Below are positions 1-61,039 of a stretch of 61,039 nucleotides of DNA, in pieces. The notes under the pieces were generated by a model. The model was given only the letters and a program-made list of their open reading frames with translations. It was not told where the DNA came from and did not search any database. The position numbers and the translations under genes were made by a program. The stretch's first letter is position 1, and each line of letters begins with the position of its first letter. The stretch spans positions 1 to 61,039 of the forward strand of contig JAFXCP010000032.1 in the NCBI GenBank assembly GCA_017521405.1, in the 5' to 3' direction. The DNA comes from Akkermansia sp. (GTDB lineage: Bacteria; Verrucomicrobiota; Verrucomicrobiia; Verrucomicrobiales; Akkermansiaceae).

Positions 1-192
1 ACGCGTCACGACCTTTTCCTTCCCTCTCTTTATCCTCTCCGGCATCCCACCCGGCAGGTTGTAGCCGGTGGCGCCTTACCTTGCGGCGGCTCCGCGATGC
101 CTCGGAAAGTCTTACGACTGGAAAATTGCCTTGCCCGGCCGGCAGGGCGGCTTGCGCCTTACCTTCTCGAGCAACCCCGTGATGGGGTGCGG
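1..192 (-). ncRNA. structured leader RNA or ncRNA, class unknown, runs off the left edge
   Basis: This stretch lies directly downstream of a near-consensus promoter. On the minus strand it holds several hairpins: an ACCCC/GGGGT stem right at the start, an AGTC-GTAA-GACT stem with a GNRA-type tetraloop, and a CCACCGGC/GCCGGGTGG stem. The motif AAGGTAAGGCGC occurs twice. Near the edge a purine-rich GGAAGGAAAAGG stretch is followed by GTG (9-7), which could be a start codon. The best reading is a regulatory 5' leader of a gene just outside the window, but a free-standing RNA cannot be excluded. It does not show the conserved cores of RNase P RNA, tmRNA or SRP RNA. Confidence 0.45.
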
Positions 193-197
193 GGCAG

Positions 198-226
198 ACT
201 ATACACGAACTGCCGCGAAACGTCAA
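198..226 (-). promoter_or_regulatory. strong sigma70-type promoter reading leftwards
   Basis: On the minus strand TTGACG (226-221) and TATAGT (203-198) are separated by exactly 17 bp. Transcription should start near 190-192 and run out of the left edge. This drives the structured leader at 1-192, not the PEP-CTERM gene, which lies behind it. Confidence 0.75.
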
Positions 227-265
227 GCCAATTTTTGAAAAAAATGTGATTTTTTTCTTTTTTGC

Positions 266-304
266 TGAAAAAAAGGGAGCGGGCAGTCGGATGACCACCC
301 GCTC
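266..304 (-). terminator. Rho-independent terminator of the PEP-CTERM gene
   Basis: Arms GAGCGGG (277-283) and CCCGCTC (298-304) form a GC-rich stem. On the minus strand the stem is followed by a run of seven T (274-268). It lies about 40 bp beyond the stop at 345. Confidence 0.8.
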
Positions 305-344
305 TGTTTTTTCATATTTATTTGATGATGATTTGGTTACAGCA

Positions 345-1829
345 TTATCTGCGGCGGCGAGCCACCATTGCTGCCAGAGCCAGGAGGCTGAGGGTGGCGG
401 TGGCGGGTTCGGGGATGACGGTGTTGATGATGATGTTACCGTTTTCGTCCACGGTGCCGGAGAAGGCGATGTCTTCTACTTCCTCGCCATACATATCGTA
501 GATTTCGATGTTGGAGAGTACGTAGGATTCAGTTTCGCCGGCGGCGGTGCTGTTGACGAGTTCGAGGCTGAAATCGTCTCCCAGGGTTTTGCTCTGCTCA
601 ATGGCTTCTTCGCTGAGGTAGAGGCGCACTACGGCTGCTTCGTCCACGGTGAGTGTGGAGCCTTCGCTGAGGATGAGTGCGGAGTTCTCCGTGCCGTTAA
701 AGTCATCGATGGCGAAGGTGAGTGTGGCGCCTTCGCTGACGATGAGGTTGCCGGTGTGGGTTTGGTTACCTGCGGTGATGGTGCCGTCTTCGTTCAGGGT
801 GCCGATGATGAGTGTGGCGCCGTTTTGGATGGAGGTGTCACCAAAGGTGCCGGTGCCGGAGGCGGTGGTGCCGAAGCCTGCTTCGAGGTATCCTTCCAGG
901 GTGCCGTTGTTTGTGAGTGTACTCTCTCCGTTCAGGGTGACGGAGGTGACGCTCATGCTGGCGGATTCTGCGATGCTGACGGAGGATGTGTCCCAAGAGC
1001 TGAGGGAGTTACCATAGACGGTGGCGCCGTTTTCGATGTTTACCACGCCCACACCTTCTCCGCCACCCAGCTGGAGTACGCCGGAGAATTCGAGGCTGGA
1101 GTCTTCGCCTTCCACGTTGATGGTGGCATCGCCGGCAAAGCCTACGAAGTTGAAGCCGTCCGAGGCGTAGGTACCGCCGTTGGTGATGTTGATGGTGACA
1201 TTCGAGCCGGCGTTGATGCCCAAGTAGGCCGTGGTGCCGCCGGTGGTACTCAGTTCGCCGTTGTCGATGTTGACTTCACCGTTGATGAGTTGGAATTCAT
1301 GGGCGGAGGAGTAGCCTGTTTTATCCACGGAGAGTGTGCCGCCGTTGGTGATTTCAAGCACGCCGTAACCGGCGTTGAGGCTACCCATGACGAGGCCAGC
1401 TTTGGCATTGACTGTGCCACCTTCTATTTTGAGGGTGCCGGTGCAGCTGTATTGGCTGTTGCCGATGTCCAGGTGGGCGCCATCGCCATCGTTAGAGTTT
1501 TCTGCGCCGACGGTGAGGGTGGCGTCTTTGCTGACGATGATGGTGCCATCTCCGCCGGAGGTACCGGTGGTGTCGTACCCTTTACCGCCGATGAAGAGGG
1601 CGTTAGGGGTGGTGAGGGAGGCTCCTTCTTCGATGACGATGGTGGAGGGGCCATGGTAGGAGCCCACGCTTGTGGAGAAGCCGGAGCCGGTGAGTACCAT
1701 ATCGTCCGTAACGGAGCCGGAGTTCAGGATGTAACCGCCGGCTTCTGTGGTGTAGGTTACCTCGGCCAGAGAGGTCGATATACCCGACAGGGAGAGCATC
1801 AATCCTGCCAGTATGGGAGAGATTCGCAT
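345..1829 (-). CDS. secreted beta-strand-repeat protein with PEP-CTERM sorting tail
   Basis: A 494-residue exported protein. An N-terminal signal peptide (about residues 1-22, ending SLA) is followed by a long low-complexity passenger rich in Gly, Thr, Ser and Asn, with repeated short strands of the type GATL/GSTLT. This is typical of autotransporter-associated beta-helix proteins. The C-terminus is VIPEPATA, a hydrophobic stretch (LSLLALAAMV) and ARRRR, which is the PEP-CTERM tripartite sorting signal handled by an exosortase. No exosortase gene is in the window. There is no outer-membrane barrel, so anchoring should depend on the PEP tail. A hairpin in the 5' leader (1871-1893) may control expression. 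The substrate or ligand is unknown. Confidence 0.85.
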   Translation of the reverse strand: MRISPILAGLMLSLSGISTSLAEVTYTTEAGGYILNSGSVTDDMVLTGSGFSTSVGSYHGPSTIVIEEGASLTTPNALFIGGKGYDTTGTSGGDGTIIVSKDATLTVGAENSNDGDGAHLDIGNSQYSCTGTLKIEGGTVNAKAGLVMGSLNAGYGVLEITNGGTLSVDKTGYSSAHEFQLINGEVNIDNGELSTTGGTTAYLGINAGSNVTINITNGGTYASDGFNFVGFAGDATINVEGEDSSLEFSGVLQLGGGEGVGVVNIENGATVYGNSLSSWDTSSVSIAESASMSVTSVTLNGESTLTNNGTLEGYLEAGFGTTASGTGTFGDTSIQNGATLIIGTLNEDGTITAGNQTHTGNLIVSEGATLTFAIDDFNGTENSALILSEGSTLTVDEAAVVRLYLSEEAIEQSKTLGDDFSLELVNSTAAGETESYVLSNIEIYDMYGEEVEDIAFSGTVDENGNIIINTVIPEPATATLSLLALAAMVARRRR

Positions 1830-1870
1830 GAATGTTTTGCCTTTCTATTCTTTGGTAGTTCCTTTCGTGA

Positions 1871-1893
1871 GGGGGATGTATGCGACATCCCCC
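1871..1893 (-). promoter_or_regulatory. perfect hairpin in the 5' leader of the PEP-CTERM gene
   Basis: Nine-base arms GGGGGATGT and ACATCCCCC enclose the loop ATGCG, 42 bp upstream of the start codon at 1829. There is no T-run on the coding strand after it, so it looks more like an operator or mRNA-stability hairpin than a terminator. Confidence 0.5.
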
Positions 1894-1949
1894 CCCTGCC
1901 CTGTAATATAAACACATTGAAGCTAAAATTACAAGTATTTTTTTGCCAA

Positions 1950-1987
1950 AGAGAAAAAACCGCATTCCCGGCATGGGAATGCGGTTT
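1950..1987 (-). terminator. Rho-independent terminator of rplI
   Basis: Thirteen-base perfect arms (1957-1969 and 1975-1987, AAACCGCATTCCC and its complement) around a 5-base loop. On the minus strand the stem ends in TTTTTT, just after the rplI stop. Confidence 0.9.
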
Positions 1988-2010
1988 GAGAAAGGGATGC
2001 GGGGTTTGGC

Positions 2011-2514
2011 TTAGGCCTCGGCAGGGGTTTCCTCCTCTGCATCGGCAGGAGCAAGCACTTCGCCCTTGACGTCGAGTACAACCTTGATGGTGGCGGTAAC
2101 CTGAGCATGGAGCTTGGCGGCCACTTCGTAGGTGCCGGATTTCTTGAGGGGTTTCTCGAGTTCGATGGCGTGGCGGTCGATTTCGATACCCTGGGCGGCA
2201 AGACCCTCAGCAATCTGCTGGTTGGTGATGGCGCCGAAGACTTTGCCATTCTCGCCGGCCTCGAGGGTGCAGTTGACCGTGACGGTGGCAATCTTAGCAG
2301 CGATTTCCTGGAAGTTGGCCAGCTCGGCGGCCTCGCGCTCTGCGCGCTTCTTCTGGAGCATGTTGATGAAACGCTGGTTGGCGGGGGTAGCCTCGAACGC
2401 AAGGCCCTGAGGAATCAGGTAGTTGCGGCCGTAACCAGCCTTCACGGTAACGAGGTCGGCTTCACAGCCCAGACCGTCGATCTTCGTAGCGAGAATAACT
2501 TTCATGTTAGCCAT
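2011..2514 (-). CDS. rplI: 50S ribosomal protein bL9
   Basis: A 167-residue bL9, which binds 23S rRNA at the base of the L1 stalk. The N-terminal rRNA-binding domain has the diagnostic GYGRNYLIPQGLA motif at about residues 28-40. It is followed by the connecting helix (QKKRAEREAAELANFQEIAAK) and the C-terminal domain with VFGAIT and the TYEV ending. A short acidic Ala/Glu-rich tail extends past the usual end (about 150 residues). The start is MANMKVIL; the inner Met is possible. The gene is monocistronic and has its own terminator. Confidence 0.97.
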   Translation of the reverse strand: MANMKVILATKIDGLGCEADLVTVKAGYGRNYLIPQGLAFEATPANQRFINMLQKKRAEREAAELANFQEIAAKIATVTVNCTLEAGENGKVFGAITNQQIAEGLAAQGIEIDRHAIELEKPLKKSGTYEVAAKLHAQVTATIKVVLDVKGEVLAPADAEEETPAEA

Positions 2515-2610
2515 AACTCAGTATTTTTGGGTTTGGTGAGGGGGTGAGATACACGATTCCGGGGCATTTGTCAAGCAAAACCTGCAATTTTGATGCTCCG
2601 GGAGGTGAGA

Positions 2611-3840
2611 TTAGTGGGCTACGGTGAGGTTTTCAGCCTGTTCGCGGGTGAGTTCGATGCAGTTCCAGGGGAGGCCGTAGCGGTTGAGTGCGTCCATGAA
2701 GGGGTCGGGGTCGTTCTGCTCCATGTTGAATACGCCGGAGCCGCTCCAAGTACCGGAGAGAATCATGCGGCCACCGATGGCGGCGGGTACGCCGGTGGTG
2801 TAGGAGATGGCTTGGGAGCCCACCTCGCGGAAGCATTCTTCGTGGTCGCAGATGTTGTAGATGTAGAGGGCTTTGTAGCGACCATCCTTTTTACCTTGGA
2901 TGACGCAGCCGATGCAGGTGCGACCGTGGGTGGTTTTGCCGAGGTCGCCGGGGTCCGGGAGTACGGCTTTGAGGAATTGCAGGGGGATGATTTCCACGCC
3001 GTTGTACATGACGGGGTCGATGCGGGTCATGCCGACGTTTTTAAGGACGGTGAGGTGGTTGATGTAGTTGGGGGAGAAGCTCATCCAGAACTGGGCACGT
3101 TTGATGGTGGGGATGTGCTTAACGAGGGATTCCATTTCCTCGTGGTACATGCGGTAGATTTCGTATGTGCCGACGCCTTCCGGGCAGGTGAAGGGCTGGT
3201 GGAGGCTCATGGCGGCGGTTTCCTGGAAATCGCCGTTTTCCCAGTGGCGGCAGGGGGCGGAGACTTCGCGGATGTTGATTTCCGGGTTAAAGTTGGTGGC
3301 GAAGGCTTGGCCGTGGTCGCCGCCGTTCACGTCGATAATGTCGAGGTACTCAATCTCATCGAAGTGGTGTTTGAGTGCCCAGGCGGTGTAGATGTTGGTT
3401 ACGCCGGGGTCGAATCCGGAGCCAAGGAGGGCGAAGAGGCCGGCTTTTCGGAAGCGGTCTTGGTACTCCCACTGCCATTTGTATTCGAATTTGGCCACAT
3501 CGCGGGGTTCGTAATTAGCGGTATCCATATAGTGGCAGCCGGCTTCCAGGCAGGCATCCATGAGGGGGAGGTCCTGGTAGGGGAGGGCGACATTGAGCAC
3601 GAGAGCAGGGCGGATTTGGCGGATGAGTGCCACTGTGGCGGCTACATCGTCCGCATCCACGGCATGCGTGGTGATGGTGACGCCTTCGCGGGCGAGGACA
3701 TCGGCGGCGATGGCATCGCACTTGCTCCGGGTACGGGATGCCAGATGGATGTTTTTGTAAACATCCGACATCTGGGCGCACTTGTGGGCCACCACATGTC
3801 CCACACCACCAGCTCCGATAATGAGTACCGTGTTGTTCAT
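2611..3840 (-). CDS. carboxynorspermidine synthase (saccharopine dehydrogenase family)
   Basis: A 409-residue NADPH-dependent enzyme of the saccharopine-dehydrogenase fold. The Rossmann motif GAGGVGHVVAHKCAQ at residues 8-22 matches carboxynorspermidine dehydrogenase (the Vibrio type), which condenses diaminopropane or putrescine with aspartate semialdehyde to make carboxy(nor)spermidine. GSGFDPGVTNIY (about residue 140) and the later PAAIGGRMIL segment also fit that family. The next enzyme of the pathway, NspC decarboxylase, is not nearby. It is cytoplasmic. A saccharopine dehydrogenase in lysine metabolism is the alternative, but the N-terminal motif favours polyamine synthesis. Confidence 0.85.
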   Translation of the reverse strand: MNNTVLIIGAGGVGHVVAHKCAQMSDVYKNIHLASRTRSKCDAIAADVLAREGVTITTHAVDADDVAATVALIRQIRPALVLNVALPYQDLPLMDACLEAGCHYMDTANYEPRDVAKFEYKWQWEYQDRFRKAGLFALLGSGFDPGVTNIYTAWALKHHFDEIEYLDIIDVNGGDHGQAFATNFNPEINIREVSAPCRHWENGDFQETAAMSLHQPFTCPEGVGTYEIYRMYHEEMESLVKHIPTIKRAQFWMSFSPNYINHLTVLKNVGMTRIDPVMYNGVEIIPLQFLKAVLPDPGDLGKTTHGRTCIGCVIQGKKDGRYKALYIYNICDHEECFREVGSQAISYTTGVPAAIGGRMILSGTWSGSGVFNMEQNDPDPFMDALNRYGLPWNCIELTREQAENLTVAH

Positions 3841-3930
3841 AACGCAGGCGGAGAATGCCGCATAGTGGTATAGAAGTCAAGCAGAAACGCACTGCATGCC
3901 GCGTTCCGGGGTGGTGCTTCCCCGGCGTTC

Positions 3931-5409
3931 TCAGAATTTGAGAACGCCTTGGAGTTGGAATACGAGGGCTCCATCCCTGCCGGTGGAGTGGATGGGGTTA
4001 AAGATGTACTGGAGGTCCGGCTGGAGGAAGAATGTGGGGGTGAGCTGCAGAACGGTGCCTAGCTCCAGCCCATACTCATCGTGGTGTTTCGCGGGGTTTT
4101 CCGTGGCGGCGGGGCGTTGCCAAAGGAAGCCTAGGTAGACTTGCTCGGCATTGCTGCGGCTACCCCAACCGGAGCTGCGGAAGGGGGCTTGCAGTACCAG
4201 GCCGGCCGTGGCGGCAGCTTTAACGCCGGTGATGGCGGCGGCATCCGGGTCCATATATCCGCAGCGGGTGAAGAAGCCAAGGTGGGAGCTGCGGCCCAGT
4301 TGCTGCTGAAAGTTGATGGCGCCGCCGCAGCCGCTGCGGCCTTCGTGTTCGGTAAGGGTAAATTGGAGGCGGTATGTGCCCGGGCCGAGGCCAAGGGAAT
4401 CCTCGTGAATAAAGCCCAGTTCCGCAATGTGTACCCAGTTTGAGGAGCTGATGCGGGTGAGGGGGTTCTGGTTCACCCCGGCGGAGGTGCCGGTAGTGGC
4501 GTACATGGCGTAGAAATCGCGGGTGGGTTGCCAGGCGGTAAGGTAACCCCAGTTGTTCCACATGAGGGGGAGGCAGGGGTTGTACCCGAAGGATTGGTTC
4601 ATGAGTCCGCCGGCCCAGGAGCCTGTGTAGGCGTTCTGGTCGAGGTAGTTGCTGGTGTCCAGTGTGCCGGCCATCATGACCCAGCGGCCATTCAGCCCGC
4701 TCCAGCCTAGGGCCAGTTCCGGCAGGAATACGCCCTTGCCGCCGCGCAGGCTACCCTGCGGATTGCTCAGGGAGCCGATGCTGCTTTGGGCGCTGCGGCG
4801 GCGTTCGTTAAAATTGGTACCGATGCCCCAATCTGCCTCGTAACTCAGAAAGAGGCCGTGGGAGCCTCGGGGGTTACGGTACAGGAACCATTTGCCGGTG
4901 AGGCAGTTATTGAAGGAGGAGAAATCGCTGCGGTTCCGGTTGGGGCGCGGGAGGATGCCCGTGTAGTTGTACGAGAGGGTGAGGTCGTATTGCAGGCCGA
5001 TGCGGCTAAGGCGGTGTTTTACCCACTGGGCGGAGGTGGAGAGGGCATCCTTCCCCACCCATTCGCAAGGTTCTGCACAGGTGTTACCGGGCACGAAGAT
5101 ACCATCCAAATACGGCATGAAGCGCTGGGGGGAGGCGGGGAAGAAGCGGCGGGAGGCGTGTGCGGCTGCATCGTCCCGGCGGGTTTGGCGCACAAGGTGG
5201 GCGGTGGTGGGCACGCCCATGTAGCGGCGGGAGATTTGATGCTTGGCGGGCATGCCATGGTGTAGGCTGGCGGGCACGTGTGTTTCCGGCAAGGGGGCTT
5301 CCCGCCAGCCGAAGGCGGTATCCCAGTATTCGGAAATGGGGGTGGTGGTGGGCGGGGCTCCGGCAGCTAGGGCGGCAGTGGCAACGAGGCAAAGGATGGT
5401 CTTTTTCAT
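3931..5409 (-). CDS. OprB-family carbohydrate-selective porin
   Basis: A 492-residue outer-membrane protein. The start chosen is MKKTILCLVATAALAAG (5409), which opens directly with a signal peptide; an in-frame ATG 16 codons upstream would bury it. The body alternates aromatic beta-strands. The C-terminal part (LELGTVLQLTP, LQPDLQYIFNP, final LQGVLKF) matches the end of OprB porins, including the terminal Phe required for BAM insertion. The family takes up sugars by diffusion. The specificity here cannot be read. It stands alone and is divergent from kdsA. Confidence 0.8.
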   Translation of the reverse strand: MKKTILCLVATAALAAGAPPTTTPISEYWDTAFGWREAPLPETHVPASLHHGMPAKHQISRRYMGVPTTAHLVRQTRRDDAAAHASRRFFPASPQRFMPYLDGIFVPGNTCAEPCEWVGKDALSTSAQWVKHRLSRIGLQYDLTLSYNYTGILPRPNRNRSDFSSFNNCLTGKWFLYRNPRGSHGLFLSYEADWGIGTNFNERRRSAQSSIGSLSNPQGSLRGGKGVFLPELALGWSGLNGRWVMMAGTLDTSNYLDQNAYTGSWAGGLMNQSFGYNPCLPLMWNNWGYLTAWQPTRDFYAMYATTGTSAGVNQNPLTRISSSNWVHIAELGFIHEDSLGLGPGTYRLQFTLTEHEGRSGCGGAINFQQQLGRSSHLGFFTRCGYMDPDAAAITGVKAAATAGLVLQAPFRSSGWGSRSNAEQVYLGFLWQRPAATENPAKHHDEYGLELGTVLQLTPTFFLQPDLQYIFNPIHSTGRDGALVFQLQGVLKF

Positions 5410-5496
5410 GGTGTTGTGGAGTGCGACACAGCGGCGGGGCATGTTGTTCCAAAACAATTAGATGCGGATTTAGCGGGTATGCAACGTGGAATCTCA

Positions 5497-5525
5497 TTGA
5501 CTTTGAGCAAAACTTGCGGCATAAT
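5497..5525 (+). promoter_or_regulatory. promoter of the kdsA-lpt operon
   Basis: TTGACT (5497-5502), a 17-bp spacer, and CATAAT (5520-5525). The predicted start lies about 18 nt before the kdsA ATG at 5550. Confidence 0.6.
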
Positions 5526-5549
5526 CCCACTATCAAATCAACTTTTACC

Positions 5550-6368
5550 ATGTCATTCAACATTCAGAACGTCGAAATCGGTGGTCAGGAGCCGTTTTTC
5601 CTGCTGGGTCCCTGCTCTCTGGAGAATGAAGAATTCGCCTGGGAAATGGCTCGTTCCATTAAGGAAATTTGCACGCGCCTGAACCTGCAATTCATCTTCA
5701 AAGCCTCCTATGATAAGGCGAACCGCACCAGTGTGAAGAGCTTCCGCGGCCCCGGTATCGAGGAGGGTTGCCGTATTCTCTCCGAAATCGGTAAAGAGCT
5801 GCAAATACCTGTGGTAACGGATGTGCATACCGAGGAGCAGGCAGAATACGCCGCCCAGTATGTGGACCTGCTGCAGGTGCCCGCTTTCCTGAGCCGCCAG
5901 AGCGATTTGCTGGAGGCATGCGCCAAGACGGGGCGCCCCGTGAATATTAAGAAAGGGCAGTTCCTTGCTCCGTGGGATTGCAAGAACATTTGCGAGAAGA
6001 TGGAGGCCTTTGGTTGCAGCCGGTATATGCTCTGCGAGCGCGGCACCTCCTTCGGCTATAATAATTTGATTGTGGATATGCGCGGCATGTACTGGATGAA
6101 GCAGTTTGGCTGCCCGGTAGTGTTCGATGCCACGCACTCCGTACAGCGCCCGGGCGGGCTGGGCGGTGCCACCGGCGGCGACCGCGAGCTGGCTCCGGTG
6201 CTGGCAAATGCCGCCATGGCCGTGGGTATTGATGGTGTGTTTATGGAAGTGCATAAGGACCCGGATAATGCCATGAGCGATGGCCCGAACCAAGTATACC
6301 TGAAGGATTTGGAAAAGATACTGAGCAACCTGATGCTGGTGCGAAAGGCATACCAGCAGATGGCCTGA
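5550..6368 (+). CDS. kdsA: 3-deoxy-8-phosphooctulonate (KDO-8-P) synthase
   Basis: A 272-residue enzyme that condenses arabinose 5-phosphate with phosphoenolpyruvate to give KDO-8-P, the precursor of the inner-core sugar of LPS. Family hallmarks are LLGPCSLEN at the N-terminus, FKASYDKANRTS (about residue 50), VTDVHT, LQVPAFLSRQ, NIKKGQF, and FDATHSVQRPGG. The frame stays open far upstream, but ATG 5550 gives the normal N-terminus and sits just after the promoter. Its stop overlaps the start of the LptC-like gene (TGATG), placing KDO synthesis and LPS transport in one operon. Confidence 0.97.
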   Translation: MSFNIQNVEIGGQEPFFLLGPCSLENEEFAWEMARSIKEICTRLNLQFIFKASYDKANRTSVKSFRGPGIEEGCRILSEIGKELQIPVVTDVHTEEQAEYAAQYVDLLQVPAFLSRQSDLLEACAKTGRPVNIKKGQFLAPWDCKNICEKMEAFGCSRYMLCERGTSFGYNNLIVDMRGMYWMKQFGCPVVFDATHSVQRPGGLGGATGGDRELAPVLANAAMAVGIDGVFMEVHKDPDNAMSDGPNQVYLKDLEKILSNLMLVRKAYQQMA

Positions 6369-6877
6369 TGCGCCACCCCACCCTCCCTGCCGTGAAACAC
6401 CTGCTGCCCACTCTGGCCGCTGCGGCCGCACTGCTCCTGCCCCATGCCTTGGGGCAGATGCCGGCGGACACGGTCAAACAGGGGGAATTCCCCGGTCTCC
6501 AGCTGCTGCCCCCGGGCAGTGTGATTGAGGGCATCTCCCTGCCGCGCTACGATAACCACCGCGTTTCCGCCCTGCTACATGCCGCCCGCATGATTATCAG
6601 CACCCGCCAAGTGGTGCAGCTGGAAAAGCTGGAGGCTCAGCTGTACAGCCGCGCCGGCAGTCGCACCTATATCCGCACCGGGAACGTGGCGTACGATTTC
6701 GGCACGCAGCAAGCCGCCACCACGGGGGATGCCAGTGTGCAGGACGAGCGTTTCAGCGCGCAGGGCAAGGGGGTTATCTTTAGTTCCGCCACGCGCAAGG
6801 GAATTCTGCTGGGACCGGTGCGCACCACGGTATCCGCCGCTGTTTTTAACCGAGCTTCTAAAAACGAGCAGCCATGA
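6368..6877 (+). CDS. lptC: LptC-like LPS export protein
   Basis: A 169-residue exported protein with an N-terminal hydrophobic segment (about residues 11-29, ending ALG), then a soluble domain that reads as an LptC/OstA-type beta-jellyroll. It begins with the conserved-looking GLQLLPPGSVIEGISLPRYD and ends with a VIFSSATRKGILLGPVRTTV strand pair. LptC receives LPS from the LptB2FG pump and hands it to LptA. Similarity is weak and the call rests mostly on position between kdsA and an LptA-like gene, with TGATG and ATGA overlaps at both ends. Confidence 0.6.
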   Translation: MRHPTLPAVKHLLPTLAAAAALLLPHALGQMPADTVKQGEFPGLQLLPPGSVIEGISLPRYDNHRVSALLHAARMIISTRQVVQLEKLEAQLYSRAGSRTYIRTGNVAYDFGTQQAATTGDASVQDERFSAQGKGVIFSSATRKGILLGPVRTTVSAAVFNRASKNEQP

Positions 6878-9186
6878 GACGCACCCTGATGATTGCCATG
6901 GCAGCTACGGTGCTGCCCGCCATTGCCGCCACGCCCTCCCCGGAGTGGTTGCCGGCTGCGCTGGAGAAGGCACACACTGCATTTAGCCGGCACGATGCCG
7001 CCGTGCAACAAGTGCAAGAGGATTTAGCCGCGCTGGGGGTGAGCTTACCTGCGGATTCTGCCCCTGTTTCGGAGGAGGCACCCTCCGGGCAGGACAGTGT
7101 GGCCACCTGTGAGCAAGGTCTCTTTTTCGATGCTGCGGATTCGCGCCTTATCTACATGGGGAACGTGAAGCTGCGGGACCCGCGCCTGCTCGTGCAGGCG
7201 GAACACCAGCTGCACATCTGCCTTACGGAGATGCTGCTGGAGGATAATGAGGAGCGCACGGATGCCGCGCTGGATGATGCCAACCAAGCCCGCGGTCCCC
7301 GCCGCACACAAAAAGTACCCCGGGATGAGCAGCGGGAGCAGGCACCTACCCCCCTCCCCGCTCTGCAAGGAGAGCCTGTGCAGGTAAGTGCATGGGATGC
7401 CGTGGTGGACGTGCGGAATAATTCCATCCTTCTGTACAGCCCCGCAGGTGGCAAGGGTGTGCGCTTAAGCCATGGGGATAATCGGCTGCTCATCGAGACG
7501 GATGCCACCCACCCTGCCCGCTTGCTGGCAGATGAGGCAGGAAACATCCTGCTGGAAGGGGCACGCATTCACATGCAATTTGCCACCCGCCAAGGTACGG
7601 GCACACTGGAGACGACTAAGCAGGCCTATTACCACTCGGAGGAGGCCATGCTAGTGCTGCCCCATGCCGCCATGCTGGTGGCACCGGAGGGGCGGGTAAG
7701 CTGCACGGAATCTCTTTCTCTCAGCCTGCTGCGGGAGGAGGAAAGCCGCCCGAAGGCACAGGTTTTTCTGGGGCAGTTCAGCGGCATGCGTTTCCAAGGG
7801 ATTAACACGGCTCGCGCCAGTGGCGGGGTGGTGGCAGAGCTGGCAGCTACTGCCAAGCGCCCGGCCACCCAAGCCCGGGGAGAGGAGTTGATGTACGATG
7901 GCCGTACCGGGGCTGCCGCCCTCACGGGGGAGCAGTGCGAACTGGTGTACGGCAAGAGCCGCATTCTGGCCAACGAGGGGCTGCACTTGCTGCCCAATGG
8001 GGATTTGGAACTGCGGGGGAATGATATTCGCGGCAGTTACGAGCGCCCCGCTGCCTCCGGGAAGGGGGAAGCCATTTGCGGCACTTTCCAAGCCGGGGGA
8101 AATGTGATTTTCCGGGCAGGCACGGGCATTGTGACGGCGGATTCCGGTTTGCAGGCCAGCGATGCGGAGGGCAGTTTCTCCTGCATGGGACCGGCGGAGT
8201 TGCTACTGCTGCCGCATCCGGAGAAGAAGCTGCGCCCCCGGAAGGCCGGGGAACCCAATCTGGCCATTGCAAGTTACGGCGGGGTACACCGTGTAAAGGC
8301 AAGCGGCGCGGTAAAAATTCAGCGTTATGTGCCGGGCAGCGATACGCCCGAGGCGCATATTCAGGCGGAGGTACTCCAAGCGGATTTGGAAACCGGGCAG
8401 TTCTCCCTCCTCGGCACGGCGGATGCACCCGTGGTAGCGGATTTCGAGAGCAACCATTTGGAGGCACACCCCCTGCCTACCGGGCCGGCCAGTTTGCAGC
8501 TACTGCCTAATGGGGATATGCTGCTGCAAGGGAGCCGCATTCTGGCCACCATGCAGCAGGATGGCACTGCCACCACTGCCACTTGCGAGGAGTTTATCCG
8601 CCTTACGCGGGCAGAAAACCTGCTAGAGACGGGCAGCTCTGCCCGCCTTACGGGTAAACAGGGTATCTTTACCACGCAGGGTCCCCTGCGCGCCATCCTC
8701 TCCACGGATGCCACGAAGAAACCCCGCACGGGACGCTTAGCCCACCTTTCCTTCCATTATAACGGCATCCGCGAGCTTTCCACAGAGCGCGGCGGTACTG
8801 TGCAAACACCGCAGGGTTCCATGCAGTGCAACGGACCCGTGCATGTGCTGATGGCACCGGAGAAAAAGGGAGAACTCGGTGGCTTGCTGCGCGCCACCGC
8901 CAGTGGCAAGGTGGCCATTGCCGGGCGGGATTCCACCGGGCGCATGCTGCGCGCCACGGGCGATGAGCTGGTGGTGGATGCCGAAACGGGGGAGAAGGTA
9001 CTCTCCGGCACTCGAGTTACCCTGGGGGATGCTTTTAATACCCATATAGCCTCCGGTGTGGGCGCAGCCGTACGCATCGATGCCCGCAATAATGCCCGCA
9101 TTACCGGTAGCCGCCACTCCACGGCTGCCACAAAGATTCACGAACAAATCGACCGCCAGCAAAAAATGAAGGCGGATAAAAAATAA
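6874..9186 (+). CDS. large OstA/LptA-like periplasmic LPS-transport protein
   Basis: A 770-residue exported protein (signal peptide about 1-18, ending AIAA). It contains many repeats of the OstA/LptA type: alternating strands such as GNVKLRDPRLLVQAEH, RIHMQF, GNVIFRAGTG, ASGAVKIQRY and ASGKVAIAGRD. A typical LptA is about 180 residues, so this protein is four times longer. It may form a long bridge, or combine LptA with an LptD-like N-terminal domain. There is no barrel-like C-terminus. The ATGA overlap with the LptC-like gene and the 17-bp gap to lptB tie it to LPS export. Confidence 0.75.
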   Translation: MRRTLMIAMAATVLPAIAATPSPEWLPAALEKAHTAFSRHDAAVQQVQEDLAALGVSLPADSAPVSEEAPSGQDSVATCEQGLFFDAADSRLIYMGNVKLRDPRLLVQAEHQLHICLTEMLLEDNEERTDAALDDANQARGPRRTQKVPRDEQREQAPTPLPALQGEPVQVSAWDAVVDVRNNSILLYSPAGGKGVRLSHGDNRLLIETDATHPARLLADEAGNILLEGARIHMQFATRQGTGTLETTKQAYYHSEEAMLVLPHAAMLVAPEGRVSCTESLSLSLLREEESRPKAQVFLGQFSGMRFQGINTARASGGVVAELAATAKRPATQARGEELMYDGRTGAAALTGEQCELVYGKSRILANEGLHLLPNGDLELRGNDIRGSYERPAASGKGEAICGTFQAGGNVIFRAGTGIVTADSGLQASDAEGSFSCMGPAELLLLPHPEKKLRPRKAGEPNLAIASYGGVHRVKASGAVKIQRYVPGSDTPEAHIQAEVLQADLETGQFSLLGTADAPVVADFESNHLEAHPLPTGPASLQLLPNGDMLLQGSRILATMQQDGTATTATCEEFIRLTRAENLLETGSSARLTGKQGIFTTQGPLRAILSTDATKKPRTGRLAHLSFHYNGIRELSTERGGTVQTPQGSMQCNGPVHVLMAPEKKGELGGLLRATASGKVAIAGRDSTGRMLRATGDELVVDAETGEKVLSGTRVTLGDAFNTHIASGVGAAVRIDARNNARITGSRHSTAATKIHEQIDRQQKMKADKK

Positions 9187-9203
9187 TTTCCCATAGAAAG
9201 ATT

Positions 9204-9935
9204 ATGAATATACTGCTCGAAGCCAAGGGGCTGTGCAAATCGTACAAGGAACGCCAGGTGGTAAACCATGTGAGCCTTACGGTACACTCCGGTGAGATTG
9301 TGGGACTGCTGGGGCCGAATGGGGCCGGCAAGACGACTTCGTTCTACATGGTGGCCGGGCTGGTACGCCCGGATGAGGGTTCCGTGGATTTCTGCGGGAA
9401 GGATGTTTCCGGGCTGCCGATGCACTTGCGCGCCCGCTTGGGTATGGGCTACCTGCCGCAGGAGGAATCCATTTTCCGCAAGCTGACGGTGGAGGAAAAC
9501 CTAATGGCCATTCTGGAGACGAGGGCGGATTTGAACCGCCGCCAGCAAAAGGAAAAGGCGGATGAGCTTTTGGAGCGTTTCAACATTACAAAGCTACGCA
9601 AGAGCCAATCCATCCAGCTTTCCGGCGGGGAAAAGCGCCGTCTCACCATTGCGCGCGCACTGGCGGCCAATCCGAAGCTGCTGATGCTGGACGAGCCTTT
9701 TGCCGGTGTGGATCCTATTGCCGTGCAGGATATTCAGCACATTGTGGCCTCCCTGCGGGAGGCGGATGGGCTTTCCATTCTGATTACGGATCACAACGTG
9801 CGCGAGACGCTGGGTATTGTGGACCGCGCCTACATTCTCTTCGAGGGCAAGGTGATTAAAGAGGGTACGGCGGATGAGATTGCCAACGACCCGAAAACGC
9901 GCAAGATTTACCTGGGCGAGCAGTTCAAAATGTAA
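9204..9935 (+). CDS. lptB: LPS export ABC transporter ATP-binding protein LptB
   Basis: A 243-residue cytoplasmic ATPase that powers LPS extraction from the inner membrane with LptF/G (not in the window). Walker A is GPNGAGKTT, the Q-loop region is GYLPQEESIFRKLTVEEN, the signature is LSGGEKRR, Walker B is LLMLDEPFAGVDPIAV, and the switch His is ITDHNVRETL. The YLPQE and GVDPIAV motifs are specific to LptB among ABC proteins. It is the last LPS gene of the operon, and its stop overlaps the next ATG (TAATG). Confidence 0.97.
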   Translation: MNILLEAKGLCKSYKERQVVNHVSLTVHSGEIVGLLGPNGAGKTTSFYMVAGLVRPDEGSVDFCGKDVSGLPMHLRARLGMGYLPQEESIFRKLTVEENLMAILETRADLNRRQQKEKADELLERFNITKLRKSQSIQLSGGEKRRLTIARALAANPKLLMLDEPFAGVDPIAVQDIQHIVASLREADGLSILITDHNVRETLGIVDRAYILFEGKVIKEGTADEIANDPKTRKIYLGEQFKM

Positions 9936-10714
9936 TGGCTTTCCTGGAACTGCAGGATGTGTGCGTGCATTTCCCTGTGCGGAGTACATGGGGAACCACC
10001 GGGGAGGTGGTGCGCGCGGTGGATGGGGTGAGCCTTTCCGTGCAAAAGGGGGAGGTGCTGGGGCTGGTGGGCGAATCCGGCTGCGGCAAGAGTACGCTCT
10101 CCCGCGCTATTATGCAGCTGCAAGCCATAAGCTCCGGCCGCATTCTGCTGGAGGGTACGGAGCTAAGCGCCCTGCCCGCGCGGGAGATACGCCGCCGCCG
10201 GCTCGATTTCCAAATGGTGTTTCAGGACCCCTATGCTTCGCTGAATCCGCGTTTCAGCATTTTCAACACACTGTGCGAGGCACTGGGGCGCCGCTGCCCC
10301 CTGCCCCGCGCCCGGCGGGAGGAAGCCGTGGCGGCACTCATGCAGCGAGTGGGGCTGGCACCGGAGCATATGTACAAATACCCGCACGAGTTTTCCGGCG
10401 GGCAGCGCCAGCGCATTGCCATTGCGCGTGCCATTGCTCCGCAGCCTGCCCTCCTGCTGGCAGATGAACCCGTTTCTGCGCTGGATGTTTCCATCCAGAG
10501 CCAAATACTCAACCTCCTCACCGAGCTTACGCGGGAGATGGGGCTCACCATGATTTTCATCTCCCACGATTTATCCGTGGTGCATTATTTGGCGGATAGT
10601 ATAGCCGTAATGCGGCGCGGGCGTGTGGTGGAGTATGGTGCTGCGGAGGAGGTGTTCCGCCACCCGCAGCACGAGTACACCCGCAGCCTGCTGGAGGCGG
10701 TGCCGCGCCTGTGA
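9935..10714 (+). CDS. oligopeptide-type ABC transporter ATPase (OppF/DppF-like), orphan
   Basis: A 259-residue ATPase of the peptide/nickel importer class. Walker A is GESGCGKST, the Q-loop is MVFQDPYASLNPR (diagnostic for OppF/DppF), the signature is FSGGQRQRIAIARAIA, Walker B is LLLADEPVSALDVS, and the C-terminal motif HPQHEYTRSLLEAVP is the peptide-family end. No permease, OppD or binding protein is nearby. It is translationally coupled to lptB, which is unusual. It may serve a permease encoded elsewhere. Confidence 0.9.
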   Translation: MAFLELQDVCVHFPVRSTWGTTGEVVRAVDGVSLSVQKGEVLGLVGESGCGKSTLSRAIMQLQAISSGRILLEGTELSALPAREIRRRRLDFQMVFQDPYASLNPRFSIFNTLCEALGRRCPLPRARREEAVAALMQRVGLAPEHMYKYPHEFSGGQRQRIAIARAIAPQPALLLADEPVSALDVSIQSQILNLLTELTREMGLTMIFISHDLSVVHYLADSIAVMRRGRVVEYGAAEEVFRHPQHEYTRSLLEAVPRL

Positions 10715-10738
10715 GCCGCCCGCCCGCTTCCCTGCCTA

Positions 10739-11221
10739 TCAGCGTGTGCGGCGGTATGGACCATCCCCCACGGAAAGCACCTCCACCCGCACGGTGTCCA
10801 GCCCGCGCACATAAAAGCCCAAATCCTTAGCAATCTGAGTGCTTACATCAATAAGGCGGCCGGGAATATAGGGTCCGCGATCCGCCACTCGAGCGATGCA
10901 GCTCTTGCCCGTGCGCGGGCAGGTAATCCGCACTACACAGGGCAGCGGCAGGGTGCGGTGCGCGGCATAAAGCTGGCCCCGGTACAGGCGCTGCCCAATG
11001 GCGCCGATGTGGCCGTTTGCCTCGTAGTGGGAAGCGATGCCCTCCGCGCGATAATTCAGGGCATCCTCTACGCTCATGGGTACATAACGCTGGCCTTTGA
11101 CAGTATAGGGGGCTTTTTTATAACCTTTGTACACCGGCCATTTGTTGATGAATCGTTGCTGCTGGCAACCCACCATCAGCAGCATGGCTGCCACCGCTAA
11201 GAGAGAGAAAAAACGTACCAT
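10739..11221 (-). CDS. rlpA: RlpA-like septal-ring lipoprotein (double-psi beta-barrel)
   Basis: A 160-residue lipoprotein: signal peptide with lipobox LMVGC (Cys at about residue 19), then a linker and a RlpA double-psi beta-barrel. The motifs GIASHYE, YAAHRTLPLPCVVRIT and VADRGPYIPGRLIDVS match RlpA lytic transglycosylases, with the general acid Asp in DRGP present. It lacks a SPOR domain, so septal targeting by denuded glycan is not expected. A promoter (TTGAGA, 17 bp, TAGCAT) ends six bases before the ATG, so the message is probably leaderless. Confidence 0.88.
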   Translation of the reverse strand: MVRFFSLLAVAAMLLMVGCQQQRFINKWPVYKGYKKAPYTVKGQRYVPMSVEDALNYRAEGIASHYEANGHIGAIGQRLYRGQLYAAHRTLPLPCVVRITCPRTGKSCIARVADRGPYIPGRLIDVSTQIAKDLGFYVRGLDTVRVEVLSVGDGPYRRTR

Positions 11222-11227
11222 ACCTGT

Positions 11228-11256
11228 ATGCTAACACAACGGGGCAGAAATCTCAA
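11228..11256 (-). promoter_or_regulatory. rlpA promoter placing +1 at the start codon
   Basis: Minus-strand TTGAGA (11256-11251), a 17-bp spacer and TAGCAT (11233-11228). Six bases separate the -10 from the ATG at 11221. Confidence 0.6.
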
Positions 11257-11345
11257 ACTGTTTTGTAAGGTGCGGGTATATTTTCCTATTGGCAAAAGCG
11301 GAGGAATGGGTTAGAATGCGAGTGGTATTCTTAATCTACCGCCCG

Positions 11346-11735
11346 ATGAGAAAATTTTTTACATACATGCTGCTGGGGAGTTTGCTGTGCTGTGCCGCAG
11401 CCGTGGCGGATACGCCGCGCAAAAAGAAGCGCAAGAAGAATCCGACCGCAGCGTACGAGCAGTTTTTAATACGGAGTAACTGCCCCTATTCTCTGCACGA
11501 GGCGGCCACCATGGGAAGCCCGGCCGCAGCGCGAGCCCGCTTGGAAGCGGGGGATAAGGTGCAGGCTCAGGATGAGCAGGGGAACACTCCGCTGCATTTG
11601 GCAGCTGCCGCAGGGCAAACGGAAATGGTGCGCCTGCTGCTCAAGCATGGGGCCTCCAAAAACATGCTGAACAAGGCAGGCAAAAGGCCTGCGGATTATG
11701 CCACAAAGGAATCCATTATCAAGCTGCTGAAATGA
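11346..11735 (+). CDS. exported ankyrin-repeat protein
   Basis: 129 residues from the chosen start MRKFFTYMLLGSLLCC, which opens with a signal peptide (cleavage near AVADT). A basic stretch (PRKKKRKK) follows, then about two and a half ankyrin repeats: SLHEAATMGSPAAARARLEAG, NTPLHLAAAAGQTEMVRLLLKHGA and RPADYA. An upstream in-frame ATG (11289) would add a tail without a signal peptide. The stop overlaps the ATG of the M60 peptidase (ATGA), so the two are likely cotranslated. Periplasmic ankyrin proteins can act as inhibitors or chaperones of partner enzymes; that role here is inference. Confidence 0.8.
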   Translation: MRKFFTYMLLGSLLCCAAAVADTPRKKKRKKNPTAAYEQFLIRSNCPYSLHEAATMGSPAAARARLEAGDKVQAQDEQGNTPLHLAAAAGQTEMVRLLLKHGASKNMLNKAGKRPADYATKESIIKLLK

Positions 11736-13591
11736 AGACTCTGCACCGCTATTTGCTGATGATGTTGTTGCTGCTCGGCTTGCAGATTCCTGTGGAGGCA
11801 CAGGGGGGGCGCTGGGTATCTCTGGATGGTGGCGGGGAGGAGCGCAGCCTCTCCCGCTCTGCCAAGAAGAAGCGTAAAACGCGCCAAAAACTCTCCACGG
11901 GGAAGAAGAAGGAGCAGCAGGTAAGCGTAGTGCCGCCGCGTACGGATTTTTCCCGCCTGAATGCGAAGGGACGCCCGGTGGAAAGAAATTACCGCCAGCG
12001 TGAGTACAAGGCTTACTACTCGCTGAACGATATGCGGCGGCTCTACAAGATAAGCCACTACTCCTCCTTCGAGAATCCCACGGGTATCCTCTTCCGCAAG
12101 GGGGAAGAGGCCCGGTTTCAGGTTTCCGCTAATGCCCCGGCAAACCAGCTCTTTCTGGTGCTGAAGGATTGGGGAGAGCAAGGGCGCACCAGCCGCATTC
12201 CCCTGCGTGCGGGGAGCAACCCGATTACCATCCCCCAGGATGGCTTGGCCTATATCGATTACCGGGATGCGAACCCGAATGCTGCCCCGGCGGTGAGCAT
12301 CGGCATTAGCGGCGGAACGATTAACGGCGTTTTTACGCAGCACGATAATGCCCTTACTTGGAAACATATTCTGGAGAAGGCACAAGGTGCAGGGCTGGAT
12401 ATGGTGGGGGAGCGTGTGCAGCTTCTTTTCCATGTGGAGAGTTTGCGGAAACACTGCCCTGCCAAGGGGCCGGAGTTGCTCCGCCTGTACGATGATATTG
12501 TGCGGGAGGAGCAAACCATTATGGCTTGGGATAGGGATGGTGTGCATCCCGGCAACCATGTGATGGGGCATTTCTCCTGGCAGGGTTATATGTTTGCCGG
12601 GGGGCTGGGTGCCGGTTTTCACTACAATACGAGTAGCACCACTAATAATCCGGATAATATGCGCGATAGCGGTGCCTGGGGTGTGGCGCATGAATTCGGC
12701 CACATTAACCAGGTGCGCCCGGGGCTCCTCTGGGCCGGTACGGGGGAGGTAACGAATAACATTTACTCCTCATGGGTTAATTATCGCCTCAACCCGAATA
12801 ATCTGCGCCTGGAACACGAGAATTGCCCCACGCTGGATGGCAAACACCTGCGCGGCGGGCGTTTCGATTGCTATGTGAATGCTGCCATTGTGCGGCGCGA
12901 GTTGTGGCAATTCCTAAGCGGGCCGGATTCCGGGGTGGATAAGGTACCCAATGACCACCCGGGGGACCACTTCGTAAGCGTGTGCCCCTTCTGGCAGCTC
13001 ATGCTCTACATGCGGGTGGTGCTGGGGAACGAGGATTTTTACCCGCACATATACTCCGAGGTTCGCAAGGCGGATGATTCCAAGCTCACACACGGGGAGA
13101 TGCGTGTGCGTTTCTTTAAGTTGGCGTGCGATGCCGCACAGTTGAATCTTTCCCGCTTTTTCACGGAAATCGGCTTTCTGGCGTACATGAATCGCTGGGT
13201 GAAAGACTATGGTTCCGTCCACATGACGATTACAAAGGAGATGTGCATGGAGGCCATGGCTCATGCCGCACAATACCCGGAACCGGAAACAGACGTCATT
13301 TACTACATTAACGGCAATAATGTCCACATTTTCAAAGAAAAAGCAAAGGTAGTAAAAGGACCGCACTTCCAGCCGGATTCCACTACGGGAAAATTCACTA
13401 TACCGGCGGATAGTTGGAAAAACGCCGTAGCCTTCGAGGTATACGGCGGAGAGGATGAATTGCTGCGGGTATGCCTGCTGGGGCTGGGCCATCAGGATAA
13501 CCTCTCCACGGAAATCATCTGCCCGCCGGGTGCCAAATGCGTCAAAGCCGTGCAGTGGGACGGCAAGCGCTATGTGGTGGGCCAATTCTAG
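11732..13591 (+). CDS. M60-like (enhancin-type) mucin-acting metallopeptidase
   Basis: A 619-residue exported zinc peptidase. The signal peptide (about 1-23) ends near VEAQG and is followed by a Lys-rich linker. The M60 core carries HEFGH at about residues 320-324 with the downstream Glu in AGTGE (about 339), as in HExxHx(8-28)E gluzincins of this family. The FAGGLGAGFHYNT segment just before it is also typical. M60 enzymes cleave O-glycosylated mucin peptides. The C-terminal 130 residues form an extra beta-rich domain. It is coupled to the ankyrin gene by ATGA. Peptide and glycan specificity cannot be told from sequence. Confidence 0.9.
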   Translation: MKTLHRYLLMMLLLLGLQIPVEAQGGRWVSLDGGGEERSLSRSAKKKRKTRQKLSTGKKKEQQVSVVPPRTDFSRLNAKGRPVERNYRQREYKAYYSLNDMRRLYKISHYSSFENPTGILFRKGEEARFQVSANAPANQLFLVLKDWGEQGRTSRIPLRAGSNPITIPQDGLAYIDYRDANPNAAPAVSIGISGGTINGVFTQHDNALTWKHILEKAQGAGLDMVGERVQLLFHVESLRKHCPAKGPELLRLYDDIVREEQTIMAWDRDGVHPGNHVMGHFSWQGYMFAGGLGAGFHYNTSSTTNNPDNMRDSGAWGVAHEFGHINQVRPGLLWAGTGEVTNNIYSSWVNYRLNPNNLRLEHENCPTLDGKHLRGGRFDCYVNAAIVRRELWQFLSGPDSGVDKVPNDHPGDHFVSVCPFWQLMLYMRVVLGNEDFYPHIYSEVRKADDSKLTHGEMRVRFFKLACDAAQLNLSRFFTEIGFLAYMNRWVKDYGSVHMTITKEMCMEAMAHAAQYPEPETDVIYYINGNNVHIFKEKAKVVKGPHFQPDSTTGKFTIPADSWKNAVAFEVYGGEDELLRVCLLGLGHQDNLSTEIICPPGAKCVKAVQWDGKRYVVGQF

Positions 13592-13598
13592 CCCCCGC

Positions 13599-13628
13599 AG
13601 GTGTTAGAGATATAGATTGCTAACACCT
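13599..13628. other. intergenic stem-loop between M60 gene and poxB
   Basis: Nine-base perfect arms AGGTGTTAG (13599-13607) and CTAACACCT (13620-13628) around a 12-base loop. No T-run follows on either strand, so a processing or weak attenuation role is more likely than simple termination. Confidence 0.5.
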
Positions 13629-13654
13629 TCCACGCATGCGAAAACGATGGGCGT

Positions 13655-15394
13655 ATGCGTGCTAGTGTTGCAGACCGATTGGTAGAAATGATGGTGGCGG
13701 CGGGAATTTGCCGCATTTACGGCATGGCGGGGGATTCTCTCAACCCGCTCATGGAGGCCTTGCAGCGCCACCCACAGTTGCAATGGGTACCGGTGCGGCA
13801 CGAGGAAACGGCAGCGCTTGCAGCAAGTGCGGAATCCCAACTCAGCGGGGGCATAGCCGCTTGCTGCGGAAGCTGCGGGCCGGGGAGTATTCATTTGCTC
13901 AACGGGCTGTACGATGCCCACCGCAGCCATGCTGCCGTGCTGGTGCTGGCAGCACACGTGCCCACGGTACTCATGGGGAGTGGTACTATTCAGGAGATTC
14001 ACCCCACTCTCTGTTTCCGGGAATGCACCGCGTACCTGGAGCTGGCCACCTGCCCGGAGCAAGCCGTGGGCGCCATGGCACAGGCGCTCCGCACGGCGCG
14101 GGCACAAAGAGATGTGGGGATGGTGGTGCTGCCGGGGGATGTAGCAGCCATGCCGGCGGCACCTTCCTTGCCCGGTGGAGAGCTTGCGCCGCTGCCGGAG
14201 TCCTCCCTGCTCCGCCCCACGGAGGAGGCTCTGGAAAAATTGCTACGGTTGCTGGCGGAGTCCCCGCGCGTGAGCTTTTTATGCGGTGCAGGCTGTGCCG
14301 GGGCTGCACAGGATATTATTGCACTGGCCGGACGCCTCAAAGCACCCATAGCCTACACCCTGCGCGGCAAGGAAATCATGGAGGCGGAGAATCCCTATGC
14401 CGTGGGCATGACGGGGCTGCTGGGCTGGGGCGGGGCGCTGCATGCCGTGCTGGATTGCGATGTGCTGGTGCTGTGGGGCACGGATTTTCCCTACCCGGAG
14501 TTTTTACCCCGGCAGGCACACATGGTGCAGGTGGATACGGATGCGGCAGCACTGGGGCGGCGGGGTAAGCTGGCATTGGCTATCCATGCGGATGCCGGAG
14601 CCACGGCGCGGGTGCTGCTGCACCGGGTACCCCCCACCCGGGCGGATGATTTTTTACAGCAGAGTCTCAATTTTCATGCGCGCGAGGTAGCGGCCATTTC
14701 TGCTGCATTTCACCGGGTGGAAGAGCGGGCTGCACTGCGCCCGGAGCTTCTGACTCGCCTACTGAGCGACCATGCCGAGACGGACACGATTTTTACGGTG
14801 GATACCGGCACACCGGATATATGGTGTGCGCGTTATTTACAGGCCGGGGGGCGGCGGCGCATCATCGGTTCCTTCCGGCATGCTTCCATGGGCTGTGCAC
14901 TGGCCATGGCCATAGGGGCAAAATCCACTTATCCCTCCCGGCAGGTGGTAGCACTGTGCGGGGATGGGGGGCTGGCCATGCTGGGGGGAGAACTTCTCAC
15001 CCTGCTGCAGGAGAATTTGGCGGTAAAAGTGCTGGTATATAATAATTCCGAGCTGGATTTTGTGGCACTGCAACAGCGCGGGCAGGGTATGCCCCAAAGT
15101 TTTGGTACCCGGCTGCGCCCTACCCATTTTGCTGCGGTGGCAAAGGCTATGGGTATGGCGGCATGGCGGGTGGAATGCGCGCAGGAGCTTATTCCTGCCC
15201 TGCGGGCTTGGCTGGCTGCCCCGGGGCCTGCCTTGCTGGATGCAGCAGTAGATAGCCATGCCCTGCCCCTGCCACCGGAGATGAGCTACATGCGTTCTCT
15301 GGGTTTTTGCCGGGGGATTGATGAGCAATCTCTCCATGGGGAGCTGGATAGCGTAAAGCGCCTGCTCTTCGGGAACAGGCGCTTCTTTCTCTAA
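13655..15394 (+). CDS. poxB: pyruvate dehydrogenase (quinone)/pyruvate oxidase, ThDP-dependent
   Basis: 579 residues, close to E. coli PoxB (572). The N-terminal domain has GMAGDSLNPLMEAL and the catalytic Glu in VRHEETAALAASAE. SCGPGSIHLLNGLYDAHRSH and FRECTAYLELATCPEQ are close to PoxB rather than acetolactate synthase. The C-terminal ThDP motif is GDGGLAMLGGEL ending in VYNN. PoxB decarboxylates pyruvate to acetate and passes electrons to quinone at the membrane. The extreme C-terminus, which should carry the lipid-binding helix, is modified here and its codons form a hairpin (15356-15384). Confidence 0.88.
   Translation: MRASVADRLVEMMVAAGICRIYGMAGDSLNPLMEALQRHPQLQWVPVRHEETAALAASAESQLSGGIAACCGSCGPGSIHLLNGLYDAHRSHAAVLVLAAHVPTVLMGSGTIQEIHPTLCFRECTAYLELATCPEQAVGAMAQALRTARAQRDVGMVVLPGDVAAMPAAPSLPGGELAPLPESSLLRPTEEALEKLLRLLAESPRVSFLCGAGCAGAAQDIIALAGRLKAPIAYTLRGKEIMEAENPYAVGMTGLLGWGGALHAVLDCDVLVLWGTDFPYPEFLPRQAHMVQVDTDAAALGRRGKLALAIHADAGATARVLLHRVPPTRADDFLQQSLNFHAREVAAISAAFHRVEERAALRPELLTRLLSDHAETDTIFTVDTGTPDIWCARYLQAGGRRRIIGSFRHASMGCALAMAIGAKSTYPSRQVVALCGDGGLAMLGGELLTLLQENLAVKVLVYNNSELDFVALQQRGQGMPQSFGTRLRPTHFAAVAKAMGMAAWRVECAQELIPALRAWLAAPGPALLDAAVDSHALPLPPEMSYMRSLGFCRGIDEQSLHGELDSVKRLLFGNRRFFL
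15356..15390 (+). terminator. terminator hairpin inside the last codons of poxB
   Basis: Arms AAGCGCCTG (15356-15364) and CAGGCGCTT (15376-15384) are perfect and are followed by CTTTCTCT. The stem lies within the final dozen codons and the stop at 15394. The next gene is convergent, so it may serve both directions. Confidence 0.6.
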
Positions 15395-15413
15395 ACTTTT
15401 GCAGCGGGTGCTT

Positions 15414-16355
15414 TTAGGAGAAAAGCTCCCGCAGGTAGCGGAGGTAATCCCGCCGGGCATCCTCCGGAGCCAAGGCACGGGTGGGCTTTTGGTAGCCCTC
15501 CTGCTGAGCGGGCTCGCCTGTTTCCTCCTCCTCGTCAAAATCCTCATCCGGCCAGGAGAGTTCCATCTCCGGGAAGGCCGGGCGCACACGGCGGGCGCGC
15601 ACCACGAGGTTTTGCACGCCTTTTTGATTGCCGAGAGCCACTTTCCCGGCTCGGCGGGCAGTGAGGATGCGGTTCCGGGGGTTATAACACAGCACCTGTT
15701 CGCAGGCCATTTGCTGGGCAAGTGCCTGAAGGGTGCCATTATCGACATTGTCTTTTCCGCAGCCCAATTTATCTGCCAGCACGGCGGCGGCAAAGGGAGT
15801 CATCTCGAATGGGCCGGTAACGCCCACGGCATCCACACGACCGCCCAGCAGCGGAGTCACGATGTCCACCCCGCTTTTTTTCGTGGTTTTCCAAAGCAAT
15901 GTGGCGGATTTGGTATTGTACTTCTCGATGTAGAAATACTCCTCCGCCAGCAGGTATGCAATGGCTTGCAGCGGGGAAACGCCTATGGCTTTCTTAGCCT
16001 CCTCCTGTAATTCGGAGATGAGCCCTTCGTTCAACACAATGGCCACGGGTTGCTCGTTCCCTTCCATTTCCTGCATCACGGGGTCTTCCACCTCCAGAAT
16101 ATCTGCCAAGCGCGTGGCCATATCGGATACGGAGCCTTCGGCTTCCTCTTCACCGGCCAGCACAAAAGCACCCACTTCCTCCCCCTTGTACATGAGTACC
16201 ACGGCTTTCCACCCGCCTTCCAGGGAGAGGCAAATGGCATCTCCCTGCTTGCGGGTACCTTCGAAAGTGCTGAGGACGTCCTCCGCCGAGATGGCGAAGG
16301 CTGTTCCCACAGCGCTGAGGGCAAGCAAGAGGAGGGAGATAATGCAGCGAATCAT
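15414..16355 (-). CDS. secreted protein of unknown function
   Basis: 313 residues with a signal peptide (about 1-21, ending AFA). I do not recognise a family. Visible features are an N-terminal alpha/beta stretch, a central region with YLLAEEYFYIEKYNTKSATL, one GGRVDAVGVTG turn, several Cys (ADKLGCGK, QQMACEQVLCYN), and an acidic C-terminal tail (WPDEDFDEEEETGEP) before a basic end. It is the last of three genes on this strand, 27 bp after the NahK-like kinase, and its start context suggests cotranscription. Confidence 0.7.
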   Translation of the reverse strand: MIRCIISLLLLALSAVGTAFAISAEDVLSTFEGTRKQGDAICLSLEGGWKAVVLMYKGEEVGAFVLAGEEEAEGSVSDMATRLADILEVEDPVMQEMEGNEQPVAIVLNEGLISELQEEAKKAIGVSPLQAIAYLLAEEYFYIEKYNTKSATLLWKTTKKSGVDIVTPLLGGRVDAVGVTGPFEMTPFAAAVLADKLGCGKDNVDNGTLQALAQQMACEQVLCYNPRNRILTARRAGKVALGNQKGVQNLVVRARRVRPAFPEMELSWPDEDFDEEEETGEPAQQEGYQKPTRALAPEDARRDYLRYLRELFS

Positions 16356-16382
16356 AGGGCTTTGAGAAGAGGGGGGAGGGGC

Positions 16383-17525
16383 TTACTTGTAAGATTTCAT
16401 CAGGCGGCGGATATAGCGCTGCATGGCCGGCAATTTCTTTTCGATGCTCTGTGCCAGTTTGAATTGGTTGCGGGCACGGATGAGGTTATGCTCCGGCTTT
16501 TCCACGCGGAAATAGCGGTCGCCATCCAAATAATCCGTCAGGAAGCGCATACCGATTTCCACGGTGATGAGCCAGCCGGCAAAGGCAAGATTCTCCACTT
16601 CTGCCGGGCAGAGGAAATCGTGCGCGGCATCCAGATACCCCTCCGCAAGTGATTCGAAGAAGGGCATTTGCATGTATACTTGGGAGAGGTCTTCCTCGTC
16701 CTCCTCGGCCATGCAGGTGGCCGTGCGCACCATATCCCCGAAATCGTACAGAGCCAAACCGGGCATCACTGTATCCAAATCGATAACGCAGACGGCATCA
16801 TCCGTTTCCTCATCCAGCATCACGTTATTGATTTTGGTATCGTTGTGCGTAATGCGGGTGGGCAGCTCCCCACGCTGCTGCATATCAATCAAACGGCTAT
16901 ACTTATCCTCCCAGCCGCGAAGCAGCTCCAGCTCTTTTTCGCACCGGGCACGGCGGCCCATCACATCGGCCTCGGCACTGGCAAGGAGGTTGGCATAGCG
17001 TTTCGGGGTGTTGTGGAAATCCGGGATGGATTCTTTAATATCCTCCGGATTCATATCGCAAATAAGCTCTTGGAAGGAGCCGAAGGCATAGCCGGCTTGG
17101 TAAGCCTGGCGTGTGTTTTCCACCACATCGTAGGTATGGGTGGATTCAATGTTGTTGTAGCAGCGCCACATGCCGCCCTCCTCCGGGAGGTTAATGTAGT
17201 TGCGGCCACCACGGGCAGGATAGAGGGTGAGGGTTTGCCCTGCGGCATATTGGCGGCGGCGCAGCAGCTTCCACGTAATGTGGCGGGTTACTTTCTCCAC
17301 ATTGCGCATTACCTGTGCGGGGTCTTTGAACACGTAGTCGTTAATACGCTGGAGAATGTAGCGCTCCTCGCGGCCATCCTCGTCCCTATAGCAGGCTCGA
17401 TAGGTGGTGTTAATGTGACCATTGCACAACTCCTCGCCATAGAGGAACTCCCCGCTAATGGCGAATTGATTGCCGATACGGGCAATTCTCTCCGCCACCG
17501 GGCCGGTGGTATGCTTTGTAATCAT
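16383..17525 (-). CDS. nahK: N-acetylhexosamine 1-kinase-like phosphotransferase
   Basis: A 380-residue cytoplasmic kinase of the aminoglycoside-phosphotransferase fold. GHINTTYRA is the nucleotide-binding loop, the catalytic loop is ITHNDTKINNVMLDEE (about residue 223), and the metal-binding Asp is in CVIDLDTVMPGLALYDFGD. These match NahK, which phosphorylates GlcNAc/GalNAc at C1 in mucin and milk-glycan salvage. No lacto-N-biose phosphorylase or uridylyltransferase lies next to it, so the pathway is split. Its neighbours are two exported proteins of unknown role. Confidence 0.82.
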   Translation of the reverse strand: MITKHTTGPVAERIARIGNQFAISGEFLYGEELCNGHINTTYRACYRDEDGREERYILQRINDYVFKDPAQVMRNVEKVTRHITWKLLRRRQYAAGQTLTLYPARGGRNYINLPEEGGMWRCYNNIESTHTYDVVENTRQAYQAGYAFGSFQELICDMNPEDIKESIPDFHNTPKRYANLLASAEADVMGRRARCEKELELLRGWEDKYSRLIDMQQRGELPTRITHNDTKINNVMLDEETDDAVCVIDLDTVMPGLALYDFGDMVRTATCMAEEDEEDLSQVYMQMPFFESLAEGYLDAAHDFLCPAEVENLAFAGWLITVEIGMRFLTDYLDGDRYFRVEKPEHNLIRARNQFKLAQSIEKKLPAMQRYIRRLMKSYK

Positions 17526-17578
17526 GGCTCTTGCAGGATAGTAAGAAAGAGAGAGAAAGGGGGGCTATACCTGCTCGC

Positions 17579-18412
17579 TCAGCGCCCCTTGCGAGCAGGG
17601 GCAGCACCGCCGCCGGACGGGCTGCTCTTCTTATCTGCCGGCAGTTGGATGGGCATGAACTTGGGCGCGTTGCGAGTGGTATCCTTCACCACTATGGTAA
17701 TCTGGGACTGGCGGTCGGACACAACAAAGGTGGAAGCCTTGAGGCGTTTCAGCTCTTTGCTGCCGGGCTCTGCATAAGAGAGGAGGAAGGAAACCTTCTC
17801 GCCATTCTTCTCGCCCTTGAAGGACCAGGAGTTCTTATCCGTCACGCCCTCACTAGAGTGGAACACGCCGATGGTGCTGACCTCTTTATCCTTGAAATCC
17901 CCGGATTTAGAGACGGCCATTTGCAGCGGGTAGGAGGAGAAGTTAATCACATGCACCCCTTTGCGCGGGAAATTGCCCTCGTTCACAAAGATGGTGCGGG
18001 GCTTACCCGTGCCGGGTACAAGAATGCCCACATGGCGACCGGAGCCGGGGGCATCCTCAACCACCAAGTAGGGAGGCGGCAATTTTTTAGCTTTCGCGCC
18101 CTTATCTCCCGCATCCTCCTTGGGGCTGGGGTCCTTATCCCAGAAGCGGATAACGCCATTGATGGGGCGCACCCGTGCGCTGGGTACACGGCTACCCACG
18201 TTAATCTTGCGGAATTCCTTACCATCCTGATAATACAGGGGGGAGGGAACCGTGCCGCCGGAAGGGGCGCATACTACAAAACGGATACCGGTGCGGGCCT
18301 CCGCCTGCTCACCGGCAGCGGCTGCTCCACCGGCAGCACGAGCGGAACGGCTCTGGGCACACAAGGGCATGGCCAGCACGGAGGCCATAAGGAGAATGGG
18401 CAGAATCTTCAT
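17579..18412 (-). CDS. secreted protein of unknown function
   Basis: 277 residues from MKILPILLMASVLAMPLCAQ, a clear signal peptide; an in-frame ATG 41 codons upstream is rejected because it would precede that peptide. After an Ala-rich linker come beta-rich segments (IRFVVCAPSGGTVPSPLYYQDG, RVRPINGVIRFWDKD) and a Lys/Pro-rich C-terminus ending GGAAPARKGR. No catalytic motif is recognised. It leads a three-gene unit with the NahK-like kinase. Confidence 0.7.
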   Translation of the reverse strand: MKILPILLMASVLAMPLCAQSRSARAAGGAAAAGEQAEARTGIRFVVCAPSGGTVPSPLYYQDGKEFRKINVGSRVPSARVRPINGVIRFWDKDPSPKEDAGDKGAKAKKLPPPYLVVEDAPGSGRHVGILVPGTGKPRTIFVNEGNFPRKGVHVINFSSYPLQMAVSKSGDFKDKEVSTIGVFHSSEGVTDKNSWSFKGEKNGEKVSFLLSYAEPGSKELKRLKASTFVVSDRQSQITIVVKDTTRNAPKFMPIQLPADKKSSPSGGGAAPARKGR

Positions 18413-18587
18413 AAAACAACAAATAAGAGTACGGGAAGATAGTATATCACCCGCCTTACCAAAGCAAGCAGAAAATGGCTCCGTGCCTTTGTCGGCAGTG
18501 GAAAATTCCCCTCCCTGCGCCCCGGAATGCCACATTTACGCTTTTCCTTAACAGCTATCCCGTGTTACTATCTTTGCCGATAAAACC

Positions 18588-19478
18588 ATGCCCAGTATCT
18601 TCCTCCTCTTTGGCGGCAGCGGCCGCACCGGTCAAATAACGGCTCGCGCCGCTACCCGCGCGGGCTACCAGCTGCTGGCTCCCTCCCATGTGGAATGCCC
18701 CTTGGAGGATGCGGAAGCCGTATCGGACCTCGTGCTGCACAGTAAGGCGGCCGTGGTGGTAAACTGTGCGGCTATCAGCGGGCTGGAGGCCTGCGCCGCT
18801 AATCCCCTGCAAGCCCATTTGGTGAATGCTGTGGCACCGGCAGCCATGGCCTTAGCCTGCCGCCACACGGGAGCGCGCTTCATCCACCTCTCCACGGATT
18901 ATGTGCTGGATGGCCGCCGCGCCGGGTTGAAAAACGAATCCGCCAAGTGCCGCCCCGCCGGCTGGTATGCCGAGAGTAAGCGGGAGGGGGAGCTGGAAGT
19001 GCTGGAGGCACTGCCGGAGGCACTGGTGGCCCGCGTTTCCTGGATATGCGGGAACCCGGCGCGCCCCGCATTTGTGGAGCAGGCACTGGCGCGTGCCCTG
19101 CGCGGGGAGCCGCTGGCTGCCGTGGCGGATAAGTACTCCCTGCCCACGGATGCGGAGGATATTGCCCGGGTTCTGCTTTCTCTGGCGGAGGGGGAGGCGC
19201 ACGGCATTCTGCACCTTTGTTCCCTCGGGGAGCCATGCAGCTGGTGGGAATGCGCCCACACTGCCTTGCAGGAGGCCGTGGCCTGCGGAACCCTGCCGGC
19301 CATGCCTCCCTTGGTTCGGCAGGAGCTGGATAAAGTGCCTTTCTTCCGCGAGCCGCGCCCCCGCCATACGGCTATGGATGCCACGCGACTCTTCACAATG
19401 GGTATCCCCATGCCCACGGCCGATGAGTGCGTACGGCGGGTGGCACGCCGTTTTCTTGCCGCACTCACCGGGTGCTAA
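18588..19478 (+). CDS. RmlD-like sugar-nucleotide reductase (SDR family)
   Basis: 296 residues of the dTDP-4-dehydrorhamnose reductase type. The NAD(P)-binding motif FGGSGRTGQ is at the N-terminus, VVVNCAAISGLEAC matches the NCAAxTxVDxAE motif loosely, HLSTDYVLDG carries the catalytic Ser/Thr, and YAESKREGE gives the YxxxK pair. The family makes dTDP-rhamnose or related activated sugars. No rmlABC genes are near and the VDxAE motif is degenerate, so the real substrate may differ. It lacks an obvious operon partner. Confidence 0.75.
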   Translation: MPSIFLLFGGSGRTGQITARAATRAGYQLLAPSHVECPLEDAEAVSDLVLHSKAAVVVNCAAISGLEACAANPLQAHLVNAVAPAAMALACRHTGARFIHLSTDYVLDGRRAGLKNESAKCRPAGWYAESKREGELEVLEALPEALVARVSWICGNPARPAFVEQALARALRGEPLAAVADKYSLPTDAEDIARVLLSLAEGEAHGILHLCSLGEPCSWWECAHTALQEAVACGTLPAMPPLVRQELDKVPFFREPRPRHTAMDATRLFTMGIPMPTADECVRRVARRFLAALTGC

Positions 19479-19509
19479 TGCTTGCGCCGCCACCAAAGGT
19501 ATTTTTTTC

Positions 19510-19537
19510 TTGCCCGAAATCCGGCGCATGTTAGAAT
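19510..19537 (+). promoter_or_regulatory. promoter with +1 at the ATG of the SecD head-like gene
   Basis: TTGCCC (19510-19515), 16 bp, TAGAAT (19532-19537), then six bases to the ATG at 19544. Confidence 0.5.
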
Positions 19538-19543
19538 GTAAAC

Positions 19544-20464
19544 ATGTCGCTGCTTACACTGCTTCTCTCCTTGCTTACAAGCCTGTTACCCGTGGCGGAC
19601 CAGCTCCGGGGAGAGGCGGAATCCGCAGCACCGCCCGAGCTGCCGGAGCGAGAGCTGGTGCTGGAGCTGCTGCCCGATGCCGCCCCCATGAATGGGCGCG
19701 AGGAGGAACTCATGCATGCAGCCATTATCCAGCGTTGCGAGGATGTGGGGCTGCGGGGGCTACGCCTCCGCCAAGAGGGGAAGCTCTTCCGCCTCCATGT
19801 GCGGAATGGTCTTATCCCCACCATGGAGGAGTATACGGATACGCTGGATGATTTGGAATATACCCTGAATGCCCGCACCACACTGCGTTTGCTGCGGGTA
19901 CATCCGGATTCCGGGCAGTTGGTGCAGGATGCCGCTTTGCAACAGGCCTTGGTCGAGTACGAGAAGGCCATGGTGGCTTATGAGGATGGACACGATGCGA
20001 ATACCCCACGGCCTTCCCTGCCGCCTCTGCCCGCGCGCCTCAATGGGTATATGCTGGCGGAATGGCGCAAGATGAATGGGGAGGATAGCGCCTGCGTGTT
20101 TGAATACTTAGTAGTGCAACACCCGGAGTTCGCCCGCAGGGAGGGCATTCTGATTACGGAGGAGATGGTGCGCCGCTGCCGCCCGGATTCCTCCCGCCCG
20201 CATTGTGTGGAGGTGCAGCTCTCCCACCGGGGAGCGCACACGATGGAACGCCTTACCTCCCCCATGCACATGGGAAAACAGCGCCTCGCCATCATTATTA
20301 ACGGTACGGTTACCTGCGCCCCCATTATCCATACCCCACTTAGCGATGAGTTCACCATCTCCGGGTTAAGCCGGGAGGAGATTGACCAACTCGCAGCCGG
20401 TTTGGCACTGCCGCTGCCGCGCCCGGTAAAGGTGCAGCGCAAAGCCACCGCCTCCGGCATCTGA
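19544..20464 (+). CDS. stand-alone SecD periplasmic-head-like protein
   Basis: 306 residues with an N-terminal hydrophobic signal (about 1-17). The rest mirrors the periplasmic P1 region of the SecDF encoded next door. Shared elements are a Tyr/Ala/Glu-rich insert (VEYEKAMVAYED here, MAYEEKLAAYEA in SecDF), a Pro-rich PSLPPLPARLNGYM/PRIPSKFGLNDYM segment, EYLVVQ/EYMVLQ, and GKQRLAIIINGTVTCAPII/GRDRLAVVLNNQIKCAPVV. It has no other membrane segments. It could be a detached duplicate that helps SecDF capture substrates. Function is inferred only from this likeness. Confidence 0.75.
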   Translation: MSLLTLLLSLLTSLLPVADQLRGEAESAAPPELPERELVLELLPDAAPMNGREEELMHAAIIQRCEDVGLRGLRLRQEGKLFRLHVRNGLIPTMEEYTDTLDDLEYTLNARTTLRLLRVHPDSGQLVQDAALQQALVEYEKAMVAYEDGHDANTPRPSLPPLPARLNGYMLAEWRKMNGEDSACVFEYLVVQHPEFARREGILITEEMVRRCRPDSSRPHCVEVQLSHRGAHTMERLTSPMHMGKQRLAIIINGTVTCAPIIHTPLSDEFTISGLSREEIDQLAAGLALPLPRPVKVQRKATASGI

Positions 20465-20542
20465 TTTTTCCGGAGGGAGTATATTACCCGGATGACGTGT
20501 TGTGTACTTGACGCGGTGTGAAAAACTGGCAGAATGAGCGGG

Positions 20543-20548
20543 TATAAT
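20543..20548 (+). promoter_or_regulatory. TATAAT -10 box of secDF; fixes its start codon
   Basis: A perfect TATAAT lies between two in-frame ATGs (20534 and 20564). Transcripts starting about 20555 can only use ATG 20564. No good -35 is seen at 17 bp; a TTGACG farther upstream pairs better with CAGAAT. Confidence 0.45.
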
Positions 20549-20563
20549 CATCCGCACACGTTC

Positions 20564-23092
20564 ATGTTCCAGTTTTTACAGAATATCATCCACTCTCCGG
20601 CCTTTTACTTCTGCACAGGCATTCTGCTCATTGTCCTGTTTTTCTGGTACTTGGCAGCGGAGCAGGACAAGGTAAAACGCAATGCCGGCACCTTCTTCAT
20701 TGTGGGGCTTTCGGCCTTTTCGCTGCTCTCCCTGTTCCTGAACGGCATGCACTATGGTATTGATATTCGCGGTGGTGTGGAGCTTACACTGGAGGTGCAG
20801 CCCAAGATGGATGACCACGGCTCCATGGTACCCCCCACGGAGGAGGATATGCAGCAGGCCTGCGATATTCTTAATGAACGTTTGAATGCCACCGGCACCA
20901 GCGAAGTGCAAATCCTCCACTCCGGGAATAAAATCCTTATCCAAATCCCCCAGCAGGATGCTGACCCCGATAAGAATAAGGAAAAACTGGATGCCATGGT
21001 GAAAATGCTCACCAAGATGGCCAAGCTGGAACTCCTCTCCGTTTACCAGGGCAGTGAGCATGTGATTGCGGACCCGGACACGCAGGCCGCCATTATGGCT
21101 TACGAGGAGAAACTGGCTGCTTACGAGGCAGCCGTGGCTCGCGAGGATAAGAGTGCCCGCAAGCCGGCCATGCCCCGCATTCCCTCCAAATTCGGGTTGA
21201 ATGATTACATGATTCTGCCCTATCCCCACATTAACGAGGAGACGGGCCAGCCGGAGCTGGACCGCCACGGCCGCCAGATTGTGGAGTACATGGTACTGCA
21301 AAAACCCTATGCCGCCATGCAGAGGGATGTGTACATTACCGGTAAGGAAGTTTCCCGCGCCCAGCCGGATTATGTGCGTAAGGGCTATGTGGATGTGGTG
21401 CTTAACCGCACAGGTGCTGACCGCATGGGACGCCTTACGGGTTCCATGCAAATCGGCCGCGACCGCCTGGCCGTGGTACTCAATAACCAAATTAAGTGCG
21501 CCCCGGTGGTGCAGGCTGTGCTGCATAAGGATTTCAACATCTCCGGCCTGAATGGTAAGGGAGAACCGGAGGATATTTCCAAAGCATTGGCTAACCCCCT
21601 CTCCAGCGATTTGAAGGTGGAAGGCCGCAAGGATGTATCCGCCCAGTTGGGGCAGAGTGCTCTGGAGCAAAGCGGCGTGGCCGGTATGGTAGGTTTGGCT
21701 GGCATTTTCCTGTTCTGCTATTGGTACTACCGCTCCGCCGGTATGGTGGCCATGGTGGGTCTTACCTTCAATGCAATTGCCCTGCTGGGGCTGATGAGCC
21801 TGTTCGGCTTTGTGCTTACCCTGCCGGGTATTGCCGGTATTGTGCTGACGATGGGCGTGGCTATTGATGCGAACGTGCTTATTTATGAACGTATGCGCGA
21901 GGAACGCAAACAGGGGCGCCCCTTCATCATCTGCCTGCGAAATGCGTACGAAAAAGCCTTCTCCGCCATTTGGGACTCTAACATTACCTCCCTCATCACG
22001 GCGGTTATTCTGTTCTGGATTGCCAGCGGCTCCATCAAGGGCTTTGCCGTAACCACGAGTGTAGGTATCATCACCTCCCTCATCGGTGCCGTGGTGGTTA
22101 CTCGCGTGCTTTTCTTCTGGGCGGAGCATATCGGTTTGTTGAAGGAGTTTACCTTCTCCCGAGCCCCCTTCGAGGACAGCAAATTTGACTTTATGAAGTA
22201 CCGCCGCCCGGCGATGATTGCCTCTGCGCTCATTCTCCTGCTGGCTTCCGCCTATTGCCTCTTCATCCGAGGGGAAAAATCTCTGGGTATCGACTTCGTG
22301 GGCGGTTCCACCTCCACCTATGTGGTACCGGCCGATAGCCTGCTGGACTATAAGCAGGTGGAAAATACGGTGAACAGCATGACTCTTTCCAAGGTACCCA
22401 CCGTGCAGGAATTCTCCAGTGCCACGGACCGCAGCATCAAAATCCGCTGCGCTAATAAGGAGGAAGCCCTTGCCATCGATACCCAACTGCGTACCGCCGT
22501 GCCCCATATGAAGGAGCTGGAAGCTCCCTCCGTGGAAGAGGTGAGTGCCTCCCTCGGCTCCGCCTTCTTCAAAACGGCTTGCCTGGCTCTGCTGGTCGGT
22601 ATGCTCGGCATCACGATTTATCTGGCCATCCGCTTCGAATGGTCCTTCGCCATGGGCGCACTCGTCTCCACCGCGCACGACGTACTGGCCATCATCGTAC
22701 TCGTCATCGTCATGGGCACAGAGCTGAGCATCATCCACATTGGTGCCTTCCTCACCGTGGCAGGTTACTCCATTAACGATACCATCGTGATTTTCGACCG
22801 CATTCGCGAACGCCTTCGCATAGCGGACGATAAGGAACACTTGGAGGATATTATGAACCAAGCCATCAACGAGACACTCTCCCGCACGCTGCTTACCTCC
22901 GGCTCCACGATTGCGGCTCTGGTGGCCTTGCTGGCACTGGGTGGGCCCTCCATGTGGGATTTCTCCATCACCATGTTGCTGGGTATCTTCGTGGGCACGT
23001 ACTCCTCCATCTACATTGCCTCCCCGGTAGTGCTGTACTTCTCCCGCAAGAACGATCTTCGCAAGGAAATTCAGGAAGCGGAGGAAGCCTAA
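20564..23092 (+). CDS. secDF: protein translocase subunit SecDF (fused)
   Basis: 842 residues from MFQFLQNIIHS; the ATG ten codons upstream lies on or before the -10 box. The SecD half has the first membrane helix, DIRGGVELTLEV, the periplasmic P1 head, and a five-helix core with GVAIDANVLIYERMREE. The SecF half has GIDFVGG and GYSINDTIVIFDRIRERLR. The fusion uses the proton gradient to pull exported proteins through SecYEG. A Lys/Glu-rich insert (about residues 178-210) is shared with the neighbouring head-like protein. YajC is not adjacent. Confidence 0.97.
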   Translation: MFQFLQNIIHSPAFYFCTGILLIVLFFWYLAAEQDKVKRNAGTFFIVGLSAFSLLSLFLNGMHYGIDIRGGVELTLEVQPKMDDHGSMVPPTEEDMQQACDILNERLNATGTSEVQILHSGNKILIQIPQQDADPDKNKEKLDAMVKMLTKMAKLELLSVYQGSEHVIADPDTQAAIMAYEEKLAAYEAAVAREDKSARKPAMPRIPSKFGLNDYMILPYPHINEETGQPELDRHGRQIVEYMVLQKPYAAMQRDVYITGKEVSRAQPDYVRKGYVDVVLNRTGADRMGRLTGSMQIGRDRLAVVLNNQIKCAPVVQAVLHKDFNISGLNGKGEPEDISKALANPLSSDLKVEGRKDVSAQLGQSALEQSGVAGMVGLAGIFLFCYWYYRSAGMVAMVGLTFNAIALLGLMSLFGFVLTLPGIAGIVLTMGVAIDANVLIYERMREERKQGRPFIICLRNAYEKAFSAIWDSNITSLITAVILFWIASGSIKGFAVTTSVGIITSLIGAVVVTRVLFFWAEHIGLLKEFTFSRAPFEDSKFDFMKYRRPAMIASALILLLASAYCLFIRGEKSLGIDFVGGSTSTYVVPADSLLDYKQVENTVNSMTLSKVPTVQEFSSATDRSIKIRCANKEEALAIDTQLRTAVPHMKELEAPSVEEVSASLGSAFFKTACLALLVGMLGITIYLAIRFEWSFAMGALVSTAHDVLAIIVLVIVMGTELSIIHIGAFLTVAGYSINDTIVIFDRIRERLRIADDKEHLEDIMNQAINETLSRTLLTSGSTIAALVALLALGGPSMWDFSITMLLGIFVGTYSSIYIASPVVLYFSRKNDLRKEIQEAEEA

Positions 23093-23111
23093 GACCACAG
23101 CCTCTCTCCCC

Positions 23112-23996
23112 ATGCCGCGCCGCCTTCTGCACAGCTTGCTGCTGCTCTGCATTGCAGTGTTCGGGGCGGCGGTATGGGGTTCTATCGACTGCGGCAGTAA
23201 GCTGGCGGAAACCGGGCTTTCGGCAGAGGAAGCCACCCGCCTTCGGCATCTGATTTATTTTCACTTTGGCGTAGCGCAGCTGGCACTGCTGGCCGGCGTA
23301 CTGCTCCTGCGGCACCGGCACCGCCGCTGGAAGCGCTATTACCTGCTCATTAGCTACAACGAGCAGGGCATGGATATAAACCCGCCCGGCATCCGCATGC
23401 CGCGCTGCCATGTATACCGCTGCCACTTGGGCAATTTGCAGCAGGCGGCCTTGCCCCCGGCGGATGCGCCGGTACTGGTGTATCCCATGTTCATGCTCAG
23501 CGGGGCCAGCAGTGGCCGCAAACTGGTGCAACTGCTGGGGGAGGCATACCGCGCCCGTGGCAGCCGCATACCGCGCCTGTTTTACCAGCCGGTGCTGGGA
23601 GCTTCCCCATGGCTGCCGGAAGCGGCAGCAGCTCATTTACGCCCCATGCTGGGACAGCCCGGCACGGGTATTCTGGTGGTAGCGCACGGCAGCACACTGC
23701 CGGAGCCACCGCCGGAACCTGCCTTGTTCTGCCGCCGCCTGCGGGAGCTTCTGCCCGGGGTGGAGGTGGCACTGGGCTATTTCCAGCAGTGCCCGGAAGC
23801 GGCGGAGTCCCTTGCCTCCATGCAGGCACAGCATGTGCTGCTACTTCCTTTCCTGCTTACGGAGGGGCTGCACACCCGCCGCGATTTGCCCACGCCTAAA
23901 CAGGCAGCCGCCTGCGGAAAAATACTTACCCGCCTACCCGTAGTCACCTCCCTGCTGCGGGAGAAAGAGACTGATACCCTCCCCCCCACCGCATGA
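23112..23996 (+). CDS. membrane-anchored CbiX/sirohydrochlorin-chelatase-like protein
   Basis: 294 residues. The N-terminal part has two hydrophobic segments (about 4-24 and 46-66), unlike normal cytoplasmic chelatases. The rest reads as a two-lobed CbiX-type domain. The C-terminal lobe has the metal-site VVAHGS and LLPFLLTEGLHTRRDLP, with both expected His residues. The N-terminal lobe has a matching VLVYPMFMLSGASSGRKL that lacks the His. Such enzymes insert Co, Ni or Fe into tetrapyrroles. No other cobalamin or siroheme gene is here. Its stop overlaps the DUF167 gene (ATGA). Confidence 0.65.
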   Translation: MPRRLLHSLLLLCIAVFGAAVWGSIDCGSKLAETGLSAEEATRLRHLIYFHFGVAQLALLAGVLLLRHRHRRWKRYYLLISYNEQGMDINPPGIRMPRCHVYRCHLGNLQQAALPPADAPVLVYPMFMLSGASSGRKLVQLLGEAYRARGSRIPRLFYQPVLGASPWLPEAAAAHLRPMLGQPGTGILVVAHGSTLPEPPPEPALFCRRLRELLPGVEVALGYFQQCPEAAESLASMQAQHVLLLPFLLTEGLHTRRDLPTPKQAAACGKILTRLPVVTSLLREKETDTLPPTA

Positions 23997-24256
23997 AACT
24001 TGCCCTTAAAGTAACCCCCGGTGCCCGTAAGAATGAGCTTTTAGGCTGGGAGGAGGATTACCCCCAAGTAGGGCGCGTGCTGAAGCTCCGCATTGCCGCG
24101 CCGCCGGTGGAGGGGAAGGCAAACAAGGAGATTGTGGCCTTTCTGGCCAAGTGCCTCTCCCTGCCTAAAAATACCGTGGAATTGGTGCATGGTACCTCCG
24201 GGCGTATCAAGCTCGTTTCCCTCCCGGAGGGTACGGACCTCTCCCCTCTGGGCTAA
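23993..24256 (+). CDS. DUF167/YggU family small protein
   Basis: 87 residues of the UPF0235 family. The signature KLRIAAPPVEGKANKEIVAFLAK (about residues 31-53) and VELVHGTSGRIKLV are typical. The family is near-universal and small, and its biochemical role is unknown. It is translationally coupled to the chelatase-like gene by a 4-bp overlap. Confidence 0.92.
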   Translation: MKLALKVTPGARKNELLGWEEDYPQVGRVLKLRIAAPPVEGKANKEIVAFLAKCLSLPKNTVELVHGTSGRIKLVSLPEGTDLSPLG

Positions 24257-24305
24257 GATAATCTCCCCGCGCATGGGGATAATCCCGCATGGGCGGAATT
24301 AAGCC

Positions 24306-24334
24306 TTGCGGCTGCATGCAGAATCGGGTAAAAT
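24306..24334 (+). promoter_or_regulatory. dnaX promoter, leaderless GTG start
   Basis: TTGCGG (24306-24311), 17 bp, TAAAAT (24329-24334), then six bases to GTG 24341. Confidence 0.6.
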
Positions 24335-24340
24335 GGCGGC

Positions 24341-26155
24341 GTGAGCTATCAGGTCTTTGCCAGAAAATACCGCCCGCGCACGTTTAAGGATGTGCTGGGG
24401 CAGGAGCATGTCGTGCGAACTCTCTGCAATGCCATCGAGCAAAAACGCTTGGCGCATGCCTACCTCTTTGTGGGGCCGCGCGGCACGGGTAAGACCTCCA
24501 CGGCGCGCATCTTTGCCAAAGCACTTAATTGCAGCGGCGGGCCCAAAGTGGATTTTGACCCGGAGGAGGATGTGTGCCTCGAGATTGCCGAGGGGCGCAG
24601 TCTGGATGTGCTGGAGATTGACGGTGCCTCTAACCGCGGTATCGATAACATCCGCGATCTGAGGGATAATGTGCAGTTTACCCCCACCCGCGGGCAGTAC
24701 CGCATTATCTACATCGATGAGGTTCACATGCTCACGAAAGAATCCTTTAATGCGTTGCTCAAAACGCTGGAGGAACCGCCCGCACATGTGATGTTCATCT
24801 TCGCCACCACGGAGCCGCACAAGATTCTCCCCACGATTTTATCCCGCTGCCAGCGTTTCGATTTGCGCCCCATTCCGGCGGAAATCATTGCCCACCACTT
24901 GGTCAACATTGCCGCGAACGAGGGCGTGAGCCTTACGCTCCCGGCAGCATTCGCCATTGCCCGCGTGGCGGATGGCGGCATGCGCGATGCCCAATCCATG
25001 CTGGACCAGCTTGTTTCCTTCTGCGGGAATAGTATTGATGAGCAGCATGTGAACGATATCTTCGGCGTAACCAGCCGGGAAACCGTGGCACGCGCTCTGG
25101 CTTACCTGCTGGATCGCCAGTTGCCCAGCCTGCTGCACCTCATCCACGAGCTTTCCGAAGCCGGGCGGGATATGGGCCAACTGCTCTCGGAAATCATGGG
25201 TGCCGTGCGCGAGCTGCTCATCAGCAAGGTAGCCCCGGAGGAAGCCTCTTACTCCCTGCCGGAAAACTGGCGCCAAAGCCTCACGGAGCTACTTACCCGC
25301 ACCCCGGCGGATAAAATCATCCGCCTCATGGAGGTTCTCTCCGCCACGGAGGAACACATGCGCTGGAGTACCAATAAACGCCTCCACCTGGAAATGGGCC
25401 TCATCCAAGCCGTGCATTCCCTGGCAGAGGCCAATATAAGCGATATTATCCGCGCACTCAACGGTGCTCCCCTGCCGGAAACCCCCATTGCTACAACCCC
25501 ACTTCCGGCAGTATCCCCCTTCCCGGTGCAAACAGCCGCCACGCCGCCCCCTGCGGAGCCGCTGCCGCCGCCACCCGCACCGGAACCCACCCGCCCGGAA
25601 GGCCTGGAGGTGATTGATGATGCCCCGCCTGCCTTCGATGTGCCGGAGGAAGTAGAATCCTGCCTCCCCGCAGAGGAAGCCCCACCCGCTTCCCCCCAAG
25701 GAATGACTCCCCAACTCTGGGAACAACTGCTGGCTCAACTCCGGGAACGCTCCCCCCTGCAAGGCGGTATGGTGGGCCATACACTCTTTACCGGGGAGGA
25801 CGATGGCCTGGTAACCATCGCCATCCACCCGGAGGATATGGATACGCGCGATGCGCTGCTGGGAGAAACACTCTCCGCGCTCATGGATGAACTGTCACCT
25901 GCTCTGTGCGGCCGCCGCATCACGCTGCGGCTGGTAACGGACGATACGGTACCGCCCCCCATGGTGGAGGAAGCCCCGCCGCCCCTCCCGCTGCCGGTGC
26001 CTTCCCCCAAACCCAAGCCCAAGCCGGAGCCCAAAACGGAACCCGCTAAAACCCCCACTGCCCCTCCCAGCCTGAGACCCACCACCGAGGAGTTCTACCA
26101 CGACCCGCTCGTGGAGCTGGCCCTCAAAGAATTTCACGCCACCATCATCAAATAA
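24341..26155 (+). CDS. dnaX: DNA polymerase III gamma/tau subunit
   Basis: 604 residues, GTG start. The clamp-loader AAA+ module has Walker A GPRGTGKTS, DEVHML, the Arg-finger context SRCQRFDLRP, and the SEAGRDMGQ domain III region. A Pro-rich linker (about 380-450) leads to a tau-like C-terminal region. The zinc module is altered: NC, then 14 residues, then C. The spacing equals the usual C-x8-C-x2-C-x2-C, but the middle two Cys are Asp and Glu. I see no obvious slippery site for a gamma frameshift. It is followed 22 bp later by ybaB, a classic pair. Confidence 0.96.
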   Translation: MSYQVFARKYRPRTFKDVLGQEHVVRTLCNAIEQKRLAHAYLFVGPRGTGKTSTARIFAKALNCSGGPKVDFDPEEDVCLEIAEGRSLDVLEIDGASNRGIDNIRDLRDNVQFTPTRGQYRIIYIDEVHMLTKESFNALLKTLEEPPAHVMFIFATTEPHKILPTILSRCQRFDLRPIPAEIIAHHLVNIAANEGVSLTLPAAFAIARVADGGMRDAQSMLDQLVSFCGNSIDEQHVNDIFGVTSRETVARALAYLLDRQLPSLLHLIHELSEAGRDMGQLLSEIMGAVRELLISKVAPEEASYSLPENWRQSLTELLTRTPADKIIRLMEVLSATEEHMRWSTNKRLHLEMGLIQAVHSLAEANISDIIRALNGAPLPETPIATTPLPAVSPFPVQTAATPPPAEPLPPPPAPEPTRPEGLEVIDDAPPAFDVPEEVESCLPAEEAPPASPQGMTPQLWEQLLAQLRERSPLQGGMVGHTLFTGEDDGLVTIAIHPEDMDTRDALLGETLSALMDELSPALCGRRITLRLVTDDTVPPPMVEEAPPPLPLPVPSPKPKPKPEPKTEPAKTPTAPPSLRPTTEEFYHDPLVELALKEFHATIIK

Positions 26156-26177
26156 ACCCACTTGTTCACCTCCCATT

Positions 26178-26480
26178 ATGAACCTCCAAAAACTCATGAA
26201 ACAAGCGCAGGCCATGCAGGCCAGCATGGCACAGGCACAAGCCCGCATTGCCGAAAAGCAATTCACGGCCGAGGCCGCCGGTGGTAAAATTAAAGCTACC
26301 GCCGATGGTAATGGCATGATTACCGCCTTGAGCATCGACCCCGCCGTAGTGGATCCGGATGATGCCGAATTCCTCCAACAGCTGGTTCTCAAAGCCGTGC
26401 AGGATGCCATTGCCGGTGCCAAGAGCCTGGCAGAGGCGGAAATGCGTAAAGTAACGGGCGGCCTTGGCTTCCCGATGTGA
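26178..26480 (+). CDS. ybaB: nucleoid-associated protein YbaB/EbfC
   Basis: 100 residues. It has an N-terminal helix rich in Met, Gln and Ala (LMKQAQAMQASMAQAQARI), the central GGKIKATADGNGMITALSIDP motif and a C-terminal helix. It forms a tweezer-shaped dimer that binds DNA. It sits in the conserved dnaX-ybaB order, with recR missing from its usual third place. Confidence 0.96.
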   Translation: MNLQKLMKQAQAMQASMAQAQARIAEKQFTAEAAGGKIKATADGNGMITALSIDPAVVDPDDAEFLQQLVLKAVQDAIAGAKSLAEAEMRKVTGGLGFPM

Positions 26481-26498
26481 GTTTCCCACCCTCGCCCC

Positions 26499-27527
26499 AT
26501 GTTTACCTCCTTCCCCAAGTGTGCCGCAGCGTTAGTGCTCACCGCCGCCATATCCGGCACTGCTCCGGCAGAGCCGGTGCTGGTGGGTACTCTTTCCGCC
26601 AAGGTGGTGCCGGAGCAAGTGGCCACGCTCAACATGGAGAAAGGCTTGGTGAGCGATTTGGCGGATGCTTCCGCACGCTTGGAAAGCGGCAGCATTATCG
26701 CCATTCTGGATAAGGAAGCCACCGAGCAGGAACGAGAACAGCTGGAACTCCAAATCGCCACGGAACGCATGACTCTGCGGGATGAGCTGCTGAAACTTCA
26801 GGAGCGCCGCAAACAGGTGGAGTTCTACCTGAATCTCTCCCCGGGAGAGCGCAAGTACGCCACGGATATGCACCAAGAAGGTGCCCCGCCCACCAAGGAT
26901 TCCCTCCGCGATATTAAGGAGCGCGAGGAGCTGCTCAAAAAACGCATCGACTCCACCCCACGCCTCAAGCGCGCAGAATTCGAGCGCAGAGTGGCCCGCA
27001 AAACCCTGCGTATGCCCTTTACCGGGCGCCTGCAATACCATTTTACCCTGCCGGAGGATATAAAGACTCCCTTTGAATACGCCGGTGTGGGCGGTCACGC
27101 CTTTGCCACAGTATGCGATGATTCCGCCTATTACATTACCCTCAACATCAGCAAAGCGGAGCTTACCCAACTGCCGCAGGAAAATTTCAGTGCCCGCATT
27201 AACCTGCCCCAAGGCAAAAGCCTGAGCGGCACATATTCCCACCACCGCGTGGAACAAGGCGGCCAAGGGGATATGCTGGTGTATTTCTTCCGCATCGCGC
27301 CGGAGGAACATGCCACAGCCCATTCCCTGCTGGGCAGCCACGCCCGCGCAGAATTGGTGTACAACACGGATAAACCCGTGCTGCGTGTGCGCAAAATGGA
27401 GCTTATTACCCACCCGCAGGCCGCTTCCTGCGAAAACTGGGAACAACTCTGCCGCCTGGCACACCCCAAGCACCATGTGCTGCTTATCGGGGAAACGGAT
27501 ATTATACTTACCCCCGTAGAGGAATAG
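26499..27527 (+). CDS. periplasmic adaptor-like protein of an ABC export system
   Basis: 342 residues with a signal peptide (about 1-24, ending APA). The order is that of membrane-fusion proteins: a short lipoyl-like strand region (GTLSAKVVPEQVATLNM, GSIIAILDK), a coiled-coil hairpin (about residues 72-165, rich in Glu, Gln and Arg), then RMPFTGRLQYHF and a beta-barrel. It is immediately followed by an ABC ATPase and an FtsX-type permease, so it likely forms a MacAB-like tripartite pump. The substrate is unknown. Confidence 0.7.
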   Translation: MFTSFPKCAAALVLTAAISGTAPAEPVLVGTLSAKVVPEQVATLNMEKGLVSDLADASARLESGSIIAILDKEATEQEREQLELQIATERMTLRDELLKLQERRKQVEFYLNLSPGERKYATDMHQEGAPPTKDSLRDIKEREELLKKRIDSTPRLKRAEFERRVARKTLRMPFTGRLQYHFTLPEDIKTPFEYAGVGGHAFATVCDDSAYYITLNISKAELTQLPQENFSARINLPQGKSLSGTYSHHRVEQGGQGDMLVYFFRIAPEEHATAHSLLGSHARAELVYNTDKPVLRVRKMELITHPQAASCENWEQLCRLAHPKHHVLLIGETDIILTPVEE

Positions 27528-27537
27528 ACCCACTGCC

Positions 27538-28170
27538 ATGGAATTGCGCTGCGAAAACATTTCCTTTTCATACAGCCGCCATGTGCCTGTGCTGCGGAAC
27601 TTTTCGCACACCTTCCGCCCGGGTATCACAGTGCTGAAAGGCTATTCCGGCTCCGGTAAAACCACCTTGCTCAAGCTCTTGGCCGGGTACCTCAAGGTAA
27701 ACCAAGGCCGTATCCACACCCCCACGGGTATCTCCATTACCAGCCGCCGCTACCGTAAGCGGGACGTGGCCTATATGTTCCAAGGTATTAACCTGCTCCC
27801 TCTGATGAGCGTGGAGCGCAACCTACGCCTCGCGGCAGAAATGGCCGTGCTGCCCTCCCGCAGCTGGAAACCCCGCTGCGAACAGCTCCTGGCAGACCTC
27901 GGCCTCTGCGAACTCCGCCACCGCAGAGCCGATAAACTCTCCGGCGGCCAAGCCCAGCGCGCCGCACTGGCCCGCACCCTCATGAAGGATGCCCCCACCG
28001 TCCTGCTGGATGAGCCTACCTCCGGCTTGGACGATGCCAATACCCTCATCATCAAAAAACTGATTCAGCAGGATGCCGCACGGCGTATCTGCATCATCAG
28101 CACGCACGATAGCCGCCTGCTCGACCTAGCCGATGAAATCATTGATTTTGACAGTTCTGTACCTTGCTAA
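27538..28170 (+). CDS. ABC transporter ATP-binding protein (MacB/LolD type)
   Basis: A 210-residue ATPase: Walker A GYSGSGKTT, Q-loop YMFQGINLLPLMSVERN, signature LSGGQAQRAALARTL, Walker B VLLDEPTSGLDD, and switch His STHDSRLLD. Length and motifs fit the LolD/MacB/FtsE class, which works with FtsX-like permeases. It starts 10 bp after the adaptor gene and its 3' end overlaps the permease gene by 38 bp. Confidence 0.92.
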   Translation: MELRCENISFSYSRHVPVLRNFSHTFRPGITVLKGYSGSGKTTLLKLLAGYLKVNQGRIHTPTGISITSRRYRKRDVAYMFQGINLLPLMSVERNLRLAAEMAVLPSRSWKPRCEQLLADLGLCELRHRRADKLSGGQAQRAALARTLMKDAPTVLLDEPTSGLDDANTLIIKKLIQQDAARRICIISTHDSRLLDLADEIIDFDSSVPC

Positions 28171-29281
28171 GGACACGATTCACCGGTGGTTTACCCGCGT
28201 TTCCAGCCCATTGGCACGCATTCTGGTGGTGTTCTTTCTGGCACTTTGTGCCCTTTGTTTTCTGGGCAGTTATGTGATTTCCGCTAAGGTGGTGCGCGAT
28301 AAAATCCGCAGCAGCGGAGGCGATATTGTAGCCATTAGCTCCTTCCCCCGAGAGGGGCAAATCCTCCCCCTCCCCACGCAGGAGGAATGCAGCCGCCTGC
28401 TCAACTCGGACTCCGTGGCCATACGCTCTGCCGGCCACGCCAGACTGAATAAGGAAAGCAACATCCCCCTCCTTACCTACGATTTTAACCGCGCCGCACA
28501 GATGATGCCCCTGCTTGCCCCCGGCGGCGGTCCCACCCTCCTCTGCACCCCGGAAAGCGGCCTGCGCCCCGGCCCGGCAGATGTTTCCGTGCAACACACG
28601 GAATGGACTCTCCCTGTTCGCATCCTTCCCGCAGAGCATCTCCTCTTCCGCGCCACGCAGCAGAAAATGCTCATCCTTGTCCCGCCGGATGTTCTTTCCT
28701 CCCTCACCGGAGATAAACACAGCTCCGGCATGGTGCGCCTCCTGCTCCGCCTCAAAGAATTAAACAGCTCCGCAGATTTGCACAAGGTGGAAAACACCTT
28801 CCGCTGCCTCGCACGCTTGGAAGGTATCCAAATTTTCACCATCTCCGCTGCCGGTATGATGGAGGAACTCGATATTATTCTGGGTAACCAAACACAGTGC
28901 CGCGCCACATTCTGCCTGGGTATTGCAGGCATTGTGGGTATTCTTCTCACTGCTCTTGCCGGTATGGAATACCGCCAGAACGAATACATCTATACCCTGA
29001 TGAAGAGTTTCGGCATTCACCCGCTGCTGCTGGTGGGCAGTTTTATTGCAGAAAATCTGCTGCTGGTAGGCTGCTCCTTTGCAGCGGCTCTGGCCGTCTT
29101 TATGCAGTGCCAGCGCATTATTGTAGCCCAGTTCTTCAAAATGGGGCATTATTCCCTCAGCCTTGCGGAGATTATGCCGGAAATTCAACTCATCTGCGCC
29201 ACGCTGCTGCTTTGCGTCCTCATCTCCTCCCTGCCCATTATCGTTGCTACTCATAGAGAAATCGGCCGCGTGCTTAAATAA
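28133..29281 (+). CDS. FtsX/MacB-like ABC transporter permease
   Basis: 382 residues with one N-terminal membrane helix (about 24-46), a periplasmic domain of about 220 residues, and three C-terminal helices (about 262-284, 302-328 and 350-372). This is the four-helix layout of MacB/LolC-type permeases. ATG 28133 creates a 38-bp overlap with the ATPase; no later ATG precedes the first helix. With the two genes upstream it makes a complete adaptor-ATPase-permease set. An outer-membrane partner is not present. Confidence 0.8.
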   Translation: MKSLILTVLYLAKDTIHRWFTRVSSPLARILVVFFLALCALCFLGSYVISAKVVRDKIRSSGGDIVAISSFPREGQILPLPTQEECSRLLNSDSVAIRSAGHARLNKESNIPLLTYDFNRAAQMMPLLAPGGGPTLLCTPESGLRPGPADVSVQHTEWTLPVRILPAEHLLFRATQQKMLILVPPDVLSSLTGDKHSSGMVRLLLRLKELNSSADLHKVENTFRCLARLEGIQIFTISAAGMMEELDIILGNQTQCRATFCLGIAGIVGILLTALAGMEYRQNEYIYTLMKSFGIHPLLLVGSFIAENLLLVGCSFAAALAVFMQCQRIIVAQFFKMGHYSLSLAEIMPEIQLICATLLLCVLISSLPIIVATHREIGRVLK

Positions 29282-29423
29282 TATTTTTGTCATTATGCCT
29301 CATTTTGGTGTTTTGGGCTTGAATCCTCGCTTTTTTGTGGTAGAAGTAGAGGAGTTATTTGCCTGACTTCCCTTTTCCGAGAAGTTCGGATACTTTCAAC
29401 CAACACACAATCAATTAATTACT

Positions 29424-29837
29424 ATGGATATTCAAGTAGCAGTCCTTTGCGACTACGCCGCCGATTATCAGGGTAAGCTCTGCATCCAGGGTGCCTTTGA
29501 TACTCTGTTCGCCCGCCAGTTCCCCGTCATCCACCCCGCTTGCGCTCTGGCTCTCCGCCTTTGCCTTACCCCGGAGGACGCCGGTGACCACAAGCTCGGC
29601 ATCTCCATTGTGGACGAGGATGGTACTCCCCTCGACAAGGAGCGCATGCCCATCGTGGGTGATTTGAAGGTGGACCTCCCCGAAGGTGCTGCTTTCCTTA
29701 CCCGCAACCTCATCATGAACTTCCAGGGGCTCCGCTTCGAGAAGACCGGCAATTACAGCATCGATATCACCCTCGATGGTGAGCTGGTTTCCCGCACTCC
29801 CCTGCGCCTTGTCATGGTGCAGCAGCAGCAGGCCTAA
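29424..29837 (+). CDS. conserved small protein, DUF6941-like
   Basis: 137 residues, cytoplasmic and beta-rich. MDIQVAVLCDYAADYQGKLCIQGAFDTLFARQFP at the N-terminus resembles a widespread family of unknown function (DUF6941 as I recall it). Further strands include LALRLCLTPEDAGDHKLGI and LIMNFQGLRFEKTGNYSIDI. It is monocistronic, with a strong terminator. No function can be assigned. Confidence 0.75.
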   Translation: MDIQVAVLCDYAADYQGKLCIQGAFDTLFARQFPVIHPACALALRLCLTPEDAGDHKLGISIVDEDGTPLDKERMPIVGDLKVDLPEGAAFLTRNLIMNFQGLRFEKTGNYSIDITLDGELVSRTPLRLVMVQQQQA

Positions 29838-29866
29838 GCCTCTATCCCCTTCTCTCTAATCCCCCG

Positions 29867-29904
29867 GCCACTCCGCAGCCCTGCTGCGGGGTGGCTTTTT
29901 CTTT
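29867..29904 (+). terminator. Rho-independent terminator
   Basis: Twelve-base arms (29867-29878 and 29884-29895, GCCACTCCGCAG with one mismatch) followed by TTTTTCTTT. It lies 29 bp after the stop at 29837. Confidence 0.9.
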
Positions 29905-29958
29905 CTATATATTCTTCTTAATCAAGTAAAACATTTTTATGTTATACGCATCTTTTCC

Positions 29959-29987
29959 TTGACATTTCAGTAGGATTGATTTATTTG
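29959..29987 (+). promoter_or_regulatory. promoter of the small ORF/glycosyltransferase pair
   Basis: TTGACA (29959-29964), 17 bp, TATTTG (29982-29987). A purine-rich AGAGGGAAAG ribosome site precedes ATG 30008, so that start is preferred to GTG 29987, which lies on the -10 box. Confidence 0.55.
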
Positions 29988-30007
29988 TGTCCGAGAGGGA
30001 AAGATAT

Positions 30008-30199
30008 ATGACAAAAAAAGACTATACAGCTACCATTCGCGTATCCCCCTATTCCATGGCAATGATTGATGCCGCCTGCCGCCACAGCCAATCCACCCTG
30101 CAACAAGCGCTGGCACACGTACTGGCCAGCCGCAAAGCAGAAGAAGAAGGGTATTTGAAGCTTACTCTACCATTTGAAGTTCTGGAGGAAGAACAATGA
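30008..30199 (+). CDS. small protein, ribbon-helix-helix-like
   Basis: 63 residues. TATIRVSPYSMAMIDAACRHSQ, a strand followed by helices, is suggestive of a ribbon-helix-helix DNA-binding fold, but the match is weak. ATG 30008 has a good ribosome-binding site. Its stop overlaps the start of the glycosyltransferase-like gene (ATGA), so it may regulate or accompany that gene. Confidence 0.55.
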   Translation: MTKKDYTATIRVSPYSMAMIDAACRHSQSTLQQALAHVLASRKAEEEGYLKLTLPFEVLEEEQ

Positions 30200-30798
30200 A
30201 AATACCCCGAGTAAGCATCGTGGTAAAGCACCATGGCGGGATAGATGCATTGGAAGAAAGCATAAACTCACTTCTCCGGCAAACACTGGAGGAATGGGAA
30301 CTACTGTGCATCCACCATACAAGTGAGGAACCATACAACGGAAAGGCTGCGGCAGATATTCGCGTGCGAAGCATCCACGCAGCATACAGGGACCACAGCG
30401 GCTGTGCCCACGTGGGACTGCAGGCAGCACATGCACCCTATGTACTCTTTCTGGAAGAGGGGGACACACTGGCACCGCAAGCACTGGAGGAGATGTACCG
30501 GGCTATGGAACACAGCACCCACCATGCCATCATACCCTTCTCCCCGGGGGAGGATATACCCGCCCCATGGGGCAGGCTGTACCGCCGGGAAAGCATTTGC
30601 CACAAACGCTGGCATGTATCCCTGGCCGGCTACCGGGCACCCACGCAGTGGGCGTGCGAAGCAGAAACACTGCCGGATTCACTGTACTTCCACCGGGAAA
30701 AGGGAAGTAACACGACAAGGCGTCTCAACGAATCCGAGCATATTTTTGCGGCATATCTGCACGAGGTGTTCAACACCCTCTGCCGCCGCGCCATATAA
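30196..30798 (+). CDS. short GT2-like glycosyltransferase
   Basis: 200 residues. The N-terminus RVSIVVKHHGGIDALEESIN, then SLLRQTLEEWELLCIHH, follows the family-2 pattern (VSIIIPVYN, then SLLNQT). APYVLFLEEGDTLAPQALEEMY stands where the family has FLDSDD. The DxD metal motif is therefore altered to EEGD. The protein is 50-100 residues shorter than usual and lacks membrane helices. It may be a divergent transferase or an inactive relative. Confidence 0.65.
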   Translation: MKIPRVSIVVKHHGGIDALEESINSLLRQTLEEWELLCIHHTSEEPYNGKAAADIRVRSIHAAYRDHSGCAHVGLQAAHAPYVLFLEEGDTLAPQALEEMYRAMEHSTHHAIIPFSPGEDIPAPWGRLYRRESICHKRWHVSLAGYRAPTQWACEAETLPDSLYFHREKGSNTTRRLNESEHIFAAYLHEVFNTLCRRAI

Positions 30799-30808
30799 GG
30801 CAAGCGCC

Positions 30809-32989
30809 TCAATCCCCTAAACGGAGAAGCTCTAAGCGCCGCACCATGCACTGGTTGAGTTCTCCGTTTGCATTAACACAAGCGGGCGTGTAACAAAGCT
30901 CGAAACAGTGGGTACCTGCCTCCAAACGGCAGGTAAGAGCCGTGCTGTGGGTATAAGCATCCCACGCACCCTGCTCCGTGTGGTGGGGCATAAGAAGTAT
31001 ACCGGCAGGCACACCATCCACCTGTAACTCACGCAGGGCACAAGTATCGCCATCGCGCAGAGAAGCTGTCGCGTTAGCATAAAGAACCCGCAGGCGGTAC
31101 GTACCGGCAGGCAGCTCCGCCTCCTCAAAACGCAGGCGTGCTGTGCAGGGGCGCGTATCCAGCCATGCCTGCCCATGCTCCACCGAGTATTCCGCCTCCT
31201 CTCCCACCCGGTGGGGCGCCAAGCTATACTCGCTTCCCGGCAGGGGGCAGCAGAAAGGACGGCTTAGAGAGGAGCAAAGGCTCCCGGCACCAATGGCCTG
31301 CACACTGTACTCGTGGTACGCCGTGGGCTCCGCAAGCGGGCAGACGGGCTCCAAGGTGGTGGAAAAAGCTACACCATCCCGGTACACGCAGTAGGAAACG
31401 GCACCGGGCACCTCCTGCCATACCAAACGCTTCGGTCCGGGAGTGGTCCACTCCGGGGTGGGGAGGTCCTCCGTGGCACGCGGGGGCGGCGGGGCGGTCT
31501 CAGCATCCTCTGCGGGCATAAGCTCCAGCTCCACCACCACATGCCCCTCTGTATCCAGCGGTATCACGGGAGCAGCAGGTTTGCCATTCACCATCACGGA
31601 CCACACTTCCGTTCCATAGCCATTCAGGTGGATATCCAACACCATATTGCGGATACGCAGCCGAGTAAGCCAATGGCTGCCGGCATATTCCTTAGGCACG
31701 CACGGGGCAAGCACAAGGTTATTCCCCTCGTACTGGAGGCCAAAGAGGCCGTGGTAAAACACCCCAAGCATACCGGCCACACTCCAGAGCTGGCGGTCGG
31801 AATTAAGGAGGGTATCCGCCGCTGCCCCGGTTTCCGCATGGAAGTTTTCCTTATTCGTGCCAAAGGCCATGGCCGCCCGCAGCATGGAGGAAAGGCAGCG
31901 CCCTGCCCCGGTGCTATCCTGCTGCTCCGCATGCGCCAGCAGCACATAAGCCTCCACAAAAGGCCATATAGCGCGGTTGTGGTACGCCTCCGGCAAGCAG
32001 CTCTTGTACGGGCTGAATACGGGTGTACCGTATGGGGAACGCGGCAGGGATTGCAGCACTTGCTGGGCATGCTCCCCCGCCAAGCCGGAAAGCACGGCCA
32101 GGGCCGTGGCAAGAGCATCCGTGCGCTCATCGAGGTACCCCTCCGCCGTGCGGAACATGCCAAAACGGCATGCACCATTGCTCCAGAAACATTTTCGCAC
32201 CTGAGCAGCCAGCTCCGTAGCGGCGGCGGCGGCTTTTTCCGCCTCCTCACTGCGGCCAAGCTGCCGGAGCATGCGTGCCAGCAAACGGCGGCATATATAA
32301 TGCAGCACATTAGTACCAAAGGCGTAAGAGGAGGCAATATCCGCCGGAGTCATCCAATCCGGGTAGCTCTGGTCGCGCCAATCCAAGAAGGAAGTCTCCC
32401 CGGGGCGCAGAAGTGAATCCGAGCGCAGCACGCGCGCATCCTCCTCAAGCGTACGCACCAGAACCTCCACGCACTGCTCCAACCAGGCATCATCCCCGAG
32501 TACCTCGTACACCGCCCACACACCCATGGCCCATACCACGCGATCTGTGGAAACAGGCCAACCGCCGCCCGTGCCTGTATCCTGCAACACGCGCCCCTCC
32601 GCCACGCGAGCATCCAAACTGGCGCGGCAACACTCCGGCAGGGCAGCAGCAGCCCCCAGAGCAGCGGCATAAGCGATATCCCGCGTCCAAACGGTGGACC
32701 AATTTGCCCCGGCCAGCAGGAGCCCCTCCGGAGTGCGGTTCTGTAAAAGCTCCCAAATGGCCATGTAGTATACGGCCCCCAGCACGGGGATGGAACCCCG
32801 GTAACGAGGCGTATCCTCCGGCAATTCCTGCGGCAAATGCAGCTCTTGCGGGGGGCAGCCTTCCCGTGTTATCCGCAGGCAGGTGGGGAACACCAGCTCC
32901 GCCACCAGCCCGGGCTGGATGAGCCGGTGGGTGGTAAGGCGGTAGGCCTCGCTCTCGTACAGGAGCTTTTCTGCGGCGGGGTCTGCCAT
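30809..32989 (-). CDS. cytoplasmic six-hairpin glycoside hydrolase-like protein
   Basis: 726 residues from MADPAAEKLLYES. The frame is open far upstream, but those codons overlap purB, and ATG 32989 lies 22 bp after the purB stop. The (alpha/alpha)6-barrel region (about residues 60-470) has GANWSTVWTRDIAYAAALGA, TDRVVWAMGVWAVYE, and AYHNRAIWPFVEAYVLLAH, typical of GH78/GH63-like barrels. The C-terminal 180 residues form beta domains, the last like a carbohydrate-binding fold. There is no signal peptide. The exact GH family and substrate are unclear. Confidence 0.7.
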   Translation of the reverse strand: MADPAAEKLLYESEAYRLTTHRLIQPGLVAELVFPTCLRITREGCPPQELHLPQELPEDTPRYRGSIPVLGAVYYMAIWELLQNRTPEGLLLAGANWSTVWTRDIAYAAALGAAAALPECCRASLDARVAEGRVLQDTGTGGGWPVSTDRVVWAMGVWAVYEVLGDDAWLEQCVEVLVRTLEEDARVLRSDSLLRPGETSFLDWRDQSYPDWMTPADIASSYAFGTNVLHYICRRLLARMLRQLGRSEEAEKAAAAATELAAQVRKCFWSNGACRFGMFRTAEGYLDERTDALATALAVLSGLAGEHAQQVLQSLPRSPYGTPVFSPYKSCLPEAYHNRAIWPFVEAYVLLAHAEQQDSTGAGRCLSSMLRAAMAFGTNKENFHAETGAAADTLLNSDRQLWSVAGMLGVFYHGLFGLQYEGNNLVLAPCVPKEYAGSHWLTRLRIRNMVLDIHLNGYGTEVWSVMVNGKPAAPVIPLDTEGHVVVELELMPAEDAETAPPPPRATEDLPTPEWTTPGPKRLVWQEVPGAVSYCVYRDGVAFSTTLEPVCPLAEPTAYHEYSVQAIGAGSLCSSLSRPFCCPLPGSEYSLAPHRVGEEAEYSVEHGQAWLDTRPCTARLRFEEAELPAGTYRLRVLYANATASLRDGDTCALRELQVDGVPAGILLMPHHTEQGAWDAYTHSTALTCRLEAGTHCFELCYTPACVNANGELNQCMVRRLELLRLGD

Positions 32990-33011
32990 GCAGGGTGGGA
33001 AAGTACAATAT

Positions 33012-34436
33012 TCACAAAATAGCGCCGGGCACATAGCCCACCCCCTGCGGGAAGCGGGTGGCCAGCTCCTGCACCATCGTGCTAAAAGCATCCACCTGCT
33101 GGGCAGCCATGCCGGTATCCCCGGCATTAGCATCGTAAATCTCCTGTATCTCCTCGCGGGAGAGCGGGAGGCGAGAATCCGCCCCAAGGCGATCCAGCAA
33201 ATCATTCGCGGAGATGCGGCCACTACGCAAATCGTCCGATACTGCCACGGCGTGCTCCTTAATTACCTCATGAGCCGTCTCACGCCCCACGCCGCGCTTC
33301 ACCGCCGCCATCATAATCGTCGTCGTCATCAGGAACGGCAAGTAGCGATTCAGCTCCGTCTGCACCACCGGGGCGTACACACCCATTTGGTCCAGAACGG
33401 TAAGGAAGGTTTCGAACAAGCCATCAGCAGCGAGGAAGGCATCCGGCAGCACGCAACGGCGCACCACGGAGCAGGACACATCGCCCTCATTCCACTGGTC
33501 GCCGATAATGCCGCCAATCATGGTGAGATGCCCCTTCAGGATAGCATGGAAACCATTTACGCGCTCACAAGAGCGGGGATTCTGCTTATGGGGCATAGCA
33601 CTGGAACCGGTTTGCCCCTTGGCAAAACCCTCCGTGCAAAGCTCGTGGCCCACCATAAGGCGCCATGTTTTGCAGAAACTGCTGGGGCCGGAAGCCAAAC
33701 CCACCAAGCCGGAAATAATCTCAAAATCCAGAGAGCGGGGGTATACCTGCCCCACGTTCATCCACTTGGATGCAATGCCGAGGTGGGCGCAAATGCGTTC
33801 CTCCAGCTCCCGCACTGTTTCCGGGTTCTTGCCGAAGAGGGAGAGCTGGTCCAGCTGGGTACCCACGGCTCCCTTAAGCCCGCGCACGCGGTAGCGCTCC
33901 ATCATGCTCACCCAAGCCCATGTCCAATGCACAATCTCCTCGCCGAACATGGAAATGCGCTTGCCCATCGTTGTGGCCTGTGCTGCCACATTGTGCGTGC
34001 GGGCGGCAAACACCATATCCCGCCAGCTCTGGGCTGCGCGGGACATGCGATCCAGCACTGCCACAGCCTTATCGCGGATAATCTGCATAGCGCGCCATAT
34101 TTGCAGCTGCTCCACATTTTCCGTCAAATCGCGGCTCGTCATCCCCTTATGGATGTGCTGGTGGCCGGCCAAATCGCAAAACTCTTCGATACGAGCCTTC
34201 ACATCGTGCCGAGTGATGCGTTCGCGAGCGTTAATCGAATCCACATCCACCCGGTTTTTTACCTCTTCGTAAGCATCGATAGCCTCTTGGGGAATATCCA
34301 GCCCAAGGTCCTTCTGCGCCTTCATCACGGCAATCCAGAACTCGCGTTCCAACACAATGCGGCCCTCGGCGGACCAGATGTCTTTCATCGCACCGGAGGC
34401 ATAACGTCCGGCCAGCACATTCGGAATAGCATTCAT
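33012..34436 (-). CDS. purB: adenylosuccinate lyase
   Basis: 474 residues from MNAIPNVLAGRYAS (34436); the upstream in-frame ATG adds 24 unlikely residues. The enzyme releases fumarate from SAICAR and adenylosuccinate in purine synthesis. Markers are GMTSRDLTENVEQL (about residue 97) and the superfamily signature SSAMPHKQNPRSCE (about 269), with the catalytic Ser loop. The length and NPRSCERVNG wording resemble the eukaryotic-like PurB subgroup. The GH gene follows after 22 bp. Confidence 0.95.
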   Translation of the reverse strand: MNAIPNVLAGRYASGAMKDIWSAEGRIVLEREFWIAVMKAQKDLGLDIPQEAIDAYEEVKNRVDVDSINARERITRHDVKARIEEFCDLAGHQHIHKGMTSRDLTENVEQLQIWRAMQIIRDKAVAVLDRMSRAAQSWRDMVFAARTHNVAAQATTMGKRISMFGEEIVHWTWAWVSMMERYRVRGLKGAVGTQLDQLSLFGKNPETVRELEERICAHLGIASKWMNVGQVYPRSLDFEIISGLVGLASGPSSFCKTWRLMVGHELCTEGFAKGQTGSSAMPHKQNPRSCERVNGFHAILKGHLTMIGGIIGDQWNEGDVSCSVVRRCVLPDAFLAADGLFETFLTVLDQMGVYAPVVQTELNRYLPFLMTTTIMMAAVKRGVGRETAHEVIKEHAVAVSDDLRSGRISANDLLDRLGADSRLPLSREEIQEIYDANAGDTGMAAQQVDAFSTMVQELATRFPQGVGYVPGAIL

Positions 34437-34561
34437 GAGCGTATGTACGTATTGTGTAGAATGGATAAGAGTATAATATGGCAGAATAACCGCCACGCAG
34501 CTTAGCATCTATCCCCGCCCATGGCAAGTGCAAAGTATGTGTGCCCCCTCCCCCGGCAGCG

Positions 34562-34613
34562 GTATAGCGAAATATAGCACCATATAAGAGAAATACGCTA
34601 TATTTCGCTATAC
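34562..34613. repeat. 17-bp perfect inverted repeat between purB and the symporter
   Basis: Arms GTATAGCGAAATATAGC (34562-34578) and its exact complement (34597-34613) flank an 18-bp AT-rich loop. No T-run suited to termination follows. It lies in the 277-bp gap between divergent genes, 100 bp before the symporter ATG, and resembles a paired operator. Confidence 0.75.
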
Positions 34614-34675
34614 AAGATACACATTGTGGGGGGAAACGGGAAAAGCGGCGGGGAGGCACACTCACTCTTTTCTGC

Positions 34676-34704
34676 TTGAATTTCAGGGGGCAGTATATTA
34701 AACT
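34676..34704 (+). promoter_or_regulatory. symporter promoter
   Basis: TTGAAT (34676-34681), 17 bp, TAAACT (34699-34704), nine bases before the ATG at 34714. Confidence 0.5.
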
Positions 34705-34713
34705 TCTTCTGTT

Positions 34714-36105
34714 ATGTTAGATGCCATAGATGCCTTTTTGAGTGCGAGCTGTGATTTTTTGTGGGGTTATATCCTCCTTTTCTGCTTGCTGGGCACACAC
34801 TTGTACCTTACCTTCATTCTGCGTTTTCCGCAGCGCCACCTGCTGCAAGCCATGCGGTACTATTTTAGCCGGAACGATGGGCACGGCGGCGGGCACATCT
34901 CCCATTTCTCCTCCCTCATGGTATCCTTGGCAGCTAATGTGGGCACGGGAAACATCATCGGCGTGGCGGTAGCCGTAACTGCGGGCGGTCCCGGAGCGGT
35001 GCTTTGGTGTACTCTTACCGGCGTACTGGGCATGGCCACACGTTATGCGGAGGCGCTGCTTGCCATTCGCTACCGCCGACTGGATGCACGGGGTAATATC
35101 GTGGGGGGGCCCATGTATGCATTGGAGTATGGGCTGCGCTGCAAATGGCTGGCGGTCATCTTCGCGTTGCTTACGGCCGTGGCCGCCTTCGGCATCGGCA
35201 ATATCACGCAGGCAAACGCCATCTCCATGGTGCTGCAAAGTAGTGCCTTGAGCATACCCGGCTGGGTAACGGGTAGCGTTACCTCCCTGCTGGTGGGGCT
35301 GGTGCTGCTCGGGGGGTTAAAAGGCATCTCGCGCGTATGCACTGCTTTTGTACCCAGTATGTCCGTGGTGTACATTGTGGGCTGCGGGCTGGTGCTGGCC
35401 ATCCATGCGGAGTATATTCTGCCTGCGCTGGAAACGATTTTCCGCTGCGCCTTTACCGGGCAAGCGGCCGCCGGTGGTGCCGTGGGTTCTGCACTTATGC
35501 TGGCCATGCAGAACGGCGTGAAACGCGGGTTGTTCTCGAACGAGGCCGGTATGGGTTCCTCCCCCATCATCTCCGCCCCTGCCCGCACGCCGAACACCGT
35601 GCAGCAGGCGCTTGTGGCTTCCACCGGCCCCTTCTGGGATACCGTTGTCATCTGCACCCTCACGGGTGTGGTTCTCACCATTTGCATGACGGCCCACCCG
35701 GAAATGGTTACCATGGGAGATGGCGAGCTGCTCACCTACCGTGCCTTCGGCACCATTGGCAGCCTGGGCAGCTTGCTGCTCACCATTAGTTTGGCCACAT
35801 TTGTACTTTCCACGCTGCTGGGCTGGTCGTACTTTGGCGAGCGTGCCTTGGAGTATTTGGGCGGGCAGCGCCTTATTACCCCGTACCGTGCCTTGTGGGT
35901 GGTGGCCACTTTTGTGGGTTGCATTATTCCCCGCAGTTCCATTGTGTGGAACTTTGCGGACTGCGCGAATGCGCTGATGGCGCTGCCCAATCTTATCTGC
36001 CTTGTGGGGCTCACTCCCGTGCTGCTGGCGGAAACGCGCCACTATCTCTGGCAGAATCGCCTCGATGAGAAAGACCCCACCCTTGTGGACCCCCAGGAGC
36101 ATTAA
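34714..36105 (+). CDS. sodium:alanine/glycine symporter (AGCS family)
   Basis: 463 residues with about ten membrane helices. The family signature occurs at NVGTGNIIGVAVAVTAGGPGAVLW (about residues 76-99), with FSNEAGMGSSPIISAPART (about 275-293) and a GNITQANAIS segment. It imports alanine or glycine with Na+. Divergent from purB, it shares the gap holding the 17-bp inverted repeat, which could control it. Confidence 0.95.
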   Translation: MLDAIDAFLSASCDFLWGYILLFCLLGTHLYLTFILRFPQRHLLQAMRYYFSRNDGHGGGHISHFSSLMVSLAANVGTGNIIGVAVAVTAGGPGAVLWCTLTGVLGMATRYAEALLAIRYRRLDARGNIVGGPMYALEYGLRCKWLAVIFALLTAVAAFGIGNITQANAISMVLQSSALSIPGWVTGSVTSLLVGLVLLGGLKGISRVCTAFVPSMSVVYIVGCGLVLAIHAEYILPALETIFRCAFTGQAAAGGAVGSALMLAMQNGVKRGLFSNEAGMGSSPIISAPARTPNTVQQALVASTGPFWDTVVICTLTGVVLTICMTAHPEMVTMGDGELLTYRAFGTIGSLGSLLLTISLATFVLSTLLGWSYFGERALEYLGGQRLITPYRALWVVATFVGCIIPRSSIVWNFADCANALMALPNLICLVGLTPVLLAETRHYLWQNRLDEKDPTLVDPQEH

Positions 36106-36263
36106 TTTTCCCTTCGCAACTAACGGTCAGAATTTTTCTTTGAACACATGCAGCCTCCCATGCATCCATACTTCATCAGTTCTTCCGGTTCCCGGTGAGG
36201 GAGAGAGCGCCGGAAACCACCCAAAGGAAGGACTGAGTTTCATAGGTAGTAAGTTGGGGCGGC

Positions 36264-36300
36264 AGTAGGCGAGAGCTTGCTGCCGCCTTACTTTTGTGCG
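36264..36300 (+). terminator. probable terminator of the symporter gene
   Basis: A GGCGGCAG...CTGCCGCC stem is followed by TTACTTTTG. The rest of the 36106-36310 gap has a TTCCGG/CCGGAA stem (about 36181-36213) whose role I cannot assign. Confidence 0.55.
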
Positions 36301-36306
36301 TGGAGG

Positions 36307-36345
36307 AAAGAAAAACCGCTGCACCCGACAAGGGATACAGCGGTT
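36307..36345 (-). terminator. Rho-independent terminator of rpsB-tsf
   Basis: Arms AACCGCTG and CAGCGGTT at the outer ends of 36313-36345. On the minus strand the stem is followed by TTTCTTTCC. It is placed 24 bp after the tsf stop. Confidence 0.8.
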
Positions 36346-36368
36346 CTCGAGCTTACGTTTTTTTGTGA

Positions 36369-37235
36369 TTAAGCTCCCAGCTGGAAACGCTGGAAGGATA
36401 CCACGGTGATGGTGTCGCCCAGCTTTTTACCCATATCGGCCACGAGCTTCTCCACGGAGATGGAGGGGTCCTTAACGAACTCCTGGCTCAGCAGGCAGCT
36501 CTGCTTGTACAGGGCCTTGAGCTTGCCGGGAAGAATCTTCTCCAGCAGGTGCTCCGGCTTGCCCTCGGCGATGAGCTGTGCCTTGGCGATTTCCTGCTCC
36601 TCGGCCACGAAGGCGGGATCCAGGGAGGAGGAGTCCACACTCTTGGGAGCGCAAGCGGCAATGTGAAGGGTAATGTCCTTGCAGAGGGCCACGAAGTCCT
36701 CGGCAGTGGCGGTGGCGGCGTTGCCGCAAGCCACTTCCAGCAGCACGCCCACCTTGCCACCCATGTGGATGTAGGAGGTAACGCTGCCTTCGCCAGCCAG
36801 TGTGTAGCGGCCGAACTTGCGGAGTTTCATGTTCTCACCAATGGCGGCACACTGTTCTGCGATGTACTTCTCCACGGTGGTACCATTCATGGGAACGTTG
36901 AGCGCGTCCTCCAGAGTGGTGGCGGCAGAAGCCTTGAGGGCGGCACCCACCTCGGCCACGAGGGCGCGGAACTTGTCGCCCTTGGAGCAGAAGTCCGTTT
37001 CGCAGTTAATTTCGTAAATGATGCCGTCCTTGCCTTCCACCACGGTGGCGACCACGCCTTCCTTGGCGTCGCGGTCGGCCTTCTTGGCGGCCTTGGCAAT
37101 GCCCTTCTCGCGAAGGTACTTCACGGCTTCATCCATGTTGCCGTCGCACTCGATGAGTGCATTTTTGCAATCCATCATGCCGGCGTCAGTCTTGGCGCGC
37201 AGCTCCTTAACCATAGCGGCGGTAATTTCAGCCAT
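36369..37235 (-). CDS. tsf: translation elongation factor Ts
   Basis: 288 residues; the nucleotide-exchange factor for EF-Tu. The N-terminal UBA-like domain has VKELRAKTDAGMMDCKNAL, followed by the coiled region KYLREKGIAKAAKKADRDAKEG and the first core signature YEINCETDFCSKGD. The usual IHMGGKVGVLLEV strand and HIAACAP helix are present. It follows rpsB with a 31-bp gap, as in most bacteria, and ends at a terminator. Confidence 0.97.
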   Translation of the reverse strand: MAEITAAMVKELRAKTDAGMMDCKNALIECDGNMDEAVKYLREKGIAKAAKKADRDAKEGVVATVVEGKDGIIYEINCETDFCSKGDKFRALVAEVGAALKASAATTLEDALNVPMNGTTVEKYIAEQCAAIGENMKLRKFGRYTLAGEGSVTSYIHMGGKVGVLLEVACGNAATATAEDFVALCKDITLHIAACAPKSVDSSSLDPAFVAEEQEIAKAQLIAEGKPEHLLEKILPGKLKALYKQSCLLSQEFVKDPSISVEKLVADMGKKLGDTITVVSFQRFQLGA

Positions 37236-37266
37236 TGTTTTGCTATTTGAGTAAGGGGGTTAAAAA

Positions 37267-37947
37267 TTAGGGCTTGGTCTTGTTGATAGCTTCCACCAGC
37301 ACGGAAAGGATGAGGCGGATGGAGCGCACGGCATCGTCGTTGCCGGGGATGGGGAAATCCACGGTGTCGGGGTCGGCGTTGCTATCGGTAAGTACGATGA
37401 CGGGGATACCCAGGATGTGAGCCTCGCGGATGGCGATGTCCTCGTGGTCAGCACCGATGGCAATCATCACATCGGGAGCGCCGCCCATGGTGCGGATACC
37501 CTGAAGGTTGCGCTGGAGCTTCTCGCGCTCGCGGGCAAGAGCGGCAAGTTCCTTCTTGGACATGCTCTTGTACTCCGGCTGCTTATCGAGGTTCTCGAGG
37601 TAGTCGAGGCGGGAGATGCTCTTCTTAATGGTGGTCATGTTGGTGAGCATACCACCGAGCCAGCGGAAGTTCACATAGTACTGACCGGTAGCCTCGGCGG
37701 CGTCCTTCACGGCTTCCTGAGCCTGACGCTTGCAGCCCACGAAGAGAATCTTCTTGTTCTTGGCAGCGAGGTCGCTAAGGAAGGCGCAAGCCTTATCCAA
37801 GCACTTTTCAGTTTCTTCGAGGTTGATGATGTGGATGCCATTCTTCTGGGTAAGAATGTACTTCTTCATGTTGGGGTGCCACTTGCGGGTCTGGTGCCCA
37901 AAGTGTACACCGGCTTCCACCATCTTGGTAACGAGTTCGTTAATCAT
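37267..37947 (-). CDS. rpsB: 30S ribosomal protein uS2
   Basis: 226 residues from MINELVTKMVEAGVHFGHQTRKWHP; the frame is open 48 codons upstream, but only this ATG gives the conserved N-terminus. Other markers are FVGCKRQAQEAVKDAAEATG, NFRWLGGMLTN, and IPVIVLTDSNADPDTVDFPIPGNDDA. It docks bS1 to the small subunit. It is in an operon with tsf. Confidence 0.97.
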   Translation of the reverse strand: MINELVTKMVEAGVHFGHQTRKWHPNMKKYILTQKNGIHIINLEETEKCLDKACAFLSDLAAKNKKILFVGCKRQAQEAVKDAAEATGQYYVNFRWLGGMLTNMTTIKKSISRLDYLENLDKQPEYKSMSKKELAALAREREKLQRNLQGIRTMGGAPDVMIAIGADHEDIAIREAHILGIPVIVLTDSNADPDTVDFPIPGNDDAVRSIRLILSVLVEAINKTKP

Positions 37948-38113
37948 TGTGTATATATATGTTGTGTGGAACCTTATGGCAGGAACCACTGGTTTTTGGA
38001 AGGTGCTGCGCTTACGCCCCCAGCCCTCCGTTGTTGGTATTGCAGCATCAGCGGGGACGGGGAGGATACTCCCAACTCCGCTGAATGTCAATCAAATTCA
38101 CGCGAAAACGTAT

Positions 38114-38407
38114 TTATTTTTTACCGGCCATGCGTGCGGCAAGCACAAGGTAGGTAAGGAGTTTGGGGGTATCTGCCAAAAGGCGGCTAATGGCGGGGGG
38201 GAAAGGTAAGGCGCTGATGGCATCGGCCTTGATAGCGGTGCCGGTTTTCATGGCCTCTGTAACGAGTTTTTGGATGATGGCCACGGCTTCCTTATCGGCA
38301 AGGAGGATTTCCAATTCCTGCTTAATGCCTTCCGGGCAGTTAGCACGCAGGTTGGAGATGACTTTGTTTCGGATGGCAACGGCAGCAAGGTTTTGGAGGA
38401 GTCCCAT
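38114..38407 (-). CDS. small helical protein of unknown function
   Basis: 97 residues, with no signal peptide and no recognised family. It opens MGLLQNLAAVAIRNKVISNL and is predicted mostly helical, with one Cys. It follows the uracil-DNA glycosylase gene on the same strand after a 62-bp gap that holds a TATAAT-like -10 (about 38435-38440), so it may have its own promoter. Confidence 0.6.
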   Translation of the reverse strand: MGLLQNLAAVAIRNKVISNLRANCPEGIKQELEILLADKEAVAIIQKLVTEAMKTGTAIKADAISALPFPPAISRLLADTPKLLTYLVLAARMAGKK

Positions 38408-38469
38408 GGTAATAAAAAGGAGTTAGTGTGTTTATTATAAGTATTTTTGGGGCATTTGTAAATAAAAAT

Positions 38470-39390
38470 TCATTTTTTGGGGAGGAAGAAACCCCGCTGT
38501 TTCTCAGAGATGGGGAGCTGTGCCATTTCCATCACGCGGAGCATTTCTTCCCACAGGCGGCGGCGCTCTGCCAAATCACTGGTGCGGAGGAGGTAAGAGG
38601 GATGGTGGGTAACGATGACGGGAATATCCCGATAGTGCCCATGCTGCTCCTGATAAGCGGCCAGAGGCAGGTTTCCCCGCTGCAAAAGTCCGCGCGCGGC
38701 GATGACACCCAATGCAACGATGACGCGTGGATGAACAAGGCGGATTTCGAAATCCAACACGGGGAGGCTCATGCGTATCTCGCGTTCGGTAGGGGGGCGG
38801 GTGTTCAGGGTTTGGCGGGGCTGTGCCGGGCGGAATTTGAGGAGTTGGGTAAGATAAACCTCCCGGCGGGTAAGCCCCATGGCTTTAAGCATGCCATCCA
38901 ACTTACCGCCGGCTTCCCCACAGAAGGGGAGGCCCTGTTTCTCGTCCGCATAGCCGGGAGCATCCCCCACAAACATGATGGAGGCGCGGATGTTCCCCTG
39001 GGGGAGGATGGCTTTTTCCCGCAGGGTGCCGAGGCTGCGAAGGGGCTCCCATGTGGGCAGCAGGCGCTGCATGTTTTGCCATGCAGCTTCCGGGTTCTCT
39101 CCGCCGGGGCGGAAGAAGGGTATTTCCTCCTGCTCTGTTTCCGGGGGAATGGCAGGGCTATCCGCTTCCACGCGCAGGCTGCTGAAGGCGACGGCAGGGG
39201 CTGCTTTTTCTTGGGCGGAGGCCTGAGGGGCAGCAGGCAGCGGGGGCAATACGGTGCTGCCGCGCCGGGCGGCCAGCATCCAGCTGCGGAGGATGGTGCG
39301 GGCTTCCTCGTCCACAGGCAGCCGCTGCACCCCCTGCTCCTGCAAGGCGTGCAGGTACTCCAGCACCATGCTGCGTAAGCTGCTACTCAT
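38470..39390 (-). CDS. uracil-DNA glycosylase superfamily protein lacking Fe-S cysteines
   Basis: 306 residues. The N-terminal 110 residues are a low-complexity Ala/Pro/Glu region. The core carries family-4-type motifs: FVGDAPGYADEKQGLPFCGEAGGKLD (motif A region), LLKFRPAQPR, and HHPSYLLR (motif B). Family 4 normally has four Cys ligands for a 4Fe-4S cluster, including the Cys of KCRPP. Here that residue is Phe and only one Cys remains in the core. The protein should remove uracil from DNA, but as a cluster-free variant. Confidence 0.82.
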   Translation of the reverse strand: MSSSLRSMVLEYLHALQEQGVQRLPVDEEARTILRSWMLAARRGSTVLPPLPAAPQASAQEKAAPAVAFSSLRVEADSPAIPPETEQEEIPFFRPGGENPEAAWQNMQRLLPTWEPLRSLGTLREKAILPQGNIRASIMFVGDAPGYADEKQGLPFCGEAGGKLDGMLKAMGLTRREVYLTQLLKFRPAQPRQTLNTRPPTEREIRMSLPVLDFEIRLVHPRVIVALGVIAARGLLQRGNLPLAAYQEQHGHYRDIPVIVTHHPSYLLRTSDLAERRRLWEEMLRVMEMAQLPISEKQRGFFLPKK

Positions 39391-39471
39391 CGCCGCAAAT
39401 AGTACAATAAGGCGCCCCCGCTGTCAAGCGCAGCGGAGGCGGCGGGAATGGGGAGAGTGCAGGCAGCGGGC

Positions 39472-40908
39472 TTAGTCCTCGAGGGCTTTCATTTCCAGCT
39501 TGCCACTGCAGCCAAACCAGTGGTCGTGTGTGGTGACGCGCAGGCGTACTTCCACACGACCGCGTATGGGACCATCCACTTGGAAGGTGACGTTGCGGGT
39601 AATAGTGTCTTCCTCTGCATCCAGAGGCCGGCCTGCCATGCGCCCATTGATGAAGAGGCGGAAATCGCGAGCATCTAAGCGACCGCCTTGGCTGGGGATG
39701 ATGGAGAATTCATACCGACCGGGGGATTTGACACTGCGAGTCACATCCACGCACCATTCTTTTTCCATGCGGAGTACGTTGTGGCTGTTATCGTAGTATC
39801 CATCGCGGATAACATAGATGTACTCCGGATCCCAATAGCGGCAGAGTTTTTCCGCACCTTTGCCGTATTCGGTTTCGGGGTCAATTTTAACCACGCGGCG
39901 GTAGGTTTGGAGGAGTTTGGTGCGCCAGGCTTCGTCCTTAGTGGTCCAGTATCTCTCTCGGTACACATAAGCAAGACCGGAGAGCCACTGCTGGCGCAGC
40001 TCGCGGTGCATATCTTTGTGCTGTTTTAAGATGTTTCGGATAAATTGCTCCGCCTCGTCAAAGCGGCGGTCGGCACCTTTAAGGGTGGCTTCCGAGCCTT
40101 TACCGCCATTCAGCACAGCGTTAATCTCCTCGTACATACCCATGTGGTCCATGCCATAGAGATAGCGGTAGCCGGTGACGTGGTCCGGGTCTTGCTTGTT
40201 GAGGATGTTGCGCAGCTCGCGGTGGCGCATGGCATCGTGCAGGGAAAGCATGGAAAGAGCTTCCCCGGCGGCAATGGCCGCTTCCGTCCCCTTGGTGCTG
40301 CGGGCGCGCTCCACTAGGGACATAAAGTCCGGCATGCTCTTGAGGGCACGCTCCACACCTTTTTTCATGCCGCTCACGGAGTAAACTCGCTTGCCTCTCC
40401 AGGATGCGAGAAAGGTGCCATCCGGGGCAGAGAGTACAGCGATGGGCAATTCGTAGCAGCCGCCGTAGGAAACCTGTCGCTGGCGGGGATGCTCCCCGGG
40501 CAGGTAACCCAGACGTTCATCAAACTGGCCAATGATGACAGGGAGTTCTTCTTTGGAGAGCTGAATCCAGGTTTGTACGATTTTATCCGTATCGGGCAAC
40601 CAATCAGAGCCATGCCAGATAATGAGGGAGGGTTTGTTCTCCTCCTTAGCTTTCTCCTTCGTAGCGGGGGATTCCGGGAATGGGAGCGGGCTGGCAGCTA
40701 TCTCCGGGGCAGGTTTCTCTGCCGGAGCGGGAACAGCATCTCCCTTGGGCAGAGGAATGGGCACAGGGAGAGGGCTTTCCGCAGGTGCGGTTATCTTCCC
40801 TTTCTTCGCACAGAAACGGGATTCCAACTCCGGGTAGTACAGGTATACTGCCACGCCACCCAGAGAAAGGAGGAAGAGGAAAAAGGTGAATTTCTTCATA
40901 AGTATCAA
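39472..40908 (-). CDS. membrane-anchored or secreted protein of unknown function
   Basis: 478 residues (475 if it starts at MKKF, 40899). One N-terminal hydrophobic segment (about 7-23) is followed by a Pro/Lys linker. The region SLIIWHGSDWLPDTDKIVQTWIQLSKE then resembles a thioredoxin-like fold without a CxxC pair. A helical stretch and a beta-rich C-terminal domain (about 370-478, FRLFINGRMAGRP) like a lectin or jellyroll follow. It lies 36 bp after the 745-residue transglutaminase-like gene, probably in one operon. Confidence 0.6.
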   Translation of the reverse strand: MILMKKFTFFLFLLSLGGVAVYLYYPELESRFCAKKGKITAPAESPLPVPIPLPKGDAVPAPAEKPAPEIAASPLPFPESPATKEKAKEENKPSLIIWHGSDWLPDTDKIVQTWIQLSKEELPVIIGQFDERLGYLPGEHPRQRQVSYGGCYELPIAVLSAPDGTFLASWRGKRVYSVSGMKKGVERALKSMPDFMSLVERARSTKGTEAAIAAGEALSMLSLHDAMRHRELRNILNKQDPDHVTGYRYLYGMDHMGMYEEINAVLNGGKGSEATLKGADRRFDEAEQFIRNILKQHKDMHRELRQQWLSGLAYVYRERYWTTKDEAWRTKLLQTYRRVVKIDPETEYGKGAEKLCRYWDPEYIYVIRDGYYDNSHNVLRMEKEWCVDVTRSVKSPGRYEFSIIPSQGGRLDARDFRLFINGRMAGRPLDAEEDTITRNVTFQVDGPIRGRVEVRLRVTTHDHWFGCSGKLEMKALED

Positions 40909-40944
40909 AAAGGGGGGGATTAGCTTTTCCGGGAATACAAAGCG

Positions 40945-43182
40945 TTATTCTCCATAGACAACGAAGTGGGAAATATGGGCAAAATTCGGGGAATTAGCGT
41001 TATCAAACTCAAGTTTAACCCATTTGCCGGAGGTACCTTCCGGGAAGCGAACGGTCCATTCTTGAGGTACGTTGCTGCTTTCCACCTGTTTGAACCAGGT
41101 GGCACCGTCCGAGCTGGTATACACTGCAGCGCGGGGCATACGGCTTCCATTCCCGGTTTTGCGAATAATGCAACCGGTAAGGAAAGTGGGGTGCTCTAAT
41201 TCCACAATGAAGCTGGGACGAGCTTCCTTGGCTGTGTGGCATTTGCCGCCACGCAAAGTGGGTATGCTACTGTGCCATATCGGCGTATCCCACGAGCTGG
41301 TTGTGGATTGCCGGAATAGAACAGCGTGCAAAGGCTTGCCCGGCATGCTGTCTGCATTCTTCAAGGCAGGATATTCCGGCGGATTGGTGCCCAAACGTGC
41401 AGCACCTGCTGTGAGGGCTTTAAAAGCGGCAGCGGAGCGAGCCTCCTCTGCTGCAAAAATGGCCTTGCCATAAATAGAAGTCATTTTGCGAGCTCGCTCC
41501 TCGCTCATGGGTGCGGAGGCATCCCCGGAAGCAGCGGCAGCAGCAAAAGCGTTATTAAAAATTCGTGCTCCGGCAGAGCCTGTGCTAATATAAGTCTTTA
41601 CAGCCCATTCCAACAATTGACCAAAGGTGGTGGAATCCTCGGCATTCATATGAATGCCGAACACTCGAGCAAGGAACTTTTCCCTCGATTTGAAATCCAG
41701 CATCATATCCGATTGCTTTTGCAGCAAATCTGCGGGCTTCACCACCCAAGAAGAGGGAGTAGTACTCAGGGCTTGGTGCTGCATGGCAAATATTTCCATG
41801 CGTTGTTCCTCGCTAAAAGCCTTGATAAGCTCCTCCAAATCCTGTGTCATTTCCATAGCTGCCACGCCATGCCCTTGGTACAAGGGCAAAGTGTGCGTAA
41901 GGTAATCATAACATTCCTGAGCGGACATACCCTGCTCTTTCAGCAAGCGATGCAGCTCTGCACGGAAAAAGGGATGCAGCGGGGAAATTGCCAGTGCCTC
42001 CCGCCATGCATCAACGGCCTTTTCTTTCGCACCGGCAGCTTCCCAAGCTCGGGCACAATAGCTTTTGAGATAAGCACGGCTAATGCCCTCATCATCCCCA
42101 AACACGGTTTCCATAAGCCGGTAGGAAGTGGGTGCCTTGTTGCCGAAAATATAGTTGTGCATGCCACCATCCGGTCCGCCGAATCCGCCAATCCACTTGC
42201 CACGCTCCGGGCGCACTGCATACGCACAGTGCCCGGGCTGACCACATGTATACGCCGGAATGCCGTGCGACATGGCTGCCACTGCCCCCAAATGCGACAT
42301 GGCACCACACACGCCGCCACCACGAAGAGTAGCCTCAGCCCAGCTGCTCTCGGAAAACGGCAGGTTATAATAACCACCCTGCACATCATCGCCAAACTTG
42401 GATACACCCGTGTACGTAGCGGACCAGCATGCCCAGTCGTACTTATCCCACGGCATCTGGATGGTACGTGCGGCGTACTCATAGGAAGCATCATCCCAAT
42501 CCTGCCCGGGGTTTCCCACCACGAAGCGCAGCTCCCATGGGCGTAAATTCGGGTAATTTTTATGCAGCAAACCATTTTTTTCCTGCTCACAGAAGAAGCG
42601 GTAGCGGCGCACAGGGTTATAACGATTCGGATTCAGTTTCTGCACAGGGGGCGTTTTCCAAATTTCGCCGCCACCCCATACAGAGGCTAAGGCTACGGCT
42701 AACTTCTTATTCTTAACCTTGCCTTTATCCTCCTTCCATATACGGTAAAGGACATCGATGCCCACCCGACTATGGTACGGCACCAAACCACAGCCAAGGT
42801 ACAGCTCCAGCCACTCTCCGTCCGCTAAAAATTCCCGCAAAAATGTGGCCTTCGATTTACTCTCTGCAGCGTAAGCACTAAGCACTTCCGGAGAGGTGCA
42901 ACGCAGCATTTCCAGCACCATGCAAATTCCCATCACCTGCTGGTTCTCCAATGGCAGATTCTTACGTCCTTTTATATTGGTTATCAGTGCTTTCTGCACT
43001 GCGGCGTAATCCCCCTTTTCCAAAGCTGCCCGCGCTTTGGAAGGCATGGCAATGTGCCACGATTTCAAATGCTTCAGACCGAAGCTTTCTTCTTTCTTAC
43101 CGGTTTGTGCCGACACAGGGGAAGGTGTCAAAACTCCTAATGCAAGCATCCCGCAGAAAAGCGCACGAAGAGAAGTAATCAT
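40945..43182 (-). CDS. secreted transglutaminase-like protein with C-terminal F5/8-type domain
   Basis: 745 residues with a signal peptide (about 1-25, ending VSAQ). The central part has GGGVCGAMSHLGAVAAMSHG (candidate Cys nucleophile), GQPGHCAYAV (His) and FGGPDGGMHNY (candidate Asp). That Cys-His-Asp order and spacing fits transglutaminase-like cysteine proteases. The C-terminal 150 residues (HPTFLTGCIIRK, AAVYTSSDGATWFKQVE, WVKLEFDN) look like a discoidin/F5/8 carbohydrate-binding domain. A role in cell-surface or host glycoprotein processing is inference. Confidence 0.7.
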   Translation of the reverse strand: MITSLRALFCGMLALGVLTPSPVSAQTGKKEESFGLKHLKSWHIAMPSKARAALEKGDYAAVQKALITNIKGRKNLPLENQQVMGICMVLEMLRCTSPEVLSAYAAESKSKATFLREFLADGEWLELYLGCGLVPYHSRVGIDVLYRIWKEDKGKVKNKKLAVALASVWGGGEIWKTPPVQKLNPNRYNPVRRYRFFCEQEKNGLLHKNYPNLRPWELRFVVGNPGQDWDDASYEYAARTIQMPWDKYDWACWSATYTGVSKFGDDVQGGYYNLPFSESSWAEATLRGGGVCGAMSHLGAVAAMSHGIPAYTCGQPGHCAYAVRPERGKWIGGFGGPDGGMHNYIFGNKAPTSYRLMETVFGDDEGISRAYLKSYCARAWEAAGAKEKAVDAWREALAISPLHPFFRAELHRLLKEQGMSAQECYDYLTHTLPLYQGHGVAAMEMTQDLEELIKAFSEEQRMEIFAMQHQALSTTPSSWVVKPADLLQKQSDMMLDFKSREKFLARVFGIHMNAEDSTTFGQLLEWAVKTYISTGSAGARIFNNAFAAAAASGDASAPMSEERARKMTSIYGKAIFAAEEARSAAAFKALTAGAARLGTNPPEYPALKNADSMPGKPLHAVLFRQSTTSSWDTPIWHSSIPTLRGGKCHTAKEARPSFIVELEHPTFLTGCIIRKTGNGSRMPRAAVYTSSDGATWFKQVESSNVPQEWTVRFPEGTSGKWVKLEFDNANSPNFAHISHFVVYGE

Positions 43183-43239
43183 ACTCCTTCGATTGTGCGT
43201 ATTTTCTGCGGGATGTCAAGCAGGAAAAACAAAAACCGT

Positions 43240-44154
43240 TCAACGACGATGCGAAGCCTTTAAGCGTTCCAAAATGAGCTCCGGGCGGGAGAAATTCTCC
43301 TTTACCTGATTCAGCACATCCTCCGTCACACCGGGAATGGCACGGGCGGCTTCCAAAGCGGCCTCACCGGCAGTCTTCACATCCTCCACCGTCTCAGCGC
43401 TGGTAAGCATCAGCATAAAACGAGCCCGCAGCAATTCTGCGCGATTCTCCTCGTAGCAGTTGGAGAGTGCCTTGTTTACCACTTCCAATGCTTCCTTGGG
43501 GGAAGCGGCCGTGTGCATCTCCCTCTCCAAAGCGGTCATCTGCTCGCGAACTTTCTGCTCACGCACCACGCCACTGGCATCCTCCTTATCCAAAGTAGCA
43601 ATTTCCTTGCGAAGTTCCACGGCACTCTCGCGGGCTTCCTGCGGCATCGTCTTATAAGCCTCCAGCAGCAGCTTGAGGCGCTGCTCCCCTTCTGCTTTAC
43701 GGGCTTCCTCCAGCAAGCGCACCACCTTCAATGCCGGATCCAGTTCCTTGGCAGCAGCCTCCACCGTAGCGCGATAGCCGCTGAAACCACCTGCCACCTC
43801 ACCCTCCGGCGTAAGCACCAGCACCGTCGGGAATCCCTCCACTTGGTACTTCTCGCACAATGCCTGGTTTGCCGCCAGCTGCGCCTTATCGAACTTCGGG
43901 TTATTCGGTATATCCACCTCCAGCAGCACAAACTTATCCGCCACGTACTGCTCGAAAGCCGGCTTATCAAACAAGTCCTTCTTCATGCGAATGCACCAGC
44001 CACACCAATCCGAGCCGGTAAAATCCACAAGCACAGCCTTCCCTTCCGCAGCCGCCTTAGCCTTGGCCGCTGCAAAATCAGTCATCCATTCCAAAGCCAT
44101 GGCAGGTGCCAAAGCAACCGCCAGACCCAGCGTTATCATCAGTAGCTTCTTCAT
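43240..44154 (-). CDS. periplasmic thioredoxin-family protein
   Basis: 304 residues with a signal peptide (about 1-20). The thioredoxin-like domain has DFTGSDWCGWCIRMKKDLF (CGWC active site at about 51-54) and the cis-Pro in VEGFPTVLVL. The C-terminal half is a long helical, Glu/Lys/Ala-rich extension. It likely reduces or isomerises disulfides in exported proteins. A TAGCAT -10 ends six bases before the ATG, another likely leaderless gene. Confidence 0.88.
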   Translation of the reverse strand: MKKLLMITLGLAVALAPAMALEWMTDFAAAKAKAAAEGKAVLVDFTGSDWCGWCIRMKKDLFDKPAFEQYVADKFVLLEVDIPNNPKFDKAQLAANQALCEKYQVEGFPTVLVLTPEGEVAGGFSGYRATVEAAAKELDPALKVVRLLEEARKAEGEQRLKLLLEAYKTMPQEARESAVELRKEIATLDKEDASGVVREQKVREQMTALEREMHTAASPKEALEVVNKALSNCYEENRAELLRARFMLMLTSAETVEDVKTAGEAALEAARAIPGVTEDVLNQVKENFSRPELILERLKASHRR

Positions 44155-44199
44155 GCGCTTATGCTAGCATACGATGTGCCGCTTCTGCAAGTAAAAAAC

Positions 44200-45120
44200 C
44201 TATCCAAGTAGCAGGTTTATAGCTTTCCGTGCCAAAATAGTCACATCCTCTCCGGCAGAAAGCGCATGCAGCCAAGTCTCCCGGCGCAGCCAAGTACGCT
44301 GGCGTTTGGCGTACTGCCGCGTAGCAAGTGCAAGAGAAGCCTCCAACTCTGCCGCCGATATTTCGCCACGCAAGTGTGCCTGCACCTGCGGCAAGCCCAA
44401 GGTGCGCGACGCAGTATCAGAAAGAACCCTGTTTTGCAAAGCTGCTATCTCCTGCACCACACCTTCCGCCAGCATTTTTTTTGCTCGGTGGGCAATACGT
44501 GCATCCAATGCAGCCGTTTCCCATACCAAGTGCAAGCCTGCTCCTATGGGGCTTGTCCAATTACTCTTCCAGTGGGAAAGAGGTTTGCCCCCCAGCAGCA
44601 CAATCTCTAAATTGCGGATAACATAACGCGGGTTTTGCAAATTCGTAGCTGCGGCTCCCTCCGGGTCAATCCGGCGAAATTCCTCCACCACCTCCTCAAA
44701 AGGCCGAGTCTCCAAATCTGCACGAAGAGCCGCAGAGGATGGTGGAGCCGGAGAAATTCCATGGGAAATAAATTTTACATACAAACCGGAGCCGCCGGTT
44801 ACAATCGCTATCTTTCCGCGAGCATGAATATCCCGAATGCACTCCCCTGCCCTGCGAGCATGAGTAGCGGCATCGTTATTTTCCGTAAGTTCCATGCATT
44901 CCACCAAATGGTGGGGAACTCGGTCCCTCTCTTCCATGCTCGGTGCCGCAGTCAATATAGGCATACCACGGTACACTTGGTAAGCATCCGCGCTCACAAT
45001 CTCCGCATTACCCAGCAGCTCCGCCACTGCCACGGCGAGGGCGCTCTTGCCACTGCCGGTAGGCCCCAAGATGAAGTACGTTGTTCCACGTGGAACATCT
45101 ATTCTCCCCTGCTCTCTCAT
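44200..45120 (-). CDS. miaA: tRNA dimethylallyltransferase
   Basis: 306 residues from MREQGRID (45120); the ATG eight codons upstream would overlap the DUF805 gene that ends at 45122. It adds the isopentenyl group to A37 of tRNAs reading UNN codons. Markers are GPTGSGKSALAVAVAE, the catalytic-Asp motif VSADAYQVYRGM, VTGGSGLYVKF, and the C-terminal TRQYAKRQRTWLRR. A perfect parS-like palindrome lies inside its first codons (45082-45097). Confidence 0.96.
   Translation of the reverse strand: MREQGRIDVPRGTTYFILGPTGSGKSALAVAVAELLGNAEIVSADAYQVYRGMPILTAAPSMEERDRVPHHLVECMELTENNDAATHARRAGECIRDIHARGKIAIVTGGSGLYVKFISHGISPAPPSSAALRADLETRPFEEVVEEFRRIDPEGAAATNLQNPRYVIRNLEIVLLGGKPLSHWKSNWTSPIGAGLHLVWETAALDARIAHRAKKMLAEGVVQEIAALQNRVLSDTASRTLGLPQVQAHLRGEISAAELEASLALATRQYAKRQRTWLRRETWLHALSAGEDVTILARKAINLLLG
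45082..45097. other. parS: parS-like site 1 (perfect palindrome)
   Basis: TGTTCCACGTGGAACA is a perfect 16-bp palindrome that differs from the common parS TGTTTCACGTGAAACA by one symmetric base pair. It is in the miaA coding region, as parS sites often are. ParB would bind it and load the partition complex. Confidence 0.75.
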
Positions 45121-45121
45121 C

Positions 45122-45760
45122 TTACCACCTCGGAATATCCCCATACAGATTCTCTTTTCTCTGCCCCGGCAGAAGGGTAAAAATAAATAAAGGAACAGCG
45201 GTAGCAGAGCAAAACGGCAGCAGAATAAATTGGCAAAACCACATGGGACCGCTCACCAATTCCTTCGTAAGCATCCTCGTCAGCAGAACATCTGCTACCT
45301 CTTCACACCCACCGGACATATCCATCAAGTGAGCATAAAAAACGCTGGCTTCCATCATCAGATTCACGATGCAGAAAACATACAAAGCATAAGCAATGCA
45401 GAAAAAGGAGAAAAAGAAAACCACCCACCATGCACTACGCCCCACATCGTGCAGGCGCCGCACCAGCACCGTCGTCATGGGCAAAGCCAAGTATAAAGCC
45501 ACCAGTAAAAAAAGCAGCAGCAGCCCCGCCGCTGCCACCAAACTGAACGGCTCCGAAAGCAAAAGACAAAACGGCAGCAAAAAAAGCGGCAGAAGCGTAA
45601 GGAGTGAACCAAAGAGCATACAGCTCCAATACTCCCTCCGAGAAGCACGTCCCCGGAAAACAGCATAGCGGTCGCGTTTCAACGTAGCGCAGAAACATCC
45701 CCAAAGGGAGGGCTGCTCCACTACTTGCGGAACGGAAGGAAGATTTGAATCCGGCATCAT
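45122..45760 (-). CDS. DUF805 membrane protein
   Basis: 212 residues. FRGRASRREYWSC starts the DUF805 domain and VRRLHDVGRSAWW closes its core, with four to five hydrophobic segments around them. There is no GYF-like domain, unlike the two paralogues upstream. It follows the second paralogue without a gap and precedes miaA by one base. The family function is unknown; it is often an inner-membrane protein of stress or envelope operons. Confidence 0.9.
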   Translation of the reverse strand: MMPDSNLPSVPQVVEQPSLWGCFCATLKRDRYAVFRGRASRREYWSCMLFGSLLTLLPLFLLPFCLLLSEPFSLVAAAGLLLLFLLVALYLALPMTTVLVRRLHDVGRSAWWVVFFFSFFCIAYALYVFCIVNLMMEASVFYAHLMDMSGGCEEVADVLLTRMLTKELVSGPMWFCQFILLPFCSATAVPLFIFTLLPGQRKENLYGDIPRW

Positions 45761-46642
45761 TTAACCAAGGGGGTATTTGCGGGAGGGTCCGTATTTGTTA
45801 CTTCCCCGCCGGCTATTGGTACATGCTACAATAATCGTAGCTAAAACGGCAAGATAAAACAACAGCTCAAGGGAAAGATAAGTCAGCGTCATGGGAGGTT
45901 CCGCCATACTCCAATTCAGTATGAAATGCTGTATGCCTTCCTGTGCATCCACCATATGCCACTCGGATAAGGACAAGGCCGAATGTATCGCGGCACGAAT
46001 GGTATAGACTACATAAGAGACATTAATCGCCAAAATAATCAGCGCCCACTTGCCGCTACGGCCTATATCGTGCAAACGCCGCACCAATAAACTATAGTAG
46101 GGGAAACTGAAAAAAAGCATGGTTATTCCCATAAGCAAATGCCCCGTCAGCAGGATACCGAGGGCAATGGAATCCAACTGCCCATATCGGAACATAGCAT
46201 ACCCTGTACCGCCCGCAATAAGAAGCGCAACAAGTAGCAGAAGAAGCGTTATCCAAAATACCCAGCCCCAGTATTCCCTGCGTGTAGCACGCCCTCGCAG
46301 GGAGAAGAAACGCTCATTCATGCAGTAAAGAAAATGGGAGTAAAGGGATTTTCCGCCGGGCATAAGTTTCCCGTGGCACTCCGGGCATTCTTTGGGTAGC
46401 ACGCCCTGCACCAAGGCGATACCGGCGCCGCATAATTCGCAGTTAACGTAATTGGGTACCGCTCCGGGAACGCGAGCCAATAAAGCCGCCACCACAGACC
46501 ATTCTTTATCCCGGTATGCAGCAGCTCGAGTGCTAAGGCTTATCTTCCCCTCCACCAGCAGTGTTTGCAAATCCTCCAAACGATGAGGACCACATATGCG
46601 GTTTTCCTCATCCAAATAATAATAGTACAATGAATCAGCCAT
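45761..46642 (-). CDS. GYF_2-zinc ribbon-DUF805 membrane protein
   Basis: 293 residues from MADSLYYYYLD (46642), which overlaps the stop of the upstream paralogue by 8 bp; an ATG 13 codons earlier is less likely. Domain order is GYF_2/DUF4339 (YYYLDEENRICGPH, about 6-50), a zinc ribbon with two CxxC pairs (CELCG, CPECH), then DUF805 (LRGRATRREYWGW to VRRLHDIGRSGKW) with four or five membrane helices. This is a common signalling-like architecture of unknown role. Confidence 0.88.
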   Translation of the reverse strand: MADSLYYYYLDEENRICGPHRLEDLQTLLVEGKISLSTRAAAYRDKEWSVVAALLARVPGAVPNYVNCELCGAGIALVQGVLPKECPECHGKLMPGGKSLYSHFLYCMNERFFSLRGRATRREYWGWVFWITLLLLLVALLIAGGTGYAMFRYGQLDSIALGILLTGHLLMGITMLFFSFPYYSLLVRRLHDIGRSGKWALIILAINVSYVVYTIRAAIHSALSLSEWHMVDAQEGIQHFILNWSMAEPPMTLTYLSLELLFYLAVLATIIVACTNSRRGSNKYGPSRKYPLG

Positions 46643-47501
46643 GGGGATAAAGCATAGAAGGTCCGTATTTATTCGCACCACGTTTACCGGGCAGCAGCAG
46701 CATAATGAAGAGGTACAAACCCAGTACGAGGTATTCTAAAAAGGAGAACGAAAAGATAGCGAGGGAAAGTATAAAGCCATTTCCATTCAGCAAGATGCAG
46801 CAGACCATGGAAATCATCATTTGTACCATGGCTGCCAAAGAAAACCATACGCCATATGCCCCGTGATTAGAATCGTGCAGACGCCGTATAGTTACCGCAA
46901 GCAAAGGTATCAATATAGCTAAAGTGTAAAGAAAATTCACAAACAACACTGCCAGCATAAGGGGGTTTCCATAGTAGGCCATCATTGCTGCCATGCGCTG
47001 CGTTATCGGCACCCCGGCATCCTGCATAATGATGGCTTGCTGCATGAGTTCCTCACTCATACCAAAGCCCACAACTAATTGCCCAAGCATTCCCAGCGCG
47101 AAGCTGAATAAATACATAAACAAGTAAAATCCCCAAAATTCGGAGCGTGTTGCCCTGCCCTTAAAATCCGCATAATGGCGCAGGCAATACAAAAAGTTGT
47201 TCCATAGGTTACTGTTTTCTTCCGGGTGAATCTCCCGATGACAATGCGGGCAGAGGGCCGGCGCTTCTACGGAAACGATTTCTTGCTTGCATTTTGGGCA
47301 TCTTCCGATGGGTGCTGCTTCTCTGCTTATACCACCGGATGCTGCTAAAAGTTCTCCTATGGTTTTCCATGTATCCGTGCCTGCCACGGCAGCAAGGCTA
47401 TCCTCCTTCAACATTCCGGAGGCGAGAAAGGTGCGTATCTCCTCCTCTTTGTATGGGCCAACAGCTTTCTTGTCCCCATCTAAATAATAATATTGCAGCA
47501 T
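46635..47501 (-). CDS. GYF_2-zinc ribbon-DUF805 membrane protein, first of the triplet
   Basis: 288 residues from MLQYYYLDGDKK (47501); the frame is open into the 6S RNA locus, but the earlier ATG would place 32 odd residues before the GYF_2 domain. Layout matches the next gene: GYF_2 (YYYLDGDKKAVGPY), zinc ribbon (CPKC, CPHC), and DUF805 (FKGRATRSEFWGF, IRRLHDSNHGAYG). It heads a four-gene unit: two full paralogues, one short DUF805, then miaA. Confidence 0.88.
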   Translation of the reverse strand: MLQYYYLDGDKKAVGPYKEEEIRTFLASGMLKEDSLAAVAGTDTWKTIGELLAASGGISREAAPIGRCPKCKQEIVSVEAPALCPHCHREIHPEENSNLWNNFLYCLRHYADFKGRATRSEFWGFYLFMYLFSFALGMLGQLVVGFGMSEELMQQAIIMQDAGVPITQRMAAMMAYYGNPLMLAVLFVNFLYTLAILIPLLAVTIRRLHDSNHGAYGVWFSLAAMVQMMISMVCCILLNGNGFILSLAIFSFSFLEYLVLGLYLFIMLLLPGKRGANKYGPSMLYPHG

Positions 47502-47564
47502 TTCGCGCTCTATTATGCACGCGCACGCATTGGGAGTCAAGCCTTCACCCGCAAAAAATATGGA

Positions 47565-47746
47565 TGACCGCCGTGCCGTCAGTGGTAGAAGAGCCACGTT
47601 CCCTATAAGCAGGTGGGTGCGGAGCCAGGGTCCTTTGAGGTATCCTTATATGGACGGAACATAATACCCTATTAAGCTTGATGCCCCTTGTGAATCTACA
47701 ACGGTCCGGGCCTGTAGAACCACGCGTCACGTACACGGCAGCCGAT
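47565..47746 (-). ncRNA. ssrS: candidate 6S RNA
   Basis: About 180 nt on the minus strand. It starts after a textbook promoter and ends before a T-run (47558-47553). The ends pair: GCTGCCGTG (47742-47734) with CACGGCGGT (47575-47567), then GTGG with CCAC. The 3' half holds CTCCGCACCCACCTGCTTA followed by AGGGAACGTGG, which is the wording I associate with 6S RNAs, and the middle can form an open bubble. 6S RNA mimics an open promoter and holds sigma70 RNA polymerase in stationary phase. It sits between divergent protein genes with no ORF of its own. Confidence 0.7.
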
Positions 47747-47750
47747 TGTG

Positions 47751-47779
47751 TTTATAGCATAGAATAGGGCTTTTTGCAA
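47751..47779 (-). promoter_or_regulatory. promoter of the 6S RNA candidate
   Basis: Minus-strand TTGCAA (47779-47774), 17 bp, TATAAA (47756-47751). It is followed seven bases later by the predicted RNA end. Confidence 0.75.
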
Positions 47780-47798
47780 GGTTTATCTATAACAAAAT

Positions 47799-47814
47799 TG
47801 TTCCATGTGGAACA
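47799..47814. other. parS: parS-like site 2
   Basis: TGTTCCATGTGGAACA, identical to site 1 except for one central base. It lies intergenically between the 6S RNA promoter and the argS promoter, exactly at the switch of gene direction. Confidence 0.65.
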
Positions 47815-47833
47815 TTCAGGAAGGTATCTATCA

Positions 47834-47862
47834 TTGACAAAGAGAAATGAAACGTGTAGAAT
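47834..47862 (+). promoter_or_regulatory. argS promoter; rules out the upstream ATG
   Basis: TTGACA (47834-47839), 17 bp, TAGAAT (47857-47862). The in-frame ATG at 47847 lies inside the spacer, so translation must begin at ATG 47874, four to six bases after +1. Confidence 0.75.
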
Positions 47863-47873
47863 TCGCGCCAGAC

Positions 47874-49628
47874 ATGACCATACCGACACTACTGACTGAG
47901 AAGCTGGCCGCCGCACTGCAAACAGCACTGGGAGAAGCCATGCCCGCAGACTTCAAACCCACTGTTACCCCGGCTCAGGATTTACGCTTTGGCGATTACC
48001 AGAGCAACGCCGCCATGATATTGGCCAAGCAAGCCCGCATGAATCCGCGCGCACTTGCCACGCAAGTGGTGGAAGCCTTCGGAAACTCTGAAATTGCTGA
48101 TTTAGACATTGCCGGTCCCGGCTTCATCAACTTCCGAATTAACCCGGCCTACTATGCGGAACGCACAGCGGCCATGCTGCAAGATGAGCGCTTGGGAGTC
48201 TCCGTAGTGGAAAAACCCAAAACCTTAGTGATAGATTTTTCCGCGCCGAACGTAGCGAAACCCATGCATGTGGGGCACATTCGCTCCACCATCATCGGCG
48301 ATACACTGGGACGATTAGCACGTTTCCTGGGGCACAAAGTCATTACCGATAATCATATTGGCGACTGGGGCACACAGTTTGGGATGATTCTTTGGGGATG
48401 GAAAAACATTCTGCAACAGGACGAACTAGAGAAAGACCCCATTGAGGCTCTTCTAGCCGTATACAAAGAAGTAAATGCCCGCTGCAAGGAGGATGAAAGC
48501 CTGCTGCCCATTTGCAAGAGCGAGCTGGTGAAACTCCAAAGCGGGGATGCCGAGAACCTCGAAATTTGGCAAAAGTGCATCGCCGTAACCAAAACCGGCT
48601 TGGAGAAGATATACGCTCAATTAAACATCAGCTTCGATTACTGGCTGGGCGAAAGCGCATACAACGATGCCTTGGCACCGCTGGTGGAAGATTTGCTGGC
48701 CAAGGGCATTGCCCGGGAGAGCGAAGGAGCCGTTTGCGTTTTCTCGGATGGTTTCCACAAGCCGCAAAACGATCCTTTCCTGGTACAAAAAGATGGTGAA
48801 TGGGTACCGGTACCGGCCATTATTCGCAAGGCGGATGGTGGTTTCCTGTACGCTACAACAGACCTTGCCACACTGGATTACCGCACCACTAAATTCAACG
48901 CCGATTCCATTTGGTATGTAGTAGGTGCGCCACAGGAAAAACACTTTAAACAGATTTTCGATATCGAGCGTATGCGTGGCATAAGCGGCGATTTCCGGCA
49001 TGTGGCCTTCGGCTCCATTCTTGGCAAGGACCGCCGTCCCTTCAAGACACGCTCCGGAGATACCGTCAGCCTTCAGGATGTGATTGACGAAGCCATCAGC
49101 CGTGCCGCACAAGTTATCGAAACTAAGAGCCCGGATATGCCGGCGGAGGAAAAAGCACGCGTAGCAGAGGCCGTGGGCATCGGTGCTATCAAATTTGCGG
49201 AACTTTCCCAAAATCGCATGAGCGATTATATTTTCGACTGGGAAAAGATGCTTGCCCTCACGGGGGATACAGCTCCGTACCTGCAAAACTCATACGTACG
49301 CGTTCGCTCCATCTTCCGCAAGGTAGAGGGGGAATTCCGGGCTCCGGAGAAACTTGAGCTGGTGCAGGATGCGGAAATTCACTTAGCACGTCTCTTGGTA
49401 CGCTATGCAGAAGTAGTCCCTGCCACGCTGGATGATTGCCGCCCGAATCTACTGGCTGCCTATCTTTACGAATTGGCAAAAGCCTTCCATAGTTTCTACG
49501 AGGCATGCCCCGTGCTAAAGAGCGAGGGCAACACCCGCGAGACTCGCCTTGCACTCTGCGAGCTTACCGCTCGCGTGCTGAAGCAGGGCATGGGGCTTTT
49601 CGGCATTACGATGCCCGAACGTATGTAA
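47874..49628 (+). CDS. argS: arginyl-tRNA synthetase
   Basis: 584 residues from MTIPTLLTEKLAAALQ, chosen from the promoter position. It is a class I enzyme. The HIGH motif appears as HVGHIRSTIIGDTL (HVGH), preceded by FSAPNVAKPMHVG, with the GDWGTQFGM motif after it. The N-terminal Add-1 domain is present, as is the C-terminal anticodon-binding helical domain (ALCELTARVLKQGMGLFGI, then MPERM). The first of a long run of + strand genes. Confidence 0.97.
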   Translation: MTIPTLLTEKLAAALQTALGEAMPADFKPTVTPAQDLRFGDYQSNAAMILAKQARMNPRALATQVVEAFGNSEIADLDIAGPGFINFRINPAYYAERTAAMLQDERLGVSVVEKPKTLVIDFSAPNVAKPMHVGHIRSTIIGDTLGRLARFLGHKVITDNHIGDWGTQFGMILWGWKNILQQDELEKDPIEALLAVYKEVNARCKEDESLLPICKSELVKLQSGDAENLEIWQKCIAVTKTGLEKIYAQLNISFDYWLGESAYNDALAPLVEDLLAKGIARESEGAVCVFSDGFHKPQNDPFLVQKDGEWVPVPAIIRKADGGFLYATTDLATLDYRTTKFNADSIWYVVGAPQEKHFKQIFDIERMRGISGDFRHVAFGSILGKDRRPFKTRSGDTVSLQDVIDEAISRAAQVIETKSPDMPAEEKARVAEAVGIGAIKFAELSQNRMSDYIFDWEKMLALTGDTAPYLQNSYVRVRSIFRKVEGEFRAPEKLELVQDAEIHLARLLVRYAEVVPATLDDCRPNLLAAYLYELAKAFHSFYEACPVLKSEGNTRETRLALCELTARVLKQGMGLFGITMPERM

Positions 49629-49637
49629 GCTCCGATT

Positions 49638-50918
49638 ATGAGCCTCCTTCGCTTATTTACTTGTTTCACCTGCGCCGCCGGTCTTTGCTGGGCCGACGGC
49701 GCAGCTCTTCCCGCAGAGCCGCAAAAAGTTCTGCTGCCCATAAGCCTTATCACCACACAGGAGGAGACTAAGCAACTCATCTCTCTGGGATGGCAAGAGC
49801 AACTATTGGGTAACAGCGAAGGAGCCCGAAACTATTTTGAAAAAGCCCTGCAACTGGAGCCCCAGCCTATGGCTCTTGCCGGCATGCTTATGCTTCTGCC
49901 ATCCGGAAGCGAGGAGTATTCCAAATACCTGCAAGAATTACGCCAACTCATGGCGGAGCAAAGCTCCATCTCCCCCGCAGAGGGTTTTTACCTGAATTGC
50001 TTCCTGAAACTCATTAGCGGAGATTTAGCCGGAGCCGCTGCAGATTTTCGTGCACGCGCGCTTAAATATCGCGCAGATCGTTTTTCTGCCTGCTGGGCAC
50101 TGGTGCTGGGTCACTATGCAGGGCAGGGGAGTGAATTGGCAGAACTCATCCTCCATGCTAATGAACGCTTTGTGGAACATCCCTTCATCCTCTTTGCTTC
50201 TGCACTTCAGGAAGAGCATGCGGAAAATCCCTCCGAGCTTGCTCTCCAAAGAGCAGCTAAGGCTGCGGAACTTTTCCCGCACTCTGCACATATGCACTGG
50301 CTGCACGGCCATTTACTTTACCGCCGGGGAGAGCGAAAACAAGCAGCCCAAGTTTTTTCCCGGGCCTATCAGGCATCTTCTCCTTTTTCCGAATCCTGGT
50401 ATGCCTGCGGCCTTTATCTGGCCACGGCCAAACGCGGAGCTTTTCCCGGCAACTGTGCCAAGCAATCGGAGCCATTAGCCCGCTGGGAGGTTTCCACATT
50501 GCCTCTGCGCCTCCTTTTGTTTCAAAAGAAAAATCCGAATGCCAAGGAAATCCGCAAGGCTGTTCAGGCAGCTCAGTACAGCGGGGCAGGGGAGGCATAT
50601 ACTCATTATACCCGCTGCCTGCATTCTGCCCTCCAAGTACGCTTCCTCGCTCGCAAACGGGCAAAGGCAGCAGCTCTCGCTATGAAGAATGCAGAGGAGG
50701 AAGCCCATCGCTTCCATGTGGCTCGCACTGCTATGCAGGCTTGCAATGCCATGGAGCTTTCCTGCATGCAGCGCGCAGAGTTAGCTTGTAAGTTTGCAAT
50801 TCTTGCAGCACGCATCCATCTTTACCCGGATTCTCTCTCTCTTTGGAAGGATAGCTTAGAGGAATTAGCCAAATCGCCGCCTTCTCGCATGCTTCCACCC
50901 ATTGTACCTATGGATTGA
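49638..50918 (+). CDS. exported TPR-like protein
   Basis: 426 residues with a signal peptide (about 1-20). TPR-type helices are visible: EQLLGNSEGARNYFEKALQL, then GHLLYRRGERKQAAQVFSRA. The remainder is helical, Ala/Leu/Arg-rich, with many Cys. No catalytic motif is seen. It probably acts as a periplasmic scaffold. It starts 10 bp after argS, so they are likely cotranscribed. Confidence 0.7.
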   Translation: MSLLRLFTCFTCAAGLCWADGAALPAEPQKVLLPISLITTQEETKQLISLGWQEQLLGNSEGARNYFEKALQLEPQPMALAGMLMLLPSGSEEYSKYLQELRQLMAEQSSISPAEGFYLNCFLKLISGDLAGAAADFRARALKYRADRFSACWALVLGHYAGQGSELAELILHANERFVEHPFILFASALQEEHAENPSELALQRAAKAAELFPHSAHMHWLHGHLLYRRGERKQAAQVFSRAYQASSPFSESWYACGLYLATAKRGAFPGNCAKQSEPLARWEVSTLPLRLLLFQKKNPNAKEIRKAVQAAQYSGAGEAYTHYTRCLHSALQVRFLARKRAKAAALAMKNAEEEAHRFHVARTAMQACNAMELSCMQRAELACKFAILAARIHLYPDSLSLWKDSLEELAKSPPSRMLPPIVPMD

Positions 50919-50940
50919 TTTGTTCCACATGGAACAAATC
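50917..50940. other. parS: parS-like site 3
   Basis: The core TGTTCCACATGGAACA (50921-50936) is the reverse complement of site 2. The palindrome extends to 24 bp (arms GATTTGTTCC and GGAACAAATC). It overlaps the last codon region and stop of the TPR gene. Confidence 0.65.
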
Positions 50941-50953
50941 TTTCCTCTTCCTC

Positions 50954-50982
50954 TTGACGTCTTGGAGAAAATTTGGTACAGT
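50954..50982 (+). promoter_or_regulatory. lipoprotein promoter, near-leaderless
   Basis: TTGACG (50954-50959), 17 bp, TACAGT (50977-50982), nine bases before ATG 50992. In-frame upstream ATGs precede the promoter and are not usable. Confidence 0.6.
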
Positions 50983-50991
50983 AAGTACCGT

Positions 50992-51609
50992 ATGAGGTTG
51001 TTCTCCGCATTACTCTTTAGTTGTGTTCTTCTCTCCTCCTGTGCGTACATGCAAACGCACAAGAACATCCGGGAAGCGGATTTAAGTTACACCGGCTATC
51101 ATATAACTCGTAGCCCGGAGCTTTACCAAGCAGGGAATAAGTGGTACATCGGGGCAGATAGTCGCACCCTGCGTAAGGAATATCCGATTATTCACGACGA
51201 GATTCTGCTCACAGGCCATAATGCACCCCGCTGGGCGGAATTATCCGCCGGAGAGCCGAGCAAGAAGATTTACCATGAAATTTCACATGGTACAGCCATA
51301 GTATTGCAGCGCAAGGATGGCTTCGCGACAACTTACGATTTAGCCGGGGAGATTGACGATTCCGGGCATAATTGGCTGGAAAGATTGCCCAAAGGAGCTA
51401 CGCGCCGTACTGTGCAGGCAGAAATCGTGGGCACGGATGCGAACATGCCTACCCGCTGCCTCCCGCAGCAAGAACCCGCGCTCAGTACAAAAGTTCTTTC
51501 CTGGGCAGATAAAATCGTGGTTGATTACCCCGGGACAGTTCTCTACAACATAGCCATACCTTTCATGGCTCCCTTTGTATTCTTCCATGAATTCCTGAAC
51601 GAAGATTAA
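50992..51609 (+). CDS. lipoprotein of unknown function, paralogue A
   Basis: 205 residues from MRLFSALLFSCVLLSSC; the lipobox LSSC sets the modified Cys at about residue 17. The soluble part is beta-rich (SYTGYHITRSPELYQAGNKWYIGAD). The C-terminus has DKIVVDYPGTVLYNIAIPFMAPF, a hydrophobic segment shared with the next gene (VDVPGTVLANIGDVIITPF). No family is recognised. The pair is a tandem duplication that has diverged strongly. Confidence 0.72.
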   Translation: MRLFSALLFSCVLLSSCAYMQTHKNIREADLSYTGYHITRSPELYQAGNKWYIGADSRTLRKEYPIIHDEILLTGHNAPRWAELSAGEPSKKIYHEISHGTAIVLQRKDGFATTYDLAGEIDDSGHNWLERLPKGATRRTVQAEIVGTDANMPTRCLPQQEPALSTKVLSWADKIVVDYPGTVLYNIAIPFMAPFVFFHEFLNED

Positions 51610-51640
51610 CTTTCTTCTTTCTCTCTCCCCCACCTACCTC

Positions 51641-52264
51641 ATGAACAAATATCTTCTCTGTCTGCTCAGCATTGTATCCCTTTTGTTAAGTTCCTGCATT
51701 GTCAGCACGCATCGGCCAGTAATGGATATGGGGCGAAGCGGGCAGGGTACCCAACTTCCCGGCCACGTTACCACATTGTACAAACACGGCAGCGATTGGT
51801 ACATTGAAGGCGTGCAAGGAAATTACCGCTTAAAAGGGCGCAAGATGGTCTATACCTTTGTGCAGCCTTACGAGGGCGGACGTTACACCCTCACACGGGG
51901 AAAAAGAGTTAGAGTGTATTACAAACTAACGGCCGAGGAGGTACAGCTGATGCGAAAATACGGGCAGCTGATTACAAACTACCGGCAAAGCAGGGTGGTA
52001 CCATACTTACCGCAGGGTGCCGTACCCATGGCGATGCATGGCAAACTGGTGGATTTTCACAATCCCGGGAGTCCCAGCTGCGAGAACAAGGAGGGTCCCG
52101 TGGCGATTCCTCCCCGGCTTAAGGCAAATTGGAAGGCTGCTTTTGCTTATCCGCTGGCCGCTATTGCCTTCGTGGCAGTGGATGTTCCGGGGACTGTTCT
52201 CGCGAATATAGGTGATGTTATCATCACACCCTTTGTGGGCATTTACCACCGTATAGTTTATTGA
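51641..52264 (+). CDS. lipoprotein of unknown function, paralogue B
   Basis: 207 residues. The signal peptide ends in the lipobox LSSC (Cys at about 19). The N-terminal soluble part (LYKHGSDWYIEGVQGNYRLKG) parallels paralogue A, and the C-terminal VDVPGTVLANIGD hydrophobic segment is shared. It lies 31 bp after paralogue A and is the last gene before the AT-rich putative origin. Confidence 0.72.
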   Translation: MNKYLLCLLSIVSLLLSSCIVSTHRPVMDMGRSGQGTQLPGHVTTLYKHGSDWYIEGVQGNYRLKGRKMVYTFVQPYEGGRYTLTRGKRVRVYYKLTAEEVQLMRKYGQLITNYRQSRVVPYLPQGAVPMAMHGKLVDFHNPGSPSCENKEGPVAIPPRLKANWKAAFAYPLAAIAFVAVDVPGTVLANIGDVIITPFVGIYHRIVY

Positions 52265-52540
52265 TTATCAATAATTAGCAATACTTATTCACAAATCGGT
52301 GAATAAGTAGGTAAAAAAATGGTCAATAAAATAGTGAATAAGTATGCATGGGAGAGTTATTCCCCACATCTTATCGACAGTTATTCACTTGGGGTGAAAA
52401 ACGGCACATTTAAAAATCAATGAGTTAAGGTACTTACTCACTTATTCACCGGACTGATGATGATGAATTTATAAATTATATTCTTATACATCATCAAAAA
52501 AGGGAAATGATGAGAACAACCGTTAGCGGGAAGCAGCTTA
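52265..52540. other. oriC: candidate chromosomal replication origin (DnaA-box cluster)
   Basis: No gene fits this 318-bp AT-rich gap. DnaA-box-like TTATTCAC octamers occur at 52285 and 52381 and 52442 (+) and at 52299 and 52334 (-, read as GTGAATAA). TTATCGACA (52371), one base from the E. coli box, and TTACTCACT (52434) add to them. Two boxes form an 11-bp perfect inverted repeat (52282-52292/52299-52309). After the last box come GGAC, a GATGATGATGAA repeat and an AT-rich stretch (52465-52500) suited to unwinding. The parS-like sites lie 1.3-7 kb to the left. Alternative: a DnaA-titration or regulatory site. Confidence 0.6.
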
Positions 52541-52548
52541 AAGCTCTC

Positions 52549-52576
52549 TTGACAGAAGGGCGGATGCTGATACAAT
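52549..52576 (+). promoter_or_regulatory. ribD promoter, leaderless
   Basis: TTGACA (52549-52554), 16 bp, TACAAT (52571-52576). Six bases separate the -10 from ATG 52583, so +1 should be the A of the start codon. Confidence 0.65.
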
Positions 52577-52582
52577 GGAAGC

Positions 52583-53641
52583 ATGAGTGAGCAGGTAGGA
52601 GATTCCCAGGATGCATACTGGATGGAGTATGCCTTGGATTTGGCGCGATATGGTATAGGGACCACAAGTCCCAATCCTCCCGTGGGTGCTGTCATTGTGA
52701 AACACGGGCGTATGCTGGGGGAAGGCTACCATCGCAAAGCAGGGGAGCTGCATGCGGAGCGCCGTGCCATTGCCAATGCCATCGAACGCCAGAATGAGGG
52801 AGAACTCTCCGGAGCTACCATTTATGTAACGCTGGAACCATGCTCCAGCCATGGGCGTACTCCGCCATGTGTGGATGCCATTATTGAGCACGGAATTAAA
52901 CGCGTGGTATACGGCTCGAAGGATCCGGACCCGCGGCACAGGGGCAGGGCGGATTGGATTTTGCGGAACAGGGGTATAGAGGTTCTTGCCGGAGTGGAAA
53001 AGGAAGCCTGCGACCGCCTCATCCGTCCATGGGCACATTCTGTGCTTACTCAGCGTCCATGGGTGGTGGCAAAAGTGGCCAGCACGCTGGATGGGCACAT
53101 GACTCGAAGCGGCAGCCGCTGGTTAAGCTGCCCGGAGGGTTTGCGCTATGCCCACCAGCTGCGGCTGGAAAGCGATGCAATACTTGTGGGCGGCGGTACT
53201 GTGCGTTGCGATAATCCGGCGCTTACAATACGCATGCCGATACACTCCATACCGGAATATAAGCAGCAGCCATGGCGCATTGTATTAACATACGACAAGC
53301 AGAAACTACCCGCAGATTCCACCCTCTTTACGGATGAGTATGCCGCGCGTACTCTGGTGTACGAAGATGTGGAGGATTTGGAATATATGCTGCACGAGTT
53401 GTATTGCAAGTATGGTATTGTACAGCTCATGCTGGAATGCGGCGGAAAACTGCTGCGAAAGTTCTTAGAGCAAGGGCTGGTCAATGAGATGGTACATTCC
53501 TTGTGCCCCATTATTGGCGGGGGAGGGGACGATATGGTACCCGGAGATTTTCTTCCGCAGGAGTTGTTATTCCAGCGGGAGAGTATTGAACCGGCGGGAA
53601 TGGATATTATACTGCGTGGAGTCCTGATGCCCTTGCGCTGA
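52583..53641 (+). CDS. ribD: bifunctional riboflavin deaminase/reductase
   Basis: 352 residues. The N-terminal deaminase has the zinc motifs HAERRAI (about residue 57) and PCSSHGRTPPC (about 89), with TSPNPPVGAVIV before them. The C-terminal reductase has VVAKVASTLDGHM and DAILVGGGTVRCDNPALTIR. It catalyses steps two and three of riboflavin synthesis. No other rib genes are near. Its stop overlaps the next ATG (TGATG). Confidence 0.95.
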   Translation: MSEQVGDSQDAYWMEYALDLARYGIGTTSPNPPVGAVIVKHGRMLGEGYHRKAGELHAERRAIANAIERQNEGELSGATIYVTLEPCSSHGRTPPCVDAIIEHGIKRVVYGSKDPDPRHRGRADWILRNRGIEVLAGVEKEACDRLIRPWAHSVLTQRPWVVAKVASTLDGHMTRSGSRWLSCPEGLRYAHQLRLESDAILVGGGTVRCDNPALTIRMPIHSIPEYKQQPWRIVLTYDKQKLPADSTLFTDEYAARTLVYEDVEDLEYMLHELYCKYGIVQLMLECGGKLLRKFLEQGLVNEMVHSLCPIIGGGGDDMVPGDFLPQELLFQRESIEPAGMDIILRGVLMPLR

Positions 53642-54492
53642 TGAATCGCCGCAAAACGAGCCTCTGTATCATTCTCCTGCTGCTGGCTGCAATAGGAATG
53701 CTGGTCTACGGCGCATTAGTGGGCCGCACGCGCTTGGAGGAAACACATGTGCTGCTCTCCGTGCCGGAGTGGAAGGCAGGCAGCCCGGAGGTCAAATTAG
53801 CCGTACTGACAGATACGCATGCCATGCCTTGGGATGGAGCGTATATGGAGCGCATCGTCCGCACTGTATTGGCGGGGAAACCGGATGCCGTACTGCTGCT
53901 AGGGGATTACCTGAATGGCCGCCCCGGCCGCCCTGCCATGGAGGCGGAACAATTCGGAGAATACCTGCGCCCGCTAGCCGCCCTGCCATGCTTTGTCGTA
54001 CTGGGGAACCACGATTATTACCACGGCTCCTTCCGCTTTCGGCGCATATTCCGGCAGCTGGGTATGAAAATGCTGGAAGGCCGCCGGGAAGATGTACAGC
54101 TTAATGGCCAGAAACTTAGCTTTGGCGGAGTGCGCTGCCTTTGCACCTTCCGCACTCCCGGGCGCATTCAGCCCCCTGTTCCGGGCAGGCCGTATATCCT
54201 CTTATCGCACACCCCGCTTGGGGCGGACTATGCACCGCCCGGCACACTCATTACACTAGCCGGGCACACCCATGGAGGACAAGTGTGCTTGCCCGGCGGC
54301 AAAAGCATCATCCGGCCGGATGCGGATACACCCCGGTGGCGGGCATCCGGCTTGCACCGCATAGGAGAGCAGTGGGAATACGTATCGCGTGGTCTTGGCA
54401 CAAGCATACTGCCTATTCGCCTTTTTTGCCGGCCGGAATTGCTATGGGTTACCCTGCGCCCGGGAAATACGGCACCATCGGCAAGCTATTAG
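53641..54492 (+). CDS. membrane-anchored metallophosphoesterase (YkuE-like)
   Basis: 283 residues. One N-terminal membrane helix (about 7-26) is followed by a calcineurin-like domain: LTDTHAMP (DxH), LLLGDYLNG (GDxx), VVLGNHDYY (GNHD), ILLSHTPL and LAGHTHGGQVCLPG (GHTHGGQ). These are the full metal-ligand set. YkuE-type enzymes act on phospholipids such as UDP-diacylglucosamine or their headgroups. It is translationally coupled to ribD, possibly only for expression. Confidence 0.9.
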   Translation: MNRRKTSLCIILLLLAAIGMLVYGALVGRTRLEETHVLLSVPEWKAGSPEVKLAVLTDTHAMPWDGAYMERIVRTVLAGKPDAVLLLGDYLNGRPGRPAMEAEQFGEYLRPLAALPCFVVLGNHDYYHGSFRFRRIFRQLGMKMLEGRREDVQLNGQKLSFGGVRCLCTFRTPGRIQPPVPGRPYILLSHTPLGADYAPPGTLITLAGHTHGGQVCLPGGKSIIRPDADTPRWRASGLHRIGEQWEYVSRGLGTSILPIRLFCRPELLWVTLRPGNTAPSASY

Positions 54493-54493
54493 C

Positions 54494-54522
54494 TTGCGGC
54501 ACGCCGCAGAATATGTTAGGAT
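54494..54522 (+). promoter_or_regulatory. promoter of the tandem lipoprotein pair
   Basis: TTGCGG (54494-54499), 17 bp, TAGGAT (54517-54522), nine bases before ATG 54532. Confidence 0.5.
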
Positions 54523-54531
54523 ACCGCCATA

Positions 54532-55278
54532 ATGTGCTACCGATTGCTCACCCTCATAAGCTGCCTTTGCCTCTCCTGCCTGCTTGCAGCTTGTTATCCG
54601 CCGCAGGTGCAGTATCCTTACACCGTGGAAATCACCCAGCGCCGCCATACGCTTAAGGATAACCTTATAGCCCTCTTACCCGCAGAGCAACAAAAACTTC
54701 CGCAGGCTATAGAGGAAGCCTCATGGCTGGCGGATACCGCATACAAAGCCGCTGCCGGCATCTCCCGGGTGAATGATTCCCACTTTCCCGGCTGGGCTGG
54801 GAATGCCTTGGTAAACGCCCGCTTGCAGGACCGCGGTCTCTGCTGGCATTACCAGCACGATATGTACCGGGAACTGCGCCGCCGCCCGCTGAAATACTTC
54901 CGCATCGGCTGCTGCGTGCGGGATATGGGTAAAGCCTCCGAGCATAACTGCATTTACCTCTCCGCCCGAAACGATGAGTGGCCGAAGGGTTGGGTGCTGG
55001 ATGCCTGGATGTGGAATGGTCGCCTGAAGGTGGATGATGCCCGCTTGCTGGATGCCGAACGCTGGCACGACCTCCCCACTATTTGCCAAACCCAGGAAGC
55101 CTTCTACCCGGAAGGGCACAGCTGGCCCATCGAACATTGGAGCGTTCTGCGCGCAGAGGACGGCGATTACCAAAGCTATTTCCTGCCGGAGACCCGCCGC
55201 TCCGCCCAATACCGCCGCATGTACGAAAACATCGAACGCGGCCGCAAAGAACACCCTGGCAGCCTGACTAATTACTGA
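54532..55278 (+). CDS. lipoprotein with transglutaminase-like Cys-His-Asp motifs, copy 1
   Basis: 248 residues; lipobox LAAC (Cys at about 21). An N-terminal helical part is followed by RGLCWHYQHDMYRELRRRPL (Cys at about 104), then SEHNCIYLSARN (His) and VLDAWMWNGRL (Asp). Order and spacing fit transglutaminase-like or papain-like peptidases (nucleophile Cys, His, Asp). The C-terminus is SLTNY. Copy 2 follows after 4 bp and keeps all these residues. I know no named family; the activity is inference. Confidence 0.7.
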   Translation: MCYRLLTLISCLCLSCLLAACYPPQVQYPYTVEITQRRHTLKDNLIALLPAEQQKLPQAIEEASWLADTAYKAAAGISRVNDSHFPGWAGNALVNARLQDRGLCWHYQHDMYRELRRRPLKYFRIGCCVRDMGKASEHNCIYLSARNDEWPKGWVLDAWMWNGRLKVDDARLLDAERWHDLPTICQTQEAFYPEGHSWPIEHWSVLRAEDGDYQSYFLPETRRSAQYRRMYENIERGRKEHPGSLTNY

Positions 55279-55282
55279 TACA

Positions 55283-56041
55283 ATGTCCCGTCTGCATTCT
55301 CTCCTTATCTGCTTTATAGCCTTGCTCACCTTGAATTCCTGCCTGTACTCACCCTCCCTCAACTACACTGAATGGAAGGAAGTGAAAGCAGAGCGGGAAA
55401 TGCTGGTGCAGCATTTATTGAATTTGCTCCCCGCCATCCAGCGCAAACAAAAAGCAGCCCGGGAGGAAGCACGCTGGCTGGCGGAAACCTCCTATAAAGC
55501 CGCTGCTGCCATTGCCCGCTTCAACCGCCCGCGCTATACCAGTTGGATGAATAACCGTCTGGTGAACTCCCCGCGCAACCGCAAAGAACGCGGTCTCTGC
55601 TGGCACTACCAGCACGATATGTACCGGGAGCTGCGCCGCCGCCCGCTAAAATACTACCATTTAGGCTGCTGCGTATCGGACCTGAACCGTGGCACGGAGC
55701 ACCATGCCGTTTATGCCGCTGCCAAAGGAAAATCCCTCCCCAACGCCATTGGACTGGATGCTTGGATGTTTAACGGTCGCTTGGAGTTCTACCTCCCCGC
55801 CACCATGGCTGCCGAAAAATGGGAAGACGAACCCGCCACCCTCCGCTTTCTCCAAAAACAATACCCGGAAAAACACCAAAAACCCATGGAACACTGGGCC
55901 CGCGTGAAAAGCGACCGCTACCCCAGAGCCTATGTGGACAGCGATACTCCCGCCGGCCGTGCCACCCGCCAGGGCAAACTCATGCAGGAAAATATACGCA
56001 AAGGCCTCCAAGCCCGCAAGGGAAAACTCACAAATTATTGA
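55283..56041 (+). CDS. lipoprotein with transglutaminase-like Cys-His-Asp motifs, copy 2
   Basis: 252 residues; lipobox LNSC (Cys at about 20). It shares with copy 1 the block RGLCWHYQHDMYRELRRRPL (identical), GCCV, EH plus Tyr, LDAWM-NGRL and the last KLTNY/SLTNY. Outside this block the two have drifted, which points to an old tandem duplication with a conserved active site. The stop lies 4 bp from the end of a convergent ATPase remnant. Confidence 0.7.
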   Translation: MSRLHSLLICFIALLTLNSCLYSPSLNYTEWKEVKAEREMLVQHLLNLLPAIQRKQKAAREEARWLAETSYKAAAAIARFNRPRYTSWMNNRLVNSPRNRKERGLCWHYQHDMYRELRRRPLKYYHLGCCVSDLNRGTEHHAVYAAAKGKSLPNAIGLDAWMFNGRLEFYLPATMAAEKWEDEPATLRFLQKQYPEKHQKPMEHWARVKSDRYPRAYVDSDTPAGRATRQGKLMQENIRKGLQARKGKLTNY

Positions 56042-56044
56042 AGC

Positions 56045-56341
56045 TCACGCCAACCCGGACAAATCAATCTTGTAATAAGCCGGAGTGGTATCCTCTTGCC
56101 GCAGGAACATTGTCATATATATGGGTGCATATACTATGCAGCCTTTGCTATGAACATTTCCATTGTAAAGAACTATGGCTTCCGGTAAATGGTAAGCAGG
56201 GCAATTCAACACATTGTTTAAAGCACTGTGTACTGTGTAATTTTTACCACTTTTAACCTCAATAGCTAGCACTTTAAGTAACGCATTCTTTCCCCGGGTG
56301 TAGAAATCGCGTATATACTTGTCTATCTTACGGTTGAGCAT
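56045..56341 (-). pseudogene. C-terminal remnant of an AAA ATPase with DUF4143 domain
   Basis: 98 codons remain of a protein that is normally about 380-420 residues. EVKSGKNYTVHSALNNVL, AIVLYNGNV and YAPIYMTMFL match the C-terminal nuclease-like end of DUF4143 ATPases. The P-loop and the DUF4143 core are missing, and the upstream DNA is repeats rather than coding sequence. It may still be translated as a small protein, but it is probably a decayed gene. Sources are often mobile or horizontally moved. Confidence 0.7.
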
Positions 56342-56357
56342 ATCACTTCAACTTTAG

Positions 56358-56444
56358 TTAACACTTTTCCAAGGAAAAAATAGCACAAAATTGACACTTT
56401 TCTAAGGAAATTTAGGGGTAAAATTGACACTTTTCCAAAAATAG
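56358..56444. repeat. 33-bp period tandem repeat beside the DUF4143 remnant
   Basis: ACACTTTTC occurs at 56361, 56394 and 56427, exactly 33 bp apart, with further shared bases on both sides (TTGACACTTTTCYAAGGAA). About 2.6 copies are present. The rest of the 56342-56481 gap holds nothing else I can name except the MATE promoter at 56482. Confidence 0.75.
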
Positions 56445-56481
56445 GCAAAGGAAAGGAGAGCAGGGGGGCGGCACTCTGCGC

Positions 56482-56510
56482 TTGACAAAATAAAGCTAAA
56501 GGCGTATACC
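56482..56510 (+). promoter_or_regulatory. promoter of the MATE-rdgB unit
   Basis: TTGACA (56482-56487), 17 bp, TATACC (56505-56510). A purine-rich GAGGCAGAGGGCAGG precedes ATG 56526 as a possible ribosome site. Confidence 0.55.
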
Positions 56511-56525
56511 GAGGCAGAGGGCAGG

Positions 56526-57914
56526 ATGGTGAAAGACCGGAAATTACTGGATTTGGAGCAGAAGCCCATGGGGCTCCTGCTGGCGCAGTATTCCTTACCG
56601 GCCATCGTGGGCATGGCCGCAATGTCCCTGTATAACATAGTGGATTCCATATATATAGGGCAGTGCTGCGGCACCTATGCTGTTACAGCCATGGGGCTGC
56701 TCTTTCCCATCATGAATCTCACAGTAGCCGTGGGTACACTGGTGGGATTAGGCAGTGCCGCCACCACCTCCATCACCCTAGGGCAGCAGGACTTTCCGCG
56801 CGCTTTTCGTGTACTGGGGCATTGTGTCATGTTGGGGCTCATACTGGGCATTCTGGTGGGGTGGGTACCCTTGCTGTGGATGCGGGAGATTCTGTACCTC
56901 TTCGGGGCGGATGAGAACAGCATCGGCCCTGCATCGGAATTCATGCTCGTAATGATGCTGAGCTTCCCGCTCACCTCCATGTACATGAATTTGAACCACG
57001 TGATGCGAGCCAGCGGATATCCCTATAAAGCCATGTGGAGCTTGCTTATCTCCATGGTGGTTAACATTGCCGGCGCACATATGATGGTGTATGAGTGGGA
57101 ATGGGGCATGACCGGAGCTGCTCTGGCCACCACCGTGGCACAGGCGGTGGGCATGGTGTGGGTCTTGGCGCATTTTCTGAACAAGCGGCACATCCTGCAT
57201 TTTCGGCGGGGCATATTTAAGCTCTGCGGACCCATTACCCGCCGCATCTGCATGATAGGCCTTCCCCCCTGCCTGATGAATATATGCAGCTGCGGCATTG
57301 TGGTACTGTTCAACTACCAATTTTTGCGTTACGAAGGGCCCATGGGCGTGGGCGCCTTCAGCATCGTGAATCGCATCCTCATCTCCGTGGCTATGGTGGT
57401 GCTGGGCATAGCCCAAGGCATGCAACCCATTGCCGGGTACAATCTGGGCATAGGCTATTACAGCCGCGTGCGGAGAGTACTGGCCTGTGCGGTGGGCTCC
57501 GCCTTTGTGCTTACCTTTGTGGCATGGGTATTCATCCAGTGCTACCCCGGGGTGCTGGTGCGCGCCTTTATCCGCGAGCAGGATGCCAACGCCACGCACA
57601 TGATCGAAGTGGCCACGCAGGGCCTGCGCATTATGGGCATCATGTTCCCGCTGGTAGGTACGCAAATCATCATCGGCAACTTCTTCCAAAGCATTGGCCG
57701 CCCGGTCATGAGCATCTTCCTGAATCTGCTGCGGCAATTCATCGTACTGCTGCCCTGCCTGCTCATCCTGCCGCTTTGTATGGGCTCCGCCGGCATATGG
57801 ACTGCCCAAGCCACGGCAGATTTAGCCTGCGCCCTTATTACCTACCTAGTTATTTACCTCTTCCTCAAGCGAGTATTCCACCGCAAGGACTCCTCATATT
57901 GCCACAAACCATGA
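56526..57914 (+). CDS. MATE family efflux transporter
   Basis: 462 residues with twelve membrane helices. The N-terminal PMGLLLAQYSLPAIVGMAAMS and IVDSIYIGQ, and the mirrored GIAQGMQPIAGYNLGIG in the second half, are typical of the MepA/NorM-type multidrug and toxin exporters. These use Na+ or H+ to expel cationic compounds. It is translationally coupled to rdgB (ATGA). Confidence 0.95.
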   Translation: MVKDRKLLDLEQKPMGLLLAQYSLPAIVGMAAMSLYNIVDSIYIGQCCGTYAVTAMGLLFPIMNLTVAVGTLVGLGSAATTSITLGQQDFPRAFRVLGHCVMLGLILGILVGWVPLLWMREILYLFGADENSIGPASEFMLVMMLSFPLTSMYMNLNHVMRASGYPYKAMWSLLISMVVNIAGAHMMVYEWEWGMTGAALATTVAQAVGMVWVLAHFLNKRHILHFRRGIFKLCGPITRRICMIGLPPCLMNICSCGIVVLFNYQFLRYEGPMGVGAFSIVNRILISVAMVVLGIAQGMQPIAGYNLGIGYYSRVRRVLACAVGSAFVLTFVAWVFIQCYPGVLVRAFIREQDANATHMIEVATQGLRIMGIMFPLVGTQIIIGNFFQSIGRPVMSIFLNLLRQFIVLLPCLLILPLCMGSAGIWTAQATADLACALITYLVIYLFLKRVFHRKDSSYCHKP

Positions 57915-58516
57915 ATAAAATCCCCCTCATCATCGCCACCCGGAACAAACACAAAGCAGAGGAAATCGCCAAAATACTCCCGGAGCAGTTTGAGCTGCAT
58001 ACCCTTGCGGAATACCCGGATGCCCCGGACCCCGAGGAAACCGGCCGCACTTTTGCGGAAAATGCCTGCATTAAAGCAGAGGCCATATCCGCCTGCTACC
58101 CCGGCTTAGTCGTGGCGGATGATAGCGGCATCTGCGTGGATTTGCTCTCCGGTATGCCCGGCATCATGTCCGCCCGCTTTGCCGGCACCCATGGGGAGGA
58201 TATGGAAAATAACCGCAAACTCCTGCGCGAGCTGTCTGCCCTCCCCGGGCAAGCCCCCTATACCGCGCGCTATGTATGCGCCATAAGCCTGGCCCGGGGC
58301 GGGCAGGAAATCGCCCACTTCGAAGGCCGAGTGGAAGGCTGCATCACCCTCCGCCCCCAAGGCAGCGGCGGGTTCGGGTACGACCCCCTCTTCATCCCGG
58401 AAGGCTACCGCTGCACCATGGCGGAGCTGAGTGCCGAGGAGAAAAACCGCATCTCCCACCGCGCCCGCGCTCTGGAACTGCTGGAGGCGCACCTCCGCCG
58501 CATGCTGAATGCTTAA
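57911..58516 (+). CDS. rdgB: XTP/dITP pyrophosphatase (RdgB/HAM1)
   Basis: 201 residues from MNKIPLIIATRNKHKAEEI. It hydrolyses non-canonical purine triphosphates. Markers are ATRNKHKAEEI, ETGRTFAENACIKAEA, VVADDSGICVDLLSGMPGIMSARF and GSGGFGYDPLFIP. The frame is open far upstream inside the MATE gene, but only this ATG gives the family N-terminus. Its stop overlaps that of the convergent ankyrin gene. Confidence 0.97.
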   Translation: MNKIPLIIATRNKHKAEEIAKILPEQFELHTLAEYPDAPDPEETGRTFAENACIKAEAISACYPGLVVADDSGICVDLLSGMPGIMSARFAGTHGEDMENNRKLLRELSALPGQAPYTARYVCAISLARGGQEIAHFEGRVEGCITLRPQGSGGFGYDPLFIPEGYRCTMAELSAEEKNRISHRARALELLEAHLRRMLNA

Positions 58517-59109
58517 TCCTCGTGGTGGTGGCTGCAGGAGCAGCCCTCCTCCCCGCAGGAACAGGAATGCCCGGTGGCACTCTGCGGCTCATAATCCGCA
58601 TCCTCAATCTCCGGCGGCAGGGGCACATCGTCCTCCGGGTGGTAGGGCGGCTCTAAGCGAGCTGCCAACTCCGGCGTGGCCGCCAATTCTGCGGCGAACC
58701 GCCCCATTTGGTCGCGAGTACGCAAGCGCGCCCCCGCTGCCAGCAACTTGTCCACAATTGAATCGTACCCATACTGTGCTGCCAAGTGCAGCGGCGGCAT
58801 CCCGTATGCATTGCGCGCATTCGGGTCTGCCCCCAGTGCCAGTAAAAGCTCAATGAGTGCCTCATCCGGTTCCACCTCCATGGCCGCCAACTCCGGTCCT
58901 AAATCCACCTCATCCTGCAGCAGCATCGTGGCTGCCGGGCGCAGCTCTGCCGGGTCACCACCATTTAACAACTCCTCCAGAAACTCCTGCACCGGCTCAT
59001 CATAATCTTCCGGATCCAGTTCTGCCGCCATCTCGCGCAGCTCCTCCGCTTCCACGCGCGGCTTCTCCTCCTCCTCAATGGTGATGCTGTTCCACTGTAA
59101 ATCGCTCAT
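58513..59109 (-). CDS. ankyrin-repeat protein with Cys/His-rich tail
   Basis: 198 residues from MSDLQWNSITIEEEE (59109); an ATG four codons upstream is possible. An acidic N-terminal half leads to about two ankyrin repeats (ALIELLLALGADPNARNAYG, then MPPLHLAAQYGYDSIVDKLLAAGA). The C-terminus GHSCSCGEEGCSCSHHHED could bind metal, for example Zn or Ni. No signal peptide. The partner is unknown. Confidence 0.8.
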   Translation of the reverse strand: MSDLQWNSITIEEEEKPRVEAEELREMAAELDPEDYDEPVQEFLEELLNGGDPAELRPAATMLLQDEVDLGPELAAMEVEPDEALIELLLALGADPNARNAYGMPPLHLAAQYGYDSIVDKLLAAGARLRTRDQMGRFAAELAATPELAARLEPPYHPEDDVPLPPEIEDADYEPQSATGHSCSCGEEGCSCSHHHED

Positions 59110-59429
59110 GCACGCCATCATAGCGCATTCCCCCGCATTTGACCAGCCTAAATCCCGGAAAACAGCCCTCCTATATCCCCGGAAACGTTTGAAATCGTTT
59201 ACCTCTCACTCTTAATAGTTTGGAAAATATTGCACGTATATCGTATTCCAAAACCACAAGAATACTTTCTTAACACTCAGGTATACCTCAGCTTGCATTT
59301 TCTTTTTCAAAGCACATGTGATTTTTATTGCCCATAGATGAAAAATATAACTCTCTTACATCTCAATGTTGATTTTTCCCATCTTTCGTGTTTGACTGCG
59401 GTTTTAGAAACCGCTATCATGATGACACT
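59110..59429. other. AT-rich intergenic region upstream of a surface-protein gene
   Basis: No ORF or RNA family is recognised in this 320-bp divergent gap. It is AT-rich and contains the promoter and palindrome described at 59392-59420. Confidence 0.5.
59392..59420 (+). promoter_or_regulatory. promoter with palindrome filling its spacer
   Basis: TTGACT (59392-59397), 17-bp spacer (59398-59414), TATCAT (59415-59420). The spacer itself is the palindrome GCGGTTT-TAG-AAACCGC, so a dimeric regulator bound there would sit between -35 and -10. +1 is about two bases before ATG 59430. Confidence 0.7.
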
Positions 59430-61039
59430 ATGAGACTGCATCTCCCCTCTCGTTTATTTCGTGACGTCATCGCTTTGATGGTGGCAGTTCCCTCCGCTCT
59501 GTATGCTGCCTACACGGCACCCACGGAAATTGTGATTCCGGAGTTGTATACCACTGAAGTACTGGTAGATGAAGTGAGCGATATTTCAGCTTACGCTAAC
59601 TCTGCCGATGCAATTGCTTTCCGGCTCATCGAGGATGTGGGCATCAGCGCTCTGGATGATGTACTGATGGAATCGGGGCTGGGTTCCTTCTATTTCACCA
59701 GCCATGCCCCGGAGGCACTCAAATCCCTGAGCTTCTCGGATAATACCGCTTGCCTTTTCAATGTGAGCGCAGAAAAATTCCTGGAATTCATCGCGCTTCA
59801 GGATGTCAGTTTCAATAGAAACACCGGCCCCATTCATGGAGAAGAGAACAGCACTATCACCTTAAATTGTAACGAGGCGGTCACCTTTAGCGAGAATACG
59901 TCTTCCTCCTCCGGCGGCGCGATTTATGGGGGCAAGGATAGCACCATTATGCTGAGCAACAACGACATGGTGAGCTTCAGCGAGAACACGTCTTCCGGCT
60001 CCGGCGGCGCGATTTATGGGGGCAAGGATAGCACCATCATGCTGAGCAACAACGGCACGGTGAGCTTCAGCGGGAACACGGCTTCCTACGGCGGCGCGAT
60101 TTATGGGAGATCCTACTCCTCCAGCACCATCACGCTGAGTAACAACGGCATGGTGAACTTCAGCGGGAACACGGCTTCCTACAGTGGCGGCGCGATTTAT
60201 GGGGACGCCCGCAGCCGCATCACGCTGAGCAACAACGGCGAGGTGACCTTCAGCGGGAACACGGCTTCCGGCTCCACCAACGGCTCCGGCGGCGCGATTT
60301 ATGGGAGCAGCTCCTCCAGCCGCATCACGCTGAGCGACAACGACACGGTGACCTTCAGCGGGAACACGGCTTCCTGCACCGGCGGCGCGATTTATGGGGA
60401 CTACAAAAGCACCATCACGCTGAGCAACAACGGCATGGTGACCTTCAGCGGGAACACGGCTTCCTCCTACGGCGGCGCGATTTATTCGGGCAGCAATCTG
60501 CACATCCGCAACAATGATTCCGTGGAATTTGCGGGCAATGTGGAGAAATCCGGTTCTACTTATCGACTGAGGAGCATATATGTATACGGCGGCAGTGGGG
60601 ATGTCGTGTCACTCTCTGCAGCGGAGGGGAAGAGTATCATCTTTCGGGATTCGGTTTACATCGACAGCGGTACCACGGTGGATTTGAATGCCGATTACAA
60701 TGGTCTTGCGCAGAAGGGCGATATTCTCTTTACCGGCGCTACCACGGAGGCGGATTTGCTGGCGGTGAAGGGCAGTGCCGGCACGGCGGAGGAGATTCTG
60801 AATTCCCGCACCACGGAGGTGCTTGCGATGACGAATCTGTACGGCGGGCGCCTGCGTGTGGAGGATGGCGCGGTGTACCAAGGACAAGGTATCACTGTTC
60901 ATGAGGGCTCGGAAGCCACGGTGCGGGTGAAGGATGCCACGCTGAACCACAAGGGCTATAACTTGAGCTTCGCTTCCGGCACGGCACTGGAGGTGGAAGG
61001 CAGCAGCACCATTAGCGGCAATGTGGTGCTGAATGATGG
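59430..61039 (+). CDS. repeat beta-helix surface protein, 3' end cut by the window
   Basis: At least 536 residues, open at the right edge. The signal peptide (about 1-28, ending LYAAY) is followed by a linker and at least seven tandem units of 29-34 residues with the pattern GGAIYG-x-S-x-ITLSNNG-x-V-x-FSGNTAS, then a non-repeat beta-rich region (DSGTTVDLNADYNG, GATTEADLLAVKG). This is a pectin-lyase-like or autotransporter passenger of the polymorphic-membrane-protein style (GGAI and FxxN motifs). The end, either a barrel or a PEP-CTERM tail, lies outside. All spacings are multiples of three, so copy changes keep frame. Confidence 0.8.
   Translation, partial: MRLHLPSRLFRDVIALMVAVPSALYAAYTAPTEIVIPELYTTEVLVDEVSDISAYANSADAIAFRLIEDVGISALDDVLMESGLGSFYFTSHAPEALKSLSFSDNTACLFNVSAEKFLEFIALQDVSFNRNTGPIHGEENSTITLNCNEAVTFSENTSSSSGGAIYGGKDSTIMLSNNDMVSFSENTSSGSGGAIYGGKDSTIMLSNNGTVSFSGNTASYGGAIYGRSYSSSTITLSNNGMVNFSGNTASYSGGAIYGDARSRITLSNNGEVTFSGNTASGSTNGSGGAIYGSSSSSRITLSDNDTVTFSGNTASCTGGAIYGDYKSTITLSNNGMVTFSGNTASSYGGAIYSGSNLHIRNNDSVEFAGNVEKSGSTYRLRSIYVYGGSGDVVSLSAAEGKSIIFRDSVYIDSGTTVDLNADYNGLAQKGDILFTGATTEADLLAVKGSAGTAEEILNSRTTEVLAMTNLYGGRLRVEDGAVYQGQGITVHEGSEATVRVKDATLNHKGYNLSFASGTALEVEGSSTISGNVVLND
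59913..60487 (+). repeat. tandem coding repeats, seven GGAIYG units
   Basis: GGCGGCGCGATTTAT starts at 59913, 60003, 60090, 60186, 60288, 60381 and 60471 (spacing 87-102 bp). The first two units are nearly identical over 90 bp, which favours slippage or recombination. Confidence 0.9.

Follow-up and report, generated by a model that had tools for sequence, protein, structure and literature searches.

A probable DnaA-dependent chromosome origin upstream of ribD in Akkermansia, with DnaA boxes that appear to change together with the DnaA recognition helix

The locus described here lies in a window (the whole stretch of DNA that was analysed, 61,039 nucleotides) from an Akkermansia genome. Its core, of about 230 bp (52266-52496), is flanked by a small lipoprotein-like ORF and by ribD. 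The features of the core and of its surroundings are the following, the box assignments being predictions from sequence matches:

45082-45097, no strand assigned: parS-like site TGTTCCACGTGGAACA (pattern TGTTYCAYRTGRAACA)
47799-47814, no strand assigned: parS-like site TGTTCCATGTGGAACA (same pattern)
50921-50936, no strand assigned: parS-like site TGTTCCACATGGAACA (same pattern)
52282-52309: inverted DnaA box pair, TTATTCACA at 52285-52293 (+) and TTATTCACC at 52298-52306 (-), forming an 11-bp inverted repeat
52333-52341, minus strand: predicted DnaA box TTATTCACT
52357-52365 and 52371-52379, plus strand: near-boxes TTATTCCCC and TTATCGACA, candidate weak DnaA sites (7/9)
52381-52389, plus strand: predicted DnaA box TTATTCACT
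52434-52442 and 52442-52450, plus strand: tandem co-oriented boxes TTACTCACT (7/9) and TTATTCACC, adjoining the putative unwinding region
52451-52455, plus strand: five-base spacer GGACT, from the last box to the trinucleotide array
52456-52467, plus strand: DnaA-trio-like period-3 array GATGATGATGAA on the box strand
52465-52488, no strand assigned: A+T-rich putative unwinding element (81% A+T over 52469-52505)
52489-52496, minus strand: CATCATCA, which repeats the left TGATGATG arm in inverted form beyond the A+T-rich stretch
52549-52576, plus strand: promoter-like TTGACA-16-TACAAT of ribD, directly outside the putative origin
52583-53641, plus strand: ribD (Pfam RibD_C and deaminase), adjoining the box array across the genus

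An earlier note on this DNA had proposed a candidate oriC without dnaA next to it, and the layout that it described was found again: five TTATTCAC octamers on both strands (52285+, 52299-, 52334-, 52381+ and 52442+), two near-boxes (starting at 52357 and 52371, each 7/9 to TTATTCACA), an 11-bp perfect inverted repeat built of two boxes (52282-52292 and 52299-52309) and then the GGACT, the repeat and the A+T-rich stretch. Beyond the exact octamers, seven 9-mers between 52200 and 52600 match TTATTCACA at 7 of 9 positions. The window as a whole contains seven TTATTCAC, a number reached by none of 100 shuffles (mean 1.14, sd 1.00). In the 1,985,446-bp assembly the octamer has 47 matches, and the five at 52285-52449 are the sole cluster of more than two; for TTATCCAC, which has 131 matches, the nearest pair among the 100 listed is 272 bp apart and none of these 100 are clustered. 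The earlier note described the box as different from the usual one; it matches the TTWTNCACA consensus given in a passage of PMC7561715, and within the genus T is more frequent at position 5.

Several features of the neighbouring genes were also recorded. The ribD promoter pattern occurs once, against a mean of 1.7 in shuffled sequences, so that taken alone it is weak evidence; its spacing from the ATG suggests that the ribD mRNA would be nearly leaderless. Immediately to the left of the core, two adjoining small lipoprotein-like ORFs (50902-52264, plus strand) have in common a C-terminal PGT-V-L-x-N-I region, and the second has no Pfam match; a protein of this type directly precedes the putative origin in many of the relatives inspected. 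Further to the right, the ORF at 59862-60503 (minus strand), which has repeats of the type INRAA..SRVPAEGHHAVVAQRD and gave no match in a Pfam search, may not be a real gene.

Box arrays are found upstream of ribD throughout the genus. A ribD match was obtained in 74 of 77 genus genomes, 73 of them with at least 400 bp upstream and 72 also with a typed DnaA. The upstream sequence of L213 (Akkermansia sp. RGIG3086) is identical to that of G057. Left out were G005, G047 and G064 (no ribD match at the cut-off), G054 (no DnaA match) and G012 (165 bp upstream only, no DnaA match). An origin before ribD in other families was considered and rejected, as inspection by eye of L026, L027, L029, L031, L217, L218, L223 and L242 revealed no array there. 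One of these, L242, is titled Akkermansia muciniphila MiH-14oct19-163; its RibD is 45% identical to that of the window, and the title of the record is probably wrong. In three Akkermansiaceae MAGs (L215, L216 and L222) an inverted TTCTTCTTC array is present near ribD, next to a box-like site in L215 and L216; an origin beside ribD may be more widespread in the Akkermansiaceae. The outer convergent pair of boxes, considered as a fixed element, was rejected, as only 27 of the 73 genus origins have such a pair within 20 bp.

The end of the locus that would unwind is organized in a regular manner. Runs of at least three GAN trinucleotides were counted, without anchoring, in 61 of the 73 origins against 63 of 1460 shuffles, and runs of at least three CTN in two. 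The array profile is built on 61 of the 73 origins and, being anchored on the run, has invariant A's partly by construction. The alignment set contains 67 of the 73 origins (G008 and G080 were skipped; G014, G055, G068 and G090 were below threshold); like the profile, it is anchored on the longest GAN run and leans towards it. In 53 of these 67 origins a second tandem box (at least 6/9) lies 8 or 9 bp upstream of the first, for a background of 3.1% per position, and in 45 an inverted arm of at least 6 bp is present across the A+T-rich stretch (about 14% in shuffles). The distance from the end of the best box to the array is 5, 8, 11 or 14 bases in 63 of 70 origins, and the box-array phase modulo 3 is identical in 66 of the 70. 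As in a basal unwinding system, one or two boxes of the same orientation lie no more than 16 bp from the array. The canonical DnaA-trio, 3'-GAT-5' opposite the box strand, i.e. CTA on the box strand, was rejected as a conserved feature on the expected strand in view of the two CTN runs against the 61 GAN runs. Read on the opposite strand, the array of the window fits a loose NAN rule (GAC-TAC-TAC-TAC); in the best register, at least three of four trinucleotides follow that rule in 28 of the 67 aligned origins.

The strongest evidence for a putative oriC at this locus is the co-variation of the boxes with the recognition helix of DnaA. Residues are numbered here as in E. coli DnaA. The helix reads GRDHGTV[IL]HA in 66 of the 75 typed genus proteins. 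Residue 433 differs in five: G001, G003, G072 and G073 have GRSHATVLNA and G076 has GRSHGTVIAA, so that residue 439 is changed as well in all five. At least one TTATYCAC was present in 65 of the 67 genomes with D433 (GRDH) and in none of the five with S433 (GRSH), a difference (Fisher 1.5e-6) whose independence is overstated because each helix/box switch belongs to a single clade. The S433 origins retain the GAT array and have boxes of their own: seven of the pattern TTRYTGAC, of TTATTGACA type, in G076, and four to six CTGACA in each of the other four, numbers that none of 500 shuffles reached in either case. These five genomes make up one clade (support 1.0) with G076 as sister to the other four (1.0), which amounts to one event and not five; the nodes that nest this clade among D433 lineages have supports of 0.65-0.90. 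A second pair varies in another clade: four genomes with S or T at 435 (support 0.888) contain 15 TTATCCAC and 2 TTATTCAC, and the 63 genomes with G435 contain 32 and 177, respectively. The window agrees with this pairing, its DnaA having G435 and its boxes being TTATTCAC. The changes pair up as 433 D to S (439 also changed) with box position 6 C to G, and 435 G to S/T with box position 5 T to C; for helix types GRDHG, GRDHS/T, GRSHG (G076) and GRSHA the preferred box forms would be, in parallel, TTATTCACA, TTATCCACA, TTATTGACA and TTGCTGACA.

The pairing has exceptions. G068, G081 and G086, with G435, carry only TTATCCAC; G087 and G090 keep D433 and have only degenerate sites, without TTATYCAC. 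In G063 (L151), also D433, the last box, proximal to the DUE, is already TTATTGACA, as in the G076 lineage. Residues 432-435 and 438-439 are among those listed as contacting bases in a passage of PMC5043019. One literature passage ascribes box position 7 to D433 and L438, whereas the change observed in these genomes affects position 6.

The same data could be read as drift in a decayed origin, the locus still being oriC and the box change having no matched change of code. That the D433S change is confined to one clade and to five genomes is in favour of such a reading, which we nevertheless judge unlikely. The new boxes are numerous, with counts that greatly exceed those of shuffles (0/500 in all five genomes for the leading pattern of each); some of them are paired in tandem ahead of the array in the way seen in relatives, and both array and A+T-rich stretch are kept. 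Each of the five genomes has a single DnaA C-terminal match, and the second pair, residue 435 with box position 5, co-varies elsewhere in the genus. A matched change is thus the reading that we retain: the starter protein and its DNA sites appear to have changed together in one group of relatives. A limited search of open-licence papers yielded no description of a DnaA/box code switch within a genus. The GRSH clade, whose sister lineage G076 keeps boxes closer to the old form, would constitute a natural test of a joint change of specificity in an essential initiator and its origin sites.

The three parS-like sites, which the earlier note had placed 1.3-7 kb from the boxes, lie at a distance of 1.3-7.2 kb, and the assembly has no other match to their pattern (the reversed control pattern has no match at all). 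Among the 24 same-genus relatives searched, 22 have parS matches (G005 and G008 have none) and, as read from the match lists, 19 of the 22 have at least one no more than about 15 kb off on the contig that carries ribD; in G006, G016 and G024, which are fragmented assemblies, parS is found only on other contigs. This closeness is what a ParABS origin domain would show. Between two of the sites in the window, three successive similar-looking membrane-protein ORFs occupy 45122-47597 on the minus strand, and the one at 46635-47597 has DUF805 and GYF_2 domains.

GC skew, which the earlier note had suggested as a check, was sampled as 20 stretches of 20 kb per genome in the single-contig relatives G004, G015 and G040. 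It changes sign between adjoining stretches at the box array, and the stretches nearest to dnaA display no sign change in any of the three. With rising coordinate, the mean skew on the two sides was -0.062/+0.062 for G004, -0.084/+0.099 for G015 and -0.064/+0.088 for G040. The expected sign was found in 58 of the 60 stretches (20/20, 19/20 and 19/20, respectively), the two exceptions being about opposite the locus on the chromosome. Inside the 61-kb window the skew is mixed, with no clean flip (+0.004 for 1-52264, -0.082 for 41-52 kb and -0.022 to the right of the putative origin, where the contig ends after 8.6 kb); for the species of the window the inference is therefore based on relatives and parS. 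The region 1-20000 has a positive skew, up to +0.2, of sign opposite to that expected on the left of an origin, and is possibly an island or a rearrangement. Gene direction is of limited help as an origin marker. The statement of the earlier note that intact genes run left for 11 kb to the left of 47.8 kb, and right from there to 58.5 kb, agrees with the ORF lists of the window, but little origin signal was seen in G004 and G015, where the fraction of plus-strand ORFs was 0.42 and 0.49 on the ribD side and 0.51 and 0.46 on the other; there is thus no leading-strand bias at the locus in these two relatives.

Clusters of DnaA boxes of the datA/DARS type exist, and the array stands directly upstream of the promoter-like site of ribD; it could accordingly bind DnaA for titration or for control of ribD, with replication starting elsewhere. 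We consider this very unlikely. The skew changes sign exactly at the locus in three relatives, parS sites are present there, tandem boxes are combined with an in-phase period-3 array and an A+T-rich stretch, and the assembly has no competing cluster of TTATTCAC (nor of TTATCCAC among the 100 of 131 matches listed).

An oriC beside dnaA is a common bacterial arrangement. The putative origin of the window is not adjacent to dnaA: the single Bac_DnaA match of the assembly is on another contig (C31), where the surrounding 3.5 kb lack TTATYCAC, and dnaA and ribD are separated by 0.32-0.39 of the chromosome in six single-contig relatives. A better box cluster next to dnaA, the possibility raised by the earlier note, was looked for and not found: TTATYCAC occurs at 0.096 per kb (24 in 250 kb, three at most per locus) in 81 dnaA loci of about 3 kb each from genus and outgroup genomes, versus 6.43 per kb (230 in 35.8 kb) upstream of ribD in the 73 genomes. 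An origin at dnaA has hardly any chance of being correct in the face of this scarcity of boxes and of the unchanging skew at dnaA in G004, G015 and G040, even though in the verrucomicrobium Methylacidiphilum the origin was placed 250 nt from dnaA (in a passage of PMC2474590) and some single-contig records are numbered from that gene (match at C1:1126 in G041, G045 and G048). From the box cluster, the parS sites, the skew of relatives and the co-variation, we conclude that the window very probably contains a DnaA-dependent chromosome origin, located upstream of ribD rather than at dnaA.

The array, its genus-wide placement before ribD, the parS sites, the skew, the phase of the period-3 array and the box/helix co-variation come from sequence comparison, and from them we infer a course of events for binding, unwinding, helicase loading and segregation. 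Domain IV of DnaA would bind the boxes, namely the inverted outer pair, those in the middle and the tandem pair at 52434-52450. Assembly of ATP-DnaA would then proceed from the tandem pair over GGACT to the period-3 array and would open the A+T-rich stretch. DnaB would be loaded, probably with DciA, which is present, and ParB at the nearby parS sites would handle segregation.

The strand captured by DnaA is likewise a matter of inference. In the nine Akkermansia DnaA proteins inspected, the equivalents of E183, N187, R202 and E228 are kept, as placed by eye with the B. subtilis numbering. According to passages of PMC10721633, these are the residues that capture the trio in B. subtilis, where C as the middle base gives more initiation than G or T; the other strand may accordingly also be read as 3'-NCT-5'. 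A joint reading can be put forward, tentatively and as something possible rather than probable. DnaA would capture a period-3 array of opposite polarity (read 5'-GAN along the box strand, or 3'-NCT-5', with a central C, along the other) that flanks the unwinding stretch in mirror image, and a sub-lineage would have rewritten the DnaA/box code (in G076, 433S/439A with C6 to G; in its four sisters, 433S/435A/439N with C6 to G and T4 to C). If so, the mirrored arrays would provide a loading array on both strands. The reversed array would put the strictness of the strand rule for DnaA-trio capture to the test.

Origins that lie apart from dnaA have been described before. For 12 gut strains, among them A. 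muciniphila YL44, a Hi-C study inferred origins from parS, skew and coverage, and these do not systematically coincide with dnaA (passages of PMC10197239). YL44 belongs to the same genus as the present case; the passages concerned contain no box array, gene neighbour or co-variation. What would be gained here is a concrete 230-bp position for the origin of a gut genus that is widely studied; with an origin at the ribD locus, there would be no need to assume dnaA in coverage-based estimates of growth rate, in orienting contigs or for origin plasmids.

A close likeness in layout is with B. subtilis incC, which combines two co-oriented boxes, a short spacer, a period-3 array in fixed phase and an A+T-rich stretch (passages of PMC8287927 and PMC10721633). 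It differs in that the box strand reads CTA in B. subtilis (a passage of PMC10201434) and 5'-GAT/GAA in Akkermansia, and in that the Akkermansia array is mirrored across the A+T-rich stretch. Of the four Bacillales loci examined, those of Peribacillus and Planococcus have CTACTA after the boxes on the box strand and the two of Cytobacillus do not match the pattern; compared with this CTA, the GAN of Akkermansia means an array of opposite polarity. The H. pylori trio is given as 5'-CTA-3' for the upper strand, and unwinding was inhibited when its polarity was reversed (a passage of PMC8235120). With regard to the boxes, the Epsilonproteobacteria (H. pylori type) also have a T5 box (TYATTCACN) and a residue 435 that often differs from the T of E. 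coli, but there T5 goes mostly with S435 (passages of PMC5043019), whereas in Akkermansia it goes with G435 and S/T435 goes with C5; a simple rule linking residue 435 to position 5 thus fails across phyla. Finally, Thermotoga maritima similarly combines changed DnaA recognition residues with a changed box, AAACCTACCACC (a passage of PMC6669920), but it belongs to a distant phylum and its box is a 12-mer, whereas the Akkermansia change would have occurred within one genus.
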